Below, piece by piece: positions 1 through 56,707 of a stretch of 56,707 nucleotides of DNA. The stretch is from assembly GCA_003667245.1 (NCBI GenBank), contig RCNN01000098.1:1-56707 (forward strand). Reading direction: 5' to 3'. A program made the translations under genes and the position numbers. The notes beneath the pieces were generated by a model that had not been told where the DNA came from, made no database searches, and saw only the letters and a program-made list of their open reading frames with translations. Positions within the stretch are counted from its first letter, which is position 1. Each line of letters begins with the position of its first letter. Source of the stretch: Heterostelium multicystogenum. Taxonomy: Eukaryota > Evosea > Eumycetozoa > Acytosteliales > Acytosteliaceae.

Positions 1-67
1 AGGACCAGCTCTAACAACATCAACAGCGAACTGCGGGCCACCGGCTTCGTGCACAATGGTGTTGTGA
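1..67 (+). CDS. ybeD: DUF493 family protein YbeD, C-terminal end
   Basis: Only the last ~21 codons are in the window. The reading ends in ELRATGFVH and, after one extra A in the AA at 55-56, MVL and a TGA at 65-67. This matches the usual ELRATGxVHMVL ending of the Pseudomonas DUF493 (YbeD) family, a small regulatory-type protein of unknown exact role. The TGA overlaps the ATG of lipB, the normal ybeD-lipB arrangement, which supports the assignment despite the short length. Confidence 0.7.
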   Translation, partial: GPALTTSTANCGPPASCTMVL

Positions 68-716
68 TGTCACAGACCCTGGGCTTTCGCGAGCTCGGCC
101 AAATGGCATACGAGCCGGTGTGGGCACGCCATGCAGCGGTTCACCAACGAGCGCGGCACCGAAGCCCCGGATGAAATCTGGCTGGTGGAACACCCGCCGG
201 TTTTCACCCAGGGCCAGGCCGGCAAGGCCGAGCATTTGCTGCTGCCGGGAGAAATCCCGGTGGTGCAGTCGTACCGCGGCGGGCAGGTGACTTACCATGG
301 CCCAAGGTTGGTGGCCTTATCTGTTGCTGGACGTGCGCAGGCTGGGTTTTGGCGTACGTGAGCTGGTCAGTCGCATGGAGTCATGCCTGATCGAGCTTGC
401 TTGCCAGCTACGGTGTGACCGCGGCGGCCAAAGCCGGATGCTCCGGGGGTTTATGTTGATGGCGCGAAAATCGCCTCCCTGGGCTTGCGAATTCGCCACG
501 GTTGTTCCTTTCATGGCCTGGCCTTGAATGTGGACATGGACCTGGCGCCGTTTCGACGGATCAATCCCTGCGGCTACGCCGGTTTGGCGATGACCCAGTT
601 GAGCGATCACGCAACACCACTAGAATTTGCCGAGGTAAGTGCCCGGCTGCGCGCGCAGCTCGTCAAAACACCTCGACTATGCTGAGCAGACGACCCTAAC
701 GGGCGGAATCGACTGA
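67..716 (+). CDS. lipB: Octanoyltransferase LipB (frameshifted in this sequence)
   Basis: LipB moves octanoyl groups from acyl carrier protein to lipoyl domains, the first step of lipoate synthesis. The ATG at 67 overlaps the ybeD stop and is followed by [11 protein letters not shown]. Family motifs are present across frames: [25 protein letters not shown], and the active-site Lys and Cys in [19 protein letters not shown]. Length (~216 codons) is normal. About six single-base frame breaks fall between 91 and 670; for example TGGGCACGCC at 91 has one G too many for the expected W-H-A. lipA follows two bases after the stop, so the pair is an operon. Breaks in an essential-pathway gene point to sequence error rather than decay. 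Confidence 0.9.
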
Positions 717-718
717 TT

Positions 719-1745
719 ATGACTACTGATGCAGTGCAAACCATGATCCCGACGCTGGATGTTACCGAGCGTCCGGCCCCGCGTGCCAAGGTAGAAGCCG
801 GCGTCAAGCTGCGCGGCGCCGAGAAGGTTGCACGCATCCCGGTGAAGATCATTCCGACCACCGAACTGCCGAAAAAGCCTGACTGGATTCGCGTGCGTAT
901 CCCGGTTTCGCCGGAAGTCGACCGCATCAAGGCCCTGCTGCGCAAACACAAGCTGCACAGCGCGTGTGCGAAGAGGCGTCCTGCCCGAACCTGGGCGAGT
1001 GCTTCTCCGGTGGCACCGCGACCTTCATGATCATGGGTGACATCTGCACCCGTCGTTGCCCGTTCTGCGACGTTGGCCACGGCCGGCCGAAGCCACTGGA
1101 CGTCAACGAGCCGGAAAGCCTGGCCATCGCCATCGCCGACCTGAAACTCAAGTATGTCGTGATTACTTCGGTAGACCGCGACGACCTGCGTGACGGCGGT
1201 GCCCAGCACTTTGCCGACTGCATCCGCGAGATCCGCAAGCTGTCGCCGAACGTGATGCTCGAGAACCCTGGTGCCGGACTACCGTGGCCGTAATGGACGT
1301 GGCGCTGGAAAATCACTGCCGCCGAGCCGCCGGATGTGTTCAACCACCAACCTGGAAACCGTACCGCGCCTGTACAAGGCTGCGCGTCCGGGTTCGGACT
1401 ACCAGTGGTCGCTGACCCTGCTGCAGAAATTCAAGCAGATGATGCCGCACATTCCGACCAAATCCGGCCTGATGCTGGGCCTGGGCGAAACCGACGAAGA
1501 AGTCATCGAAGTCATGAAGCGCATGCGCGAACACGACATCGACATGCTGACCCTCGGCCAGTACCTGCAGCCGTCCCGCAGCCACTTGCCGGTACAGCGC
1601 TTCGTGCACCCGGATGTGTTCGCCTGGTTTGCCGAAGAAGGCTACAAGATGGGCTTCAAGAACGTCGCTTCCGGCCCGCTGGTACGTTCCTCGTACCACG
1701 CCCGACGAGCAGGCGAAACTGGTCAAGGCCAGCCTGGTGTCCTGA
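719..1745 (+). CDS. lipA: Lipoyl synthase LipA (frameshifted in this sequence)
   Basis: Radical SAM enzyme that inserts two sulfurs into protein-bound octanoyl chains to make lipoyl groups. Both iron-sulfur cluster motifs are visible: [12 protein letters not shown] (auxiliary cluster) and CTRRCPFCD (CxxxCxxC radical SAM cluster), followed by the SGL/GLGET region and the C-terminal [11 protein letters not shown] motif. Start [13 protein letters not shown] is two bases after lipB. About six breaks occur near 966, 1270, 1293, 1309, 1348 and 1702, and every one that can be judged is an inserted base, such as CGTAATGG for CGTATGG. Apart from these the protein has full family length. Confidence 0.93.
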
Positions 1746-1773
1746 TACGCGGAACGCCGGACACTGCAGGACC

Positions 1774-1900
1774 CATGTGGGAGCCGGCTTTGAGTGGGAG
1801 CGGGCTTGTTCGCGAATGCGTTGGATCAGTTGACCTGTCCGGTGACTGACTGACCGTCTTCGCGAGCAAGCCCGCTCCCACCCAGGCCCGCTCCCACATT
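1774..1900 (+). repeat. REP/BIME palindromic repeats
   Basis: Inverted pair of the Pseudomonas REP unit: GTGGGAGCGGGCTTGTTCGCG on the left arm and CGCGAGCAAGCCCGCTCCCAC on the right, with extra partial units (GTGGGAGCCGGC, GCCCGCTCCCAC) at the edges. It lies between lipA and the LD-carboxypeptidase gene. Confidence 0.9.
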
Positions 1901-1979
1901 TGCTACTGACTCTTCCTCTTCTGTTTGCAACCATTGCTGTTTAGAGTGCCTTGGGCAATCCACACGAGGAGAACCATGG

Positions 1980-2920
1980 ATGACGACTCAATTGACCACT
2001 TGTGCGGTACCTGCGCTGCGCGCCGAAGGCGTGATCGGGCTGATTGCCCCTGCCGGGCCGGCCGAGCTGGATATCGACACGGCCACGCCAATGGATGCGC
2101 GCCCGGGGCTACACACTGCGGATCTTTCCGGGCGTGAGAGCCAGCGTGATGGCTATCTTGGCCGGCAGTGATGAGGTACGCCTTGATGACCTGCACGCGG
2201 CGTTCGCCGACTCGACCATCGACGCGATTTTCTGCCTGCGCGGCGGCTACGGCACGCCACGCCTGCTGGACCGCCTGGACTTTGACCTGCTGCGGGCCAA
2301 CCCCAAAGCCATTCGTAGGCTACAGCGATATCACCGCCCTGCACCTGGCGATCAACCGGTATGCCGGTTTCGTCACCTTCCATGGTCCGATGTTCAACGC
2401 TGACCTGTTAGGTGAAAAAGCAACAGCCTACCGAGTCGTCGCTGTTCAGCATGCTGCGTGGGCAAGTGAAACCGGTAGCCAGCTGGCTCACCCGGTGGCT
2501 TACCCTTTGACCACCGTCGAGCCAGGCATCGCCTGTGGGCGGCTGCTGGGCGGCAATCTATCGATGATCGCAAGCAGTGATGGGCACGGCGTACGAGATT
2601 GATGCCGAGGGCATCATTCTGTTTATCGAAGATGTGAACGAGCCGTTGTACCGCATTGACCGGTTGCTCACCCATTTGCGCCTGGCGGGCAAGCTGGCCC
2701 AGGTGGCGGGCGTGGTGGTGGGGATGTGGCTGGGGTTGATAGCCTTGCGCTTGAGCGCTTGCTGAAGCAGACCTTCGGGCCGTTGTGCATTCCTGTGCTA
2801 TCCGGCTGGCGCAGCGGGCACTGCAACCCGAACCTGACCTTGCCGTTGGGCGCCAGGGTGCGGCTGGATGCGGGGGAGAAGCGGTTGGTGTTGGAGCAGG
2901 ATGTGGTGTTTAAGGCCTGA
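1980..2920 (+). CDS. ldcA: LD-carboxypeptidase, peptidase S66 family (frameshifted)
   Basis: Muramoyltetrapeptide carboxypeptidase: removes the terminal D-Ala from tetrapeptides in murein recycling. Recognised from VIGLIAPAGPAELD, the nucleophile-Ser strand FCLRGGYGTPRLLDRLDFD, GYSDITALHLAI, TFHGPMF, GGNLSMIAS and the catalytic region LFIEDVNEPLYRIDRLLTHLR, in family order. The start MTTQLTTC at 1980 has AGGAG upstream; an apparent ATGGATG doubling at 1976-1982 probably reflects an inserted base. About six breaks (near 2090, 2140, 2315, 2425, 2575, 2725). Length ~312 codons is usual. The gene stands alone between two REP clusters. Confidence 0.85.
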
Positions 2921-2944
2921 ACTTTGTAGCGCCGATAAAGGCCT

Positions 2945-3034
2945 CTTCGCGAGCAAGTCCGCTCCCACATTTCGATCGCGTTCCTTCAGGAAGTGCACGG
3001 TCAAAATGTGGGAGCGGGCTTGCTCGCGAATGCG
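2945..3034 (+). repeat. REP inverted pair
   Basis: CGCGAGCAAGTCCGCTCCCACAT followed by ATGTGGGAGCGGGCTTGCTCGCG. The two units face the opposite way to those in most other pairs here. It lies between convergent ldcA and mltB, where it could act as a shared mRNA end. Confidence 0.85.
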
Positions 3035-3053
3035 GTAGCAGCCATACGCCGAT

Positions 3054-4381
3054 CTATCGGCTTTGCAGCGACTCCAGCAACTTCACCGTCGGATACCCAT
3101 CCGCCGGCCAGCCCAGGGACTGCTGCGCGGCACGAATCGCCTTGCGGGTATTCGCACCGATGATCCCGTCCGGGTTGCCCGCGTCGTAACCATTGGCACT
3201 GAGCACCGTCTGCAAGTCAATTCGCTGCGAGCGAGTCAACGGCAGTTCATCTTTCGGCCAGCTCCCACGAATCAAGCCACCGCCCCCGAAGCGTTCCGAC
3301 AACAAGCCAACTGCCAACGCGTAGGACGACGAGTTGTTGTACTTGAGGATCGCGCGGAAGTTATCCAGCACCAGGAACGCCGGGCCACGATAGCCGGCCG
3401 GCAGCAACAGGGCGGCGGAAAGCTGGTCGACGTTGGCCGGGACACTGGCGCCCGGCGGCACCTGGATTCCCAGTTTCAACCACTCGCCAACGGTCTTGCG
3501 TACGCTGCCATCGGCCAGGGCGTAATCAAAATTCAACGGCAGTTGCTGCACCTCGAAGCCCCAGGGCTGGCCTTTTCTGCCAGCCGGAGCTTTGCAGGTA
3601 GTGCGCGGTGGAGGCGAGGGCGTCGGCCGGGCTGTTCCAGATATCGCGGCGGCCGTCACCGTCGAAGTCTACGGCGTGGGTGTTATAGGTGGTCGGGATG
3701 AACTGGGTCTGGCCCATGGCCCCGGCCCAGGAGCCTTTCATCTGGTCGGCGGCGATATCGCCATGCTGGATGATTTGCAGCGCCGCCAGCAGCTGCGCCT
3801 GGGCGAAGGCCGGGCGACGGCCTTCATAGGCCAGGGTCGCCAGTGAGCGGATCACCGAGTTGTTGCCCTGGAATTGGCCGAAGTTACTCTCCATGCCCCA
3901 CACCGAGACCAGCGCCTGGCGGTCGACGCCGTAACGGTCCTCAATGCGTTGCAGAATGTCGGCATACTTCACCAGCAGCGACTGGCCATTGCGCACCCGC
4001 AGCGGCGACAGCGCGCCATCGAGGTATTCCCATACCGGCCGGGAGAACTCCGGCTGGCTGCGGTCGGCGCGGATCACCGCCATGTCGGGTACGACATTGG
4101 CAAAGGCCGTATCGAAAACCTGTGGCGTGATACCGGCCTTCAAGGCTTCCACGCGAAACCCCGCCTGCCATTCGGCAAAGGTCTGGGTCGGCTGGATATC
4201 AAGATTGTCTGCCACCAGTGGCGCAACGACGGCAGGCGCAGCTACCGGTGCAGTCTGGAGCGGGGGCAGGGGTTGGGCATCGGCAGCGGTGGGTTTTTTC
4301 CGCGCAGGCGACTAACAGAATGAGGCTGGAGGCAGCGATCAGTTGGCGAAGGTGCCAACGACGGGAAAGACTAGAGGGCAT
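3054..4381 (-). CDS. mltB: Lytic murein transglycosylase, MltB type, with peptidoglycan-binding domain
   Basis: Cleaves glycan strands of peptidoglycan to 1,6-anhydromuropeptides. The start at 4381 gives a lipoprotein signal ending LILLVAC, so it should sit in the outer membrane. The SLT_2 domain shows the catalytic Glu in SVWGMESNFGQFQG and the family stretches SWAGAMGQTQFIPTTY and NSPADALASTAHYL. The last ~60 residues are a peptidoglycan-binding repeat (LQTVLSANGYDAG...DGIIGANTRKAI). Breaks near 3578 and in the low-complexity Pro/Ala linker at about 4215-4290. The domain layout is closest to the SltB/MltB group that carries a C-terminal PG_binding_1; the exact paralogue name is uncertain. 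Confidence 0.87.
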
Positions 4382-4442
4382 GCACAGGTCCAGGGAATAC
4401 GAATCAGGTACAGACCTTATCATGCCGGAGGGGCGCTTGCCT

Positions 4443-4607
4443 TCAGGCAGCCAGAAAGTAAGAAGCCTCCCAGCTATTAGACTGGAAGGCTTCGCGGCGG
4501 TAGCTGCCTTTGCCTTTGCCGGCTCGTTCCTGGCGACTGCGGAACAACGGCTGGGCGATGATGGATTTGGCCTTGTTGGGGCCATGCTTGGATGGCTTTT
4601 TGCTCAT
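4443..4607 (-). CDS. arfA: Alternative ribosome-rescue factor ArfA
   Basis: Small basic protein of 54 residues, MSKKPSKHGPNKAKS...ASYFLAA. ArfA rescues ribosomes stalled on mRNAs without stop codons by recruiting RF2 when tmRNA fails. The conserved core is visible: HGPNKAKS, then PLFRSRQERAGKGKGSYRRE. The gene lies between holA and mltB on the same strand. A strong hairpin lies inside its 3' end (4462-4493), upstream of the stop, as in other arfA genes that are made from truncated mRNA. No frame break. Confidence 0.93.
   Translation of the reverse strand: MSKKPSKHGPNKAKSIIAQPLFRSRQERAGKGKGSYRREAFQSNSWEASYFLAA
4462..4493 (-). promoter_or_regulatory. Hairpin inside arfA coding sequence (RNase III site or early terminator)
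   Basis: On the arfA strand GAAGCCTTCCAG pairs with CTGGGAGGCTTC (12 bp, one G-U) around the 8-nt loop TCTAATAG, about 17 nt before the stop codon. In E. coli a hairpin at this place is cut by RNase III and in some relatives it terminates transcription; either way the mRNA lacks a stop and ArfA is made only when tmRNA is short. Here a weak pyrimidine run (TTACTTTCT) follows the stem. The mechanism is inferred by analogy. Confidence 0.75.
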
Positions 4608-4690
4608 ATGGGTACTCTCTGGCAGGTTGATGATGCGGTGCGAATCATCTGCCGAAGTTTGGATTCTGTCCAGCCCAGCGATACGTAGGA

Positions 4691-5729
4691 CTATTCAGCA
4701 GGCAACGCCAAGCGCTGTCCTGACATCAAAAGTGACAAACGACTCAGGCTCATCCACGGCGATCCAGCCGCCTGCCCCTTGATCTGCGCGTCAATGCGCT
4801 GGGCTTCCAGCAGCAATTGCGCCCAGCGTTGCGCCGAGTGCCGTTGCAGGGCTTTGCTGATCAGTGGTTTGCGCTTGTCCCATACCGGTGGCCGCGCCTG
4901 GCTGAAGGCCTTGTCCAGTGGGATGCCCTGGCTGTACTGCAGGGCAATATTGGCCAGCAGCCGTAATTCTCGCGCCAGGGCCCAGAGAATCACCGGCGGC
5001 TCGACGCCTTCGCCGCGCAGCCCTTCGAGCATGCGCAGGGCGTGGGCGGGTTCGCCGTTGAGGATCGCATCCACCAGGCCAAATACGTCAAAGCGCGCGC
5101 TGTCCGCCACGGCACCTTGTACGGTTTCGACGGTGATCTGGCCACCCTCGGCCATCAGCTTGAGCTTTTCGATTTCCTGGGCGGCGGCCAGCAGGTTGCC
5201 TTCCACCCGCGCCGCGATCAGCTCCACCGCATCCTGGCTGGCACTCAGCCCGGATTGCGACAGGCGCTGACGAATCCACTGCGGCAGTTGGCTGCTGTCC
5301 ACCGGCCAGAATCTGTATGAACTGAGTCTGGCCACCTTCCACCAGCGCCTTGCCCCACTTGGTTTTCTGCGCACTGCCATCAAGCTTGGGCAGGCTGATC
5401 AGCAGCAGCGTGTCTTCGGCAGGGCGTGCGCAGTATTCCATCAAAGCCGCCGCGCCTTTGTCGCCGGGCTTGCCCGAAGGCAGGCGCAGTTCCAGCAGGC
5501 GTTTTTCGGCGAACAGCGACATGCTCGCCCCGGCTTGCAGCAGCGTACCCCAGTCGAAACTGGCGTCGGCGCTGAATACCTGGCGTTCATCGAAGCCCTG
5601 TTGGCGGGCGGCGGTGCGAATTGCGTCCGCAGCCTCCTGGCACAGCAGCGGGTCATCACCGCTGACGATGTAGACGGGCGCAAGGCTGCCTTGCAGGTGC
5701 TTGGCGAGTTGGGCGGGGGCGAGTTTCAT
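4691..5729 (-). CDS. holA: DNA polymerase III delta subunit HolA
   Basis: Delta subunit of the clamp loader, which opens the beta clamp. MKLAPAQLAKHLQ at the start, then the typical PVYIVSGDDPLLCQEAAD, MSLFAEKRLLELRLPSG and EGNLLAAAQEIEKLKLM segments. Length (~345 codons) fits the family. One break near 5310 splits it into two readable parts; the C-terminal half is clean. It follows lptE and leuS on the same strand, the usual leuS-lptE-holA order. Confidence 0.92.
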
Positions 5730-5768
5730 AGGCAGGGCGAACGGGGCGCCTGGGGCGCCCCGTCTGGC

Positions 5769-6374
5769 TTACTCGACAGGAACTTCGACAGGCGACTGTT
5801 TAGGTTGGCTGTCTTCATACTCTTGCGCCGCTTTCAGCGCATCGGCATCTGCCTTGGCCTTGGCATCCGCGGTTTGCTGCAGCTTATCCAGTTGCTCCGG
5901 CGTGATCAGTTGCAGGCGCAGGACCATGCGCTGCACCAGTTCACGACGCATTTCCTTGCGCACCTGGATGGTTTCGGAGTCCGAACCCACCAGGTTGTTG
6001 CCGTCGTGGCTCACGACTTTCTGTATCTGGATCTTGTCGCCCATCAGCGGCAGGTGGTCATGGCCCTGGATTTCGAAGAAGAGCGTGGTGCTCAGCTCAA
6101 TGTCCGAAGCACGCCCGGCACTGGCATAGCTGAGGTTGCGCTGCTCTTCTTTCTCATCCAGCAGGTTCAGCTTGTAAGCCGCGCCTGAATAGACTTTGAC
6201 GCCACTGTTTTCCAGGACCTGGCGCAGCTGTTGCACGGTCTCGCCGTAGGAGTTGCGGGCGGTGACGTCCAGTTCCTTGATCGCCAGTTCGGTGGTGCCG
6301 GTGCCGCGCAGCTGGAAGCCGCAAGCGCTCAGCAGCACGGCAAGGCCCATAACCAGCAGATTGCGTTTGATCAT
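5769..6374 (-). CDS. lptE: LPS-assembly lipoprotein LptE
   Basis: Outer-membrane lipoprotein that plugs the LptD barrel and helps insert lipopolysaccharide. Lipobox LLSAC at residues ~14-18, followed by the family start GFQLRGTG. 201 residues with a charged Ala/Lys-rich tail (TADAKAKADADALKAAQEYE). Unbroken. It starts 90 bp after leuS and runs on into holA. Confidence 0.93.
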   Translation of the reverse strand: MIKRNLLVMGLAVLLSACGFQLRGTGTTELAIKELDVTARNSYGETVQQLRQVLENSGVKVYSGAAYKLNLLDEKEEQRNLSYASAGRASDIELSTTLFFEIQGHDHLPLMGDKIQIQKVVSHDGNNLVGSDSETIQVRKEMRRELVQRMVLRLQLITPEQLDKLQQTADAKAKADADALKAAQEYEDSQPKQSPVEVPVE

Positions 6375-6464
6375 TTTGATGCTCCCCTTGAAACCATGTG
6401 GGCCTTATCGAGGCCCTGGAGGTTTTGTTCGGCGCCAGGGTTATTCCCTCGGCGCCCGATCCGA

Positions 6465-9311
<2,847 letters not shown>

Positions 9312-9332
9312 TTATCTTCAATGAGGTGAGGG

Positions 9333-9651
9333 ATGGTTGATTCGCAGCGAACTTTAACGAAACCGCAGGTGTACGAAGGACTGATCGACCGTTTGGGTCG
9401 AGCACTGGATGCAGCAAAAACCGCAGGCCGATTGTGTGATGAACGGCCTCTGGAGTTGGAACTGCGTGGCTTGAAGCCAGGCAGAGCTGGACGTGATCAG
9501 GGTGTATCTGGAGTTGAATGAGCATCGCGCGTCCCATGGCATGGCCTCCCCGCCAGCCCAGGAGTTTTCGCGATCGGCCAAGGTGGTATGGCTCAAGGAT
9601 TTTTCGGCCGGTCGCAGCCCGGAAAAACTCCGGTCCGTGCGTTTCAAGTGA
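9333..9651 (+). CDS. Conserved hypothetical protein
   Basis: About 105 residues, MVDSQRTLTKPQVYEGLIDR... to ...SPEKLRSVRFK, with one break near 9475 (GGCAGAG for GCAGAG) that shifts the frame in the middle. No domain recognised; it is a charged, probably cytoplasmic protein of the sort found next to leuS in fluorescent pseudomonads. Coding is supported by consistent GC-rich third positions on both sides of the break. Confidence 0.55.
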
Positions 9652-9754
9652 AGTACCGCGTTAGTGATCTGTAGCCTTCTCAGCGTCTGTTCCTGTAAAG
9701 ATTGTCGCTTAACCCCGTTACACCTTAGGCTTCGGGCATCTTTGGAGATGCCCG

Positions 9755-10516
9755 ATGCCTATTCGCTATTTCATTAAACAATTGTTGTTGCCGCCCGGCA
9801 TCCTGTTGCTGTTGCTGGCCCTTGCCTGGTGGTTTCGTCGCAGCCGACCGCGGCTGGCGGCCGTGTGCTTTGCCCTGGGGTTTGGCGGGATGTTGCTGAT
9901 GAGCCTGCCGGTGGCGGTTCAATGGGGCGCAAAGGCCCTGGAGACCGAGCCGCCTCTGGCCCGTGATGAATGGGCGACCCTGGCGCAGCGGGCTGATGCC
10001 ATCGTGGTGTTGGGCTCGGGGCGTGAGCGCGGGGATCCGGCGTGGGGCTCCGATCAGCCGACGGGTATCGGCCTTGAGCGCCAGCGCTATGCAGCCCGCC
10101 TGGCCAAGGCTTCGGGCTTGCCGGTGCTGACCACCGGCGGCTTGCACTACGGCACACCGCCCAGCGAGGCGGAGTTGATGGCGGTATCGATGCAGGATGA
10201 CTTTGGCGTGAGCGTGCGCTGGAAGGAAGAGCGCAGCCGTACCACGTGGGAAAACGCGCAGATGAGTGCCGAGATTCTGCTGCCGCAGGGGATCAAGCGT
10301 GTGGTGGTCGTGACTCAGGCCTGGCATATGCCGCGCTCGCGCTGGAGCTTCGAAAAGGCCGGGTTCACGGTTGTTCCGGCGCCAGTGGGGTTTCTTGGTT
10401 TGGACAATGCCCGGCCATTGGGGGGCTGGATGCCGGAGTTCAAGTCGGTATGGCAGAGCGGGCAGTTGCTGAATGAGGCGGTGGGGCAGGTGGGTTACCG
10501 GATGTTTTACAGGTAA
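9755..10516 (+). CDS. YdcF/ElyC family membrane protein (DUF218)
   Basis: 253 residues: two N-terminal membrane helices (about 8-25 and 33-53), then a DUF218 domain with ADAIVVLGSG, LPVLTTGGLHYG, RTTWENAQ and VVVVTQAWHMPRS. ElyC and SanA of E. coli, from the same family, affect envelope stability and peptidoglycan precursor use; the exact reaction is unknown. The start ATG at 9755 follows GGAG. Unbroken. Confidence 0.85.
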   Translation: MPIRYFIKQLLLPPGILLLLLALAWWFRRSRPRLAAVCFALGFGGMLLMSLPVAVQWGAKALETEPPLARDEWATLAQRADAIVVLGSGRERGDPAWGSDQPTGIGLERQRYAARLAKASGLPVLTTGGLHYGTPPSEAELMAVSMQDDFGVSVRWKEERSRTTWENAQMSAEILLPQGIKRVVVVTQAWHMPRSRWSFEKAGFTVVPAPVGFLGLDNARPLGGWMPEFKSVWQSGQLLNEAVGQVGYRMFYR

Positions 10517-10529
10517 TACCGCAGGTCAA

Positions 10530-10620
10530 ATGTGGGAGCGGGCTTGCTCGCGAATACAGTGTGTCAGTCACTGGTGCTTTAACTGACAGATCGCATTCGC
10601 GAGCAAGCCCGCTCCCACAT
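10530..10620 (+). repeat. REP inverted pair
   Basis: Two full units, ATGTGGGAGCGGGCTTGCTC at the left and its reverse complement ending at 10620, around a 45-nt spacer. It lies between the converging ydcF-like gene and lnt. Confidence 0.92.
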
Positions 10621-10639
10621 TGTCGTCCGAGTATTTCTT

Positions 10640-12163
10640 TTAAACCGTTTTGGACATCCGGCCCGCCAACAGCGCCCAGCCAAACAGGCCAAGGCACAGG
10701 ATGATCAACGGCCACGAACGCCATTCCAGGTATGGGGTGAGGTTGTGCATCGGCACGACCTCGCCGTAGAGAATCCCGCGTTCAAACTGCGGGATCTGCA
10801 CGGTGATCTGCCCGTACGGGTTGATCAGGCCAGTGACGCCGTTGTTGGTGGCGCGTATCATCCAGCGCCCGGCTTCCAGGGCGCGCATCTGGGCCATCTG
10901 CAAATGTTGCAGCGGGCCGATGGAGCGGCCGAACCAGGTGTCGTTGCTGATGGTCAGCAACAAATCGCTGCGGGCCGACAGGCCGGCGGCGAACTCCGGG
11001 TACACCACTTCATAGCAAATGAACGGCGCAATCTGATAGCCCTTGGCTTGCAGCAAAGCCTGGTCGGACGGCCCGCGGGCGAAGTCCGACATCGGCAGGT
11101 CAAAGAACGCGATCAAGCCGCGCAACATGTCCTGCAGCGGCACGTACTCGCCAAACGGCACCAGCTTCTGCTTCAGGTAGGTGCCGTCGCCTTCGCCCAC
11201 CACCGTGATGCCGTTGAAGAAGCGCTTGTGGTGATGCACTTCCTGGCGGATCGGTACACCGGTGATCAGCGCAGTGTGCCGGTCAGCGGCGAACTTGCCC
11301 ATCATGCCCAGGTAACCCTCCACGGATTCCTTGAGCACCGGCACGGCGGTTTCCGGCCATACCAGCAGGTCGACAGGCTTGGAGCTGAAGCTCATGTCGC
11401 GGTACAGCGCGAGCTGCGCATTGAGCTGCTCCGGGTCCCACTTCATGCTTTGTTCGACGTTGCCCTGGACGGCTGCCACGGTCAGCGGCGCGCCGGCGGG
11501 GGTGGTCCATGCATGATGCTTGAGTGCCAGGCCGATGGCCCATGGCGCCACCAACAACAGCAAGCCGGCACCGATGAACAGGTTGCGCTTAGCCGCCAGC
11601 AGACGCGGCAGGTTGCAGATCAGTGCGGCGGTCAGCGCCAGGGCAAAGGATATCAGCCACATCCCGCCCAGCGGCGCGAGGCCGGTGAGAGGACCGTCGA
11701 GCTGGCTGTAACCGGAATAGAGCCAGGGAAAACCGGTGAGGAACCAGCCGCGAAACGCTTCCTGGCCAACCCACAAGGCCGCGAAGGCCAGGGCATCGGC
11801 CAGTGGCGCTTCGTTGCGGCGCAGCCAGCGCGCCCACAGCCAGGCGGGCAGGGCAAAGAACCAGGCAATGGCCGCCGTAAACGCCAGCATCAGCATGCCC
11901 GCCAGCAGCACCGAAGCGCCGCCGAAGTGGTGAATGCTGTAGTAGATCCAGCTGGTACCGGCGCCAAACAGGCCGAAACCGAAACACCAGCCGCGCCACA
12001 AGGCCTGGCGCGGTGTCAGTTCACGCAATCCCGCATAAAAGAACCCGGCCGCCACCAGCGCAAACGGCCAGAGGTCGAACGGCGCCAGCGCCAGGGTGGT
12101 GATGGCGCCGGCCACCACGGCCAGCAAGTTACCGGGCCAGCCGGGTGCAATCATACGGCGCAT
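10640..12163 (-). CDS. lnt: Apolipoprotein N-acyltransferase Lnt
   Basis: Adds the third acyl chain to the N-terminal Cys of lipoproteins in the inner membrane. The N-terminal half is a run of membrane helices (GNLLAVVAGAITTLALAPFD onward); the C-terminal half is a nitrilase domain with the catalytic Glu in VWPETAVPVL, Lys in LKQKLVPFGEYVP and Cys in PFICYEVVYPE. Start MRRMIAPGWP at 12163. A frame break in corC upstream makes an uninterrupted reading run from corC into lnt; this is an artefact, not a fusion. The lnt-corC-ybeY-phoH-miaB order is the classical one. Confidence 0.95.
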   Translation of the reverse strand: MRRMIAPGWPGNLLAVVAGAITTLALAPFDLWPFALVAAGFFYAGLRELTPRQALWRGWCFGFGLFGAGTSWIYYSIHHFGGASVLLAGMLMLAFTAAIAWFFALPAWLWARWLRRNEAPLADALAFAALWVGQEAFRGWFLTGFPWLYSGYSQLDGPLTGLAPLGGMWLISFALALTAALICNLPRLLAAKRNLFIGAGLLLLVAPWAIGLALKHHAWTTPAGAPLTVAAVQGNVEQSMKWDPEQLNAQLALYRDMSFSSKPVDLLVWPETAVPVLKESVEGYLGMMGKFAADRHTALITGVPIRQEVHHHKRFFNGITVVGEGDGTYLKQKLVPFGEYVPLQDMLRGLIAFFDLPMSDFARGPSDQALLQAKGYQIAPFICYEVVYPEFAAGLSARSDLLLTISNDTWFGRSIGPLQHLQMAQMRALEAGRWMIRATNNGVTGLINPYGQITVQIPQFERGILYGEVVPMHNLTPYLEWRSWPLIILCLGLFGWALLAGRMSKTV

Positions 12164-12171
12164 GTCAGTCC

Positions 12172-13012
12172 TTAGCGGGCAATAGGTGTCAAACGGATCA
12201 AGTGAATACGGCGGCTGTCGGCATTCAGGATGCGGAAGCGATAGGCACCGATTCTCGGTGGTCTCGTTACGCTTGGGCAGGTGCCCGAACGCACTCATCA
12301 CCAGGCCGCCAACCGTGTCGAACTCATCGTCGGAGAATTCGCTGTCGAAGAACTCGTTGAAGTTCTCGATCGGCGTCAGGGCCTTGACCAGGAAATCACC
12401 GCTGGGCAGCGGCTTGATGTAGCTGTCTTCTTCCACATCGTGTTCGTCTTCGATGTCACCGACGATCTGTTCCAGCACGTCTTCGATGGTCACGAGGCCG
12501 GCCACACCGCCGTATTCGTCAATCACGATTGCCATGTGATTGTGGTTCGCACGAAATTCGCGCAGCAGCACATTCAGGCGCTTGGATTCAGGGACGAAGG
12601 TGGCAGGACGCAGCAGGTCCTTGATGTTGAAGCTGTCGCCGTTCTCCTTGAGGATCAGCGGCAGCAGGTCCTTGGCCAGCAGGACGCCCATGACGTCGTC
12701 ATGGCTTTCGCCGATCACCGGGTAGCGCGAGTGCGCCGAGTCGATCACGGCCGGGAGGAATTCCCGAGGGGTCTGGGTCGCCTTGATGCTGACCATCTGC
12801 GAGCGCGGAACCATGATGTCCCGTACTTGCAGGTCAGCTACCTGGATGGCGCCTTCGACGATGGCCAGCGCTTCGCTGTCCAGCAACTTGTTCTGATGCG
12901 CCTCGCGCAGCAGCTCCAGCAGCTCCTGGCGGTTTTTCGGCTCATGGGCAAAGGCCTGGGTGAGTTTCCCCAGCCATGACTTTTGCCCGTTGCTCGATCG
13001 GTCTTCGCTCAT
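12172..13012 (-). CDS. corC: CorC/HlyC family transporter-associated protein (CBS domains)
   Basis: Cytoplasmic CBS-pair protein with a C-terminal CorC_HlyC domain, linked to magnesium and cobalt efflux and to envelope homeostasis. Visible: VRDIMVPRSQM in the first CBS motif, SRYPVIGESHDDVMGVLLAKD, IVIDEYGGVAGLVTIEDVLE in the second, and FDTVGGLVMSAFGHLPKR at the start of the end domain. One inserted base near 12253 hides the last ~25 codons, which resume in another frame (IGAYRFRILNADSRR...) and stop at 12172-12174, nine bases before lnt. Confidence 0.92.
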
Positions 13013-13039
13013 AGCGATTACTCTAAATCCTTTATTGTT

Positions 13040-13513
13040 TCAGTTAGGTGTAGTTGCAATTTCGTCGTCTGCATACGGGTCACGATGACCCAGTTCTGCA
13101 AGCAACGTTCGTTCCAGTGCTTCCATTTCTTCGGCTTCGTCATCGTCTATATGGTCGTAACCCAAGAGATGCAAGCAGCCGTGGATGACTAGATGGGCCC
13201 AATGGGCCTCAAGTTCCTTGCCCTGTTCTTTTGCTTCACGCTCGACCACTTCGACGCAGATCACCAGGTCGCCCAGCAACGGGATATCCAGCAGCTCATC
13301 GGGTACGTCGGCGGGAAACGACAGCACGTTGGTCGCGTAGTCTTTTTGTCGCCAGGTGTGATTCAGTTCACGGCCTTCGGGCTCGTCCACCAGGCGAATG
13401 GTCAGCTCCGAGTCGGCGGTGCGCTGGCGCAGGGCCAGGGTGCACCACTGGCGGAACTGTTCTTCGCTGGGGGCGGGCGCTTCGGTGGCCAGCTGCAGGT
13501 CAAGCTCAAGCAT
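13040..13513 (-). CDS. ybeY: Endoribonuclease YbeY
   Basis: Zinc-dependent single-strand RNase in 16S rRNA maturation and 70S quality control. Metal site [15 protein letters not shown] is intact. Start [12 protein letters not shown] at 13513 is preferred because it overlaps the phoH stop by eight bases, the usual coupling; an upstream in-frame ATG would sit deep inside phoH. 157 residues, unbroken. Confidence 0.95.
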
Positions 13514-14507
13514 CGCGGCGAGTGTCCTTGGCCGGTTGGTCGTCGCGGTGTTCGAAGCGCTCGTAGGCTTCGACAATGCGCTGCACCAACGGGTGACGTA
13601 CCACGTCTTTGGGCATGAAGTGCGTGAAGCTGATCCCCGGCACGTCCTTGAGTACGTCGATCACCTGGGCCAGGCCCGACTTGGTGCCTTTGGGCAGGTC
13701 GACCTGGGTGACGTCGCCGGTGATCACGGCGGTGGAGCCGAAACCGATCCGGGTCAGGAACATCTTCATCTGCTCGACGGTGGTGTTCTGGCTTTCGTCG
13801 AGAATGATGAAGCTGTTGTTCAGCGTACGGCCACGCATGTAGGCCAGCGGGGCGATCTCGATCACCTGGCGCTCGATCAGCTTGGCCACGTATTCGAAGC
13901 CGAGCATCTCGTAGAGCGCGTCGTAGAGCGGGCGCAGGTACGGGTCGATCTTCTGGGCCAGGTCGCCGGGCAAAAAGCCCAGCTTCTCGCCGGCTTCCAC
14001 CGCCGGACGCACCAGCAGGATGCGTCGCACCTGCTCGCGCTCCAGGGCATCGACCGCGCAGGCCACGGCCAGGTAGGTCTTGCCGGTACCGGCAGGGCCG
14101 ATGCCGAAGTTGATGTCGTTGCCCAGGATCTCTTTGACGTAGCGCTGCTGGTTCAAGCCGCGAGGGCGAATCATGCCTTTCTTGGTGCGCAACGCGACGC
14201 TGGCTTCGGCTACCGGGTTATTGGCCAGGTCCTCCACGGCGGATTCCTGCAGGTACAGGTGCACCGTTTCCGGCGACAGCTCGCTACCTTTGGTTTCCCG
14301 GTAGAGGCGGCGCAGAAGGTTTTCTGCCGAGGTGGTGTGCTGGGGTTCACCAATCAGCTCGAATTGATTGCCGCGGTTGCGGATCTCGATGCTCAGGCGT
14401 TGTTCGATCAGGCGCAGGTGCTCGTCGAACTGTCCGCACAGATTGGCGAAACGGCGAGCCTCAAAGGGCTCGAGGAGAAAACGATGTGGTTCTATGGGTG
14501 CGTTCAA
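13506..14507 (-). CDS. ybeZ: PhoH-family ATPase (YbeZ)
   Basis: RecA-like ATPase that works with YbeY in RNA metabolism. Walker [12 protein letters not shown], Walker [12 protein letters not shown], and the arginine-finger region [17 protein letters not shown]. 333 residues with the N-terminal extension typical of YbeZ rather than the shorter phosphate-starvation PhoH. Unbroken; between miaB and ybeY on the same strand. Confidence 0.95.
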
Positions 14508-14609
14508 GGTCGTTTTTAGCCGCCCTGGGGCAATTAAGATGAAATCAAGGATAACGCCAGCAGGCTGCGTGCGAAAGCACTTATATAGCCCGAAGCTGGT
14601 ACCGTTCTA

Positions 14610-14700
14610 ATGTGGGAGCGGGCTGCTCGCGAATGCGATGGGGCAGTCAGCCTGTTCGTTGCCTGATACACCGCCTTCGCGAGCAAGCCCGCTCCCACAT
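14610..14700 (+). repeat. REP inverted pair
   Basis: ATGTGGGAGCGGGCTGCTCGCG (one T missing from the usual GGCTTGCTC) and the intact reverse unit ending at 14700. It lies between miaB and phoH. Confidence 0.88.
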
Positions 14701-14724
14701 TGGTTCCCGGTGGCCGAATTATTG

Positions 14725-16050
14725 TTACACCAGCGAACCGCGCAGCGAGTGCGGTTGTGCCGCGTCGATGTGCACGTCGGCGAACTGCCCGATCAGCGTC
14801 GGATTATCACAGCGGAAGTTGACGATCCGGTTGTTCTCGGTCCGGCCCTGCAATTCGCCAGGGTCTTTTTTCGAGTAGTCGGTCACCAGGATGCGCTGGG
14901 TCGAGCCCACCATCTGTCGGCTGATCTCGAAACCCTGCTGGTTGAGGCGGTGTTGCAGGGCGTTCAAACGCTCCTTCTTCAACGCTTCCGGGGTTTCGTC
15001 GAGCAGGTCAGCCGCCGGAGTGCCCGGGCGCTGGCTGTAGACGAAGGAGTAGGAGAAGTCGAAGCCGACGTCTTCGATCAACTTCATGGTCTGCTGGAAG
15101 TCTTTCTCGGTCTCGCCCGGGAAGCCGACGATAAAGTCCGAGCTGATGCAGATCCCCGGCACCGCCGCACGCAATTTGCGCAATTTGGATTTGTATTCCA
15201 GGGCGGTGTGGTTGCGCTTCATCGCCGAGAGAATGCGGTCCGAGCCCGATTGCACCGGCAAGTGCAGGTGCTTGACCAGCTCCGGCACTTCGGCGTGGGC
15301 CTGGATCAGGCTGTCGGAGAACTCCAGCGGGTGCGAGGTGGTGTAGCGAATCCGCTCGATCCCGTCGACGGCAGCCACTACGCGGATCAACTCTGCGAGG
15401 TCCGCCAGGCGCCCGTCGTGGGTCTGGCCACGGTAGCCGTTGACGTTCTGCCCCAGCAGGGTCACTTCACGCACGCCGTTCTCGGCCAAGTGAATGATCT
15501 CTGCCAGCACGTCGTCGAACGGGCGGCTGACTTCTTCGCCGCGGGTGTATGGCACCACGCAGAAGGTGCAGTACTTGCTGCAGCCTTCCATTACCGACAC
15601 TAAGCGCTTGGGCCGTCGATGCGCGGCTCGGGCAAATGGTCGAATTTTTCGATTTTCCGGGAACGAGACGTCGACTTGCGGCAGCTTGGTGATGCGCGCG
15701 GCGTCGATCATTTCCGGCAGGCGGTGCAGGGTCTGCGGGCCGAAGACCACGTCGACGTACGGTGCGCGGTCACGAATGGCGGCGCCTTCCTGGCTGGCCA
15801 CGCAACCGCCGACGGCGATCACCATGTCCGGGTTGGCCAGTTTCAGTTCACGCCAGCGGCCCAGCTGCGAGTAGACCCGGTCCTGGGCCCGCTCGCGGAT
15901 CGAGCAGGTATTGAGCAGGATCACGTCGGCGTCTTCAGCGCGAGCGGTGACTTCCAGGGCCTGATGTTCACCCAGCAGATCGACCATGCGCGAGCTGTCG
16001 TACTCGTTCATCTGGCAACCGTGGGTTTCGATGTAAAGCTTCTTGGCCAT
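14725..16050 (-). CDS. miaB: tRNA-2-methylthio-N6-dimethylallyladenosine synthase MiaB
   Basis: Radical SAM methylthiotransferase acting at A37 of tRNAs that read UNN codons. N-terminal cluster Cys in [24 protein letters not shown] and [11 protein letters not shown]; the radical SAM motif is [18 protein letters not shown]; a TRAM domain closes the protein. Start [11 protein letters not shown] at 16050. About 20 codons just before the radical SAM motif (about 15605-15660) read [20 protein letters not shown] in place of the family's usual xKFDxLPEPRxDGPSAxVSV, which means two compensating indels. Confidence 0.95.
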
Positions 16051-16182
16051 GGGGATCGTCAACTGGTGGTAAAGAACCGCGCATTATAGGGGGCATGCCG
16101 ATAGGTTCCTAGCACTGTGCATCGGACGCCATGCTATAGTTCGCGCCCTCTTTTAAATCCCCCGATGTGTTACCCGCCCACC

Positions 16183-16511
16183 ATGACCAAACGTGAAGCT
16201 CCAATCTACAAGGTGATTTTCCTTAACCAGGGCCAGGTGTTCGAAATGTACGCCAAGCAGATCTATCAAAGTGATCTGTGGGGCTTTCCTGGAAGTGGAA
16301 GAGTTCGTCTTTGGCGAGCGCACGCAAGCTGGTCGTCGACCCGGGCGAGGAAAAACTCAAGGCTCAGTTCGAAGGCGTGGTGCGCAGTTTTGTGCCGATG
16401 CATTCGATCGTGCGCATCGACGAAGTCGAGCGCCTGGGCACGCCGAAAATCAGCGAGGCCCGGGGCATGAGCAATGTCATGCCGTTTCCGATGCCGATGC
16501 CTGAGAAGTGA
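16183..16511 (+). CDS. DUF1820 family protein
   Basis: Small conserved gammaproteobacterial protein of unknown role, ~107 codons: MTKREAPIYKVIFLNQGQ, YAKQIYQSDLWGF, then KLKAQFEGVVRSFVPMHSIVRIDEVE and a Met/Pro-rich end (NVMPFPMPMPEK). Breaks near 16286 (an extra T in GGCTTTCC) and about 16330. Divergent from miaB, as usual; a TATAGT at 16135-16140 could be its -10 box. Confidence 0.85.
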
Positions 16512-16609
16512 CGTTCAATTATTTTGTAGGGCATTTCTGATTCTTGCCTTCTCGTGCATGGACATTCTGTTTAAAAAACAGCAGATTTTGTTTATGCAGA
16601 GAGGGCGCC

Positions 16610-16714
16610 ATGAATACATCAATAATAAAAAGCCTGTTTCAATGGGACGTGAGTTCCACTTTTTTAATTAACTCTCCATCAAAAAGGCTCTGCCCTGGAA
16701 TACAAGGGTATTAG
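16610..16714 (+). CDS. Possible small peptide gene ahead of the catabolic cluster
   Basis: An ATG at 16610 with a GAGAGGG ribosome site opens a 34-codon frame (MNTSIIKSLFQWDVSSTF...). If one base of the A5 run at 16681-16685 is extra, the frame instead continues to a TAA at 16737-16739, giving about 42 residues ending ...ISVLSPGIS. The DNA is far richer in AT than the neighbours. No family recognised. It could be a leader peptide or a small peptide product; or it may not be translated at all. Confidence 0.35.
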   Translation: MNTSIIKSLFQWDVSSTFLINSPSKRLCPGIQGY

Positions 16715-16756
16715 CGTTTTATCGCCTGGCATTAGTTAACACCGAATTTCTTATGA

Positions 16757-18874
<2,118 letters not shown>

Positions 18875-18913
18875 TCAGTCTTGCTGTTTTATTTAATAAC
18901 GAGGAATACAATA

Positions 18914-19657
18914 ATGAAAAAAACAATCCTGATGTTATTCGCTGTTCTTTATAAAAACACCCCACTGTTTGCCAATGACTATGCCGTCATCCGTTTTGGT
19001 GTTGATCCCAATTACGCGCCTTTTGCCTATAAAGATAACAAAGGCACGTTGACGGGGTTCGAAGTTGATATCGGTAACGCCCTCTGCACTCAGTTGCGTG
19101 TTCGCTGCCAATGGGTTGAAAGTGATTTTGACGGGCTGATTCCCAGTCTGAATGCCGGCAAGATCGACGCCATCCTCGCCTCAGTGACGGTCACACCGCC
19201 GCACGAGAAAAGGTGATTGATTTCTCCTCGGAGGTATTTTTCCAGCCCCACCGCCATGGTGCTCCGCCCCGGCGCTGAGCTGGCCAAGGGTACGGCTGTT
19301 GGCTATCTGCAAGGCAGTACCCAGGAAGTCTATGCTCGCCAAGTGCTCGCCGGGCAGGGCATAAAGATCGTGGCTTATGCCGATCAGGAACAGGTGTATG
19401 CCGATCTCGTGGCAGGGCGGCTGCAAGCCTCATTGCAGGATGCACAGCAAGCGCAAAGCGGATTTATGCGCACAGCCCAGGGTGCGGGGTTCGTCCTCGG
19501 GCCGCCGATCGAAAGTGCATTGATGCCCTCCAAAAGCGCCATCGGCATCGCCAAGGGCAATCATGCCCTGAAAGCCCTGCTGGATAAGGGCCTCGCGGCA
19601 CTGCACGCCGAGGGTACCTACGCTCGGCTGCAAGACCCAGTATTTTCCCGGGTGTGA
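18914..19657 (+). CDS. Polar amino acid ABC transporter substrate-binding protein
   Basis: Periplasmic binding protein (PBPb/SBP family 3). Signal peptide MKKTILMLFAVL..., then the family signature FGVDPNYAPFAYKDNKGTLTGFEVDI, CQWVESDFDGLIPSLNAGKIDAI and the second lobe (GYLQGSTQEVYARQ, IGIAKGNHALKALLDKGLA). About 248 codons. Two breaks near 19200 and 19240. GAGGA lies 8 bases before the ATG. It is followed by two permease genes, so it should deliver the substrate that the upstream oxidoreductase or the downstream hydrolase acts on. Confidence 0.87.
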
Positions 19658-19709
19658 AACATGTTCAGCGGTCAATGACCGTCCTTCAATGGCGAGCGAG
19701 AGCGCAAAC

Positions 19710-20426
19710 ATGTTGCCCACCTTCACTCAATTCACCTCGACCCTGGACAGTTTTGCGCCACTCTTGTTGGGCGGTGTCTGGGTCACGCTGCAACTGGCGC
19801 TACTGTCACTGCTGCTGGGGCTGGCGTTCGGCCTGCTCGGTGCTGGCGCCAAGTTGTCCAGGGTCAGGGCCTGGCGCCTCTGCGCACAGCTCTACACCAC
19901 TCTGATTCGCGGGGTGCCCGACCTGCTGTTGATGCTGTTGATTTTCTATGGGGTGCAAACCGGTTTGAGTCGTCTGACGCAGGAACTGGGCATGGCCTAC
20001 ATCGAAATCGACCCATTCAGCGCAGGCGTACTCACCTTGGGGTTTATCTACGGCGCCTATTTCACCGAAACCTTTCGTGGTGCCCTGCTGGCTGTACCTC
20101 GCGGCCAGTTCCAGGCCGCCAAGGCCTTGGGCATGACCTTCAGTCAGGGCTTCGTGCACGTGATATTCCCGCAAATGATGCGGTTCGCCCTTCCGGGGCT
20201 GGGTAATAACTGGATGGTTTTACTCAAGGCGACTGCGCTGGTGTCGATCATTGGCTTGGCGGATTTGTCAAGGTCGCCCAGGTAGCGGGCAAAAGTAGCC
20301 AGCAGTTATTGGCCTTTTTGCTGATGGCCGCATCGATCTACCTGTTGCTCAGCAGCGTTTTCAAACCTTGCCTTGCGCTGGCTGGCGCGTCGTTACGGCG
20401 TCGGTGCGCAGGAGTCGTCACCATGA
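19710..20426 (+). CDS. Amino acid ABC transporter permease (HisQ type)
   Basis: Inner-membrane permease with the HisM/HisQ fold: GGVWVTLQLALLSLLLG, the TLIRGVPDLLLMLLIFYG loop and the EAA-like RGALLAVPRGQFQAAKALGM. Breaks near 20265 and 20370; the reading resumes as a further helix and ends at a TGA whose first bases overlap the next gene's ATG (CCATGA). Start ATG 19710 is preferred over 19689 for its GAGAG site. Confidence 0.87.
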
Positions 20427-21134
20427 TCGAGTTGATCCAGGAATACTGGCGGCCGTTCATCTATTCCGACGGTCAACAACTTACCGGCCTGGCCATGACC
20501 CTATGGCTGACCAGTGCCTCGCTGTGTCTTGGCCTACTGCTGGCACTGCCCTTGTCCATCGCCAGGGTGTCATCCAGATGCTGGCTGCGTTGGCCGGTGC
20601 AATGCTTCACCTACCTGTTTCGCGGCACGCCGCTGTATATCCAGTTGCTGATCTTTTATACCGGGATCTACAGCATTGCCGCCGTGCGTGAACAGCCCGT
20701 GCTGGATGCGTTTTTTCCGTGAGGCGCTGAACTGTACGCTGTTGGCATTTGCCCTGAATACCGGCGCCTACACCACGGAAATTCTCGCGGGCGCCATTCG
20801 GGCGATGCCTCGTGGTGAAGTCGAAGCCGCCCGATCCCTGGGGTTCGGCGGCTGGAAGCTGTATGTCCACCTGATCATGCCATCCGCATTGCGCCGCTCA
20901 TTGCCCTACTACAGCAATGAGGTGATTTTCATGTTGCATTCCACCACGTTGGCGTTCACCGCCACGGTGCCGGATATCCTGAAAGTGGCACGGGATGCCA
21001 ACGCCGCAACCTTCCTGACCTTTGAATCATTCGGCTTCGCAGCAGCCCTTTACCTGTGCATTACCTTTGCCTTGGTAGGTTTGTTTCGCCTGGCTGAACG
21101 GCGCTGGCTGCGTTTTCTGGATGCGGCCCGATAG
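20423..21134 (+). CDS. Amino acid ABC transporter permease (HisM type)
   Basis: Second permease of the pair: TGLAMTLWLTSASLCLGLLL, YLFRGTPLYIQLLIFYTG and the EAA loop AGAIRAMPRGEVEAARSLGF. Overlaps the first permease by four bases, so they are translationally coupled. One break near 20717. No ATP-binding subunit gene is found in this cluster, so the pump must borrow an ATPase from elsewhere or has lost it. Confidence 0.88.
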
Positions 21135-21143
21135 GAGATCGAA

Positions 21144-22256
21144 ATGCAGACCCACGTGCATGAGTTGTTGGAGGTCGTACCGGGGACGACGCGACAGATT
21201 CGCAGTTTTCATTACGGCCCGGCCAATGCAGCCGGCAAGGTTTATATCCAGGCGTCCCTGCACGCCGATGAACTGCCGGGCATGCTGGTCTTATGGCATC
21301 TGAAGCAGCGGCTGGCGCACCTGGAGGCAGCAGGGTTGATGCGTTGGTCGGTTGTGGTGGTGCCGGTGGCCAATCCGCTGGGGTTGGAGCAAGTGTTGAT
21401 GGATGTGCCCCAGGGGCGCTTCGATAACGACAGTCGGGAAAACTTCAATCGTTTCTTCCTCGACGTCAGCCAGCAGGTCGGTGATCGCGTCGAAGCCCTG
21501 TTGGCGGATGAACCGGGCGCCAATCTGCAACTGATCCGTGGCGCCTTGCTGCAAACACTGGCCAGCCAGGAGCCGGCGACACAGTTGCAATCCATGCGCT
21601 TGACCCTGCAAACGCTGGCCTGCGATGCCGATATCGTGCTGGACCTTCATTGCGATTTCGAGGCCGTGCAGCATTTGTATTTGTCGCCGGATTTCTGGTT
21701 GCACGTGGAGCCTTTGGCCCGTTACCTGGGAGCCAGGGCGTGTTTTTTGGCCAAAGAGGCCGGCGGGCAATCGTTCGATGAGTGTTTTACGTTGTTCTGG
21801 GCGCACATGCAGGCGCGTTTTCCCGGGCGCTTTTCGGCACCGGGGTTTGCTGTGACTGTAGAGCTGCGGGGTGTTGCCGATGTGGATCACGGACTGGCGC
21901 GTCAGGATTGCCAGGCGTTGATCGACTACTTGATTCAACGGGGAGCCATTGACGGCCAGGCACCACCGCTACCGCCATTACTGAATGCGCCAACGCCGTT
22001 GGCGGGAGTAGAACCGGTGGTGAGCCCAGTGGGAGGCTTGATTGTGTTTTGCGCGAAGGTAGGGGATTACCTGGCGGCCGGGCAAATCCTCGCCGAAGTT
22101 ATCGATCCGATCACTGATCGGGTGACACCGGTTGCTTGCACACGAGAAGGGCTTTTGTATGTTCGATCAGTGCGGCGAATGGCGAGTGCCGGTATGACGA
22201 TTGCCCATGTAGCTGGCCCGAAGGCGCATCGACAGGGTTATCTGTTATCACCTTGA
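21144..22256 (+). CDS. Succinylglutamate desuccinylase/aspartoacylase family zinc hydrolase
   Basis: M14-type metallohydrolase of 370 residues. Zinc ligands are seen as His and Glu in QASLHADELPG and the third His in VLDLHCDFEAV; the catalytic region TVELRGVAD follows. C-terminal part is a biotinyl-like barrel (SPVGGLIVFCAKVGDYLAAGQILAEV) common in this AstE/AspA-like subfamily. It would cleave an amide such as an N-acyl amino acid. It is the last gene of the accessory cluster, starts 9 bp after the permease, and is unbroken. Confidence 0.85.
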   Translation: MQTHVHELLEVVPGTTRQIRSFHYGPANAAGKVYIQASLHADELPGMLVLWHLKQRLAHLEAAGLMRWSVVVVPVANPLGLEQVLMDVPQGRFDNDSRENFNRFFLDVSQQVGDRVEALLADEPGANLQLIRGALLQTLASQEPATQLQSMRLTLQTLACDADIVLDLHCDFEAVQHLYLSPDFWLHVEPLARYLGARACFLAKEAGGQSFDECFTLFWAHMQARFPGRFSAPGFAVTVELRGVADVDHGLARQDCQALIDYLIQRGAIDGQAPPLPPLLNAPTPLAGVEPVVSPVGGLIVFCAKVGDYLAAGQILAEVIDPITDRVTPVACTREGLLYVRSVRRMASAGMTIAHVAGPKAHRQGYLLSP

Positions 22257-22814
22257 AGGATCCGGCAGCGGCGAAAACGGCGAGCTGCCATCTGCGCTCT
22301 GCAGTTCCTGCAGGTAGTTGCGGAAAATCTGTCCCAGCACTTGGGTAGCCACTTCCAGTTCGTCGCGCTGCATGTGTTCGGCCACTTCGTCGGCCGTGTC
22401 CAGTGCATCTTCGGCGCCGTTCACCGCTGCCATTTTCAGCACGATGTACGCCTGGACGTTATTGGCCGGTACGCCTTCGCCGTGGAAAAACATGGTGCCC
22501 AGCTGGAATTGCGCCTGGGCGTGGCCCTGCAACGAGGCTTTCTCGAAGTAGCTCAAGGCTTTGTTGAGGTCGCGTGCGGGGTTTTTACTGTCGTAGAAGT
22601 ACTCGCCCAACTCGTATTGCGCCTGCGCATCCCCGCCATCGGCCTGTTTCTGGCACGCGCTCAGGGCCTCGGCCTGGCTTTCCGGCTGGGTATTGAGGGT
22701 GCAACGACCCATCGCTGGGATTAACAACGAGTTGCCGCCTGCCTGGGCATACGCCAGCAGCGGCTGAAGGAGCAACAGGCAGCCCAGAACCAGGGTGCGG
22801 CCGGTGCGTTTCAT
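22248..22814 (-). CDS. Secreted Sel1-repeat (TPR-like) protein
   Basis: 188 residues from MKRTGRTLVLG at 22814. Signal peptide ending AYAQA, then Sel1-type repeats (DAQAQYELGEYFYDSKNPARD, HAQAQFQLGTMFFHGEGVPAN). Sel1 repeats bind partner proteins in the periplasm; no specific role can be named. Its 3' end overlaps the AstE-like gene by nine bases, tail to tail. Confidence 0.8.
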   Translation of the reverse strand: MKRTGRTLVLGCLLLLQPLLAYAQAGGNSLLIPAMGRCTLNTQPESQAEALSACQKQADGGDAQAQYELGEYFYDSKNPARDLNKALSYFEKASLQGHAQAQFQLGTMFFHGEGVPANNVQAYIVLKMAAVNGAEDALDTADEVAEHMQRDELEVATQVLGQIFRNYLQELQSADGSSPFSPLPDPSR

Positions 22815-23003
22815 GGGAATCGACTTACCTCTGACGGGGCGCGGGACCCACGGGGGGATCCAATAAGCGCGCATTATGAAATAAGCAGGCCTCTGCTTAC
22901 AAAGTCTTTACTCGTTTTTCTGCTGCGTGGGCAAGTTATCTGCCGGATTGCAGGTGAATTCTCGAAAAAAGACGGAAATGTCTGTAAGCAAAGTAGCAAA
23001 TCT

Positions 23004-23031
23004 GACGCCGCCAGGGGCGGCGCCTGATTTT
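23004..23031 (-). terminator. Hairpin after hemL
   Basis: CGCCGCC/GGCGGCG stem (23006-23022) just after the hemL stop. On the hemL side it is followed only by TCAGATTT; the better T-run (GATTTTT) is on the plus side. Likely marks the end of the thiD-thiE-hemL transcript. Confidence 0.5.
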
Positions 23032-23039
23032 TGATCCGC

Positions 23040-24323
23040 TTATTTCAAGGCGGCGAAGGCGCGTTCGGCAGCATCGAGGGTCAGTTTCAGCTCGGCATCG
23101 CCATGGGCGATCGAGGTGAAGCCGGCCTCAAAGGCGCTAGGTGCCAGGTACACGCCCCCTTCCAGCATCAGGTGGAAGAAGCGCTTGAACAGGTCGGCAT
23201 CGCTGCCCATCACATCGTCGAAGGTGACGATGTCGTCGGCGCCGCTGAAGTACAGGCCGAACATGCCGCCCGCCTGGGTGGTCACGAACGGAATGCCGGC
23301 GGCATCGGCGCGCTGTTGCAGGCCGTCCAGCAGGCGAGTGGTGTAGTCGGTCAGCTCGGCGTGGAAGCCCGGGCGGCTGATCAGGCGCAGGGTGGTCAGG
23401 CCGGCGGCCATGGCCAGCGGGTTACCCGACAGGGTGCCTGCCTGGTACACCGGGCCCAGCGGCGCGATGTGTTGCATGATTTCGCGCTTGCCGCCGAAGC
23501 AGCCCACCGGCATGCCGCCGCCGATGATCTTGCCGAAGGTGCTCAGGTCCGGCGTGACGCCGTAGTAAGCCTGGGCGCCGCCGAGGGCAACGCGGAAGCC
23601 GGTCATCACTTCATCAAAAATCAGCACCACGCCGTGCTTGTCGCACTGTTCCCGCAGGCCTTCCAGGAAGCCCGGCGCCGGCGGCACGCAGTTCATGTTG
23701 CCGGCCACCGGCTCGACGATGATGCACGCCACTTCCTGGCCGACTTCGCTGAGCATCTGCTCGACGGCAGCGATGTCGTTGAACGGCAGGGTCAGGGTGT
23801 GTTTGGCGAACGCGGCCGGCACCCCGGCGGAGCTCGGTACGCCCTGGGTCAGTGCACCGGAACCGGCCTTGACCAGCAGGCTGTCGGAGTGGCCGTGGTA
23901 GCAGCCTTCGAACTTGATGATGCTGTCGCGGCCGGTAAACCCACGGGCCAGGCGTATCGCGCTCATGGTGGCTTCGGTGCCGGAGCTGACCATCCGCACC
24001 ATCTCCATGGAGGGCACGATGGAGCACACCAGGTCAGCCATCTCGGTTTCCATGGCGGTCGGTGCGCCATAGGAAAGGCCGTGTTGCAGCTGCTGGCGCA
24101 CCGCGTCCAGTACTTCCGGATGGCTGTGGCCGAGGATCATCGGGCCCCACGAACCCACGTAGTCGACGTAGCGCTTGTCATCTTCGTCGGTGACGTAGGC
24201 CCCTTCGGCATGCTTGAAGAACAGTGGGGTGCCGCCAACGCTCTTGAACGCTCGCACGGGAGAGTTCACACCGCCGGGGATGTGTTTCTGGGCATTGGCA
24301 AACAGGGTTTCGGAACGGGACAT
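23040..24323 (-). CDS. hemL: Glutamate-1-semialdehyde 2,1-aminomutase HemL
   Basis: PLP enzyme making 5-aminolevulinate in the C5 route to heme. Start [23 protein letters not shown] motifs: [12 protein letters not shown] and the Schiff-base Lys in [18 protein letters not shown]. 427 residues, unbroken and of normal length. It follows thiE by 17 bp on the same strand. Confidence 0.96.
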
Positions 24324-24340
24324 GATCGTGTTCTCTGAAT

Positions 24341-24964
24341 TCAAGATTTTAGAAGATCGTTGAAAGCGCGGGCGCGGCGCGTGACTTCCTGGGTGCTGTC
24401 GGCACCAAACAGGCCGTGGACCACTGCCAGCAAGTCGGCACCGTGGGCCACCAGCGGCTCGGCGTTTTCCAGGGTGATGCCGCCGATCACGCAGATCGGC
24501 AGGTGCAACCGCGCGCGGGCCTGGGCCAGCAGTTCAACGGTGGCTGCCGGCGCGCCGGGCTTGGTGTTGGAATTGAAGAAGCGGCCGAAGGCGACATAAC
24601 TGGCACCTTCGCGGGCAGCCTGCTCGGCCAGTTCGATCTGGCTGTGGCAGGTGGAGCCGATGATCGCCTTGGAACCGAGCAGCGCACGGGCCGGGGTCAG
24701 CGGGCCGTCGGTCTGGCCCAGATGCACGCCGACGCCGAGACGTGCGGCCAGTTCGGCGTCATCGTTGATGATCAGTTGGGTCTTGTAGCGCGAGCACAGC
24801 TCTCGCAGTTTTTCGGCTTCCCGCAGGCGGCGCGCTTCGTCGCTGCTTTTATCGCGGTATTGCAGCAGGGTCACGCCACCGTCCAACGCCGCTTCGACGT
24901 AGGCCAGGAACTTGCCGGCCAACAGTTGGCTGTCGGTAATGGCATAAAGGCCACGTAGTTTCAT
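24341..24964 (-). CDS. thiE: Thiamine-phosphate synthase ThiE
   Basis: Joins hydroxymethylpyrimidine diphosphate with thiazole phosphate. [60 protein letters not shown] and [17 protein letters not shown] are family signatures of this barrel. 207 residues, unbroken; 18 bp after thiD. Confidence 0.96.
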
Positions 24965-24982
24965 CGGGCAGGCCTCTTGGTG

Positions 24983-25780
24983 TTACGAGCAGAAATCCAA
25001 CGGCAGACGACGAGGCACGAATTGCCCCTGGCCGAGTTGTTCAGCGTCACGCAGGGTGCGCCAAGTGTAGTTGAGGGCCGATTGCACCGCGCTGACCAAC
25101 CCTTCGCCTTGTGCCAACCGACCGGCCAGCGCGCTGGCCAGGGTGCAGCCCGAACCGTGATAACTGCCGGGCAGTCGCTGGCAGGTAAAGGTCTGGTGCG
25201 TGCCGTCGCGGCTGTAGAGGCGGTTGTGCACTTCGTGCTCGTCGCCATGGCCGCCGGTGATCAGCAGGTGCTTGATGAACGGCAGCAGTTTCGCTGCGCA
25301 TTCGTCCGCCGTGCCCTCGGGCAATTCGGCGAGGATGCGTGCTTCAGGCAGGTTGGGGGTGGCGATCATCGACAGCGGCAACAGCCGCTCGCGCATGGCG
25401 TAGCCGACCTCGTCCTTGCCCAGGCTGCCGCCGCCGCCGGCACGCAGCACCGGGTCGCAGACCACCGGCAAATGCGGGTGCGCCTTGAGCAGTTCGACCA
25501 CGGTGTCGACCATCTCCAGGGAACCGAGCATGCCCAGTTTCACCGCGGCCACTTCGGAGTCACCGAGCACGGCGTTGGCCTGGGCCAGCACCCACTCGCG
25601 ATCCAGCACGCGGAAATCGCTGACGTTGACGGTGTTCTGCACAGTCAGCGCGGTGACGGCCGGGGCCGCATGACAGCCCTGGGCGAGCAGGGCTTCGATA
25701 TCTGCCTGCAAGCCGGCGCCACCACTGGGATCATGGCCGGAGAGACAGAGGACAACGGGGCGAGAGCTGTAGATATTCAT
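24983..25780 (-). CDS. thiD: Hydroxymethylpyrimidine/phosphomethylpyrimidine kinase ThiD
   Basis: Phosphorylates HMP twice for thiamine synthesis. Ribokinase-like fold with VLCLSGHDPSGGAGLQADIE, VKLGMLGSLEMVDTV, VCDPVLRAGGGGSL and the anion-hole motif GSYHGSGCTLASALA. Start MNIYSSRPVVLC at 25780 is preferred over an upstream ATG by fit to the family. First gene of thiD-thiE-hemL; no thiamine riboswitch is seen upstream. Confidence 0.95.
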   Translation of the reverse strand: MNIYSSRPVVLCLSGHDPSGGAGLQADIEALLAQGCHAAPAVTALTVQNTVNVSDFRVLDREWVLAQANAVLGDSEVAAVKLGMLGSLEMVDTVVELLKAHPHLPVVCDPVLRAGGGGSLGKDEVGYAMRERLLPLSMIATPNLPEARILAELPEGTADECAAKLLPFIKHLLITGGHGDEHEVHNRLYSRDGTHQTFTCQRLPGSYHGSGCTLASALAGRLAQGEGLVSAVQSALNYTWRTLRDAEQLGQGQFVPRRLPLDFCS

Positions 25781-25898
25781 GGTGCGCGAGCTTACCACCA
25801 AACGCTTTTTGGGTGGCTGTCGGGCGATGGTTGAATTTTTAGCGGAGGCGAAGGTGGAAATGGCTGTTTGCTATCATCGTGAAATACAGGTCAAATGC

Positions 25899-25974
25899 CC
25901 TGTAATGCCCGCTCTAGAGCCTTTCAAAAAATTATTTCAATGGTGTCTTTTGGCCTGTAATGGCTATGCTAGAG
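25899..25974 (+). promoter_or_regulatory. Direct repeat in the promoter region of the histidine kinase gene
   Basis: CCTGTAATGCCCGCTCTAGAG (25899-25919) recurs imperfectly as CCTGTAATGGCTATGCTAGAG (25954-25974), 55 bp apart, in the 286-bp gap between thiD and the kinase gene. The gap has little else; a TTGACA lies at about 26034, too close to the ATG to leave room for a long leader. A regulator binding site is a guess. Confidence 0.35.
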
Positions 25975-26066
25975 TGGATTCAAACCAATAACTGTATCGC
26001 CGGTTTACGTCTGCTCAAAAGGAATGGAGGCTTTTGACATAACCGGACAGGTCACGCTGGGGCTCT

Positions 26067-28445
26067 ATGCGCTATTTGCTGATGTTACTGTTGACCGGGC
26101 TGCCGATGCTGGCCGGCGCAGTCGAGTTCAACGAGACCACCACGCGGTTGCCCCTGGGCCAAGTGATGCAAGTCCTTGAGGACCCCAGTGGCGCCCTGAC
26201 CATTGGCGATATCAGCTCGCCGGTCCTCGCCAGTCGTTTCAAGACCCACGACAAAGCCACATTGAATGCCGGCTATTCGCGCTCGGTGTTCTGGCTCAAG
26301 GTCGATTTGCATTACCGTGCACAGCGCCCGGATGCCCCGCGCCGCTGGCTGCTGGAACTGGCTTACCCGCCGCTGAACCAACTGGAGCTGTACGAGCCTG
26401 ACAGTGTCGGCAACTATCGACTGGTGTCGCGCACCGGCAGCATCCTGCCGTTTTCCAGCCGTGAAATCCGCCAGAGCAACTACCTGTTCAAGCTCGACTT
26501 CGTCCCTGGCCAGCAGGAAACCCTGTACCTGCGCCTGCAAAGCCAGGGCTCGATCCAGGCACCGCTGACCCTCTGGTCCACCACTGCGTACCTCGAAGAA
26601 CAGCCATTGCGCCTGTACGTGCTGGGTGTGATCTACGGCGTGTTGCTCGGCATGCTGATCTACAACCTGTTCATCTACCTGAGCGTGCGCGACACCAGCT
26701 ACCTCTATTACATCCTCTATATCGCCTCGTTCGGCCTGTATCAGCTGTCGGTGAACGGCGTGGCCGTGCAGTATTTCTGGCCGAATAACCCGTGGTGGGC
26801 GAACGCGGCGGTGCCCTTCCTGATCGGTTCGGCGGCGCTGTTCGGCAGCCTGTTTGCCCGCAGTTTCCTGCACACCGCGCTTTACAGTCGCTGGATCAAC
26901 CGGCTGTTGCTGGCCCTGGCGGTCAGCGGCGGGGTGGTGATGGTGCTGGCACTGTTCACCAGTTATGCGCTGGCGCTGCGCCTGGCCACGGCCCTTGCGC
27001 TGGTCTTTACCGTGACCATCTTCGTCGCGGCCATCAAGGCCTGGTATTGCGGCCAGCGCATGGCGCGCTACTTCATCATCGCCTGGACCGCGTTCCTGCT
27101 GGGCGGTGTAGTCAATACGATGATGGTGCTGGGCTACCTGCCCAATGTGTTCCTCACGATGTACGCCAGCCAGATCGGCTCGGCACTGGAAGTGGCCTTG
27201 CTGTCCCTGGCGCTGGCCGACCGGATCAACTCGATGCGCGAGCAACAGGCGCAAATCCTGTTCGACGCCAGCCAGAAACTCGAAGTGCTCAACACGCAAC
27301 TGGCCCACAGCAACCAGCTCAAGGATGAATTCCTCGCCACCTTGACCCACGAGCTGCGCACGCCGATGAACGGTGTGATCGGCTCCCTGGAATTGATGCA
27401 GACCGAGCCGCTGCCAGGCGACCTCGCGCAGTACCATCAAACCGCCTCCGGTGCGGCCCGCGAGATGATGCGCATGGTCAACGGCATCCTCACCCTCACC
27501 GAATTGCAGGCCGGGCGCCTCAGCCCGCAACCCCAAGTGTTCAGCCTGCGTGGGCTGCTCGACACCTTGCGCCAGCAGTTCGCGGCCAGCGCCCAGAACA
27601 AAGGGTTGGCGTTCTCCATTGATCTGGCAGAAGACCTGCCGGACCGCATCAACGGTGATCCCGGCAAGCTGGCGCAGTGCCTGGATTGCCTGTTGGACAA
27701 TGCCTTCAAGTTCACCCACGAGGGCTCGGTGCGTGTGCGGGTGGTCGGTGTGCCCCAGGCGGACGGAACGCTGCGCCTGACCTTCATTGTCACTGACACC
27801 GGCATCGGCTTCGCCTACCTCGATGAGGCGACCCTGTATCAGCGCTTCTTCCAGCTCGATGGCTCGACCACTCGCCAATACGGCGGCATGGGCATTGGCC
27901 TGGCGATCTGCCGGCAATTGATCGAGTTGCTCGGTGGGCGCCTCACCCACAATTCCGAGCCGCGGCGCGGCAGTCGCTTCCAGCTGGAACTTGCAGTCAG
28001 CCCCGTCCAGCCAGAACCGGCTGCCGTGCGGCGAGTACCGCAGGCGCAACGCACGCCGCAGGAGTGCACGGTGCTGCTGGTGGACGACAACAGCGTGGCG
28101 CAACTGGTGGTGCGCGGCATGTTGCTCAAGCTCGGTTATCGGGTGAAAACCGTCGACAATGGGCCGGCCGCCCTGGCGTTGCTGCAGAGCCAAACCTTCG
28201 ACGCAGTGTTGCTGGATGTGCCCGAGGGCGGCTTTTCGCTGTGCTGCCAGATCCGTGCGTTGCCCGGCTGTGGTGAGCTGCCGGTGATCGCCTTGAGCAC
28301 CTCGTTACAAGCCCCGGAACGCGAGCGCTGCCACGGCGTGGGTATCACCGACCGAGTGGCCAAACCGGTACGTTTCGAGGCCCTGCAACGGGTGCTGCAA
28401 CTGCGGTTGTTGCATATGGTTGAGGGTGAAAGCGCCGCCAATTAG
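26067..28445 (+). CDS. Hybrid sensor histidine kinase with 7TMR-DISM sensor
   Basis: 792 residues. Signal sequence, periplasmic 7TMR-DISMED2 domain (about 30-160; FKTHDKATLNAGYSRSVFWLKV), seven membrane helices (about 185-385), then HisKA with the phospho-His in ATLTHELRTPMNG (residue ~428), the HATPase domain with LLDNAFKFTHEG, DTGIGF and GMGIGLAIC, and a receiver domain starting TVLLVDDNS with Asp in LLDV (~717) and Lys in AKPVRF. The loop after that Asp (VPEGGFSLC) is shorter than usual. The signal is unknown; DISM domains often bind carbohydrates. A terminator follows. Confidence 0.92.
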   Translation: MRYLLMLLLTGLPMLAGAVEFNETTTRLPLGQVMQVLEDPSGALTIGDISSPVLASRFKTHDKATLNAGYSRSVFWLKVDLHYRAQRPDAPRRWLLELAYPPLNQLELYEPDSVGNYRLVSRTGSILPFSSREIRQSNYLFKLDFVPGQQETLYLRLQSQGSIQAPLTLWSTTAYLEEQPLRLYVLGVIYGVLLGMLIYNLFIYLSVRDTSYLYYILYIASFGLYQLSVNGVAVQYFWPNNPWWANAAVPFLIGSAALFGSLFARSFLHTALYSRWINRLLLALAVSGGVVMVLALFTSYALALRLATALALVFTVTIFVAAIKAWYCGQRMARYFIIAWTAFLLGGVVNTMMVLGYLPNVFLTMYASQIGSALEVALLSLALADRINSMREQQAQILFDASQKLEVLNTQLAHSNQLKDEFLATLTHELRTPMNGVIGSLELMQTEPLPGDLAQYHQTASGAAREMMRMVNGILTLTELQAGRLSPQPQVFSLRGLLDTLRQQFAASAQNKGLAFSIDLAEDLPDRINGDPGKLAQCLDCLLDNAFKFTHEGSVRVRVVGVPQADGTLRLTFIVTDTGIGFAYLDEATLYQRFFQLDGSTTRQYGGMGIGLAICRQLIELLGGRLTHNSEPRRGSRFQLELAVSPVQPEPAAVRRVPQAQRTPQECTVLLVDDNSVAQLVVRGMLLKLGYRVKTVDNGPAALALLQSQTFDAVLLDVPEGGFSLCCQIRALPGCGELPVIALSTSLQAPERERCHGVGITDRVAKPVRFEALQRVLQLRLLHMVEGESAAN

Positions 28446-28493
28446 GCGTTTATGCCACTTTTTTAACCCGGGTGACGGTGCTTAACTGAAATT

Positions 28494-28520
28494 CAGGCCT
28501 CAATGAACGTGGCCTTTTTT
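28494..28520 (+). terminator. Rho-independent terminator of the kinase gene
   Basis: AGGCC (28495-28499), loop TCAATGAACGT, GGCCT and a T6 run at 28515-28520. It sits between the kinase and the acyl-CoA dehydrogenase genes, right before the latter's AGGAGG site. Confidence 0.7.
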
Positions 28521-28533
28521 CAGGAGGCCCGTC

Positions 28534-30186
28534 ATGCACCTGCACCAGTTCGCCGAAACCCACGACGTCACCAACCAGCCACCGTCCCTGGACGGCACCA
28601 ATCTGTACCGTATCGACTTGCCGCTGCAAGACTGGTCCCGACGCTTCGGCGCCGGCTGGGCCGAGCAGCGCATCGACACCTATGGTGCGCTGGCGGGCGG
28701 GCCGCTGATGGAAGCCGGGTTCCTGGCCAACCAGAACAAACCGGTGTTCAACAGCCATGACCGGTTTGGCCATCGCATCGACCTGGTGGAGTTTCATCCG
28801 GCCTACCACGAACTGATGCGCACCGCCGTCGAACACGGCCTGCCGTCGTTGCCGTGGGCCCATCCGCAATCCGGCGCCCATGTGGCCCGTGCGGCGATGA
28901 CCTACCTGCACAGCCAGGCCGAAGCCGGCACCGGCTGCCCGCTGACCATGACGTTCGCCTGCGTCCCGGCCCTGCGCCTGCAGCCAGACCTGGCTGAAAC
29001 CTGGCTGCCGAAAATCCTCGCCACCGAATACGACCCGCGCAACGTCGGCATCGCCCACAAGGCCGGCGCCACCATCGGCATGGCCATGACCGAGAAACAG
29101 GGTGGCACCGACGTGCGCGCCAACACCACCCGCGCTTACCCGGTGGGCGCTGGCGGCCCGGGCCAGGCGTATGAGTTGGTGGGGCACAAGTGGTTCTGTT
29201 CGGCGCCGATGTGCGATGGCTTCCTCACCCTGGCCCAGACCGACAAGGGCCTGACCTGTTTCCTGCTGCCCCGGCACCGCCCGGATGACACCCGCAACGA
29301 GTTCTACATCCAGCGCCTGAAAAACAAGCTCGGCAACTGCTCCAACGCTTCCAGCGAAGTGGAGTTTCGTGGCGCGCTGGCCTGGATGATCGGTGAAGAA
29401 GGGCGCGGCGTACCGACCATCATCGAGATGGTGGCGATGACCCGCTTCGATTGCATGGTCGGCTCCAGCGCCCTGATGCGCCAGGCGCTGACCCAGGCCA
29501 GCCATCATTGCGCTCACCGCCTGGTAGGTGGCCGGGTGCTCAGCGAGCAACCGTTGATGCAGAACGTACTGGCCGACCTGGCCCTGGAAAGCGAGGCGTC
29601 CCTGGCCTTGAGCATGCGCATGGGGCGCGCGCTGGACCATCTGGATAACGAACAGGAAGCCAAATTCGCCCGGCTGGTGACGGCGGTGGGCAAGTACTGG
29701 ATCTGCAAGCGCGCGCCCGCGATGATCAACGAAGCCGCCGAGTGCATGGGCGGTGCGGGGTATGTCGAGGACAGTATCCTGCCGCGCTTGTACCGTGAGG
29801 CGCCGGTCAACTCGACGTGGGAAGGTTCCGGCAATGTGCAGTGCCTGGATGTGCTGCGGGCCCTGTCCAAAGAACCGGGCGTATTGGAGGCGCTGTTTGT
29901 CGAGCTGGGGGATGGTCATGGCCACAAGCACCTGGCGCGGCATATCGAGCAGTTGAAGTCGGCGTTCATGGACACTCAGGACATCCAGTACCGTGCCCGC
30001 CAACTCACCGAGGACATCGCGGTGGCGTTGCAGGCCAAGCTGCTGCTGGAGGCGGGCAATGCCAGTGTGAGTGATGGCTTTATCGCCAGCCGACTGGGTG
30101 AGTCGTCGGGCCGGGTCTATGGCACCTTGCCGCGCGGTGTGGATGTGGAGGCCATCGTCGCCCGGTCGACACCTCAAATCCTCTGA
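28534..30186 (+). CDS. AidB-like acyl-CoA dehydrogenase
   Basis: 550 residues. FAD-binding acyl-CoA dehydrogenase fold of the AidB/isovaleryl group: GMAMTEKQGGTDVRANTT, HKWFCSAPMCDGFLTLAQT, RFDCMVGSSALMRQAL, the base-containing region MNEAAECMGGAGYVEDS (MINEAAECMGG in the sequence) and PRLYREAPVNSTWEGSGN. AidB in E. coli belongs to the adaptive response to alkylation; the true substrate is not settled. Strong CAGGAGG site; unbroken. Confidence 0.92.
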   Translation: MHLHQFAETHDVTNQPPSLDGTNLYRIDLPLQDWSRRFGAGWAEQRIDTYGALAGGPLMEAGFLANQNKPVFNSHDRFGHRIDLVEFHPAYHELMRTAVEHGLPSLPWAHPQSGAHVARAAMTYLHSQAEAGTGCPLTMTFACVPALRLQPDLAETWLPKILATEYDPRNVGIAHKAGATIGMAMTEKQGGTDVRANTTRAYPVGAGGPGQAYELVGHKWFCSAPMCDGFLTLAQTDKGLTCFLLPRHRPDDTRNEFYIQRLKNKLGNCSNASSEVEFRGALAWMIGEEGRGVPTIIEMVAMTRFDCMVGSSALMRQALTQASHHCAHRLVGGRVLSEQPLMQNVLADLALESEASLALSMRMGRALDHLDNEQEAKFARLVTAVGKYWICKRAPAMINEAAECMGGAGYVEDSILPRLYREAPVNSTWEGSGNVQCLDVLRALSKEPGVLEALFVELGDGHGHKHLARHIEQLKSAFMDTQDIQYRARQLTEDIAVALQAKLLLEAGNASVSDGFIASRLGESSGRVYGTLPRGVDVEAIVARSTPQIL

Positions 30187-30201
30187 ATGAATGCGGGCAA
30201 A

Positions 30202-30308
30202 ATGTGCGAGCGGGCTTGCTCGCGAAGGCGGTGGATCAGCCAATACATGTGCTGACTGACCTACCGCTTTCGCGAGCAAGTCGAATCGTCGCACCGCCGC
30301 TCCCACAT
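30202..30308 (+). repeat. REP pair with a 17-bp insertion in the right arm
   Basis: Left unit ATGTGCGAGCGGGCTTGCTC; right unit starts CGCGAGCAAG and ends CGCTCCCACAT, but TCGAATCGTCGCACCGC lies between where other copies have only CC. Confidence 0.85.
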
Positions 30309-30387
30309 TATTGATCGCATTCCAATTCCGGTGTTCCAGTGCGCCAGGGATACAGGCAAGATGAAGGCCTGCAAGTCAGAACACAGG

Positions 30388-31860
30388 ATGCTTACCGTGA
30401 CCGAAGCTTTTGTTGTCGTTCAAACCGCCGAAGAAGCCGTGGATCGGCTGGCGGCTCTCCATGAGCGTGCCACTGGCGCGCTCAATCAAGCCCTCAAGCG
30501 CTACCTCAAAGACCGCGTCGAACCCGACGCTGAACAACGTGCGATGTTTCGCTACCCGGAACTGCGCCTGACCTACCTGGTGCAGGGCGAAGTCCCACAG
30601 ACCACCCGGGCGTATGCCAAGGTTCAGTTGCCGGGGACCTACAGCGTTACCGTCACCCATCCGTCGGCCTTCCGCAAATACCTGCTGGAGCAACTGGTGC
30701 CGTTGATGCACGACTTCACCGTGACGGTGGAAGTGGGCGTCAGCCAGCAGAACATTCCCTACCCGTACGTGGTGGAGCAGGGTGACGAACTGGCCGGCTC
30801 CGGTGTGACTGCCGCCACGCTGGCGCGGGTGTTCCCGAGTACCGACCTGTCTGCCGCCACCGATGGCATCGCCGACGGGCTGTACGACTGGGAAAACACC
30901 GACCCGCTGCCATTGGCATTGTTCGATGCCGCCCGCGTCGACTTCTCCCTGCGCCGCCTGGTGCACTACACCGGCAGCGACTGGCGCCATGTGCAGCCGT
31001 GGATTTTGCTGACCAACTACCACCGCTACGTTGACCAGTTCATCGTGCATGGCCTGGAACAGTTGCGCAGCGACCCGCGCTTTATCCGCATGGTGCTGCC
31101 GGGCAATGTGATCATCGACAAGAGCATGGACCACGGCGAAGCGTCTGCCATTGCTGCCGGCGTGGTCTGGCACCGTTATCAGATGCCGGCCTACCACTTG
31201 CAGGCGAGCGACGGCCATGGTGTGACCCTGGTGAACATCGGCGTCGGCCCGTCCAATGCCAAGAACATCACCGACCACCTCGCCGTATTGCGTCCGCATT
31301 GCTGGCTGATGATTGGTCACTGCGGCGGGCTGCGCCAATCCCAGACCATCGGTGACTACGTGCTGGCTCACGCCTACATGCGTCGCGACGGGATTCTCGA
31401 CCGGGTAGTGCCGCCGAACATTCCGATCCCGGCCCTGGCCGAAGTGCAGATGGCCTTGCAGCAAGCCGCGGCCAACGTCACCGGCGAGAAAGGCGAAGAG
31501 CTGAAAAAGCGCCTGCGCACCGGCACCGTGCTGACCTACGACGACCGCAACTGGGAGCTGCGCTGGGCCCAGGAGCGTCCGCTGATCAACCTGTCCCGCG
31601 CCGTGGCCGTGGATATGGAAAGCGGTACCATCGCCGCCCAGGGCTACCGCCTGCGGGTGCCGTACGGCACGTTGCTGTGTGTGTCGGATAAACCGCTGCA
31701 CAGCGAGATCAAGCTGCCGGGATCGGCCAACGCGTTCTACGAGCGTGCGGTCAGCCAGCACTTGAAGATCGGCATCGAGGCGGTGGATCTGTTGCGCACC
31801 GAACTCAACTCGTTGCACTCGCGCAAACTGCGCAGCTTCGACGAGCCGCCGTTCCGCTAA
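30388..31860 (+). CDS. amn: AMP nucleosidase
   Basis: Splits AMP to adenine and ribose 5-phosphate. N-terminal regulatory domain ([19 protein letters not shown]), then the catalytic phosphorylase-like domain with [58 protein letters not shown] and [16 protein letters not shown]. The start at 30388 (MLTVTEAF) gives 490 residues, the family length; GTG 30397 is an alternative. Unbroken. Confidence 0.94.
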
Positions 31861-31878
31861 ACGGTTGGGATGGTTATT

Positions 31879-31917
31879 TAACGGTCAGGCCACTAGCATT
31901 GTCGGTCCTGACCGTTA
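31879..31917 (+). terminator. Inverted repeat between amn and rluE
   Basis: TAACGGTCAGG and CCTGACCGTTA form an 11-bp perfect stem around a 17-nt loop. No T-run follows on either strand, so it may be a terminator helped by Rho, or an operator for rluE, whose ATG is 15 bases on. Confidence 0.5.
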
Positions 31918-31931
31918 GATGTTCCTTTGCC

Positions 31932-32573
31932 ATGTCCCGTCCTGCCCGTCCTGTTTCCCGCCGCCCCGGTGTGAAAAGTCCGCAAACCTCGTCAGCCCCG
32001 CGTCGTGTCGCCAAGGCGCCACCGGCCGATCCCAAGTTGATCCTGTTCAATAAACCCTTCGATGTGCTGACCCAATTCAGCGATGAAGGCGGGCGGGCGA
32101 CCCTCAAGGATTTCATCGACATCCCCGGCATTTACCCGGCCGGGCGCCTGGACCGTGACAGTGAAGGCCTGTTGCTGCTGACCAACGACGGCCAATTGCA
32201 GGCGCGCATCGCGGACCCCAAGCACAAGCTGGCGAAAACCTATTGGGTGCAGGTGGAAGGCGAACCGACCGAGGAACAGCTGCAACGCCTGCGCGACGGT
32301 GTGGAGCTCAACGACGGCATGACCCTGCCCGCCGAAGCCCGGCAACTGGACGAGCCACAACTGTGGCCACGCAACCCGCCGGTGCGGTTTCGCAAGAGCG
32401 TGCCGACCCATTGGCTGGAGTTGGTGATTCGTGAAGGGCGTAACCGCCAGGTGCGGCGCATGACGGCGGCAGTGGGGTTGCCGACGCTGCGTCTGGTGCG
32501 GGTGCGGATTGGTGACTGGTCGATCGACGGCCTGGACCAAGGCCAATGGAAAGAAGTGCCGGCGCGCTTATAA
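31932..32573 (+). CDS. rluE: 23S rRNA pseudouridine synthase RluE
   Basis: Makes pseudouridine 2457 in 23S r[23 protein letters not shown], the catalytic Asp in [30 protein letters not shown] and [20 protein letters not shown]. No S4 domain, as in RluE. The N-terminal 30 residues are basic and disordered. Start [11 protein letters not shown] at 31932. Overlaps the DUF2788 gene by six bases, tail to tail. Confidence 0.92.
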
Positions 32574-32786
32574 GGCGCCGGACTCGATCAGGCCGATCAC
32601 CACGCTTTTGATGATGAACGCGGCAACGCCCAGGCCCAGCACGAAGAACAGGATCATCGAGCCAAAGCGCCCGGCCTTGGATTTCTTCGCCAGGTCCCAG
32701 ACGATAAAGCCCATGAAAATGATCAGGATGCTGACCAGGCCGGTCATCATCCATTCTTCAAACACGGCGGGATCAATCGAGTTCAT
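32568..32786 (-). CDS. DUF2788 small membrane protein
   Basis: 72 residues with two predicted membrane helices ([19 protein letters not shown] and [19 protein letters not shown]) joined by a basic loop (KKSKAGR). Belongs to the DUF2788 family found across Pseudomonas; role unknown. Confidence 0.85.
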
Positions 32787-32897
32787 CGGGTCGTTTCCGG
32801 TTGGGGCAGGGCGCCGATTATACGCCAGGGCAATCGGCGCGACATTGACCTGCGTCCGTCTGCCGCAGACTTACCACCCTGCGGGAACACAGTCAAA

Positions 32898-32990
32898 ATG
32901 TGGGAGCGGGCTTGCTCGCGAATGCGGTGGATCAGTCAGCACATTCGGTGCCTGGCACACCGCATTCGCGAGCAAGCCCGCTCCCACATT
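32898..32990 (+). repeat. REP inverted pair
   Basis: Full units in inverted order around TCAGTCAGCACATTCGGTGC. It lies upstream of the DUF2788 gene and after the 3' end of the Lrp gene. Confidence 0.92.
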
Positions 32991-33005
32991 TGTTCCGCGC
33001 TGGTC

Positions 33006-33485
33006 TTAAGTGCGCAGGTGGGTCAGCGGCAGCTCGGTGCTGTTGAGCACCTGGTTCAGCACAAAGCTTGAACGCACGCTGGTGACGCCTTCGATGCGGG
33101 TCAGGTGGCCCAGCAGCAACTTCTGGTAGTGATCCATGTCTGGCACCACCACTTTCAGCTGATAGTCGGCGTCCATCCCGGTCACCAGGCTGCATTCCAG
33201 CACTTGCGGCAAGGTGCGGATGGCCGCTTCGAAGTTCTCGAAACGTTCGGGGGTGTGTCGGTCCATGCCGATCAGCACGTAGGCCGTCAGACTCAGGCCG
33301 AGCATCTTGCGGTCGAGCAAGGCGACCTGGCGGGCGATGTAGCCGTCGTCTTCAAGTTGCTTGACCCGGCGTGAGCACGGCGAAGGCGACAGGCCGATGC
33401 GCTCGGCCAACTCCTGGTTGGAGATCCTCGCGTCGCGCTGCAATTCCGCCAAAATACTCAGGTCGTATCGGTCAAGTTTGCTCAT
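33006..33485 (-). CDS. Lrp/AsnC family transcriptional regulator
   Basis: 159 residues: AsnC-type winged HTH at the start (LDRYDLSILAELQRDARISN, SPSPCSRRVKQLEDDGYI) and the RAM ligand domain (VLECSLVTGMDADYQLKVV). Ligand probably an amino acid. Unbroken. Transcribed away from the structured intergenic region at 33590-33797. Confidence 0.93.
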   Translation of the reverse strand: MSKLDRYDLSILAELQRDARISNQELAERIGLSPSPCSRRVKQLEDDGYIARQVALLDRKMLGLSLTAYVLIGMDRHTPERFENFEAAIRTLPQVLECSLVTGMDADYQLKVVVPDMDHYQKLLLGHLTRIEGVTSVRSSFVLNQVLNSTELPLTHLRT

Positions 33486-33589
33486 GGGGCTGGCCTTTGT
33501 CGTAACTATTGCGGTGAATTATCTATCCAGGGTTAAAATTGCGCAAGCACTGTTTATTGACGCAATCTTCGCAATCATCTGCCCGAGGC

Positions 33590-33797
33590 CGAGGCGTAGA
33601 GTTATCAACAGAATCACTGCCCGGACATACAGTCCACTGCAGCCCGCCAATAAGGCCGGCTGCGGCCGCCAACCCCACAGGGTTGCCCCGGCCCCCGGGC
33701 TGCACACTGTCCACAAGACGGCGTGAGGTGAGCCGACGTCAAAAGCGTTGAGCCAGGACGAAGTTCTCAAGGGGCGACCGACGGGTCGCCCCTTTTT
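33590..33797 (+). ncRNA. Candidate structured RNA ending in a terminator
   Basis: This 412-bp gap (33486-33898) has no convincing gene. Stems can be drawn in it: GCAGCC/GGCTGC, CAACCC/GGGTTG, CCCGG/CCGGG and GACGGC/GCCGACGTC. A strong terminator closes it. It may be a small RNA or the leader of a transcript that stops early before the DUF6515 gene. It does not match tmRNA, 6S, RNase P or RsmX/Y/Z as I know them. Confidence 0.35.
33769..33797 (+). terminator. Strong Rho-independent terminator
   Basis: GGGGCGACC (33771-33779), loop GACG, GGTCGCCCC (33784-33792), then T5, with AA/TT extending the stem. It is over 100 bp upstream of the DUF6515 start and points toward it, so it ends something transcribed from within the gap. 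Confidence 0.85.
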
Positions 33798-33898
33798 ATT
33801 GCCTGCGAAAATAGTTCTCGTGACTGATAACCTCTCGCAGAACCGGGCCCCGGTTTTCCAGTCTTACGTGTAGGCCCTAATCCGCAGTGAGGAATAGC

Positions 33899-35029
33899 AT
33901 GAAGCGCATCTGGCGTTTGGCAGGTGTTGGTTTGCTGATGATGAGCGTTGGTGCGCAAGTGATGGCCGACGACCCGCCACGCCAGGAAGGCGGTGGTCAG
34001 CATGAAAGAGGCCCGGAAGGGCATCCAGGCAATAATCAGCCTCGGCCGCAGAACAACCAACCGCGACCACAAAATAGTCAACCGCGCCCTGTAGCCCCTC
34101 GGCCCGAGAACAATCAGCCGCGTCCGCAGAATCAGCATTTCGAAAACAATCAGCCACGGCCGCAGAACCAGAACATTGAGCGCCCGAACGGAGGTGGCCA
34201 GTGGCAAAGTCGCCCGCAAGGCAATCAACAGCAACCTCCGCACCCGGCGCCGCAGCCGGCCAATAACCTGCCGATCCAGGGTCGCCCGGATACCGTGCGC
34301 CAGACCCAGGAACCGCGTCAGGGCAATTACCAGGACATCCCGCGTCGCAACGACGGCAACCAGCATTGGCAGGCCGGCAATGGCGGCCAGGGTGGCCCGG
34401 GCCGGCCCGGCTTCAACGGGGGTAACGGCGGTGGCAATAACCACCCCAACGATCACCGCTGGCCAGGCCGCCCCGACGGGCACGGCAATGGCTGGGGCCC
34501 AGGCCCGCAATACCGTCCGGGTTACATCGTCGACCGCTTCCCCGACCGCAATTACCGCGTGCCGTATCGCGGCCAGGACTACTTCTTCTCGGGTGGCTAC
34601 TGGTATCGCCCACAAGGCCCGCGCTAATGTCGTCGTGACGCCGCCTTACGGGATTCGCGTGCAATACCTGCCCGACTACGCGCGGGAAGTGTGGGTGGGC
34701 AGTGCGCTGTTCTTCCTCGCCGCCGGTGCCTATTACACCTACGAAGAAAAGCAGCCAGCAGTACGTTGTGGTGCAGCCGCCACCCGCCGCGCCAGCGCCG
34801 CAACCCGTGCCCCAGGGCAATGGTTATGACGTGGTGGCTTACCCGGCCAACGGCCAGTCACCGGCGCAGGTCCAGCAGGACGGTTACGACTGCTATCGCT
34901 GGGCCGTGCAACAAAGTGGCTTTGACCCAAGGACCGTCACCTACGCCCCCGACCCGGCCGTGGTGCAAACCTACCGCCAGGCCCAGGGCAAACTGCCTGA
35001 GCAGTCGCGGGTATCAGGTGCAGTACTAG
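33899..35029 (+). CDS. Secreted DUF6515-type protein with NNQPRPQ repeats
   Basis: About 375 codons. Signal peptide MKRIWRLAGVGLLMMSVGAQVMA. Then a long low-complexity part built of NNQPRPQ-type repeats (about residues 42-95) and Gly/Pro/Asn-rich stretches, followed by an RcnB/DUF6515-like module (IVDRFPDRNYRVPYRGQDYFF, GIRVQYLPDYAREVWVG, ANNVV-type strand). The end shows YDCYRWAVQQSGFDP as in glycine-zipper/DUF6515 proteins. Breaks near 34622, 34752 and 34993. An envelope or periplasmic role is likely; exact role unknown. Confidence 0.8.
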
Positions 35030-35918
35030 GCCTTCGCGCCCTTGACCACTTCCTGCGGGTCGGCGTGCACCAGCACTTCGGCTCGCGGGTAGGCGTTGTG
35101 GATGGCATCGGCGGCCTGGTCGCTGATGCCATGGGCCACCGACAGACTCAATTCCCCCGGTAACTCCAGGTGCAACTGCACGAACCAGTGGCTGCCGGAA
35201 ATCCGCGTGCGCAAGTCATGTGCACCGAGTACACCGGGCACACTGCAGGCCAGTTCCAGCATGTGCTGGCTGACATCCGGCGGCAGTTCCTCGTCCATCA
35301 GCACCGAAAAACTTTCCGGGCGATCTGGATGGCGCTCCACAAAATGTAGGCCGCGATGCCCAGCCCGAACCAGGCGTCCACCTGATGAAAACCAAACGCC
35401 GCCAGCACCAGCGCCACCAGGATGCTGCCGTTGAGCATCATGTCTGAGCGATAGTGCAGCGAGTCGGCGCGGATGGCGTTGGAGCCGGTTTCGCGGATCA
35501 CCCGGTATTGCAGGATCAGCAGCGCCGCCGTCAACGCCAGGGACAGAACGATCACGCCAATACTCAGCCATGGCGCGCCCACAGGTTCCGGATGCTGCAA
35601 ACGCTGGAACGCCTGGAAGGCGATCAACACCGCACTGCCGGCGATGAACAACGCCTGGGCCATGCCCGACAGGGATTCCGCCTTGCCATGGCCATAACGA
35701 TGATCGTCATCGGCCGGGCGCAACGCGTAGTGCACGGCCAGCAAGTTGAGCAGCGAGGTAACGCCGTCGAGCAGCGAGTCGGTCAGCCCGGCGAGCATGC
35801 TCACCGAGCCGCTGAGCCACCAGGCGATGGCCTTGGTCACAATCAGCACACAGGCCACGCCGACGGAAGCGCGGGTGGCCAGGCGCAACAGCCGGGCGTG
35901 TTCGGGACTGGTGGTCAT
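35026..35918 (-). CDS. fieF: Cation diffusion facilitator (FieF/YiiP type)
   Basis: Proton-coupled exporter of zinc, iron or other divalent metals. Six helices with the metal-site motif DSLLDGVTSLLN and the second site DSLHYRSDMMLN; the HRYGHGKAESLSG loop follows helix III. C-terminal cytoplasmic domain (VLMDEELPPDVSQ, GAHDLRTRISGSHWFVQLHLE). One break near 35318 between the halves. The overlap with the DUF6515 gene's stop is four bases, tail to tail. Confidence 0.9.
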
Positions 35919-35933
35919 GGGGCGGGTCAGTCC

Positions 35934-36353
35934 TTAAGCGGCGGGTTGCAGGCCCAGGGTGGCGAGTTGTTGCACGCTGCCCTTGAACTGGATCATGCGC
36001 GGGTCGTCCAGCGGCAGATTGCGCCCGGTTTCTTTCTGGATGATGGTTTGCAGCTTGGCGTTGTCGACCTTGCCGTCGGCGCCGATGGCTTGCTGGAGTT
36101 TTTCCGGAGCTACCTGGGCGGTTTTGCCCGGCTCGAAGTAGATCGCGCCGGTGGCGAAGTCGACACCAAAGGCGATCAGGCCCGGGATCACGTAGAACAG
36201 CAGGCCGACCGCATCGAGCACGGCAATTGCCGGGTCGATCTTGCCGTCGATCTGGCCCCGGCGGTCGGGGTAGAAAATCGAGCCGCAGGCCGTCAACTGG
36301 CTCAGCAGGGTGACGGCCAGAACACCGCCGATGACACGGGAAGCAACACGCAT
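35934..36353 (-). CDS. Conserved lipoprotein
   Basis: 139 residues from MRVASRVIGGVLAVTLLSQL at 36353. Lipobox LTAC, then GSIFYPDRRGQ, a hydrophobic stretch (VLDAVGLLFYVIPGLIAFGV) and a charged C-terminal half (IQKETGRNLPLDDPRMIQF). Pseudomonas homologues are sometimes mislabelled as polynucleotide nucleotidyltransferase; nothing in it supports that. Role unknown. Confidence 0.75.
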   Translation of the reverse strand: MRVASRVIGGVLAVTLLSQLTACGSIFYPDRRGQIDGKIDPAIAVLDAVGLLFYVIPGLIAFGVDFATGAIYFEPGKTAQVAPEKLQQAIGADGKVDNAKLQTIIQKETGRNLPLDDPRMIQFKGSVQQLATLGLQPAA

Positions 36354-36415
36354 GGGACTCTCCTTGAACATAATGAAAATGACTATAAGCCAGTCTACAA
36401 GGCGACGATGATCAA

Positions 36416-36507
36416 GTGTGGGAGCTGGCTTGCCTGCGATGGCGGTGGTTCAGTTTCAGGTGTGTTGGCTGACACACCGCTATCGCAGGCAAGCCCGCTC
36501 CCACCTT
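36416..36507 (+). repeat. REP pair, second subtype
   Basis: GTGTGGGAGCTGGCTTGCCTGCGATGGC with inverted GCTATCGCAGGCAAGCCCGC. The stem core differs from the GCTTGCTCGCG type in the rest of the window. Confidence 0.88.
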
Positions 36508-36603
36508 TGACCGCATTCCAGTCAGTACGGGGCCGTGTCGTTGAGACCACCACCGACACCCGGCAGTTCGCCGTTATACTCGCCGCTCTGCTTTGGAGCC
36601 AGT

Positions 36604-39108
36604 ATGAATTCGTTGCCAATCGATGATGTTTTACCTGCCCTGCGTGACGCCCTGGCGACGCGCCATGAAGCCGTGCTCGAAGCACCGCCCGGCGCCGGTA
36701 AAACCACGCGGGTGCCATTGGCGCTGTTGAATGAACCCTGGCTGGCCGGGCAAACCATCCTGATGCTCGAGCCCCGCCGCCTCGCCGCCCGTGCAGCGGC
36801 AGAAAGGCTGGCCAGCGAGTTGGGGGAAAAGGTCGGCGAAACCGTTGGCTACCGCATTCGCCTGGACAGTAAGGTCGGCCCCAACACCCGTATTGAAGTA
36901 GTCACCGAAGGCATCCTCACCCGTCGCCTGCAGGATGACCCGGCACTCGACGGCGTGGGTTTGTTGATCTTCGACGAGTTCCACGAACGCAGCCTGGACG
37001 CCGATCTGGCGCTGGCCCTTAGTCTCAATGGTCGAGACCTGTTTCGCGACGAGCAGCCACTGAAGATCCTGCTGATGTCCGCCACCCTGGAAGGCGAGCG
37101 CCTGGCCGGGTTGCTGGACGACGCGCCGATCCTGCGCAGCGAAGGGCGCATGTACCCGGTGCAGATGCGCTGGGGCCGGCCGTTCCAGCCCGGTGAATTT
37201 ATCGAACCGCGGTTGGTGCAGACCATCCTTGAAGCCCTGCATGATGAAACCGGCAGCGTGCTGGTGTTCCTGCCGGGGCAGGCCGAGATTCGTCGGGTTA
37301 ATCAGCAATTGGCTGACGCGCTGGGCGATAACCCCGATGTGCTGCTATGCCCGCTGCACGGCGAACTGGACCTGGCCGCCCAGCGCGCCGCCATCGACCC
37401 GGCGCCCGCCGGCAAGCGCAAAGTGGTGCTGGCCACCAACATTGCCGAGACCAGCCTGACCATCAACGGCGTGCGCGTGGTGATCGACGCCGGGTTGGCG
37501 CGGGTCCCGCGTTTCGACCCGGGCAGCGGCATGACCCGTCTCGACACCCAGCGCATCTCCCGCGCCAGCGCCACCCAGCGTGCCGGCCGGGCAGGGCGCC
37601 TGGAGCCGGGGGTGTGTTATCGGTTGTGGTCCGAAGACCAGCATGAAGGGCTGGCGGCGTATTCCAGTGCGGAAATTCTCTCGGCGGATCTTTCCGGTTT
37701 GGCGCTGCAATTGGGCCGCTGGGGCGTGGCGCCTACTCAGTTGGTATGGCTCGACGTTCCGCCCACCGCGGCTTATGCACAGGCCCAGGATTTGCTCGAG
37801 CGCCTCGGAGCGTTGAGCGATACCAAGCTGACCGCCCACGGCCAGAAAATGGCCGGGTTGCCGGCGCACCCGCGAATCGCTCATTTGCTGCTGCGTGGTC
37901 AGGATCTGGGCCTGGCGAGCATGGCCTGTGACGTGGCGGCACTGTTGGGTGAGCGCGATATCCTGCGTGGTGCCGGTGCGGATTTGCACAGCCGCCTGGC
38001 CCTGTTATCCGGTGAAGAAAAGGCCCGTGGCACCCAGGGCGGCGTGCAGCGTGCCCGGCAACTGGCGCGGCAGTACCGTGGCTATTTAAGAGGCAAGGCA
38101 GAGCAGCCGGTGGCTGATCCCGATCATCCGCGCTGGCTCGGAGCCTTGCTGGCGCTGGCCTACCCGGACCGCGTCGCCCAGCAACGGCGGGCGGGCGGTG
38201 CCGAATACCGCCTCGCCAACGGCCGTGCCGCGTTGTTCGCCGAAGCCGACAGCCTGATGAAACAACCCTGGCTGGTGATTGCCGATCTGGGCAGCCGCCA
38301 GGGCCAGCGTGAAGAACGGATTTACCTCGCGGCGGATTTTGATCCGGCGTTGTTCGACTCGGTGTTGGCCGAACAGGTGCGCAAATGTCGACCAACTCGA
38401 TTGGGACGAACGCGAGGGCGTGCTGCGGGCCGAACGCCAGCGCAAGGTCGGCGAACTGGTGCTCAGCCGCGAGCCGCTGACCGGCCTCGACGAATCCGCC
38501 CGCAGCCAGGCGCTGGTCAACCTGGTGCGGCGCAAAGGCCTGGAACTGCTGCCGTGGACCCCGGAGCTGCGCCAATGGCAGGCGCGGGTGATGCTGCTGC
38601 GTGGTCTGGATAGCGGCAAGGCCAGTGAATGGCCGGATGTCAGCGACAGCGCCTTGCTTGCCAGCCTGGAACACTGGTTGATGCCTTACCTGGGCAAGGT
38701 GTCGCGCCTGAGCCATTTCGCCAATCTGGATATTTCCAGCTTCCTGCATAACCTGCTGCCGTGGCCGTTGCCGGCGCGGTTGGACGAGCTGGCGCCGCAC
38801 CATCTGAAGGTGCCGTCGGGCTCGTCGGTGCGGCTGGACTACAGCGAGCAGCCGCCGATTCTGGCGGTGCGCTTGCAGGAATTGTTCGGGCTGGCGGATA
38901 CGCCGCGGATTGCCGGCGGGCGGCAGGTGGTCAAGCTGCACCTGTTGTCACCGGCCAGACGGCCCGTGCAGGTGACGCAGGACCTGGCGAACTTCTGGCG
39001 CAGTACTTACGCCGAGGTGAAGAAGGATTTGAAGGGGCGGTATCCGAAGCTATTCCATAAGTTAGACCCTTGGGTTGAATCGCTTAACAAGAAAGAAATT
39101 GACAAGTA
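36604..39108 (+). CDS. hrpB: ATP-dependent helicase HrpB with replaced C-terminus
   Basis: DExH-box helicase: Walker A APPGAGKTTRVP, DEAH-like FDEFHERSLDADL, MSATL, NIAETSLTINGVR, QRAGRAGRLEPG, the HA2 and OB regions and a HrpB_C domain. Start MNSLPIDDVLPALRD at 36604. One inserted A near 38385 breaks the frame. The final native residues are absent: after KGRYPK (to 39049) the frame runs into an inserted element and ends ...LNKKEIDK at 39106-39108. The 20 native C-terminal residues (HYWPDDPLIAEPTARIKPRK) are at 48037-48099. The helicase core is complete, so it may still work. Confidence 0.92.
39047..39050 (+). other. Left junction (AAGC)
   Basis: Last native hrpB codon AAG plus C; the sequence diverges from hrpB after it (CTATTCCATAAG). 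Confidence 0.8.
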
Positions 39109-39165
39109 GAGATTGCGCATTAACACCTAACGTTCAAAATTGACTCATTCCTTTGAGGGTGAGTC

Positions 39166-40585
39166 ATGTCCTATTCCAATCCGCGTTACGAAGGTCGCTT
39201 GGTGTTGATTCCCGCATGTGCGGGATGCCTTCGCGAGCGTGCACATCGCTGAAAAGCCTAGCGGCTCCATTGAGTTATCGCTTGAAGGGGCTGATTCGAA
39301 GCTGCTTTATCAGGTCGATGAAATCGGGGCGTCAAACGGTTCAGGCGATATCTACAACTATCCATTCCTATTTCACAGAGACGGCGATCCGTGGTTTGAG
39401 GCTAATTCATACCTCCGGAGCTTAGTCGAAGATAAGAATTTAACTAATAGACCTACTGACGATACCCGTCGCCGGGCCAGCAAGCTTCTGGACTACTTAA
39501 TCTACTGTGAGGAAGAAGGGCTTGACTGGCTGGACTTTTCAGGTCGTCGTCCAGTGCTGCGACCTACATATAAGTATTTTGCCCATCTGGTGAATGAAGG
39601 TAAGCGTAGTGCGGCTGTCATAAACCAATACACAGGCGTAGTGTATGATTTTTACAAGTTTGTAAGTGCCAATTGGCATGATATTGATATGCAGCGAGTC
39701 GATTCGGTACAGGAGGTTAAGTTTCTTATAAAGAACTCATACGGCGCGGCTAGGGTAATCACGGCTGAGAAACGCAGCCAAACGAAGACGAAGGCTCCCA
39801 ACAGTTTAGTGTCAATAGGCTATATTAGAGAAGACGGGGAGGAACTGCGGCCACTCTCGAATACCGAACTGGCCGAGCTCATGGGCATGCTGCGGAGCAA
39901 TGAATGGTCGGCCTTAGAGCGACTTATTCTGCTTACGGCATTGATGACAGGGGCGCGCAAGCAGACCGTTCTGACGATGCGCCTTAAGCATTTGAAGAGC
40001 TTTACGTCAGAAAATTTGCAGGGCGATGGCACTTATCTTTTGTATGCTGGCCCAGGTACGGGTATTGATACAAAAAAGGACCGCAGCCAGCGGTTGCATC
40101 TGCCAAAACAGCTTGCCGAAGAACTAAAGGTTTTGACAAATAGTCCGGTGATGAAGAAACGGCGAGCCAAACTGCGTGAGCATCTGGCGAAAGAATATCC
40201 AAGCCTGTTCATGAGTGATGACGATATGTATGTCTTTCTCTCTGATCAAGGCGGCTGTTATTACATGGCAAAAGACGACCCTCGGTACCCGGTCGTGAAA
40301 TCTCGACCTATGGGACAGGTAGCGGACACTATTAAACGAAAACTTCTAAAAAAAACGTCTGCTAAATTTCCCAGAGATTTCACGTTTCACTGGTTGCGTG
40401 CGACTTTTGCGTTTCAACTGTATCAGCGTCTTCGTGAGCTAATTGCTACAGGCGTTATGCAGCCAGGCGACGATATTGATTTTATCAAAGAGCGTATGCA
40501 CCACACTTCACGGGAAATGACCGAGCATTATTTGCAGTTGTTTAAGATGCTGCCTCAAAAACTAGTCGCTCAAGAGTTCTATTGA
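39166..40585 (+). CDS. Tyrosine recombinase, first gene of the trio
   Basis: About 473 codons from MSYSNPRYEGRLVLIP (ATG 39166, GAGGGTGAG site), with one break near 39205. Full catalytic set: Arg in MTGARKQTVL, His and Arg in FTFHWLRATFA, His in MHHTSREMTEHY and the nucleophile Tyr at the end of that motif (about 40532). It should cut and join DNA at the element ends. Compared with the flanks the DNA is AT-rich. Position and size match TnpA/GmtY-like members of three-recombinase elements. It starts 58 bp after the new hrpB stop, so read-through from hrpB could feed it. Confidence 0.87.
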
Positions 40586-40635
40586 GGCAGCACTATTTTT
40601 TAATGGCTACACTGATCTGAAGCTGGATGCACAAG

Positions 40636-42566
40636 ATGAATAGTCAGGAAAAAATGGTCTTCCGGAATACAAATGTAATTACTCGTGATAAAATTAGTCG
40701 TGAGTTTCTGCGCCCAGAACTTCTTCGTTTGCAAACTCAGTGATGCAAGGGTTAAGAAGTCACCTATTGATATCGGAAGTCTCGCTTATTTCAAACGTGC
40801 AGTAGGTTCCAGGGGGGATGCTGATAAAGGTATTCCTGTCGTCGAATCATCATTGGTAGAGAGTCGCCGTAAACTGATTATAAATCTGCTGGATTGGTTA
40901 CAAGGCTTTCGCGATGCAACTGTACTTCTTCGCTGGAGATTATTAGAGGGTGTTGTCGCTTGGCTTAATGAAAATGGTTGTGTGGATGTATTCAGTGATG
41001 CCATTCAGGCGTCTAAAGCATATATCGCTTATACTGATTATTTGAATCGTTTGCTAATGGGTGGGAAATTTTCTCCAAGGCACGCTAATGCGCTTCAAAA
41101 AACCTTTCAGCAAATTATTAAGTTGCAGTTGCCGGACGATTTAAAATATATAGTCCGTGGTGCTGTGGTGATTTCTCCAACAAGAAACAACATAAGGCCG
41201 CCTAGGCAGTCAGACGTTCAAATGTTTAAGGACGTTTGCTTGGCGGTTAGTCGTTGCTATAGTGAGTTTTTACTTAATCAGAAGCCGTACCCATGCGTTG
41301 TGAAGATTAGAGACTATGAAGTAGTAAAGTTTCCGTCAAAGTCGGGGGCGGTTGGCCCGATCAGTGAATGTCCCCCTTGTTATAATGTAGAGCATAGACG
41401 TATTTCTACTCTTGATGAATACGTTTTGCGCCTTGAGAAAAAAGGACGCAAGGTTGTAGTAGGTAACATCAAATTCGATCTTAAGAAAATTCAAGACAAC
41501 TTTGTCGCTGCTAACATTGATGGGCGACATTATGATCGGATTCTAATGGCTGCGTTAGCGGCAAAAGCATACGCAGCGCTCTTTTTACTGATTACTGGTG
41601 CGTCCCCCACTGAGTTAGAGCAATTTGAGTATGAGGACGCTCTGGAAGTCGAAAAAGTCATCGCTGAAAAAAGAGTTGAGTGCCATAAAGTTTCGAGCCG
41701 GCGGAAAAGAAACGGGATATGTTCTTGGTCGAAAAGAGGGGCTGCCATTGCTCAGAGAGTATTTAAAACTCCGCGAGTGGATTCTCGATGGTCAGCCATT
41801 CGACAAACTGTTTTTCACGATTAGCAGTAAGGGGGGAGAGTTTGGGCGGGTTTTTACTAAACTCCATGCGCCTGACTCCATGCAAACGTTTTATAATTCA
41901 ATTTCAGGTGTGTTTCTCGATCAAAAGTATCCCAACATAACCTCAAGAAAGATTCGTAAGCATAAAAGCAATGTGCAGCATGCAGCTCGCTTTTCGCCTG
42001 ATACTGTGGCTAAGTCACTAAACCATACTAGGGCGGTTAATTTTTTGGCGTATGCCGAAGCGACTCTTGAGCAGCAGGAGTCTGAGTTCGGCGCCTATTG
42101 GGAGTCTGTGCGCCATGCCGCTCAGAAGGTACGGAAGCGCAGCGAGAGTCCGTCAGAAACGACGATATCTATCGCTACGGGCCACTGTGAGGCTTTCAAT
42201 TCCCCGACTCCTATACTCTATTCTGACTCTTTTGTAATCGAGCCGAACTGTCGTACCCAATACGGTTGCCTGTATTGCACGTACTACGTTTGTCACTCGG
42301 ACGAAGAGGACGTGCATAAGCTTCTAAGCCTGGGCTATGTGATTAATGCGGTGCGTAATACAGCGAGTGATATCAGTCATGCAGAGACGCTATTTAAAGA
42401 TTTATCTATCAGAATTGAGTTTATCCTAGATGCCATCTCGGATCGCTCGGAGGTAGTGGCTCAGATGGTTGCGCGAATGAAAAATAAAGTATACGAACTT
42501 GGCGTGCTTACACAATTCTGGGAAACACGCTTGCAGCGTTATGAGCAAATGGGGGTGGTATTTTGA
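40636..42566 (+). CDS. Recombinase-like protein with altered active site, second gene of the trio
   Basis: About 640 codons from ATG 40636 (MNSQEKMVFRNTNVIT), with breaks near 40735 and 41655. The region that should hold the first catalytic Arg reads FLLITGASPTELEQF, so Arg is replaced by Ser. The second box reads TSRKIRKHKSN without the usual His, and the end has LNHTRAVNFLAYAEA with a possible Tyr. A Cys cluster CRTQYGCLYCTYYVC (about 42250-42294) could bind zinc. This suggests a structural or DNA-binding partner rather than a catalyst. It may match GmtX-like members; inference. Its TGA overlaps the next gene's TTG. Confidence 0.8.
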
Positions 42567-44619
42567 ACCTTGTTGCCGCAAGCAGTTTGTTCGCTGGTAT
42601 CGAGGGGGCTGCTGCTGTTGCACCGGATGTAGCCATGCAACATGGGGCTATCGCGCCTAGTCCAGACTTTGTCTTATGCCGAGATAGTGATGGCAACGCA
42701 ACAGCTGTTTATAAAGAACAAGTTTGGGACTTCAATCCCTATAGGCTCAGCGCGAAAAAACTGAATAAAATCTATTTTTATACGATTTTTTGGATCGAAC
42801 GGAGTTGAGCAGCAGTTGTTGATTGAAGAGGCGAAATATATTTTGTATTGTCTAATTTATTTCGCGGGCGGCGGGCGCTTAGGTAAGCTTAGTGCCAGTA
42901 CTGTAGCGAATTATTGGTTTGTGATTCGCGCGGCACTTATTTTTTGTGATCGACAAAAACAGAAGCCAGCTGTAGGTAATTTAACCCTAAGGCAGCTATT
43001 AACCACTCCTGTCTATTTAGCCGTATTCCTTAGTGAGAACAAGAATAGTCACATGACCATAAGGCTCGTTTCTAGCCTTCTCAGGGCGTTGATACTTGTT
43101 GGTGAGGATCGTTTGGGTTATCGAGTAGTTAGTGCAGGCGATCTTAAATTCAACAGAGGCGTTTATTACCAGCACCCTGTCATCCCTACCCGAATTTATT
43201 TGGGCTTGATCAATAGCTTGTCAGATCTGTTAGATCAAATGCACGGAGGTGTCGAACGTTTTGAGTCATTCATAACCAACTTTGATGATGTCTATTACGG
43301 GCTACAACAGTCCAATCAGAGTGCATTGGGGATTGGTGGGAAAGCGTATTTCAGGCCGGATATGGCTGATGCCCTGAAGCAACACGGCTTGGATGAAGTG
43401 TTTATTGGTGAGTTTTCTTGCGATCGCAAGAGGTATTTTAGTTCTGTTCTGCTCAGGATGCAGTATGTATTAAAGCTGGTCATTCACTTATATACGGGCA
43501 TGCGAGATCAGGAGGTATTGCGTATGCCATATAACTGCCTAACCAATGAAGTCTATATAAAAGAAACGGTTGATGACAGCGGCGTAGTGCGTGATAGGGT
43601 CAAAGCTGTGAGTATCCTTTCAACGACTACCAAGTTTACGGCCTACAAAAAAACAGAGTCATGGTTCGCTCCTGGAGAGGTTGTTAGTGCGGTGAAAGTC
43701 GCACAGGCGATTTGTCGCGGGCTTGCAAACTTGTACAAAATCAACACTGATGATAATTGCCCGCTCTTTCTCAACCCAGCGATCCTGAAAAATAAGCAGT
43801 CAGAAGTTGGTATAGGAAGCCTTGCTGCGTCAAATGTAAAATTCGCCGCAATTAAAGATCTTTTAATCGAACCATCCGACTTGCAGGAGCTATCTCAAAC
43901 CGATACTAAGCGCGATTTTTACAGTGAGGCTAAATTTGCAATCGGCCAACCATGGCCGCTGACAAGCCATCAATTTCGCCGTTCTCTGGCTTTCTATGCT
44001 AGCAACAGTGGTTTTGTGTCATTGCCGAGCGTGAAATCGCAGTACAAACACATGACCATTGAAATGGCTCGGTATTACAGCAACGGTTTCGAAAATCTCA
44101 GGACGATTTTTGGTTACTATGACCCCGAAAAAAAGGAGTTTGTACTGCCTCCCTCGCATGTTGCGCTGGAGTTCCAGATGGGTATGCCGATGGCTGTAGC
44201 CAACCAACTATTATCTGATGTGCTGTTTAGGGACGCTCCACTCTTTGGTGGCACCGGCTCCTATATGGAGAAGCAAAAAGCTCGCTTGGATAAAGCCGAG
44301 GTATGTATTGAAGCTGTTCGCGCCGAAACCGTGGCGCGGGTAAAGAATGGTGATATTAGCTATCGTGCGACGCTGCTCGGCGGTTGCACCAAAATTGGCC
44401 GATGCGATGCCTTCCTGCTCGGTAACTATACCGAGTGTCTTTCCTGCGAAGACGCAATTATCAAGCCGGAAATGGTGAACGCTGCTATTTGAAGCTATAA
44501 GCGCGGAACTCGTGAATTATGCAGAGAGCTCGGGGGAGTATCAAATTACAAAGGGCGACCTTGAACGGCTATTACAGTTTAAGGCGCGGTTGATCGACAG
44601 GTTGGAGGTTTCGAATTAA
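42563..44619 (+). CDS. Tyrosine recombinase, third gene of the trio
   Basis: About 685 codons. The likely start is TTG 42563 (TTTTGA overlap with the upstream stop); the frame breaks near 42787 and 44491, after which it runs to TAA 44617-44619. Catalytic residues: Arg in LYTGMRDQEVLRM, His and Arg in LTSHQFRRSLAFYAS, His and Tyr in YKHMTIEMARYYSNG. A Cys set near the end, GGCTKIGRCDAFLL and TECLSCEDA, looks like a zinc site. Matches TnpB/GmtZ-like proteins in length and order. The stop overlaps the ATG of the small gene by one base, so all are coupled. Confidence 0.83.
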
Positions 44620-45031
44620 TGAGCCGAGGACTGATTGCATGCGAGGAAGCCTTACAGCGCCTTCTTGATGGAAAACCTATAGTGCCCGGTCATGGGGGCT
44701 TGGATCTTTCAAAGATTACGGCCAGCATCGTTAGCCTAGAAGCCGGGTTCGACCGAGGTTATTTAAAAAAGTCTCGAAAATCTCATTTGCCGCTATTAGC
44801 AAAAATTGAGATTTGTCGTGCGGAGGCTTGCAAGGGGGGCAGATCGTCAAATCGCCAAAAAATTGAACGTCTCGAAGAAAAATTTACAGGTATTGGAATA
44901 TGAACTTGCAATCACCCAGGCGCAACGTAACCGGATTCTTACACAGAAATCTCCAGTTGTGGGAGCGCGTTCGAGAGTTGGAGTTGGCGGTGGTTCAATA
45001 CAAATCCCTGAAAACCCGGCTGCATCATTGA
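44619..45031 (+). CDS. Small coiled-coil protein at the end of the recombinase operon
   Basis: About 137 codons with breaks near 44830 and 44950. N-terminal part MSRGLIACEEALQRLLDGKP and a region with DRQIAKKLNVSKKNLQVLEYEL, then a leucine-rich helix (NLQLWERVRELELAVVQ) ending at TGA 45029-45031. It resembles the small TnpC-type proteins of Tn554 relatives in size, position and predicted coiled coil; these affect orientation and frequency of transposition. Function inferred. Confidence 0.65.
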
Positions 45032-45065
45032 TAATGGCCGGGCATAGACAGCATTATTGAGGTGC

Positions 45066-45485
45066 TTACACCGTTTTGCTGAGTGGTTTGGCCTCTACAG
45101 AGGCCAGCCACTCTTTTGAAATATCGCGATCCTCTGCCAGTAAAACTAATACGCGAACCGATTTGTTGCTGTCTATTTTTTCAAGCAAGCTTGCGGACGC
45201 GTGGATAGCAAGAATTGCTTCGTAGGTTTTATAGGTTTCGATGGTTTTAGTTGACTCAAGTTCTATTGAAATTCCATTTATGGTTATTGATTGGTTGTTT
45301 CTTAGTTTATTTAATTCTGGTGATTTAAAGATTTCGCTTAAGAATTGCTCGCAGCTTGAAATTGAATTTACAAAAATTGTGAGTTTTTTCATGCCTTCTG
45401 ATGCAAGGCTGAGTGATAAATTCAGGCCTGCTTGCAATTCTTCTGGTGTGAGAAAATCACTGAGGTAGCTGTAAGTATTTCTCAT
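45066..45485 (-). CDS. Hypothetical partner protein of the HEPN gene
   Basis: 139 residues, MRNTYSYLSDFLTPEEL to ...SVEAKPLSKTV, unbroken. No domain recognised. The ATG overlaps the stop of the HEPN-type gene (ATGA), so the two are translationally coupled and probably act together. Strongly AT-rich. The sequence looks soluble and has alternating helix and strand segments. It could be a regulator, an antitoxin-like partner or a sensor; nothing in it decides this. Confidence 0.7.
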   Translation of the reverse strand: MRNTYSYLSDFLTPEELQAGLNLSLSLASEGMKKLTIFVNSISSCEQFLSEIFKSPELNKLRNNQSITINGISIELESTKTIETYKTYEAILAIHASASLLEKIDSNKSVRVLVLLAEDRDISKEWLASVEAKPLSKTV

Positions 45486-46203
45486 GGGGGTTCCTTGGTT
45501 GGCTGGTGTGCTCTGATTAATAAGAGCTTTATCCAGGCCCAGTAAGCAAAGTCGGTTTGATTGTTAGTTAGGGAACAAGCTCGCGCACGGCGTTCTCTAA
45601 AAGAATTAATGTCCTCTCCATTACCGTATTTCCGTTCCATTGGTTTGAGTAAATGAATCGTCCCGGGGTTATGCTTTGCGCTTAGATGAAGTCACGCCGA
45701 AGGGTGAAGCAGAAATTAGCTTGATAAAACTGCCCCAAGCCTTGTCTGACTTATGGGCGATTGCATTTCTGATGCGCTTCAGTTTTGCAATATCGTCATT
45801 CGTAGCTTGCGTTAACTTAAAGCGATGGTTTGCGCCAAGAAATATGTTTGGCTCTTGACTCAATAGAACTAAAGCTTGACCATTCAATGAATTTTTCTGG
45901 GTGGTCTGGATGGCTTAGTATTTTCTCTGCAAGTCTAAGTGCTGCGCCTTTAGTCCTAAATTTCGATATTTCTTTTTTTAGAATTCCTGAGGTGTCTGTT
46001 GCAAGCTCCAAAATAAGCAGGTCTCGACATACAGATTCCCAGTAAGTTAGGGCGCTAATAAATAACCCTTCGCTAAGTTTATGTACGTCAGGAAAGGTAA
46101 ATATCCCGTTTCTGCCTACATTTCCTGAAACCTTTAGGAAGGCTTGCCGTATATGAGTAATAGAGAGCAAAAAATCGTCCCTAATACTTTCTGGAGTTGC
46201 CAT
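45482..46203 (-). CDS. HEPN-domain protein (frameshifted), possible RNase of a defence system
   Basis: About 240 codons from MATPESIRDDFLLS (ATG 46203). It is helical throughout and carries RNAIAHKS near the C-terminal third, an R-N-x-x-x-H motif typical of HEPN nucleases; the upstream LTYWESVCRDLLI helix fits the MAE_28990-like HEPN group. Breaks near 45855 and 45675; after the second, a sensible reading continues (ERKYGNGEDINSFRERRARA) to a TGA that overlaps the start of the 139-aa gene. HEPN proteins often cut RNA in abortive infection and toxin-antitoxin systems. That role is inference here. Confidence 0.72.
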
Positions 46204-46299
46204 CACGCAGTTCCTTCTCTTGTGCCCTAACTGTTTGTGTTACACCGCGTTAGATTGCGGTGTATTTGCTTTCCAGTGTCTCGTGATTTTTTGTCTAGC

Positions 46300-46551
46300 T
46301 TAAGGCTGATCGCGGTATTCCGGCATCGCTGAGACGGAGGCGATACACGATTTGGGTAATCGCACAGACTTTCCCACCCAGGTGCATTCGACATGCCTTG
46401 CATTGTATTTGACCAGCACGCTTTGTCGCCCTGACAGGAGGAGAACGACCCGTAACAGCCCCTCACGTCCAGTAGCTGTCTGTAAACATAAATCCGTAAC
46501 CAACAGATGGCTGGCTATGGCACGAATCAGGCTGACGGGAGGTAAGTACAC
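46300..46551 (-). CDS. Possible small hypothetical protein
   Basis: 83-codon frame, MYLPPVSLIRAIASHLLVTD... to ...SAMPEYRDQP, overlapping the end of the secreted-protein gene by 25 bases on the same strand. A stretch LLLSGRQSVLVKYNARHVEC reads like a folded protein, but an overlapping plus-strand frame of similar size exists and no family is recognised. Outside it, 46204-46299 holds only an ACACCGC/GCGGTGT hairpin near 46243. Confidence 0.3.
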   Translation of the reverse strand: MYLPPVSLIRAIASHLLVTDLCLQTATGREGLLRVVLLLSGRQSVLVKYNARHVECTWVGKSVRLPKSCIASVSAMPEYRDQP

Positions 46552-47436
46552 CAGAGCTTCTTATCCTCAGCATTCCTACCGGGCTTCCAATAAACCTCGC
46601 CAGACAGCTCGTTAGGCACCTTGTAGACGATCTTCGTGTTGAGCTTGATGAGAGGGTTCAGCGACCGCAAACGGATTCCGTAGCCATCGCTCATGATGGT
46701 TTCAGTCGTATCGAATTTGAAATCTTTGTCATCCTTGCTGATGAACAAGCTGCCTTCGAGTGGTAGCCGACCTTCGTTATCAGTGTTCTTGAAGGTCGCG
46801 TTCACGGTGAGGAATCGCGCATCGGGATCTGACTTCACGGCGGAGTAGCGGTTGCCGGTGTCGATGGATTTGCTGATGGTGCAGTCATTAACTGTCACAT
46901 CGAAGTAGCCTACTTGACCATGCATGGCTTCCTGCTTCGCTTTAAGCCCTTCGAGGTAGCTTGTGGCATAGATGTTGTAGCTGTTCGTCGCGGTGTCGCC
47001 AATGGCGTCTATACGGCAGAAAAGTGTATCGACAGTGCCCTTGGTCCACTTATGGTTCTTGTTCTGCTCGATGCGCGAATTTTCAGCCACGGTAAGGTCA
47101 TGGGTCATCTGCAATGCAAGCCCTTTCTGCTTAGCTAGATCCTTGATTTTTCAGAACATCGGCATTGAAGTCTGCGCCTTTCCGGCGTGCGTAGAAGTCG
47201 GCCAAAATCGCATCTTTACCAAGCGCGAAGCGCAGAATCTGTGCTGTCGAAATGTCCTTCTGGTTAGAGAGAAAGTAGTCGTTCTCTTCCTCTGTGAGAT
47301 TGGACCCATCGAACGTTACGGCTGAACAATCAGGCAGTTCAGTCTTCGTTGTGCCCTTTTTGGCAGTTGCGGCAGAGGCGAAGCCGGGTACTGCGAGACA
47401 GGTCATCAGAGCCAAGGCAAGGCGGCTGCGGTGCAT
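46527..47436 (-). CDS. Secreted protein with DUF4352-like immunoglobulin domain
   Basis: About 300 codons. Signal peptide MHRSRLALALMTCLAVPGFASA at 47436, then a helical part (LTEEENDYFLSNQKDISTAQ, ALGKDAILADFYARRKG), a break near 47148, and KQKGLALQMTHDLTVAENSR leading into a beta-rich C-terminal domain (RFLTVNATFKNTDNEGRLPL, FISKDDKDFKFDTTETIM) like DUF4352 telokin-type domains. A tail VYWKPGRNAEDKKLWCTYLP follows. Probably periplasmic or surface. Cargo of the mobile element; role unknown. Confidence 0.7.
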
Positions 47437-48033
47437 TTCAAATCCCTTTGTGCAAGTGGTGTGATGGGTGAAGCCTATTCGTATGGCATGTGGCTATCAA
47501 CTGAGTCGTCCTGCATTTTATAGATACGCTCGAATGACTGCTTTTGGCCCAATTGACAGGTCAGGTCCAATGCAAATGGGTGGTCAGATCCATGCAATTA
47601 CACAAGAGTTACGCGAAACCGAGCTACCTCCTGGATTCAAAGCATCAGCGCTGACGCTATCCATTTGCCAACGCTATGTCCACCGTCCGCCTTGGGTCAT
47701 TTCTCTCCGGGGCAATTCGTGGCCGGTATCTTTGAATGCCTTTTGCAGGCGATTGTCCGCAAAAGCGAAGTTGGGGACGTCACCGGCAAGGGAAATGGTG
47801 GTCGCGCGTGGGCAATACTGCTTCGAGATAGTGTCAATGTACTAATGGTTTTTGGCGGAGTTGAAGTCGATTCAAACGTGCATTCCCTGTCAACCTACTC
47901 ATTGGCCAGGTCGGATTCTGTCAATCCAATCTCTGAGGTTTGACTGTCACGCGCTGTCAACAATTTTCGAGTCGAAAGCCTTTGATTTCGGGGGGAAGGG
48001 GCCTGTCAAACCTCATGACGTCAAGGTACTGGC
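47437..48033 (+). other. Gene-free right end of the element
   Basis: 597 bp without a convincing gene; frames of 90-125 codons on the plus strand (47468, 47665) show no family and mixed codon use. The last 200 bp are dense in TGTCAA motifs, which probably form recombinase or accessory-factor sites. Confidence 0.6.
47832..48009 (+). repeat. Cluster of five TGTCAA motifs at the right end
   Basis: TGTCAA at 47832, 47888, 47919, 47955 and 48004, all in the same direction, and a TGTCAC at 47945. The mirror TTGACA occurs at 39099 near the left end. Likely binding sites of the recombinases. Confidence 0.6.
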
Positions 48034-48099
48034 AAGCATTACTGGCCGGATGATCCGTTGATTGCTGAACCGACTGCCCGGATCAAGCCGAGAAAGTAA
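48034..48099 (+). pseudogene. hrpB: Displaced 3' end of hrpB
   Basis: AAG CAT TAC TGG CCG ... reads KHYWPDDPLIAEPTARIKPR, then K and TAA at 48097-48099: the normal end of HrpB in pseudomonads. It has no start of its own and is cut off from the rest of the gene by ~9 kb. It marks the right edge of the element and proves where the insertion occurred. Confidence 0.93.
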
Positions 48100-48114
48100 G
48101 TACATCGCAGATCT

Positions 48115-48222
48115 AATGTGGGAGCTGGCTTGCCTGCGATGGCATCACCTCGGTCTGTCGGATAGACCGAGGTGCCTGCATCGCGGGCAAGCCCGGCTCC
48201 CACACAAGCCAGCTCCCACACT
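48115..48222 (+). repeat. REP cluster, second subtype, with nested hairpin
   Basis: ATGTGGGAGCTGGCTTGCCT, then a perfect 11-bp hairpin CACCTCGGTCT/AGACCGAGGTG (48146-48156, 48164-48174), inverted GCGGGCAAGCCCGGCTCCCAC and a third partial unit GCCAGCTCCCAC. Confidence 0.88.
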
Positions 48223-48237
48223 GTTTCGCCGCGTGGC

Positions 48238-49325
48238 TTACTGCGCGGCGGGCAACAGGAACCGCGCAATCACCGGCAAATGATTGGAGATACGCACCGT
48301 ATCGCTCTGGCGCACCTTGCTCTCAACCTTCTTGATGCGCGAGCTGTGGAACAGGTAATCCAGCGTACGATCCGGCCCCTCTACGGTTGGGTCATTCGGG
48401 AAATATGTCAGCCACTGGTCCCGGTCAATCCCGCTGGATTGGCTGTTGCTCGGGATCATCGGGTACTTTTCCCACAGCAGGTGCAGCTCACTGTCCGGCG
48501 AGTATTGCCCGCGCTTGCCGGGGTCCAGGCGCAGGAACTGTCCCAGCGGCATCAGGTTGAAATCCCCACCCATCAGCCATGGCGTGCCGCGGCTCTCGAA
48601 TTTATCCACCAGCTTGACGGTCGCCTGCACCTGTTCCAGCACGGCGTTGTGCCCGGGGGCCGCGCCGTCCAGGCGAGTATTGAGCACGGCCAACTGGCCG
48701 CCATCGCTCAACGGCAGGTAGGTCAGCAATAACGCAGGTTTGGGCTGGAACTGACGGCTGATCAGGTTGGCGCGTGCTACCGGCAATTGCAGGCGCTCGG
48801 CGTGTTCGATCTGGTAGCGGCTCATGGTCACCAGCTTGCGACCGACGCTGCCGAAGATATGCAGGTCGGGCACGAAGTCGGCTTTCCAGTCGAAGGCCTG
48901 GGCGCTGCACGGGTAGAGGTCGGCCAGGCGCTCCTGGAGCAAGGCCAGTTGGTCCTGGTAGCTGGAAGGCTTGGCGCCTTCGTCGACTTCCTGCAACAGC
49001 AGGATGTCGGGCTGCTCGTCGCGGATCACCCGCGCCACTTCGTCGAGGCTTGAAGCCATGTCTTCAACGGTCGGGCGGTCGTCCGGGCCGCTGCCGTCCG
49101 GGGTGTCGTACCAGAACACGTAGTTCTTGCCCGCCAGGTACTGCACGTTCCAGGTCATGACCTTTAGCGCCTGCCCAGGCAGCAGGGTCGGCGCACGGGG
49201 CGCGACGCAGCGGATGGGCAGGGTTTCCTTGTCGGCAGGGCGCCAGGTCAGGCTGTAGATCAAGCCGGTCAGCAGGGCCGAGAGATCAGCAGGCCCAGCA
49301 AGGTAATGCGCAGTAGTCGGGTCAT
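48238..49325 (-). CDS. Endonuclease/exonuclease/phosphatase family protein
   Basis: About 362 codons. N-terminal membrane helix (MTRLLRITLLGLLIS, ATG 49325) with a break near 49283, then the EEP fold: VMTWNVQYLAG, ILLLQEVDEG, LNTRLDGAAPGHNA, GGDFNLMPLG and the catalytic His in RISNHLPVIARF. This fold hydrolyses phosphodiesters in DNA, lipids or small molecules; the membrane anchor suggests a periplasmic or membrane substrate. The GPDRTLDYLFHS segment carries the second Asp of the site. Confidence 0.88.
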
Positions 49326-49365
49326 CGGCTCGGCTTATGGCGTTGCAGGACAGGCCCGGAGCATA

Positions 49366-50025
49366 TCACCGCGCGTCGGCGTCGCCACCAATCAACATGA
49401 ACAGGCGGAACAACACCACGCTGGTGAACAGTTGCAGGAAGCTTTGTGCGCTGTCGATCAGCAGGCCAGCAGCGGGTTCGGGTCCGGATAGACCGCCACG
49501 CTGGCGCCCTTGAGCAACCACAGCGGGGTCATCACGCACAGCAGGCACACCAGGATCCGCCAGAAATGCCCACGGGTCAGGCGCAGGCTTTCCTTCATGG
49601 CCGACAGCGCCGACATGCCCCGCAGCACCAGCAGGTATTCGGCGAAAGCCAGCACCACCATCAGCCACAGGCCGGGCAGGAAATACAGCGACAGGCCCAG
49701 CAAGATCAGGCAGCGTGCTGATTGCCGTCAGCAGGGCAAAGCGCGGCCACAGGGTCAGGGCCATGGCCAGCACATCCAGGGTGCGCGGCGATTCTCCCCG
49801 GGTGCGGGCGTCGAGGAACAGGATCAGTGCGCCGGTGTACAGCGGGTACACCAGCAGCCCGATCACCACGCTGTAACCGGGAAACGCATCTGGGCCGAGC
49901 GTGTGGTCGAGCACCTGTTGCAGCAGGGCTTCGAGGATCACCAGTGGCAGGCACAACTGCACGATGGCGCCCAGGTTGCGCTTGAAAAAGAAGAAGGAGT
50001 CGCGCAATACGTCTAACGGATTCAT
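49366..50025 (-). CDS. YciC-like inner membrane protein
   Basis: About 220 codons with several membrane helices: FFFFKRNLGAIVQLCLPLVI, PGYSVVIGLLVYPLYTGALIL, LYFLPGLWLMVVLAFAEYLLV, FWRILVCLLCVMTPLWLLKG. Breaks near 49715 and 49462. Matches the YciC/UPF0259 family of unknown function. Start MNPLDVLRDS at 50025. Confidence 0.8.
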   Translation of the reverse strand: MNPLDVLRDSFFFFKRNLGAIVQLCLPLVILEALLQQVLDHTLGPDAFPGYSVVIGLLVYPLYTGALILFLDARTRGESPRTLDVLAMALTLWPRFALLTAISTLPDLAGPVAVFPARPVADGGAGFRRIPAGAAGHVGAVGHEGKPAPDPWAFLADPGVPAVRDDPAVVAQGRQRGGLSGPEPAAGLLIDSAQSFLQLFTSVVLFRLFMLIGGDADAR

Positions 50026-50204
50026 CAGGGTCTTCACAGGCCGAAAAGCAAGGGCGTTACTTTAACCGATCATGAGCAGATGCAAGCAAACGTAAACCTT
50101 GCGTAAAGACCATTGAAACAATCAGCAACAGCCCCATAACTGGGTTGTACCTTGCACATCGTGCGCAAGGCGAAGATTTCTACCGGCAATCTAACGAGGT
50201 CGCC

Positions 50205-50977
50205 ATGAACAGCGAAGAACAAACCCTGATCGACGGACTGTTTTTCACGGTTGCAGCAAGCCGAAACGGACTCAGCCCCCCGCGACGCCCAGGCTGAAGC
50301 GCGGATCAAGGAACACGTCACTCGCCAACCGGCCGCTGCGTACTACATGACCCAGTCGATTCTGGTGCAAGAGCACGCGATCAAGAGCCTCGATGCGCAG
50401 AACAAGCAGCAGGCCCAGCAGATCCAGGAGTTGCAGGACCAACTGCAACAGGCCAGGTCCCAGGCGGCGCAGCCTGCACCGAGCAGTGGCGGTTTCCTGT
50501 TCGAGCATTTTCGGCGGCGGTTCCCGTGACCGCAGCCGACCCAGAGCGCACCTGCGTCGTCGGGCGGTGGCTGGCGTGAACCAGCGCGTCCGTCGTTTGG
50601 GCGGGCAACCTGCGCCGCAGCAGAACTACGGTGCTCCCCAGCAGAACTATCAGCAGCCACAACAGGCACCCGCAGCGCCGATTGGCAGCGGTTTCCTCGG
50701 CGGCGCCCTGAAAACCGCAGCTGGCGTGGCCGGTGGTGTGATGCTGGCAGAAGGCATCAGCAGCCTGTTCAGCCACAACTCGCAACAACCGCAAGTGGTT
50801 GAAGAGATCATCCGCGAAGAGCCGGCCCCGGCAAGCGACAACGGCAACTGGGGCAACGACGACCAGAAATATGCCGGCAACGACAGCTGGGGCAGCGATA
50901 ACGCCTCCGACAGCTTCGCCGACAACGACTATTCCGACGACTCCTCCTCCTTTGGCGACGACGATTCCTTCGTCTGA
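50205..50977 (+). CDS. DUF2076 family protein
   Basis: About 256 codons. MNSEEQTLIDGLF at the start, then a coiled segment (AQAEARIKEHVTRQPAAAYY, EHAIKSLDAQNKQQAQQIQE), a Gln/Pro linker, a glycine-rich membrane-like stretch (GSGFLGGALKTAAGVAGGVM) and an acidic Asp/Ser tail ending DDDSFV. This is the DUF2076 layout; members are thought to be periplasmic or membrane ligand-like proteins of unknown use. Breaks near 50247, 50510, 50550 and 50615. A terminator follows. Confidence 0.85.
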
Positions 50978-50988
50978 CCCACACTCAA

Positions 50989-51020
50989 CCGGGGCGCTTC
51001 GTCGCCCCGGGCTGATTTTT
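50989..51020 (+). terminator. Rho-independent terminator after the DUF2076 gene
   Basis: CCGGGGCG (50989-50996), loop CTTCGT, CGCCCCGG (51003-51010), then GCTGATTTTT. Confidence 0.85.
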
Positions 51021-51106
51021 CTCGGAAACTCCCTTGTGGCTGGCATACTGGCAACCTTTCCGGGCCTTTGAGTCCGGGGTCCATGCGCGTGTCATGAGGA
51101 TTTGCG

Positions 51107-51580
51107 GTGAAAAAGATAGCCGTGTTCGCCGATGTACAAAACCTCTACTACACCGTGCGCCAGGCGTACGGCTGTCACTTCAACTACGCCGCCCTGTGGG
51201 CTGATATCAGCCAGCGCGGGCAGATTGTCGAGGCGTATGCCTATGCCATCGACCGTGGCGACAGCAAGCAACAGCAGTTCCAGCAGATCCTGCGCAACCT
51301 GGGTTTTACCGTGAAGCTCAAGCCTTACATCCAGCGCAGCGACGGCTCGGCCAAGGGCGACTGGGACGTGGGCATCACCATCGACATCATGGACGCCGCC
51401 GCCCATGTCGACGAAGTGGTGCTGGCCTCCGGCGACGGTGATTTCGACATGCTGCTGGACCGCATCATCAGCAAGCACGGCGTCGAAGCCGTGGCCTACG
51501 GCGTGCCGGGGCTGACGGCCAACTCATTGATACGCGCCGCCAGCCGCTACGTGCCGATCGAAGGCGCGTTGGCTGCTTAA
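51107..51580 (+). CDS. NYN domain protein (LabA/DUF88 type)
   Basis: 157 residues. PIN-like NYN nuclease fold: IAVFADVQNLYYTVRQ with the first Asp, YAYAIDRGDSKQQQF, KGDWDVGITIDIMD, and VVLASGDGDFDMLLDRI with the acidic pair. Probably a ribonuclease acting on structured RNA. Start is GTG at 51107 with GAGGA nine bases upstream. Unbroken. Confidence 0.9.
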   Translation: MKKIAVFADVQNLYYTVRQAYGCHFNYAALWADISQRGQIVEAYAYAIDRGDSKQQQFQQILRNLGFTVKLKPYIQRSDGSAKGDWDVGITIDIMDAAAHVDEVVLASGDGDFDMLLDRIISKHGVEAVAYGVPGLTANSLIRAASRYVPIEGALAA

Positions 51581-51608
51581 ATAGATTTTTGACGGAGTTG
51601 GAACAGGT

Positions 51609-52220
51609 TTGGAACGTATAGCGGTCATCGACTTTTGAAACCACCGGCATCCAGCCGAGCAGCAGCTGCCGGGCCACGGAAATCGCCGTGGTCATCCTGG
51701 AGCAGGGCCAGATCGTGGACCGCTACCAGAGCCTGATGAACGCTGGTGTGCGTGTGCCGGGGTTTATCGAGCAACTGACCGGCATCAGCAACGCCATGTT
51801 GCGCACCGCACCGTCGGCGGAGCGGGTGATGAACGAGGTGAACGAGTTTGTCGGCACCACGCCGCTGCTGGCCCACAACGCCGCGTTTGACCAGAAGTTC
51901 TGGGATTTCGAGCTGGGGTTGATCCGGCGTACGCGTTTGCAGAAGTTTGCCTGTTCGCTATTGCTGGCGCGACGCTTGATGCCGGCGGCGCCGAACCACA
52001 AGCTGGGTACCCTGACCTCGTTTGCCCAACTGCCCACACCGGCAAGGCTCACCGGGCGATGGCGGACGCGGAGATGGCGGCGAACCTTACCGCGCATCTG
52101 GCCGAGGAACTGCGTCGCACCCACGGGTTGCGGGAGTTGTCACACGAATTGCTGTGCAGCTTGCAGAAGGTTCCGGCGGCGAAGATCAATGATCATCTGA
52201 AGAAGCATCGCGGGTTCTAA
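51609..52220 (+). CDS. DnaQ-like 3'-5' exonuclease
   Basis: About 203 codons. TTG start at 51609 (LERIAVIDFETTG), exo I motif DFETTG, exo II LLAHNAAFDQKFW, exo III HRAMADAEMAANL. The DEDDh set makes it a proofreading-type exonuclease like the epsilon subunit, but as a short stand-alone protein. Breaks near 51635 and 52040. The NYN gene is 29 bp upstream, so they may form an operon. Confidence 0.83.
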
Positions 52221-52263
52221 GTCGCTTGAGCAGAACTCCATCTTCAACACGACGAAGATCCAA

Positions 52264-52356
52264 ATGTGGGAGCGGGCTTGCTCGCGAATACGGAGTATCA
52301 GCAAACACATGCGCTGACTGACACACCGCATTCGCGAGCAAGCCCGCTCCCCCATT
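52264..52356 (+). repeat. REP inverted pair
   Basis: Left unit ATGTGGGAGCGGGCTTGCTC; right unit ends GCCCGCTCCCCCAT, with one C in place of A in the usual CCCAC. Confidence 0.9.
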
Positions 52357-52435
52357 AGTTTTGCGGTGTTATTGAGGCTGTAAGCAGTCCAGCGACCGAT
52401 CCACCACCACCTTCGAATCAGTGAAGCTACTGACG

Positions 52436-52461
52436 TCATCGCAGGCAAGCCAGCTCCCACA
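52436..52461 (+). repeat. Single REP unit, second subtype
   Basis: CATCGCAGGCAAGCCAGCTC without a facing partner. Confidence 0.7.
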
Positions 52462-52503
52462 GTTGAGCGAGGGTGTTTCAGGCAACTCGGTCAACTATGG
52501 CGA

Positions 52504-52613
52504 ACGTTCCCACGCTCCGCGTGGGAATGCCGCCCTGGACGCTCTGCGTCCGCTCTTGAAGTCGTGACGCAGAGCGTCACCGGATGCGTTCCCACGCAGA
52601 GCGTGGGAACGAG
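52504..52613 (+). repeat. GTTCCCACGC-type palindromic repeat
   Basis: Third repeat family: GTTCCCACGCTCCGCGTGGGAA, GACGCTCTGCGTC, GTGACGCAGAGCGTCAC and CGTTCCCACGCAGAGCGTGG follow one another. Each is a palindrome by itself and the outer pair also face each other. The 52221-52629 gap holds only repeats. Confidence 0.85.
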
Positions 52614-52629
52614 CTGCAGAGCGGCGTGT

Positions 52630-53091
52630 TCAGTTGCCACTCTTCCCATTCCCCTCCAACTGCCCCAACGGCACCCGCCGCTCTATCGCGCTCGACAAGA
52701 TGATCGAGGTCTTGCTGAACCCGAATTTCGCCACCCGATTGATCAGGTTCTCCAGCTCCGGCATCGAGCCCACCGCCGCCTGCATGATCACGCACGGATC
52801 GCCCGTCACCCGATGGCATTCAGTCAACTCGGGAATTTCCGACAGCGCGTCGTAAACCTTCTGGCTCCCATGATTGGTCAACCGCAACTCAATCACGCAC
52901 TGGATCGGCAACCCCACCTTCGACAGGTCGACCTTGGCCTGATACCCGGTAATCACACCACTGGCTTCCAGTTTCGCCACTCGCTCAGCCACGGCGGGCG
53001 CGGACAGGTTCACGGTGCGCGCCAGTTGCGCGTAGGACGCGCGGCCGTCTTCCAGCAGGGCGCTGAGAAGCATACGGTCGTATTTGTCCAT
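52630..53091 (-). CDS. Lrp/AsnC family transcriptional regulator
   Basis: 153 residues from MDKYDRMLLSALLEDGRA at 53091. HTH (YAQLARTVNLSAPAVAERVA, LEASGVITGYQA) and RAM domain (ECHRVTGDPCVIMQAAVGSM). It faces the EamA transporter gene across 159 bp, the common layout in which Lrp-type regulators control an exporter next door. Confidence 0.92.
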   Translation of the reverse strand: MDKYDRMLLSALLEDGRASYAQLARTVNLSAPAVAERVAKLEASGVITGYQAKVDLSKVGLPIQCVIELRLTNHGSQKVYDALSEIPELTECHRVTGDPCVIMQAAVGSMPELENLINRVAKFGFSKTSIILSSAIERRVPLGQLEGNGKSGN

Positions 53092-53250
53092 GATAAGGCC
53101 CCGGGAATGCATAGCTTTCGAAAGCACGGTTTATAGCCTTGATAACCATGTTTTGAAAAGTGTACTGGCGCTTTAAACAGGTTTTGTAACTTATGTTTAC
53201 GGCGGGGATTTCTAAAATAACGCTCCCTTGTCCTGCCACAGAGCTGCCCA

Positions 53251-54147
53251 ATGCCTGGCCCACGTCGCTTTCCCTTACCGTTGATCGCCGCCTTTTTTGC
53301 GTTGTACGTGATCTGGGGGTCTACCTACCTGGTGATTCGCATTGGTGTGGAGTACTGGCCGCCGCTGTTGCTGGCGGGGATTCGCTTTATGACAGCGGGT
53401 GCGCTGATGTATGCCTTCCTGCGCTGGCGCGGGGCGCCGGCGCCGACCTGGGTGCAGTGGAAGGCTGCCGCGAAGATCGGCATTTTGCTGCTGACCTTCG
53501 GCAACGGTGCGGTCAGTGTGGCAGAACATACGGGCGTGGCGTCCGGGGTTGCCGCGTTGGCGGTGGCGACGGTGCCGTTGTTCACCTTGCTCTGTGGTTA
53601 TTTCTGGGGCGCGCGTAATACCCGTCTGGAATGGGCCGGGGTGGTGCTGGGGATTATCGGTATCGCCATGCTCAATATGGGCTCCAACCTGCAATCGAGC
53701 CCCACCGGTGCGGCCTTGCTGATCTTTGCGGCGGCGGCCTGGGCCTTTGGTTCGGTGTGGAGCAAACATTTGCCGCTGCCTCAAGGCGCGATGGCCAGTG
53801 CGGCGGAGATGCTGATCGCAGGTTTCGTGCTGCTGTTGCTCAGTGCCGTCAGCGGCGAACACCTGCAAGCCATGCCGCCGCTGGAAGGCTGGCTGGCCCT
53901 GGCGTACTTGACCGTGTTCGGCTCGATCATCGCCTTCAATGCCTATATGTACCTGCTCAAGCACGTACGCCCGGCGGCGGCCACCAGCTATGCCTACGTC
54001 AACCCGGCGGTGGCGGTGTTGCTCGGGATTGTGTTTGTCGGTGAGACCATCGGCACGGAAGAAGCCCTGGCGATGTTGGTGATTATCAGCGCGGTGCTGC
54101 TGATCAGCCTGCCACAGTGGCGAAAGCCAAAACCGGAAATAAGGTAA
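53251..54147 (+). CDS. EamA/DMT family exporter (YedA-like)
   Basis: 298 residues, ten helices in two EamA halves: FFALYVIWGSTYLVIRIGVE and GVASGVAALAVATVPLFTLL in the first, FGSVWSKHLPLPQGAM, SIIAFNAYMYLLKHVRPAAA and NPAVAVLLGIVFVGE in the second. Drug/metabolite transporter superfamily; probably exports an amino acid or a metabolite sensed by the neighbouring Lrp regulator. Unbroken. Confidence 0.9.
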   Translation: MPGPRRFPLPLIAAFFALYVIWGSTYLVIRIGVEYWPPLLLAGIRFMTAGALMYAFLRWRGAPAPTWVQWKAAAKIGILLLTFGNGAVSVAEHTGVASGVAALAVATVPLFTLLCGYFWGARNTRLEWAGVVLGIIGIAMLNMGSNLQSSPTGAALLIFAAAAWAFGSVWSKHLPLPQGAMASAAEMLIAGFVLLLLSAVSGEHLQAMPPLEGWLALAYLTVFGSIIAFNAYMYLLKHVRPAAATSYAYVNPAVAVLLGIVFVGETIGTEEALAMLVIISAVLLISLPQWRKPKPEIR

Positions 54148-54195
54148 ACTGCCGCGCATTGCGACCTTGCGCTGACTTTTTCCTACGGTATTTCC

Positions 54196-55533
54196 ATGAC
54201 TTTCGCCACACTTGGCCTGATCGAACCCTTGCTGCGCGCCCTTGAGACGCTTGGCTACCAGACCCCGACGCCGGTGCAGGCGCAAGCCATTCCGGCGGTG
54301 CTGGCAGGCCGTGACCTGATGGCTGCGGCCCAGACCGGCACCGGCAAGACCGCCGGTTTCGCCGTGCCGCTGCTGCAACTGCTGACCATGGAAGGGCCGA
54401 AAGTCAGCGCCAATTCGGTGCGCGCGCTGATCCTGTGCCCGACCCGCGAACTGGCCGAGCAGGTTCATGCGAGCGTCGCCGAGTACGCCCAAAACGTGCC
54501 GCTGACCACTTACGCCGTGTACGGCGGCGTGAGCATCAACCCGCAGATGATGAAGCTGCGCAAAGGCGTTGATGTGCTGGTCGCCACCCCTGGCCGCCTG
54601 ATCGACCTGTTCCGCCAGAACGCGCTGAAACTCAACCAACTGCAAACCCTGGTGCTGGATGAAGCCGACCGCATGCTCGACCTGGGCTTCTCCGAAGAAC
54701 TGGCGAACATCTACCGCATGCTGCCGAAAAAGCGCCAGACCTTGCTGTTCTCCGCAACCTTCTCCGACGAGATCCGCCAGTTGGCCGGGCAGATGCTCAA
54801 CGACCCGCTGACCGTCGAAGTCAGCCCGCGCAACGTCACCGCCAACACCGTCAAGCAATGGGTGGTGCCGGTGGACAAGAAGCGCAAGGCGGAACTGTTT
54901 GTGCACCTGATGCGCAAGGGCCGCTGGAAGCAGGTGCTGGTGTTCGCCAAGACCCGTAACGGTGTGGACGCGCTGGTGGAAAAACTCCAGGGCCTGGGCA
55001 TCAATGCCGACGGGATTCACGGCGACAAGCCACAAGCCACGCGCCAGCGTGCGCTGGATCGCTTCAAGAGCAGCGACGTGCAGATCCTGGTGGCCACCGA
55101 CGTGGCGGCCCGTGGCCTGGATATCGAAGACTTGCCGCTGGTGGTCAACTTTGACCTGCCGATCGTGGCCGAGGACTACATCCACCGCATCGGCCGTACC
55201 GGTCGTGCGGGCAACACCGGTGAGGCGATTTCCCTGGTGTGCGCCGATGAAGTGAACATGCTGTCGGCCATCGAGATGCTGACCCGTCAGACGTTGACCC
55301 GGAAGATGGAGCAGGACTTCGAACCGGAGCACCGTGTGCCTGATACCGATGCCACTGGTCAGGTGGTGAAGAAGCCGAAAAAGCCGAAGAAACCCAAGGC
55401 TTCGGGCGGCGGTGGTGGCAAGCGCAACCTGGGCAAGTGGGTGGACAGCGGGGAGGCGACGCCGGTCGAGCCTTCGATCAAGCCAGTGCGTAAGGTGCCC
55501 GTGTTTAACACCGGGCCGCGGAAAAAGAAGTAG
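54196..55533 (+). CDS. rhlE: DEAD-box RNA helicase RhlE
   Basis: 445 residues. All DEAD motifs present: Q motif YQTPTPVQAQAIP, AAQTGTGKTAGF, PTRELAEQ, TPGRLID, VLDEADRMLD, SATF, TDVAARGLDIEDLP and HRIGRTGRAG. The tail is basic with Lys-Pro repeats (KKPKKPKKPKASGGGGG), the RhlE type. RNA remodelling, ribosome maturation and cold growth. Unbroken. Confidence 0.93.
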   Translation: MTFATLGLIEPLLRALETLGYQTPTPVQAQAIPAVLAGRDLMAAAQTGTGKTAGFAVPLLQLLTMEGPKVSANSVRALILCPTRELAEQVHASVAEYAQNVPLTTYAVYGGVSINPQMMKLRKGVDVLVATPGRLIDLFRQNALKLNQLQTLVLDEADRMLDLGFSEELANIYRMLPKKRQTLLFSATFSDEIRQLAGQMLNDPLTVEVSPRNVTANTVKQWVVPVDKKRKAELFVHLMRKGRWKQVLVFAKTRNGVDALVEKLQGLGINADGIHGDKPQATRQRALDRFKSSDVQILVATDVAARGLDIEDLPLVVNFDLPIVAEDYIHRIGRTGRAGNTGEAISLVCADEVNMLSAIEMLTRQTLTRKMEQDFEPEHRVPDTDATGQVVKKPKKPKKPKASGGGGGKRNLGKWVDSGEATPVEPSIKPVRKVPVFNTGPRKKK

Positions 55534-55572
55534 GGCTTGTTGGTTATCAAGTAAACGCATAGTGACTACCGT

Positions 55573-55591
55573 GAGCGGAGCAATTCCGCTC
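55573..55591 (+). other. Hairpin after rhlE
   Basis: GAGCGGA / TCCGCTC around GCAAT, 40 bp after the rhlE stop. No T-run. The remaining gap to 55755 is AT-rich with nothing else clear. Confidence 0.4.
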
Positions 55592-55755
55592 GCGTCAAGT
55601 TGTGCCTCGTCATCCTTGATGAGTTATTGCTTGTGATTTGGATATTTTTTGTAATTGTCGCCGTGTTTAAGTGCTGGAACTTAAAATGCTTCATTTCCAC
55701 TGAGGTTGAGTCAGAAACTGATTTCTGAATGACGAACTTAGATGGAGATGTAGAT

Positions 55756-56256
55756 ATGGCTGTGTTTTTAGTACCTTTTGTTTTGCCGGTCCTGGCGGCG
55801 GCGGGCATTATCGGCGGCGTTGTTGTAGACGGCGAAATCAAGAAAGGCAAGGCCGCTGACGAGAAAGCTTTCAAGCAGGTAGAGTTGCGTGTGGCCGAAT
55901 TAAGGTCCCGGGTTGAAGACCATGCGGCGCGCGGCGAGTATGGGCAGGCAATCCATTCGTTCAGAGAGTTGATGTCGTTGTATGAGGCTAATTATTCGAT
56001 CAGTCCTGAGATAAGGGCGCCATTGGATAAGTATCTACAGGATATGCTTTATACCAGTCAGGAAGAGGGCCAGAAACTCAGCTACGCCTTCAAGCAGGAA
56101 TGGAACGATTTGAAACACGGCGATCCTTCCAGACTCTTCAGTGCGTATTCAGGTTATATAGAAAATCTGAAAATTTTACTGCCTGAAGAGGATGCTTTCC
56201 TGCAGAAGCAAGTAACAGCTTTTAAACGTGCCTATCCCGATCTAACAGCCAGTTGA
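55756..56256 (+). CDS. Hypothetical membrane-anchored helical protein
   Basis: 166 residues from MAVFLVPFVLPVLAAAGIIG at 55756 (GGAG eight bases upstream); an in-frame ATG at 55729 is less likely. One N-terminal membrane helix, then a charged, helical body (KQVELRVAELRSRVEDHAA, YTSQEEGQKLSYAFKQEWND). AT-richer than its neighbours. No family recognised; a possible accessory gene. Confidence 0.65.
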   Translation: MAVFLVPFVLPVLAAAGIIGGVVVDGEIKKGKAADEKAFKQVELRVAELRSRVEDHAARGEYGQAIHSFRELMSLYEANYSISPEIRAPLDKYLQDMLYTSQEEGQKLSYAFKQEWNDLKHGDPSRLFSAYSGYIENLKILLPEEDAFLQKQVTAFKRAYPDLTAS

Positions 56257-56319
56257 GTCAGAGGTAACTTTGCTGCCGGGCGGTGATGGGGTGAGTGGGT
56301 CATGCCGGGGTGGCCGGCC

Positions 56320-56707
56320 TCAACCACTCAGAACACCGCGCCCTGCCGCCTGCCCGCTGGCAAAACACCCCGTCAGCAAATACCCGCCCGTCGGCGCTTC
56401 CCAGTCCAGCATCTCGCCTGCGCAAAAAACGCCCGGCAATTGCTTGATCATCAGGCGTTCATCCAGCGCCTCAAACGGCACGCCGCCTGCGGTACTGATG
56501 GCTTCATCCATTGGCCGGGTTTTCACCAGCGTCAGCGGCAGCGCCTTGATATCCACCGCCAGCTGCGCCGGATCATTGAAGTGCTCCGCCGGTGACAGCT
56601 CGCGCAAAAGCGCCGCCTTCACCCCATCCAATCCCAACTGACTGTGCAAATGCTTGCTCATCGAGCGTGAGCCGCGCGGCTTGCTCAGCGCTGCGATCAC
56701 CTTGTCC
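56320..56707 (-). CDS. HI0933-type flavoprotein, C-terminal part
   Basis: The gene runs off the right edge. About 129 C-terminal residues are seen: AVDIKALPLTLVKTRPMDEA, ISTAGGVPFEALDERLMIKQ, LPGVFCAGEMLDWEAPTGGY and LLTGCFASGQAAGRGV, the FAD-binding end of HI0933-like (YhiN/BaiN) NAD(P)/FAD oxidoreductases. Function of this family is not settled. Confidence 0.9.
   Translation of the reverse strand, partial: DKVIAALSKPRGSRSMSKHLHSQLGLDGVKAALLRELSPAEHFNDPAQLAVDIKALPLTLVKTRPMDEAISTAGGVPFEALDERLMIKQLPGVFCAGEMLDWEAPTGGYLLTGCFASGQAAGRGVLSG

Follow-up and report, generated by a model that had tools for sequence, protein, structure and literature searches.

Strand-biased circularizing integrative elements (SEs), represented by SE-6283, SE-6945 and SE-Pda04Ya311 (PMC10214605, PMC9345347), form a class of recent description; only a few of their transpositions have been observed, and three integration events are named (PMC10214605). 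They carry intA-tfp-intB-srap at the left end, with a defective recombinase-fold protein encoded second, the R-H-R-Y catalytic pattern being found in IntA and IntB and missing from Tfp. They use few target sites with a 6-bp spacer and leave the 6 bp of the donor at the new right end, and their termini, C and C', are imperfect inverted repeats of 13-19 bp. In SE-6283 the target is bcp, a homologue of which is carried by the element itself (PMC10214605, PMC9345347). The Tn554 family likewise combines two active recombinases with a small third protein and carries the donor 6 bp along, but has no Tfp counterpart by its description and is hosted by Staphylococcus and Enterococcus; RIT elements (recombinase in trio) also have three successive recombinase genes, RitA-B-C, but no small fourth protein is listed in their description (PMC10214605). 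GInt (genomic islands with three integrases, ginABCD) are described with a four-gene operon at the left end, encoding a small protein besides three that resemble recombinases (PMC5385486); they insert at gene 3' ends, alter C-termini, and their excision can alter 6 bp. The element described here shares with SEs the gene order, the catalytic pattern and the 6-bp behaviour; it differs in that it targets hrpB, in that its left end appears to encode a conserved in-frame substitute C-terminus, and in that its terminal inverted repeats are weaker.

The window, i.e. the whole stretch of DNA analysed, is an entire contig of 56,707 nucleotides (C98) from an assembly of 29.7 Mb and 528 contigs, which seems to be a mixture including a Pseudomonas. 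In this contig, the helicase gene hrpB is cut directly after ...GRYPK (left junction 39050/39051) and its native tail, HYWPDDPLIAEPTARIKPRK, lies 9 kb further downstream, which bears out the proposal of a sequence-only reading that a 9-kb element has split the gene near its 3' end (Table 1). The same reading held that HrpB reads correctly to KGRYPK; this stands for the position of the cut and not for the frame, since the listing of open reading frames does not give hrpB as a single one. In the close relative L010, hrpB is uncut and the flanks of the window are joined (28333-39050 to 1-10667, and 48034-52218 to 10664-14846) with a 4-bp overlap, AAGC. Among the 80 hrpB loci nearest to it, 73 likewise have an uninterrupted tail and the other seven an insertion at the identical base; the comparison with insert-free relatives confirms the proposed native end. 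The ends of the element are fixed a second time because a 96.1% identical copy occupies another site, on a P. amygdali plasmid (L002), where 7998-16975 corresponds to 39047-48031 of the window; the placing of both ends almost to the base was justified. The G+C content of the insert, a four-gene tyrosine-recombinase element, is 46%, against 60-62% in the surrounding DNA.

Table 1. Features of the interrupted hrpB locus (positions in the window)
Feature	Position	Strand	Basis
hrpB, 3'-truncated, frame also broken once in contig	36604..39050	+	ORFs; HrpB_C PF08482 E 7.7e-48; alignment to intact L010 hrpB
attL 6-mer CGAAGC, native hrpB bases	39045..39050	+	identical in uncut L010 hrpB
Element, SE-type, 8,981 bp	39051..48031	+	whole-length 96.1% match to plasmid copy at different site
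Left end: motif C and putative substitute C-terminus, LFHKLDPWVESLNKKEIDK, then stop in hrpB frame	39051..39109	+	24 left ends
intA, tyrosine recombinase, frame broken in contig, intact in L002	39166..40643	+	PF00589 E 2e-10; L002 map
tfp, recombinase-fold without box I Arg, frame broken in contig, intact in L002	40636..42566	+	homologue alignment; model
intB, large tyrosine recombinase, frame broken in contig, intact in L002	42563..44619	+	homologue alignment; hhalign
srap, small fourth core gene, frame broken in contig, intact in L002	44619..45031	+	BLASTP; map
Cargo: 139-aa protein	45066..45485	-	ORF
Cargo: RiboL-PSP-HEPN-like, 211 aa in L002	45568..46203	-	PF18735 E 6.8e-5 (L002 copy), below curated cut-off
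Cargo: DUF4352-like, 302 aa in L002	46527..47436	-	PF11611 E 2.6e-5 (window piece), just below cut-off
Cargo: small protein, 87 aa	47637..47902	-	L002 annotation mapped onto window
Right end, motif C' position, ...GTCAAGGTACTG	48013..48031	+	same end in L002
attR 6-mer GCAAGC, read as donor footprint	48032..48037	+	equals native 6-mer of L002 plasmid site
Native hrpB tail with stop codon	48038..48099	+	junction reading; comparison with uncut hrpB loci

Single-base length differences are spread through the whole contig: the element has 14 extra bases, one missing base and one 6-base gap relative to L002 (9 kb), and the host DNA has 13 extra and eight missing bases relative to L010 (17.9 kb). 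They look like assembly error; the broken frames are not in themselves proof of a dead element, and intact copies are present in relatives. It could be supposed, given the mixed assembly and these many differences, that the contig itself is misassembled or chimeric. The search of other genomes for the same join at hrpB returned the same arrangement in 19 of them, and the element is present in full at another place (L002), which makes misassembly very unlikely, to the point of being negligible.

The assignment to SEs rests on the four core genes, which have the same order at the left end in L002, in the window and in pAQU1. The L002 proteins IntA, Tfp, IntB and Srap measure 491, 642, 684 and 136 aa, and the alignment of homologues gives the order catalytic, defective, catalytic and small: R264, H408, R411, H446 and Y455 of IntA are invariant (23/23 aligned homologues), R314, H469, R472 and Y504 of IntB are present in 35/35, and none of the 43 aligned Tfp homologues has the box I Arg, the box II H and R being replaced by R and K and the Tyr (Y472) being retained in all 43. 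Matches to the pAQU1 SE were obtained for IntA (E 2e-10), IntB (E 1.4e-10, hhalign) and Srap (L002 copy; BLASTP E 2e-5, 41% over 51 aa); that of Tfp is weak but colinear (hhalign E 0.029, probability 1.7%), against E 0.58 for the mismatched control of Tfp with pAQU1 IntB. A profile search with Tfp against PDB sequences returned nothing related. The closest PDB structures to the Tfp model (pLDDT 82) are tyrosine recombinases, the Foldseek matches having a high probability with an E-value of ~0.015 at best, none reaching 0.001; the IntB model (pLDDT 65) is too poor for use.

At the termini, AAGC is present at both junctions, as had been noticed, but within two differing 6-mers, CGAAGC on the left and GCAAGC on the right, and it is not a duplicated target. 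Left and right 6-mers are unequal in 17 of 20 occupied sites, including the window, and identical in three. The left 6-mer is hrpB-like in 7/7 occupied sites from the protein search and 14/14 from the left-end search, and the right end is followed by 6 nt and the hrpB tail in all 19 occupied genomes and, by position, in the window; attB is split and kept in attL and attR (window, L010 comparison and occupied relatives). The two copies are reciprocal, CGAAGC/GCAAGC in the window and GCAAGC/CGAAGC on the L002 plasmid, and GCAAGC is also the 6-mer of L198, a related plasmid gene that is not cut. The right end, GTCAAGGTACTG, occupies the position of ...TGATA in most relatives. The C/C' inverted repeat was scored in the window, L002 and 12 of the 19 relatives (all except G290, G086, G008, G385, G199, G335 and G007): it reaches 4/13 in the window and L002, no better than shuffles, and 6-8/13 in 11 of the 12 others, with 3/13 in one (best shuffle fraction 0.018).

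Two other classes of element have to be weighed against these data. An ordinary cut-and-paste island, with AAGC as its duplicated core, would be expected to encode tyrosine recombinases and to show AAGC at both junctions, as here. The unequal 6-mers nevertheless argue that the AAGC pair is not a target duplication, an inequality that the donor-6-bp rule of SEs predicts, and the right end of the plasmid copy bears a foreign 6-mer; this reading is highly improbable, and the target-site duplication was ruled out on the 20 junctions. The resemblance to GInt is closer, through the operon and the insertion at a gene end. In GInt, however, the integrase domain is that of GinA and GinB, and the first arginine is missing from the third protein (PMC5385486), whereas here the second is defective and the third has R-H-R-Y; the sites named in that description lie in ssb and in genes for an ABC transporter and a ribonucleotide reductase, against hrpB here. 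GInt, our first assignment, was dropped on this order of defective and active recombinases. The core proteins match, moreover, the pAQU1 SE, and a GInt is unlikely. The 6-mer pattern supports the SE assignment, and indirectly the predicted formation of a circle without an empty site and with strand bias.

One aspect that distinguishes this element is its left end. Its first bases continue the hrpB frame as LFHKLDPWVESLN. Across 24 left ends, 6 of the 10 third codon positions vary, whereas none of the 18 remaining positions does (p=0.0006; the comparison covers 13 distinct 38-mers that share descent, with pattern-free bases and after dropping a genome found solely by a third-position-permissive pattern). 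An earlier version of the test gave p=0.0035 on sequences partly drawn with a pattern that already permitted third-position changes. Since variation is confined to third codon positions, the left ends appear to encode a selected substitute HrpB C-terminus. In elements of the TATTCC type, the hrpB frame runs unbroken from its start motif to the end of the new tail in 14 of 16 genomes; those of the TATCACG type, at the same base, do not have the peptide and are accompanied by a second full-length hrpB in 3/3 genomes. By eye, the substitute C-terminus and the native HYWPDDPLV share spaced residues, Y/F...DP.V.

It can be argued that the peptide is incidental to the conservation of a recombination site, unselected as coding sequence, and that hrpB is simply damaged. 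The recombinases must recognise the left end in any case, and the sequence downstream of the peptide is divergent among elements. In addition, the cut hrpB is likewise open up to the junction in two of the three peptide-less elements (G008 and G290), so that an open frame alone is not evidence of use and one support for a coding end is weakened. This explanation is possible, if doubtful: it does not account for the excess of variable third positions, nor for the open fused hrpB of one type and the spare hrpB of the other. We lean, with some reserve, towards a left terminus that in this SE lineage is both a recombination site and a selected coding piece, the conserved housekeeping gene hrpB that serves as its chromosomal home staying expressed and the sister type bringing a spare hrpB. 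Perhaps, then, hrpB is not destroyed by insertion of the peptide type, a conserved in-frame ending being supplied by the element. The in-frame LFHKLDPWVESLN ending on hrpB is new here, and if our interpretation is true an element could reside in a conserved gene at no loss in two ways, by an attachment site that is itself coding or by bringing a spare copy of the gene.

We propose, with a probability of about 0.87, that the window contains an SE-type element that carries the donor 6 bp along, with a probably coding left end that may patch hrpB, and that another type carries a spare hrpB. By analogy with the SE papers, both active recombinases would act together with Tfp and Srap to join ends C and C' into a circle, which would take from the old home the 6 bp left of C. 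As the junctions show, the target's own 6 bp remain left of C on insertion, and the carried 6 bp end up beyond C', ahead of the target's right half. Since the left end doubles as coding sequence, the cut hrpB could still be translated, giving LFHKLDPWVESLN followed by 2-15 variable residues; while the coding constraint is visible in the sequences compared, we infer that the HrpB fusion may be functional. The second type, at the same base, would bring a whole spare hrpB instead of the peptide.

That hrpB is an integration target, as had been suggested, is substantiated by the seven insertions among the nearest loci and by a left end of the same kind at the identical base in 17 of 398 Pseudomonas genomes, in which the hrpB-like left 6-mer was fixed by the search pattern. 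The TATTCC-type left end, used alone as query, was located in hrpB in 14 of the 15 genomes found. The left-end pattern is also present in L202, with neither hrpB nor a core gene nearby. A contig search with IntA as query gave no matches, and HrpB then served as query. The statement that no described element is known at this site needs qualification, given that the SE class is known (PMC10214605) and that one sentence on P. aeruginosa in PMC8373256 already names hrpB as a site for islands. The latter cites four papers on the use of tRNA genes and hrpB as sites, and hrpB has 0 matches in two of them, PMC4821235 and PMC7809047; 'hrpb' and 'helicase' have 0 occurrences in the main text of PMC10214605. 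With 20 insertions at one base, each with a six-letter record, hrpB constitutes a natural archive. Under the SE model the 6-mers would be the former home of each copy, and routes from chromosome to plasmid and back could be read from sequence.

As regards the cargo, Pfam and PADLOC gave no match for the 139-aa protein (L002 copy), nor did Pfam for the 87-aa protein; nothing useful came from looking for relatives among phages or from scanning viral contigs. Defence genes are found in some of the hrpB islands, namely GajB with a piece of GajA in G290 and type I restriction genes in G086.

The window passes from hrpB into foreign sequence at ...GGG CGG TAT CCG AAG C followed by TATTCCATAAG..., and leaves it at ...GTCAAGGTACTG GCAAGC followed by ATTACTGGCCGG..., whilst in L010, a close relative with uncut hrpB, both flanks are continuous with an AAGC overlap. 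Across the 80 nearest hrpB loci the native tail was present in 73, and the gene was interrupted at the window's insertion base in 7. The sequence-only reading of hrpB as split by an insert near its 3' end is therefore right. The split at KGRYPK also held, although not the claim that hrpB reads correctly up to it, as the hrpB frame has one additional break in the window contig. This contig departs from its relatives at many single bases.

The insert aligns end to end, at 96.1% identity, with a second copy on the P. amygdali plasmid NZ_CP127046 (L002), in which all four core genes and four cargo genes are intact. Catalytic residues are kept in 23/23 IntA and 35/35 IntB homologues aligned, picked out of the matches listed. 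The middle protein, Tfp, is without the box I arginine in 43/43 homologues aligned, and in box II R and K replace H and R, with the tyrosine retained. Its predicted structure (pLDDT 82) is nearest in the PDB to tyrosine recombinases, the top 21 matches being XerA, Tn1549 integrase, lambda integrase, Cre and their kin (probability 0.89-1.00, E 0.015 or worse). According to PMC10214605, plasmid pAQU1 holds a strand-biased circularizing integrative element (SE); with its component genes assigned from gene order, profile matches were obtained for IntA (E 2e-10) and IntB (E 1.4e-10), a BLASTP match for the small protein (E 2e-5), and only a colinear match for the middle protein (E 0.029, against 0.58 for a mismatched control). 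Judged by sequence, core gene order and similarity agree with the pAQU1 SE, for the middle protein colinearly only; the element class itself is already known. The inverted repeat between the element ends is weak in the window. The HEPN-like cargo gene adjoins a 139-aa gene of no known family, with which it could possibly form a toxin-antitoxin or defence pair.

Coordinates and gene products of the features discussed
Locus	Position	Feature
Window (G000:C98)	1-56707	Pseudomonas contig within a 29.7-Mb assembly treated as intron-bearing
Window	33539-33792	Full-length match to Pseudomonas sRNA P24 (255 bits)
Window	39047-48031	Stretch aligned with L002
Window	45568-46203	HEPN-like cargo gene
Window	52497-52612	Repeat of ~110 bp
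L002		intA, intact; 491-aa recombinase
L002		Middle gene (tfp), intact; 642 aa
L002		intB, intact; 684-aa recombinase
L002		Small gene (srap), intact; 136 aa
L008 (P. aeruginosa pPYO_TB)	8001-8066	Left ~100 bp alone of a related element
L162 (G120)	near 3470	TATTCC-type left end outside hrpB
L194 (G290)	11972-13907	GajB and a GajA piece
L195 (G086)	1595-4017	Type I restriction genes
L196 (G005)	1977	Different element in hrpB
L193 (G385)	5797, minus strand	Different element in hrpB

That hrpB is an integration target, as had been proposed, is borne out by a search pattern joining hrpB to an SE-like left end, which matched 17 of 398 genomes sampled from the single genus Pseudomonas; the reversed pattern gave 0 matches. 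With two further genomes from a HrpB protein search, 19 occupied genomes were examined, 16 with the window's TATTCC type of left end and 3 with the TATCACG type. The hrpB tail is separated from the body in all 19, lying on the same contig about 6 to 53 kb off in 13 and on another contig in 6, where right ends were matched to left ends via the tail. When the TATTCC-type left end was searched without hrpB in the 398 genomes, it was present in 15, and 14 of these lay in hrpB; the sole exception (L162) has the four core genes. One element (G004, about 6 kb) consists of the four core genes, with no further ORF of at least 120 aa save one antisense to intB. The piece on pPYO_TB, beside a short recombinase gene, is a remnant. 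Behind the core genes of two hrpB-resident elements lie GajB with a piece of GajA (L194) and type I restriction genes (L195), and from a scan of 10 selected ORFs from 5 loci defence islands may use hrpB as an insertion site. PMC8373256 gives hrpB as an island site in a single sentence on P. aeruginosa, without detail; no account of SEs in hrpB was met in the literature searched, PMC9045249 being unrelated, and the SE-termini list in the supplement of PMC10214605 may contain hrpB.

Immediately left of the element stands the hrpB 6-mer C[CG]AA[AG]C in 20/20 occupied sites, window included, a motif nearly dictated by the search pattern for the 17 fusion-pattern genomes and independent of it in 7/7 sites found by protein and 14/14 found by left end alone. 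The right 6-mers, left free by all patterns, are variable (e.g. ACAACC, TGAGCG, CACTCT), equal the left one in 3/20 sites, and agree with it at a mean of 2.85 of 6 positions versus 2.80 when shuffled among genomes. This is the pattern derived experimentally for SEs (PMC10214605, PMC9345347), in which the six bases preceding motif C are taken along with the element and come to lie at its new right end. In the window the element is flanked by CGAAGC on its left and GCAAGC on its right, and in the plasmid copy these two 6-mers are exchanged, so the two copies hold each other's target letters; uncut related plasmid genes (n=4) have GCAAGC in L198, L199 and L200 and GCAAAC in L201. It is as if members of the element family had passed from hrpB to the end of a plasmid-borne recombinase gene and also in the opposite direction, an origin from these sites that we infer from the exchanged letters.

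Read in the hrpB frame, the element starts with LFHKLDPWVESLN. Among 24 left ends (14 fusion-pattern, 2 HrpB-search, 7 plasmid copies and the window; 13 distinct 38-mers), scored from base 11 on, where the patterns fix no bases, 6/10 third codon positions vary versus 0/18 others (Fisher p=0.0006, the left ends being related by descent). One of the six alters the amino acid (GAA/GAT), and ahead of base 11 a single element replaces H by R. From the start motif to the new tail hrpB is open in 14/16 TATTCC-type genomes; in the remaining two, G005 and G385, a different element with the left end TGTTTTGCCAT cuts the gene in the DEFH box, about codon 157. Both have a second hrpB copy in that region, behind Qat-like defence genes in G005 and with one stop counted in G385. 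The peptide is absent from the TATCACG-type elements (3/3), each of which holds a further full-length hrpB with 74-77% identity to the L010 gene, beside the left end in G290 and G086 and immediately after srap in G008. The coding-end reading is not simple, because the cut hrpB is also open to the junction in the peptide-less G008 and G290; in G086 it is split into two frames. A precedent for the spare-gene solution is SE-6283, which sits in bcp and carries a bcp homologue (PMC9345347). For the coding-end solution no precedent was found in the portions of the SE and GInt literature examined; according to Bardaji et al. (PMC5385486), a GInt that sits at the end of a gene changes its C-terminus.

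As to the contig itself, the ~110-bp repeat is common to many other contigs of the 29.7-Mb assembly and to the Pseudomonas L010, which suggests that the assembly contains an admixed bacterial genome. The window also holds the sRNA P24.
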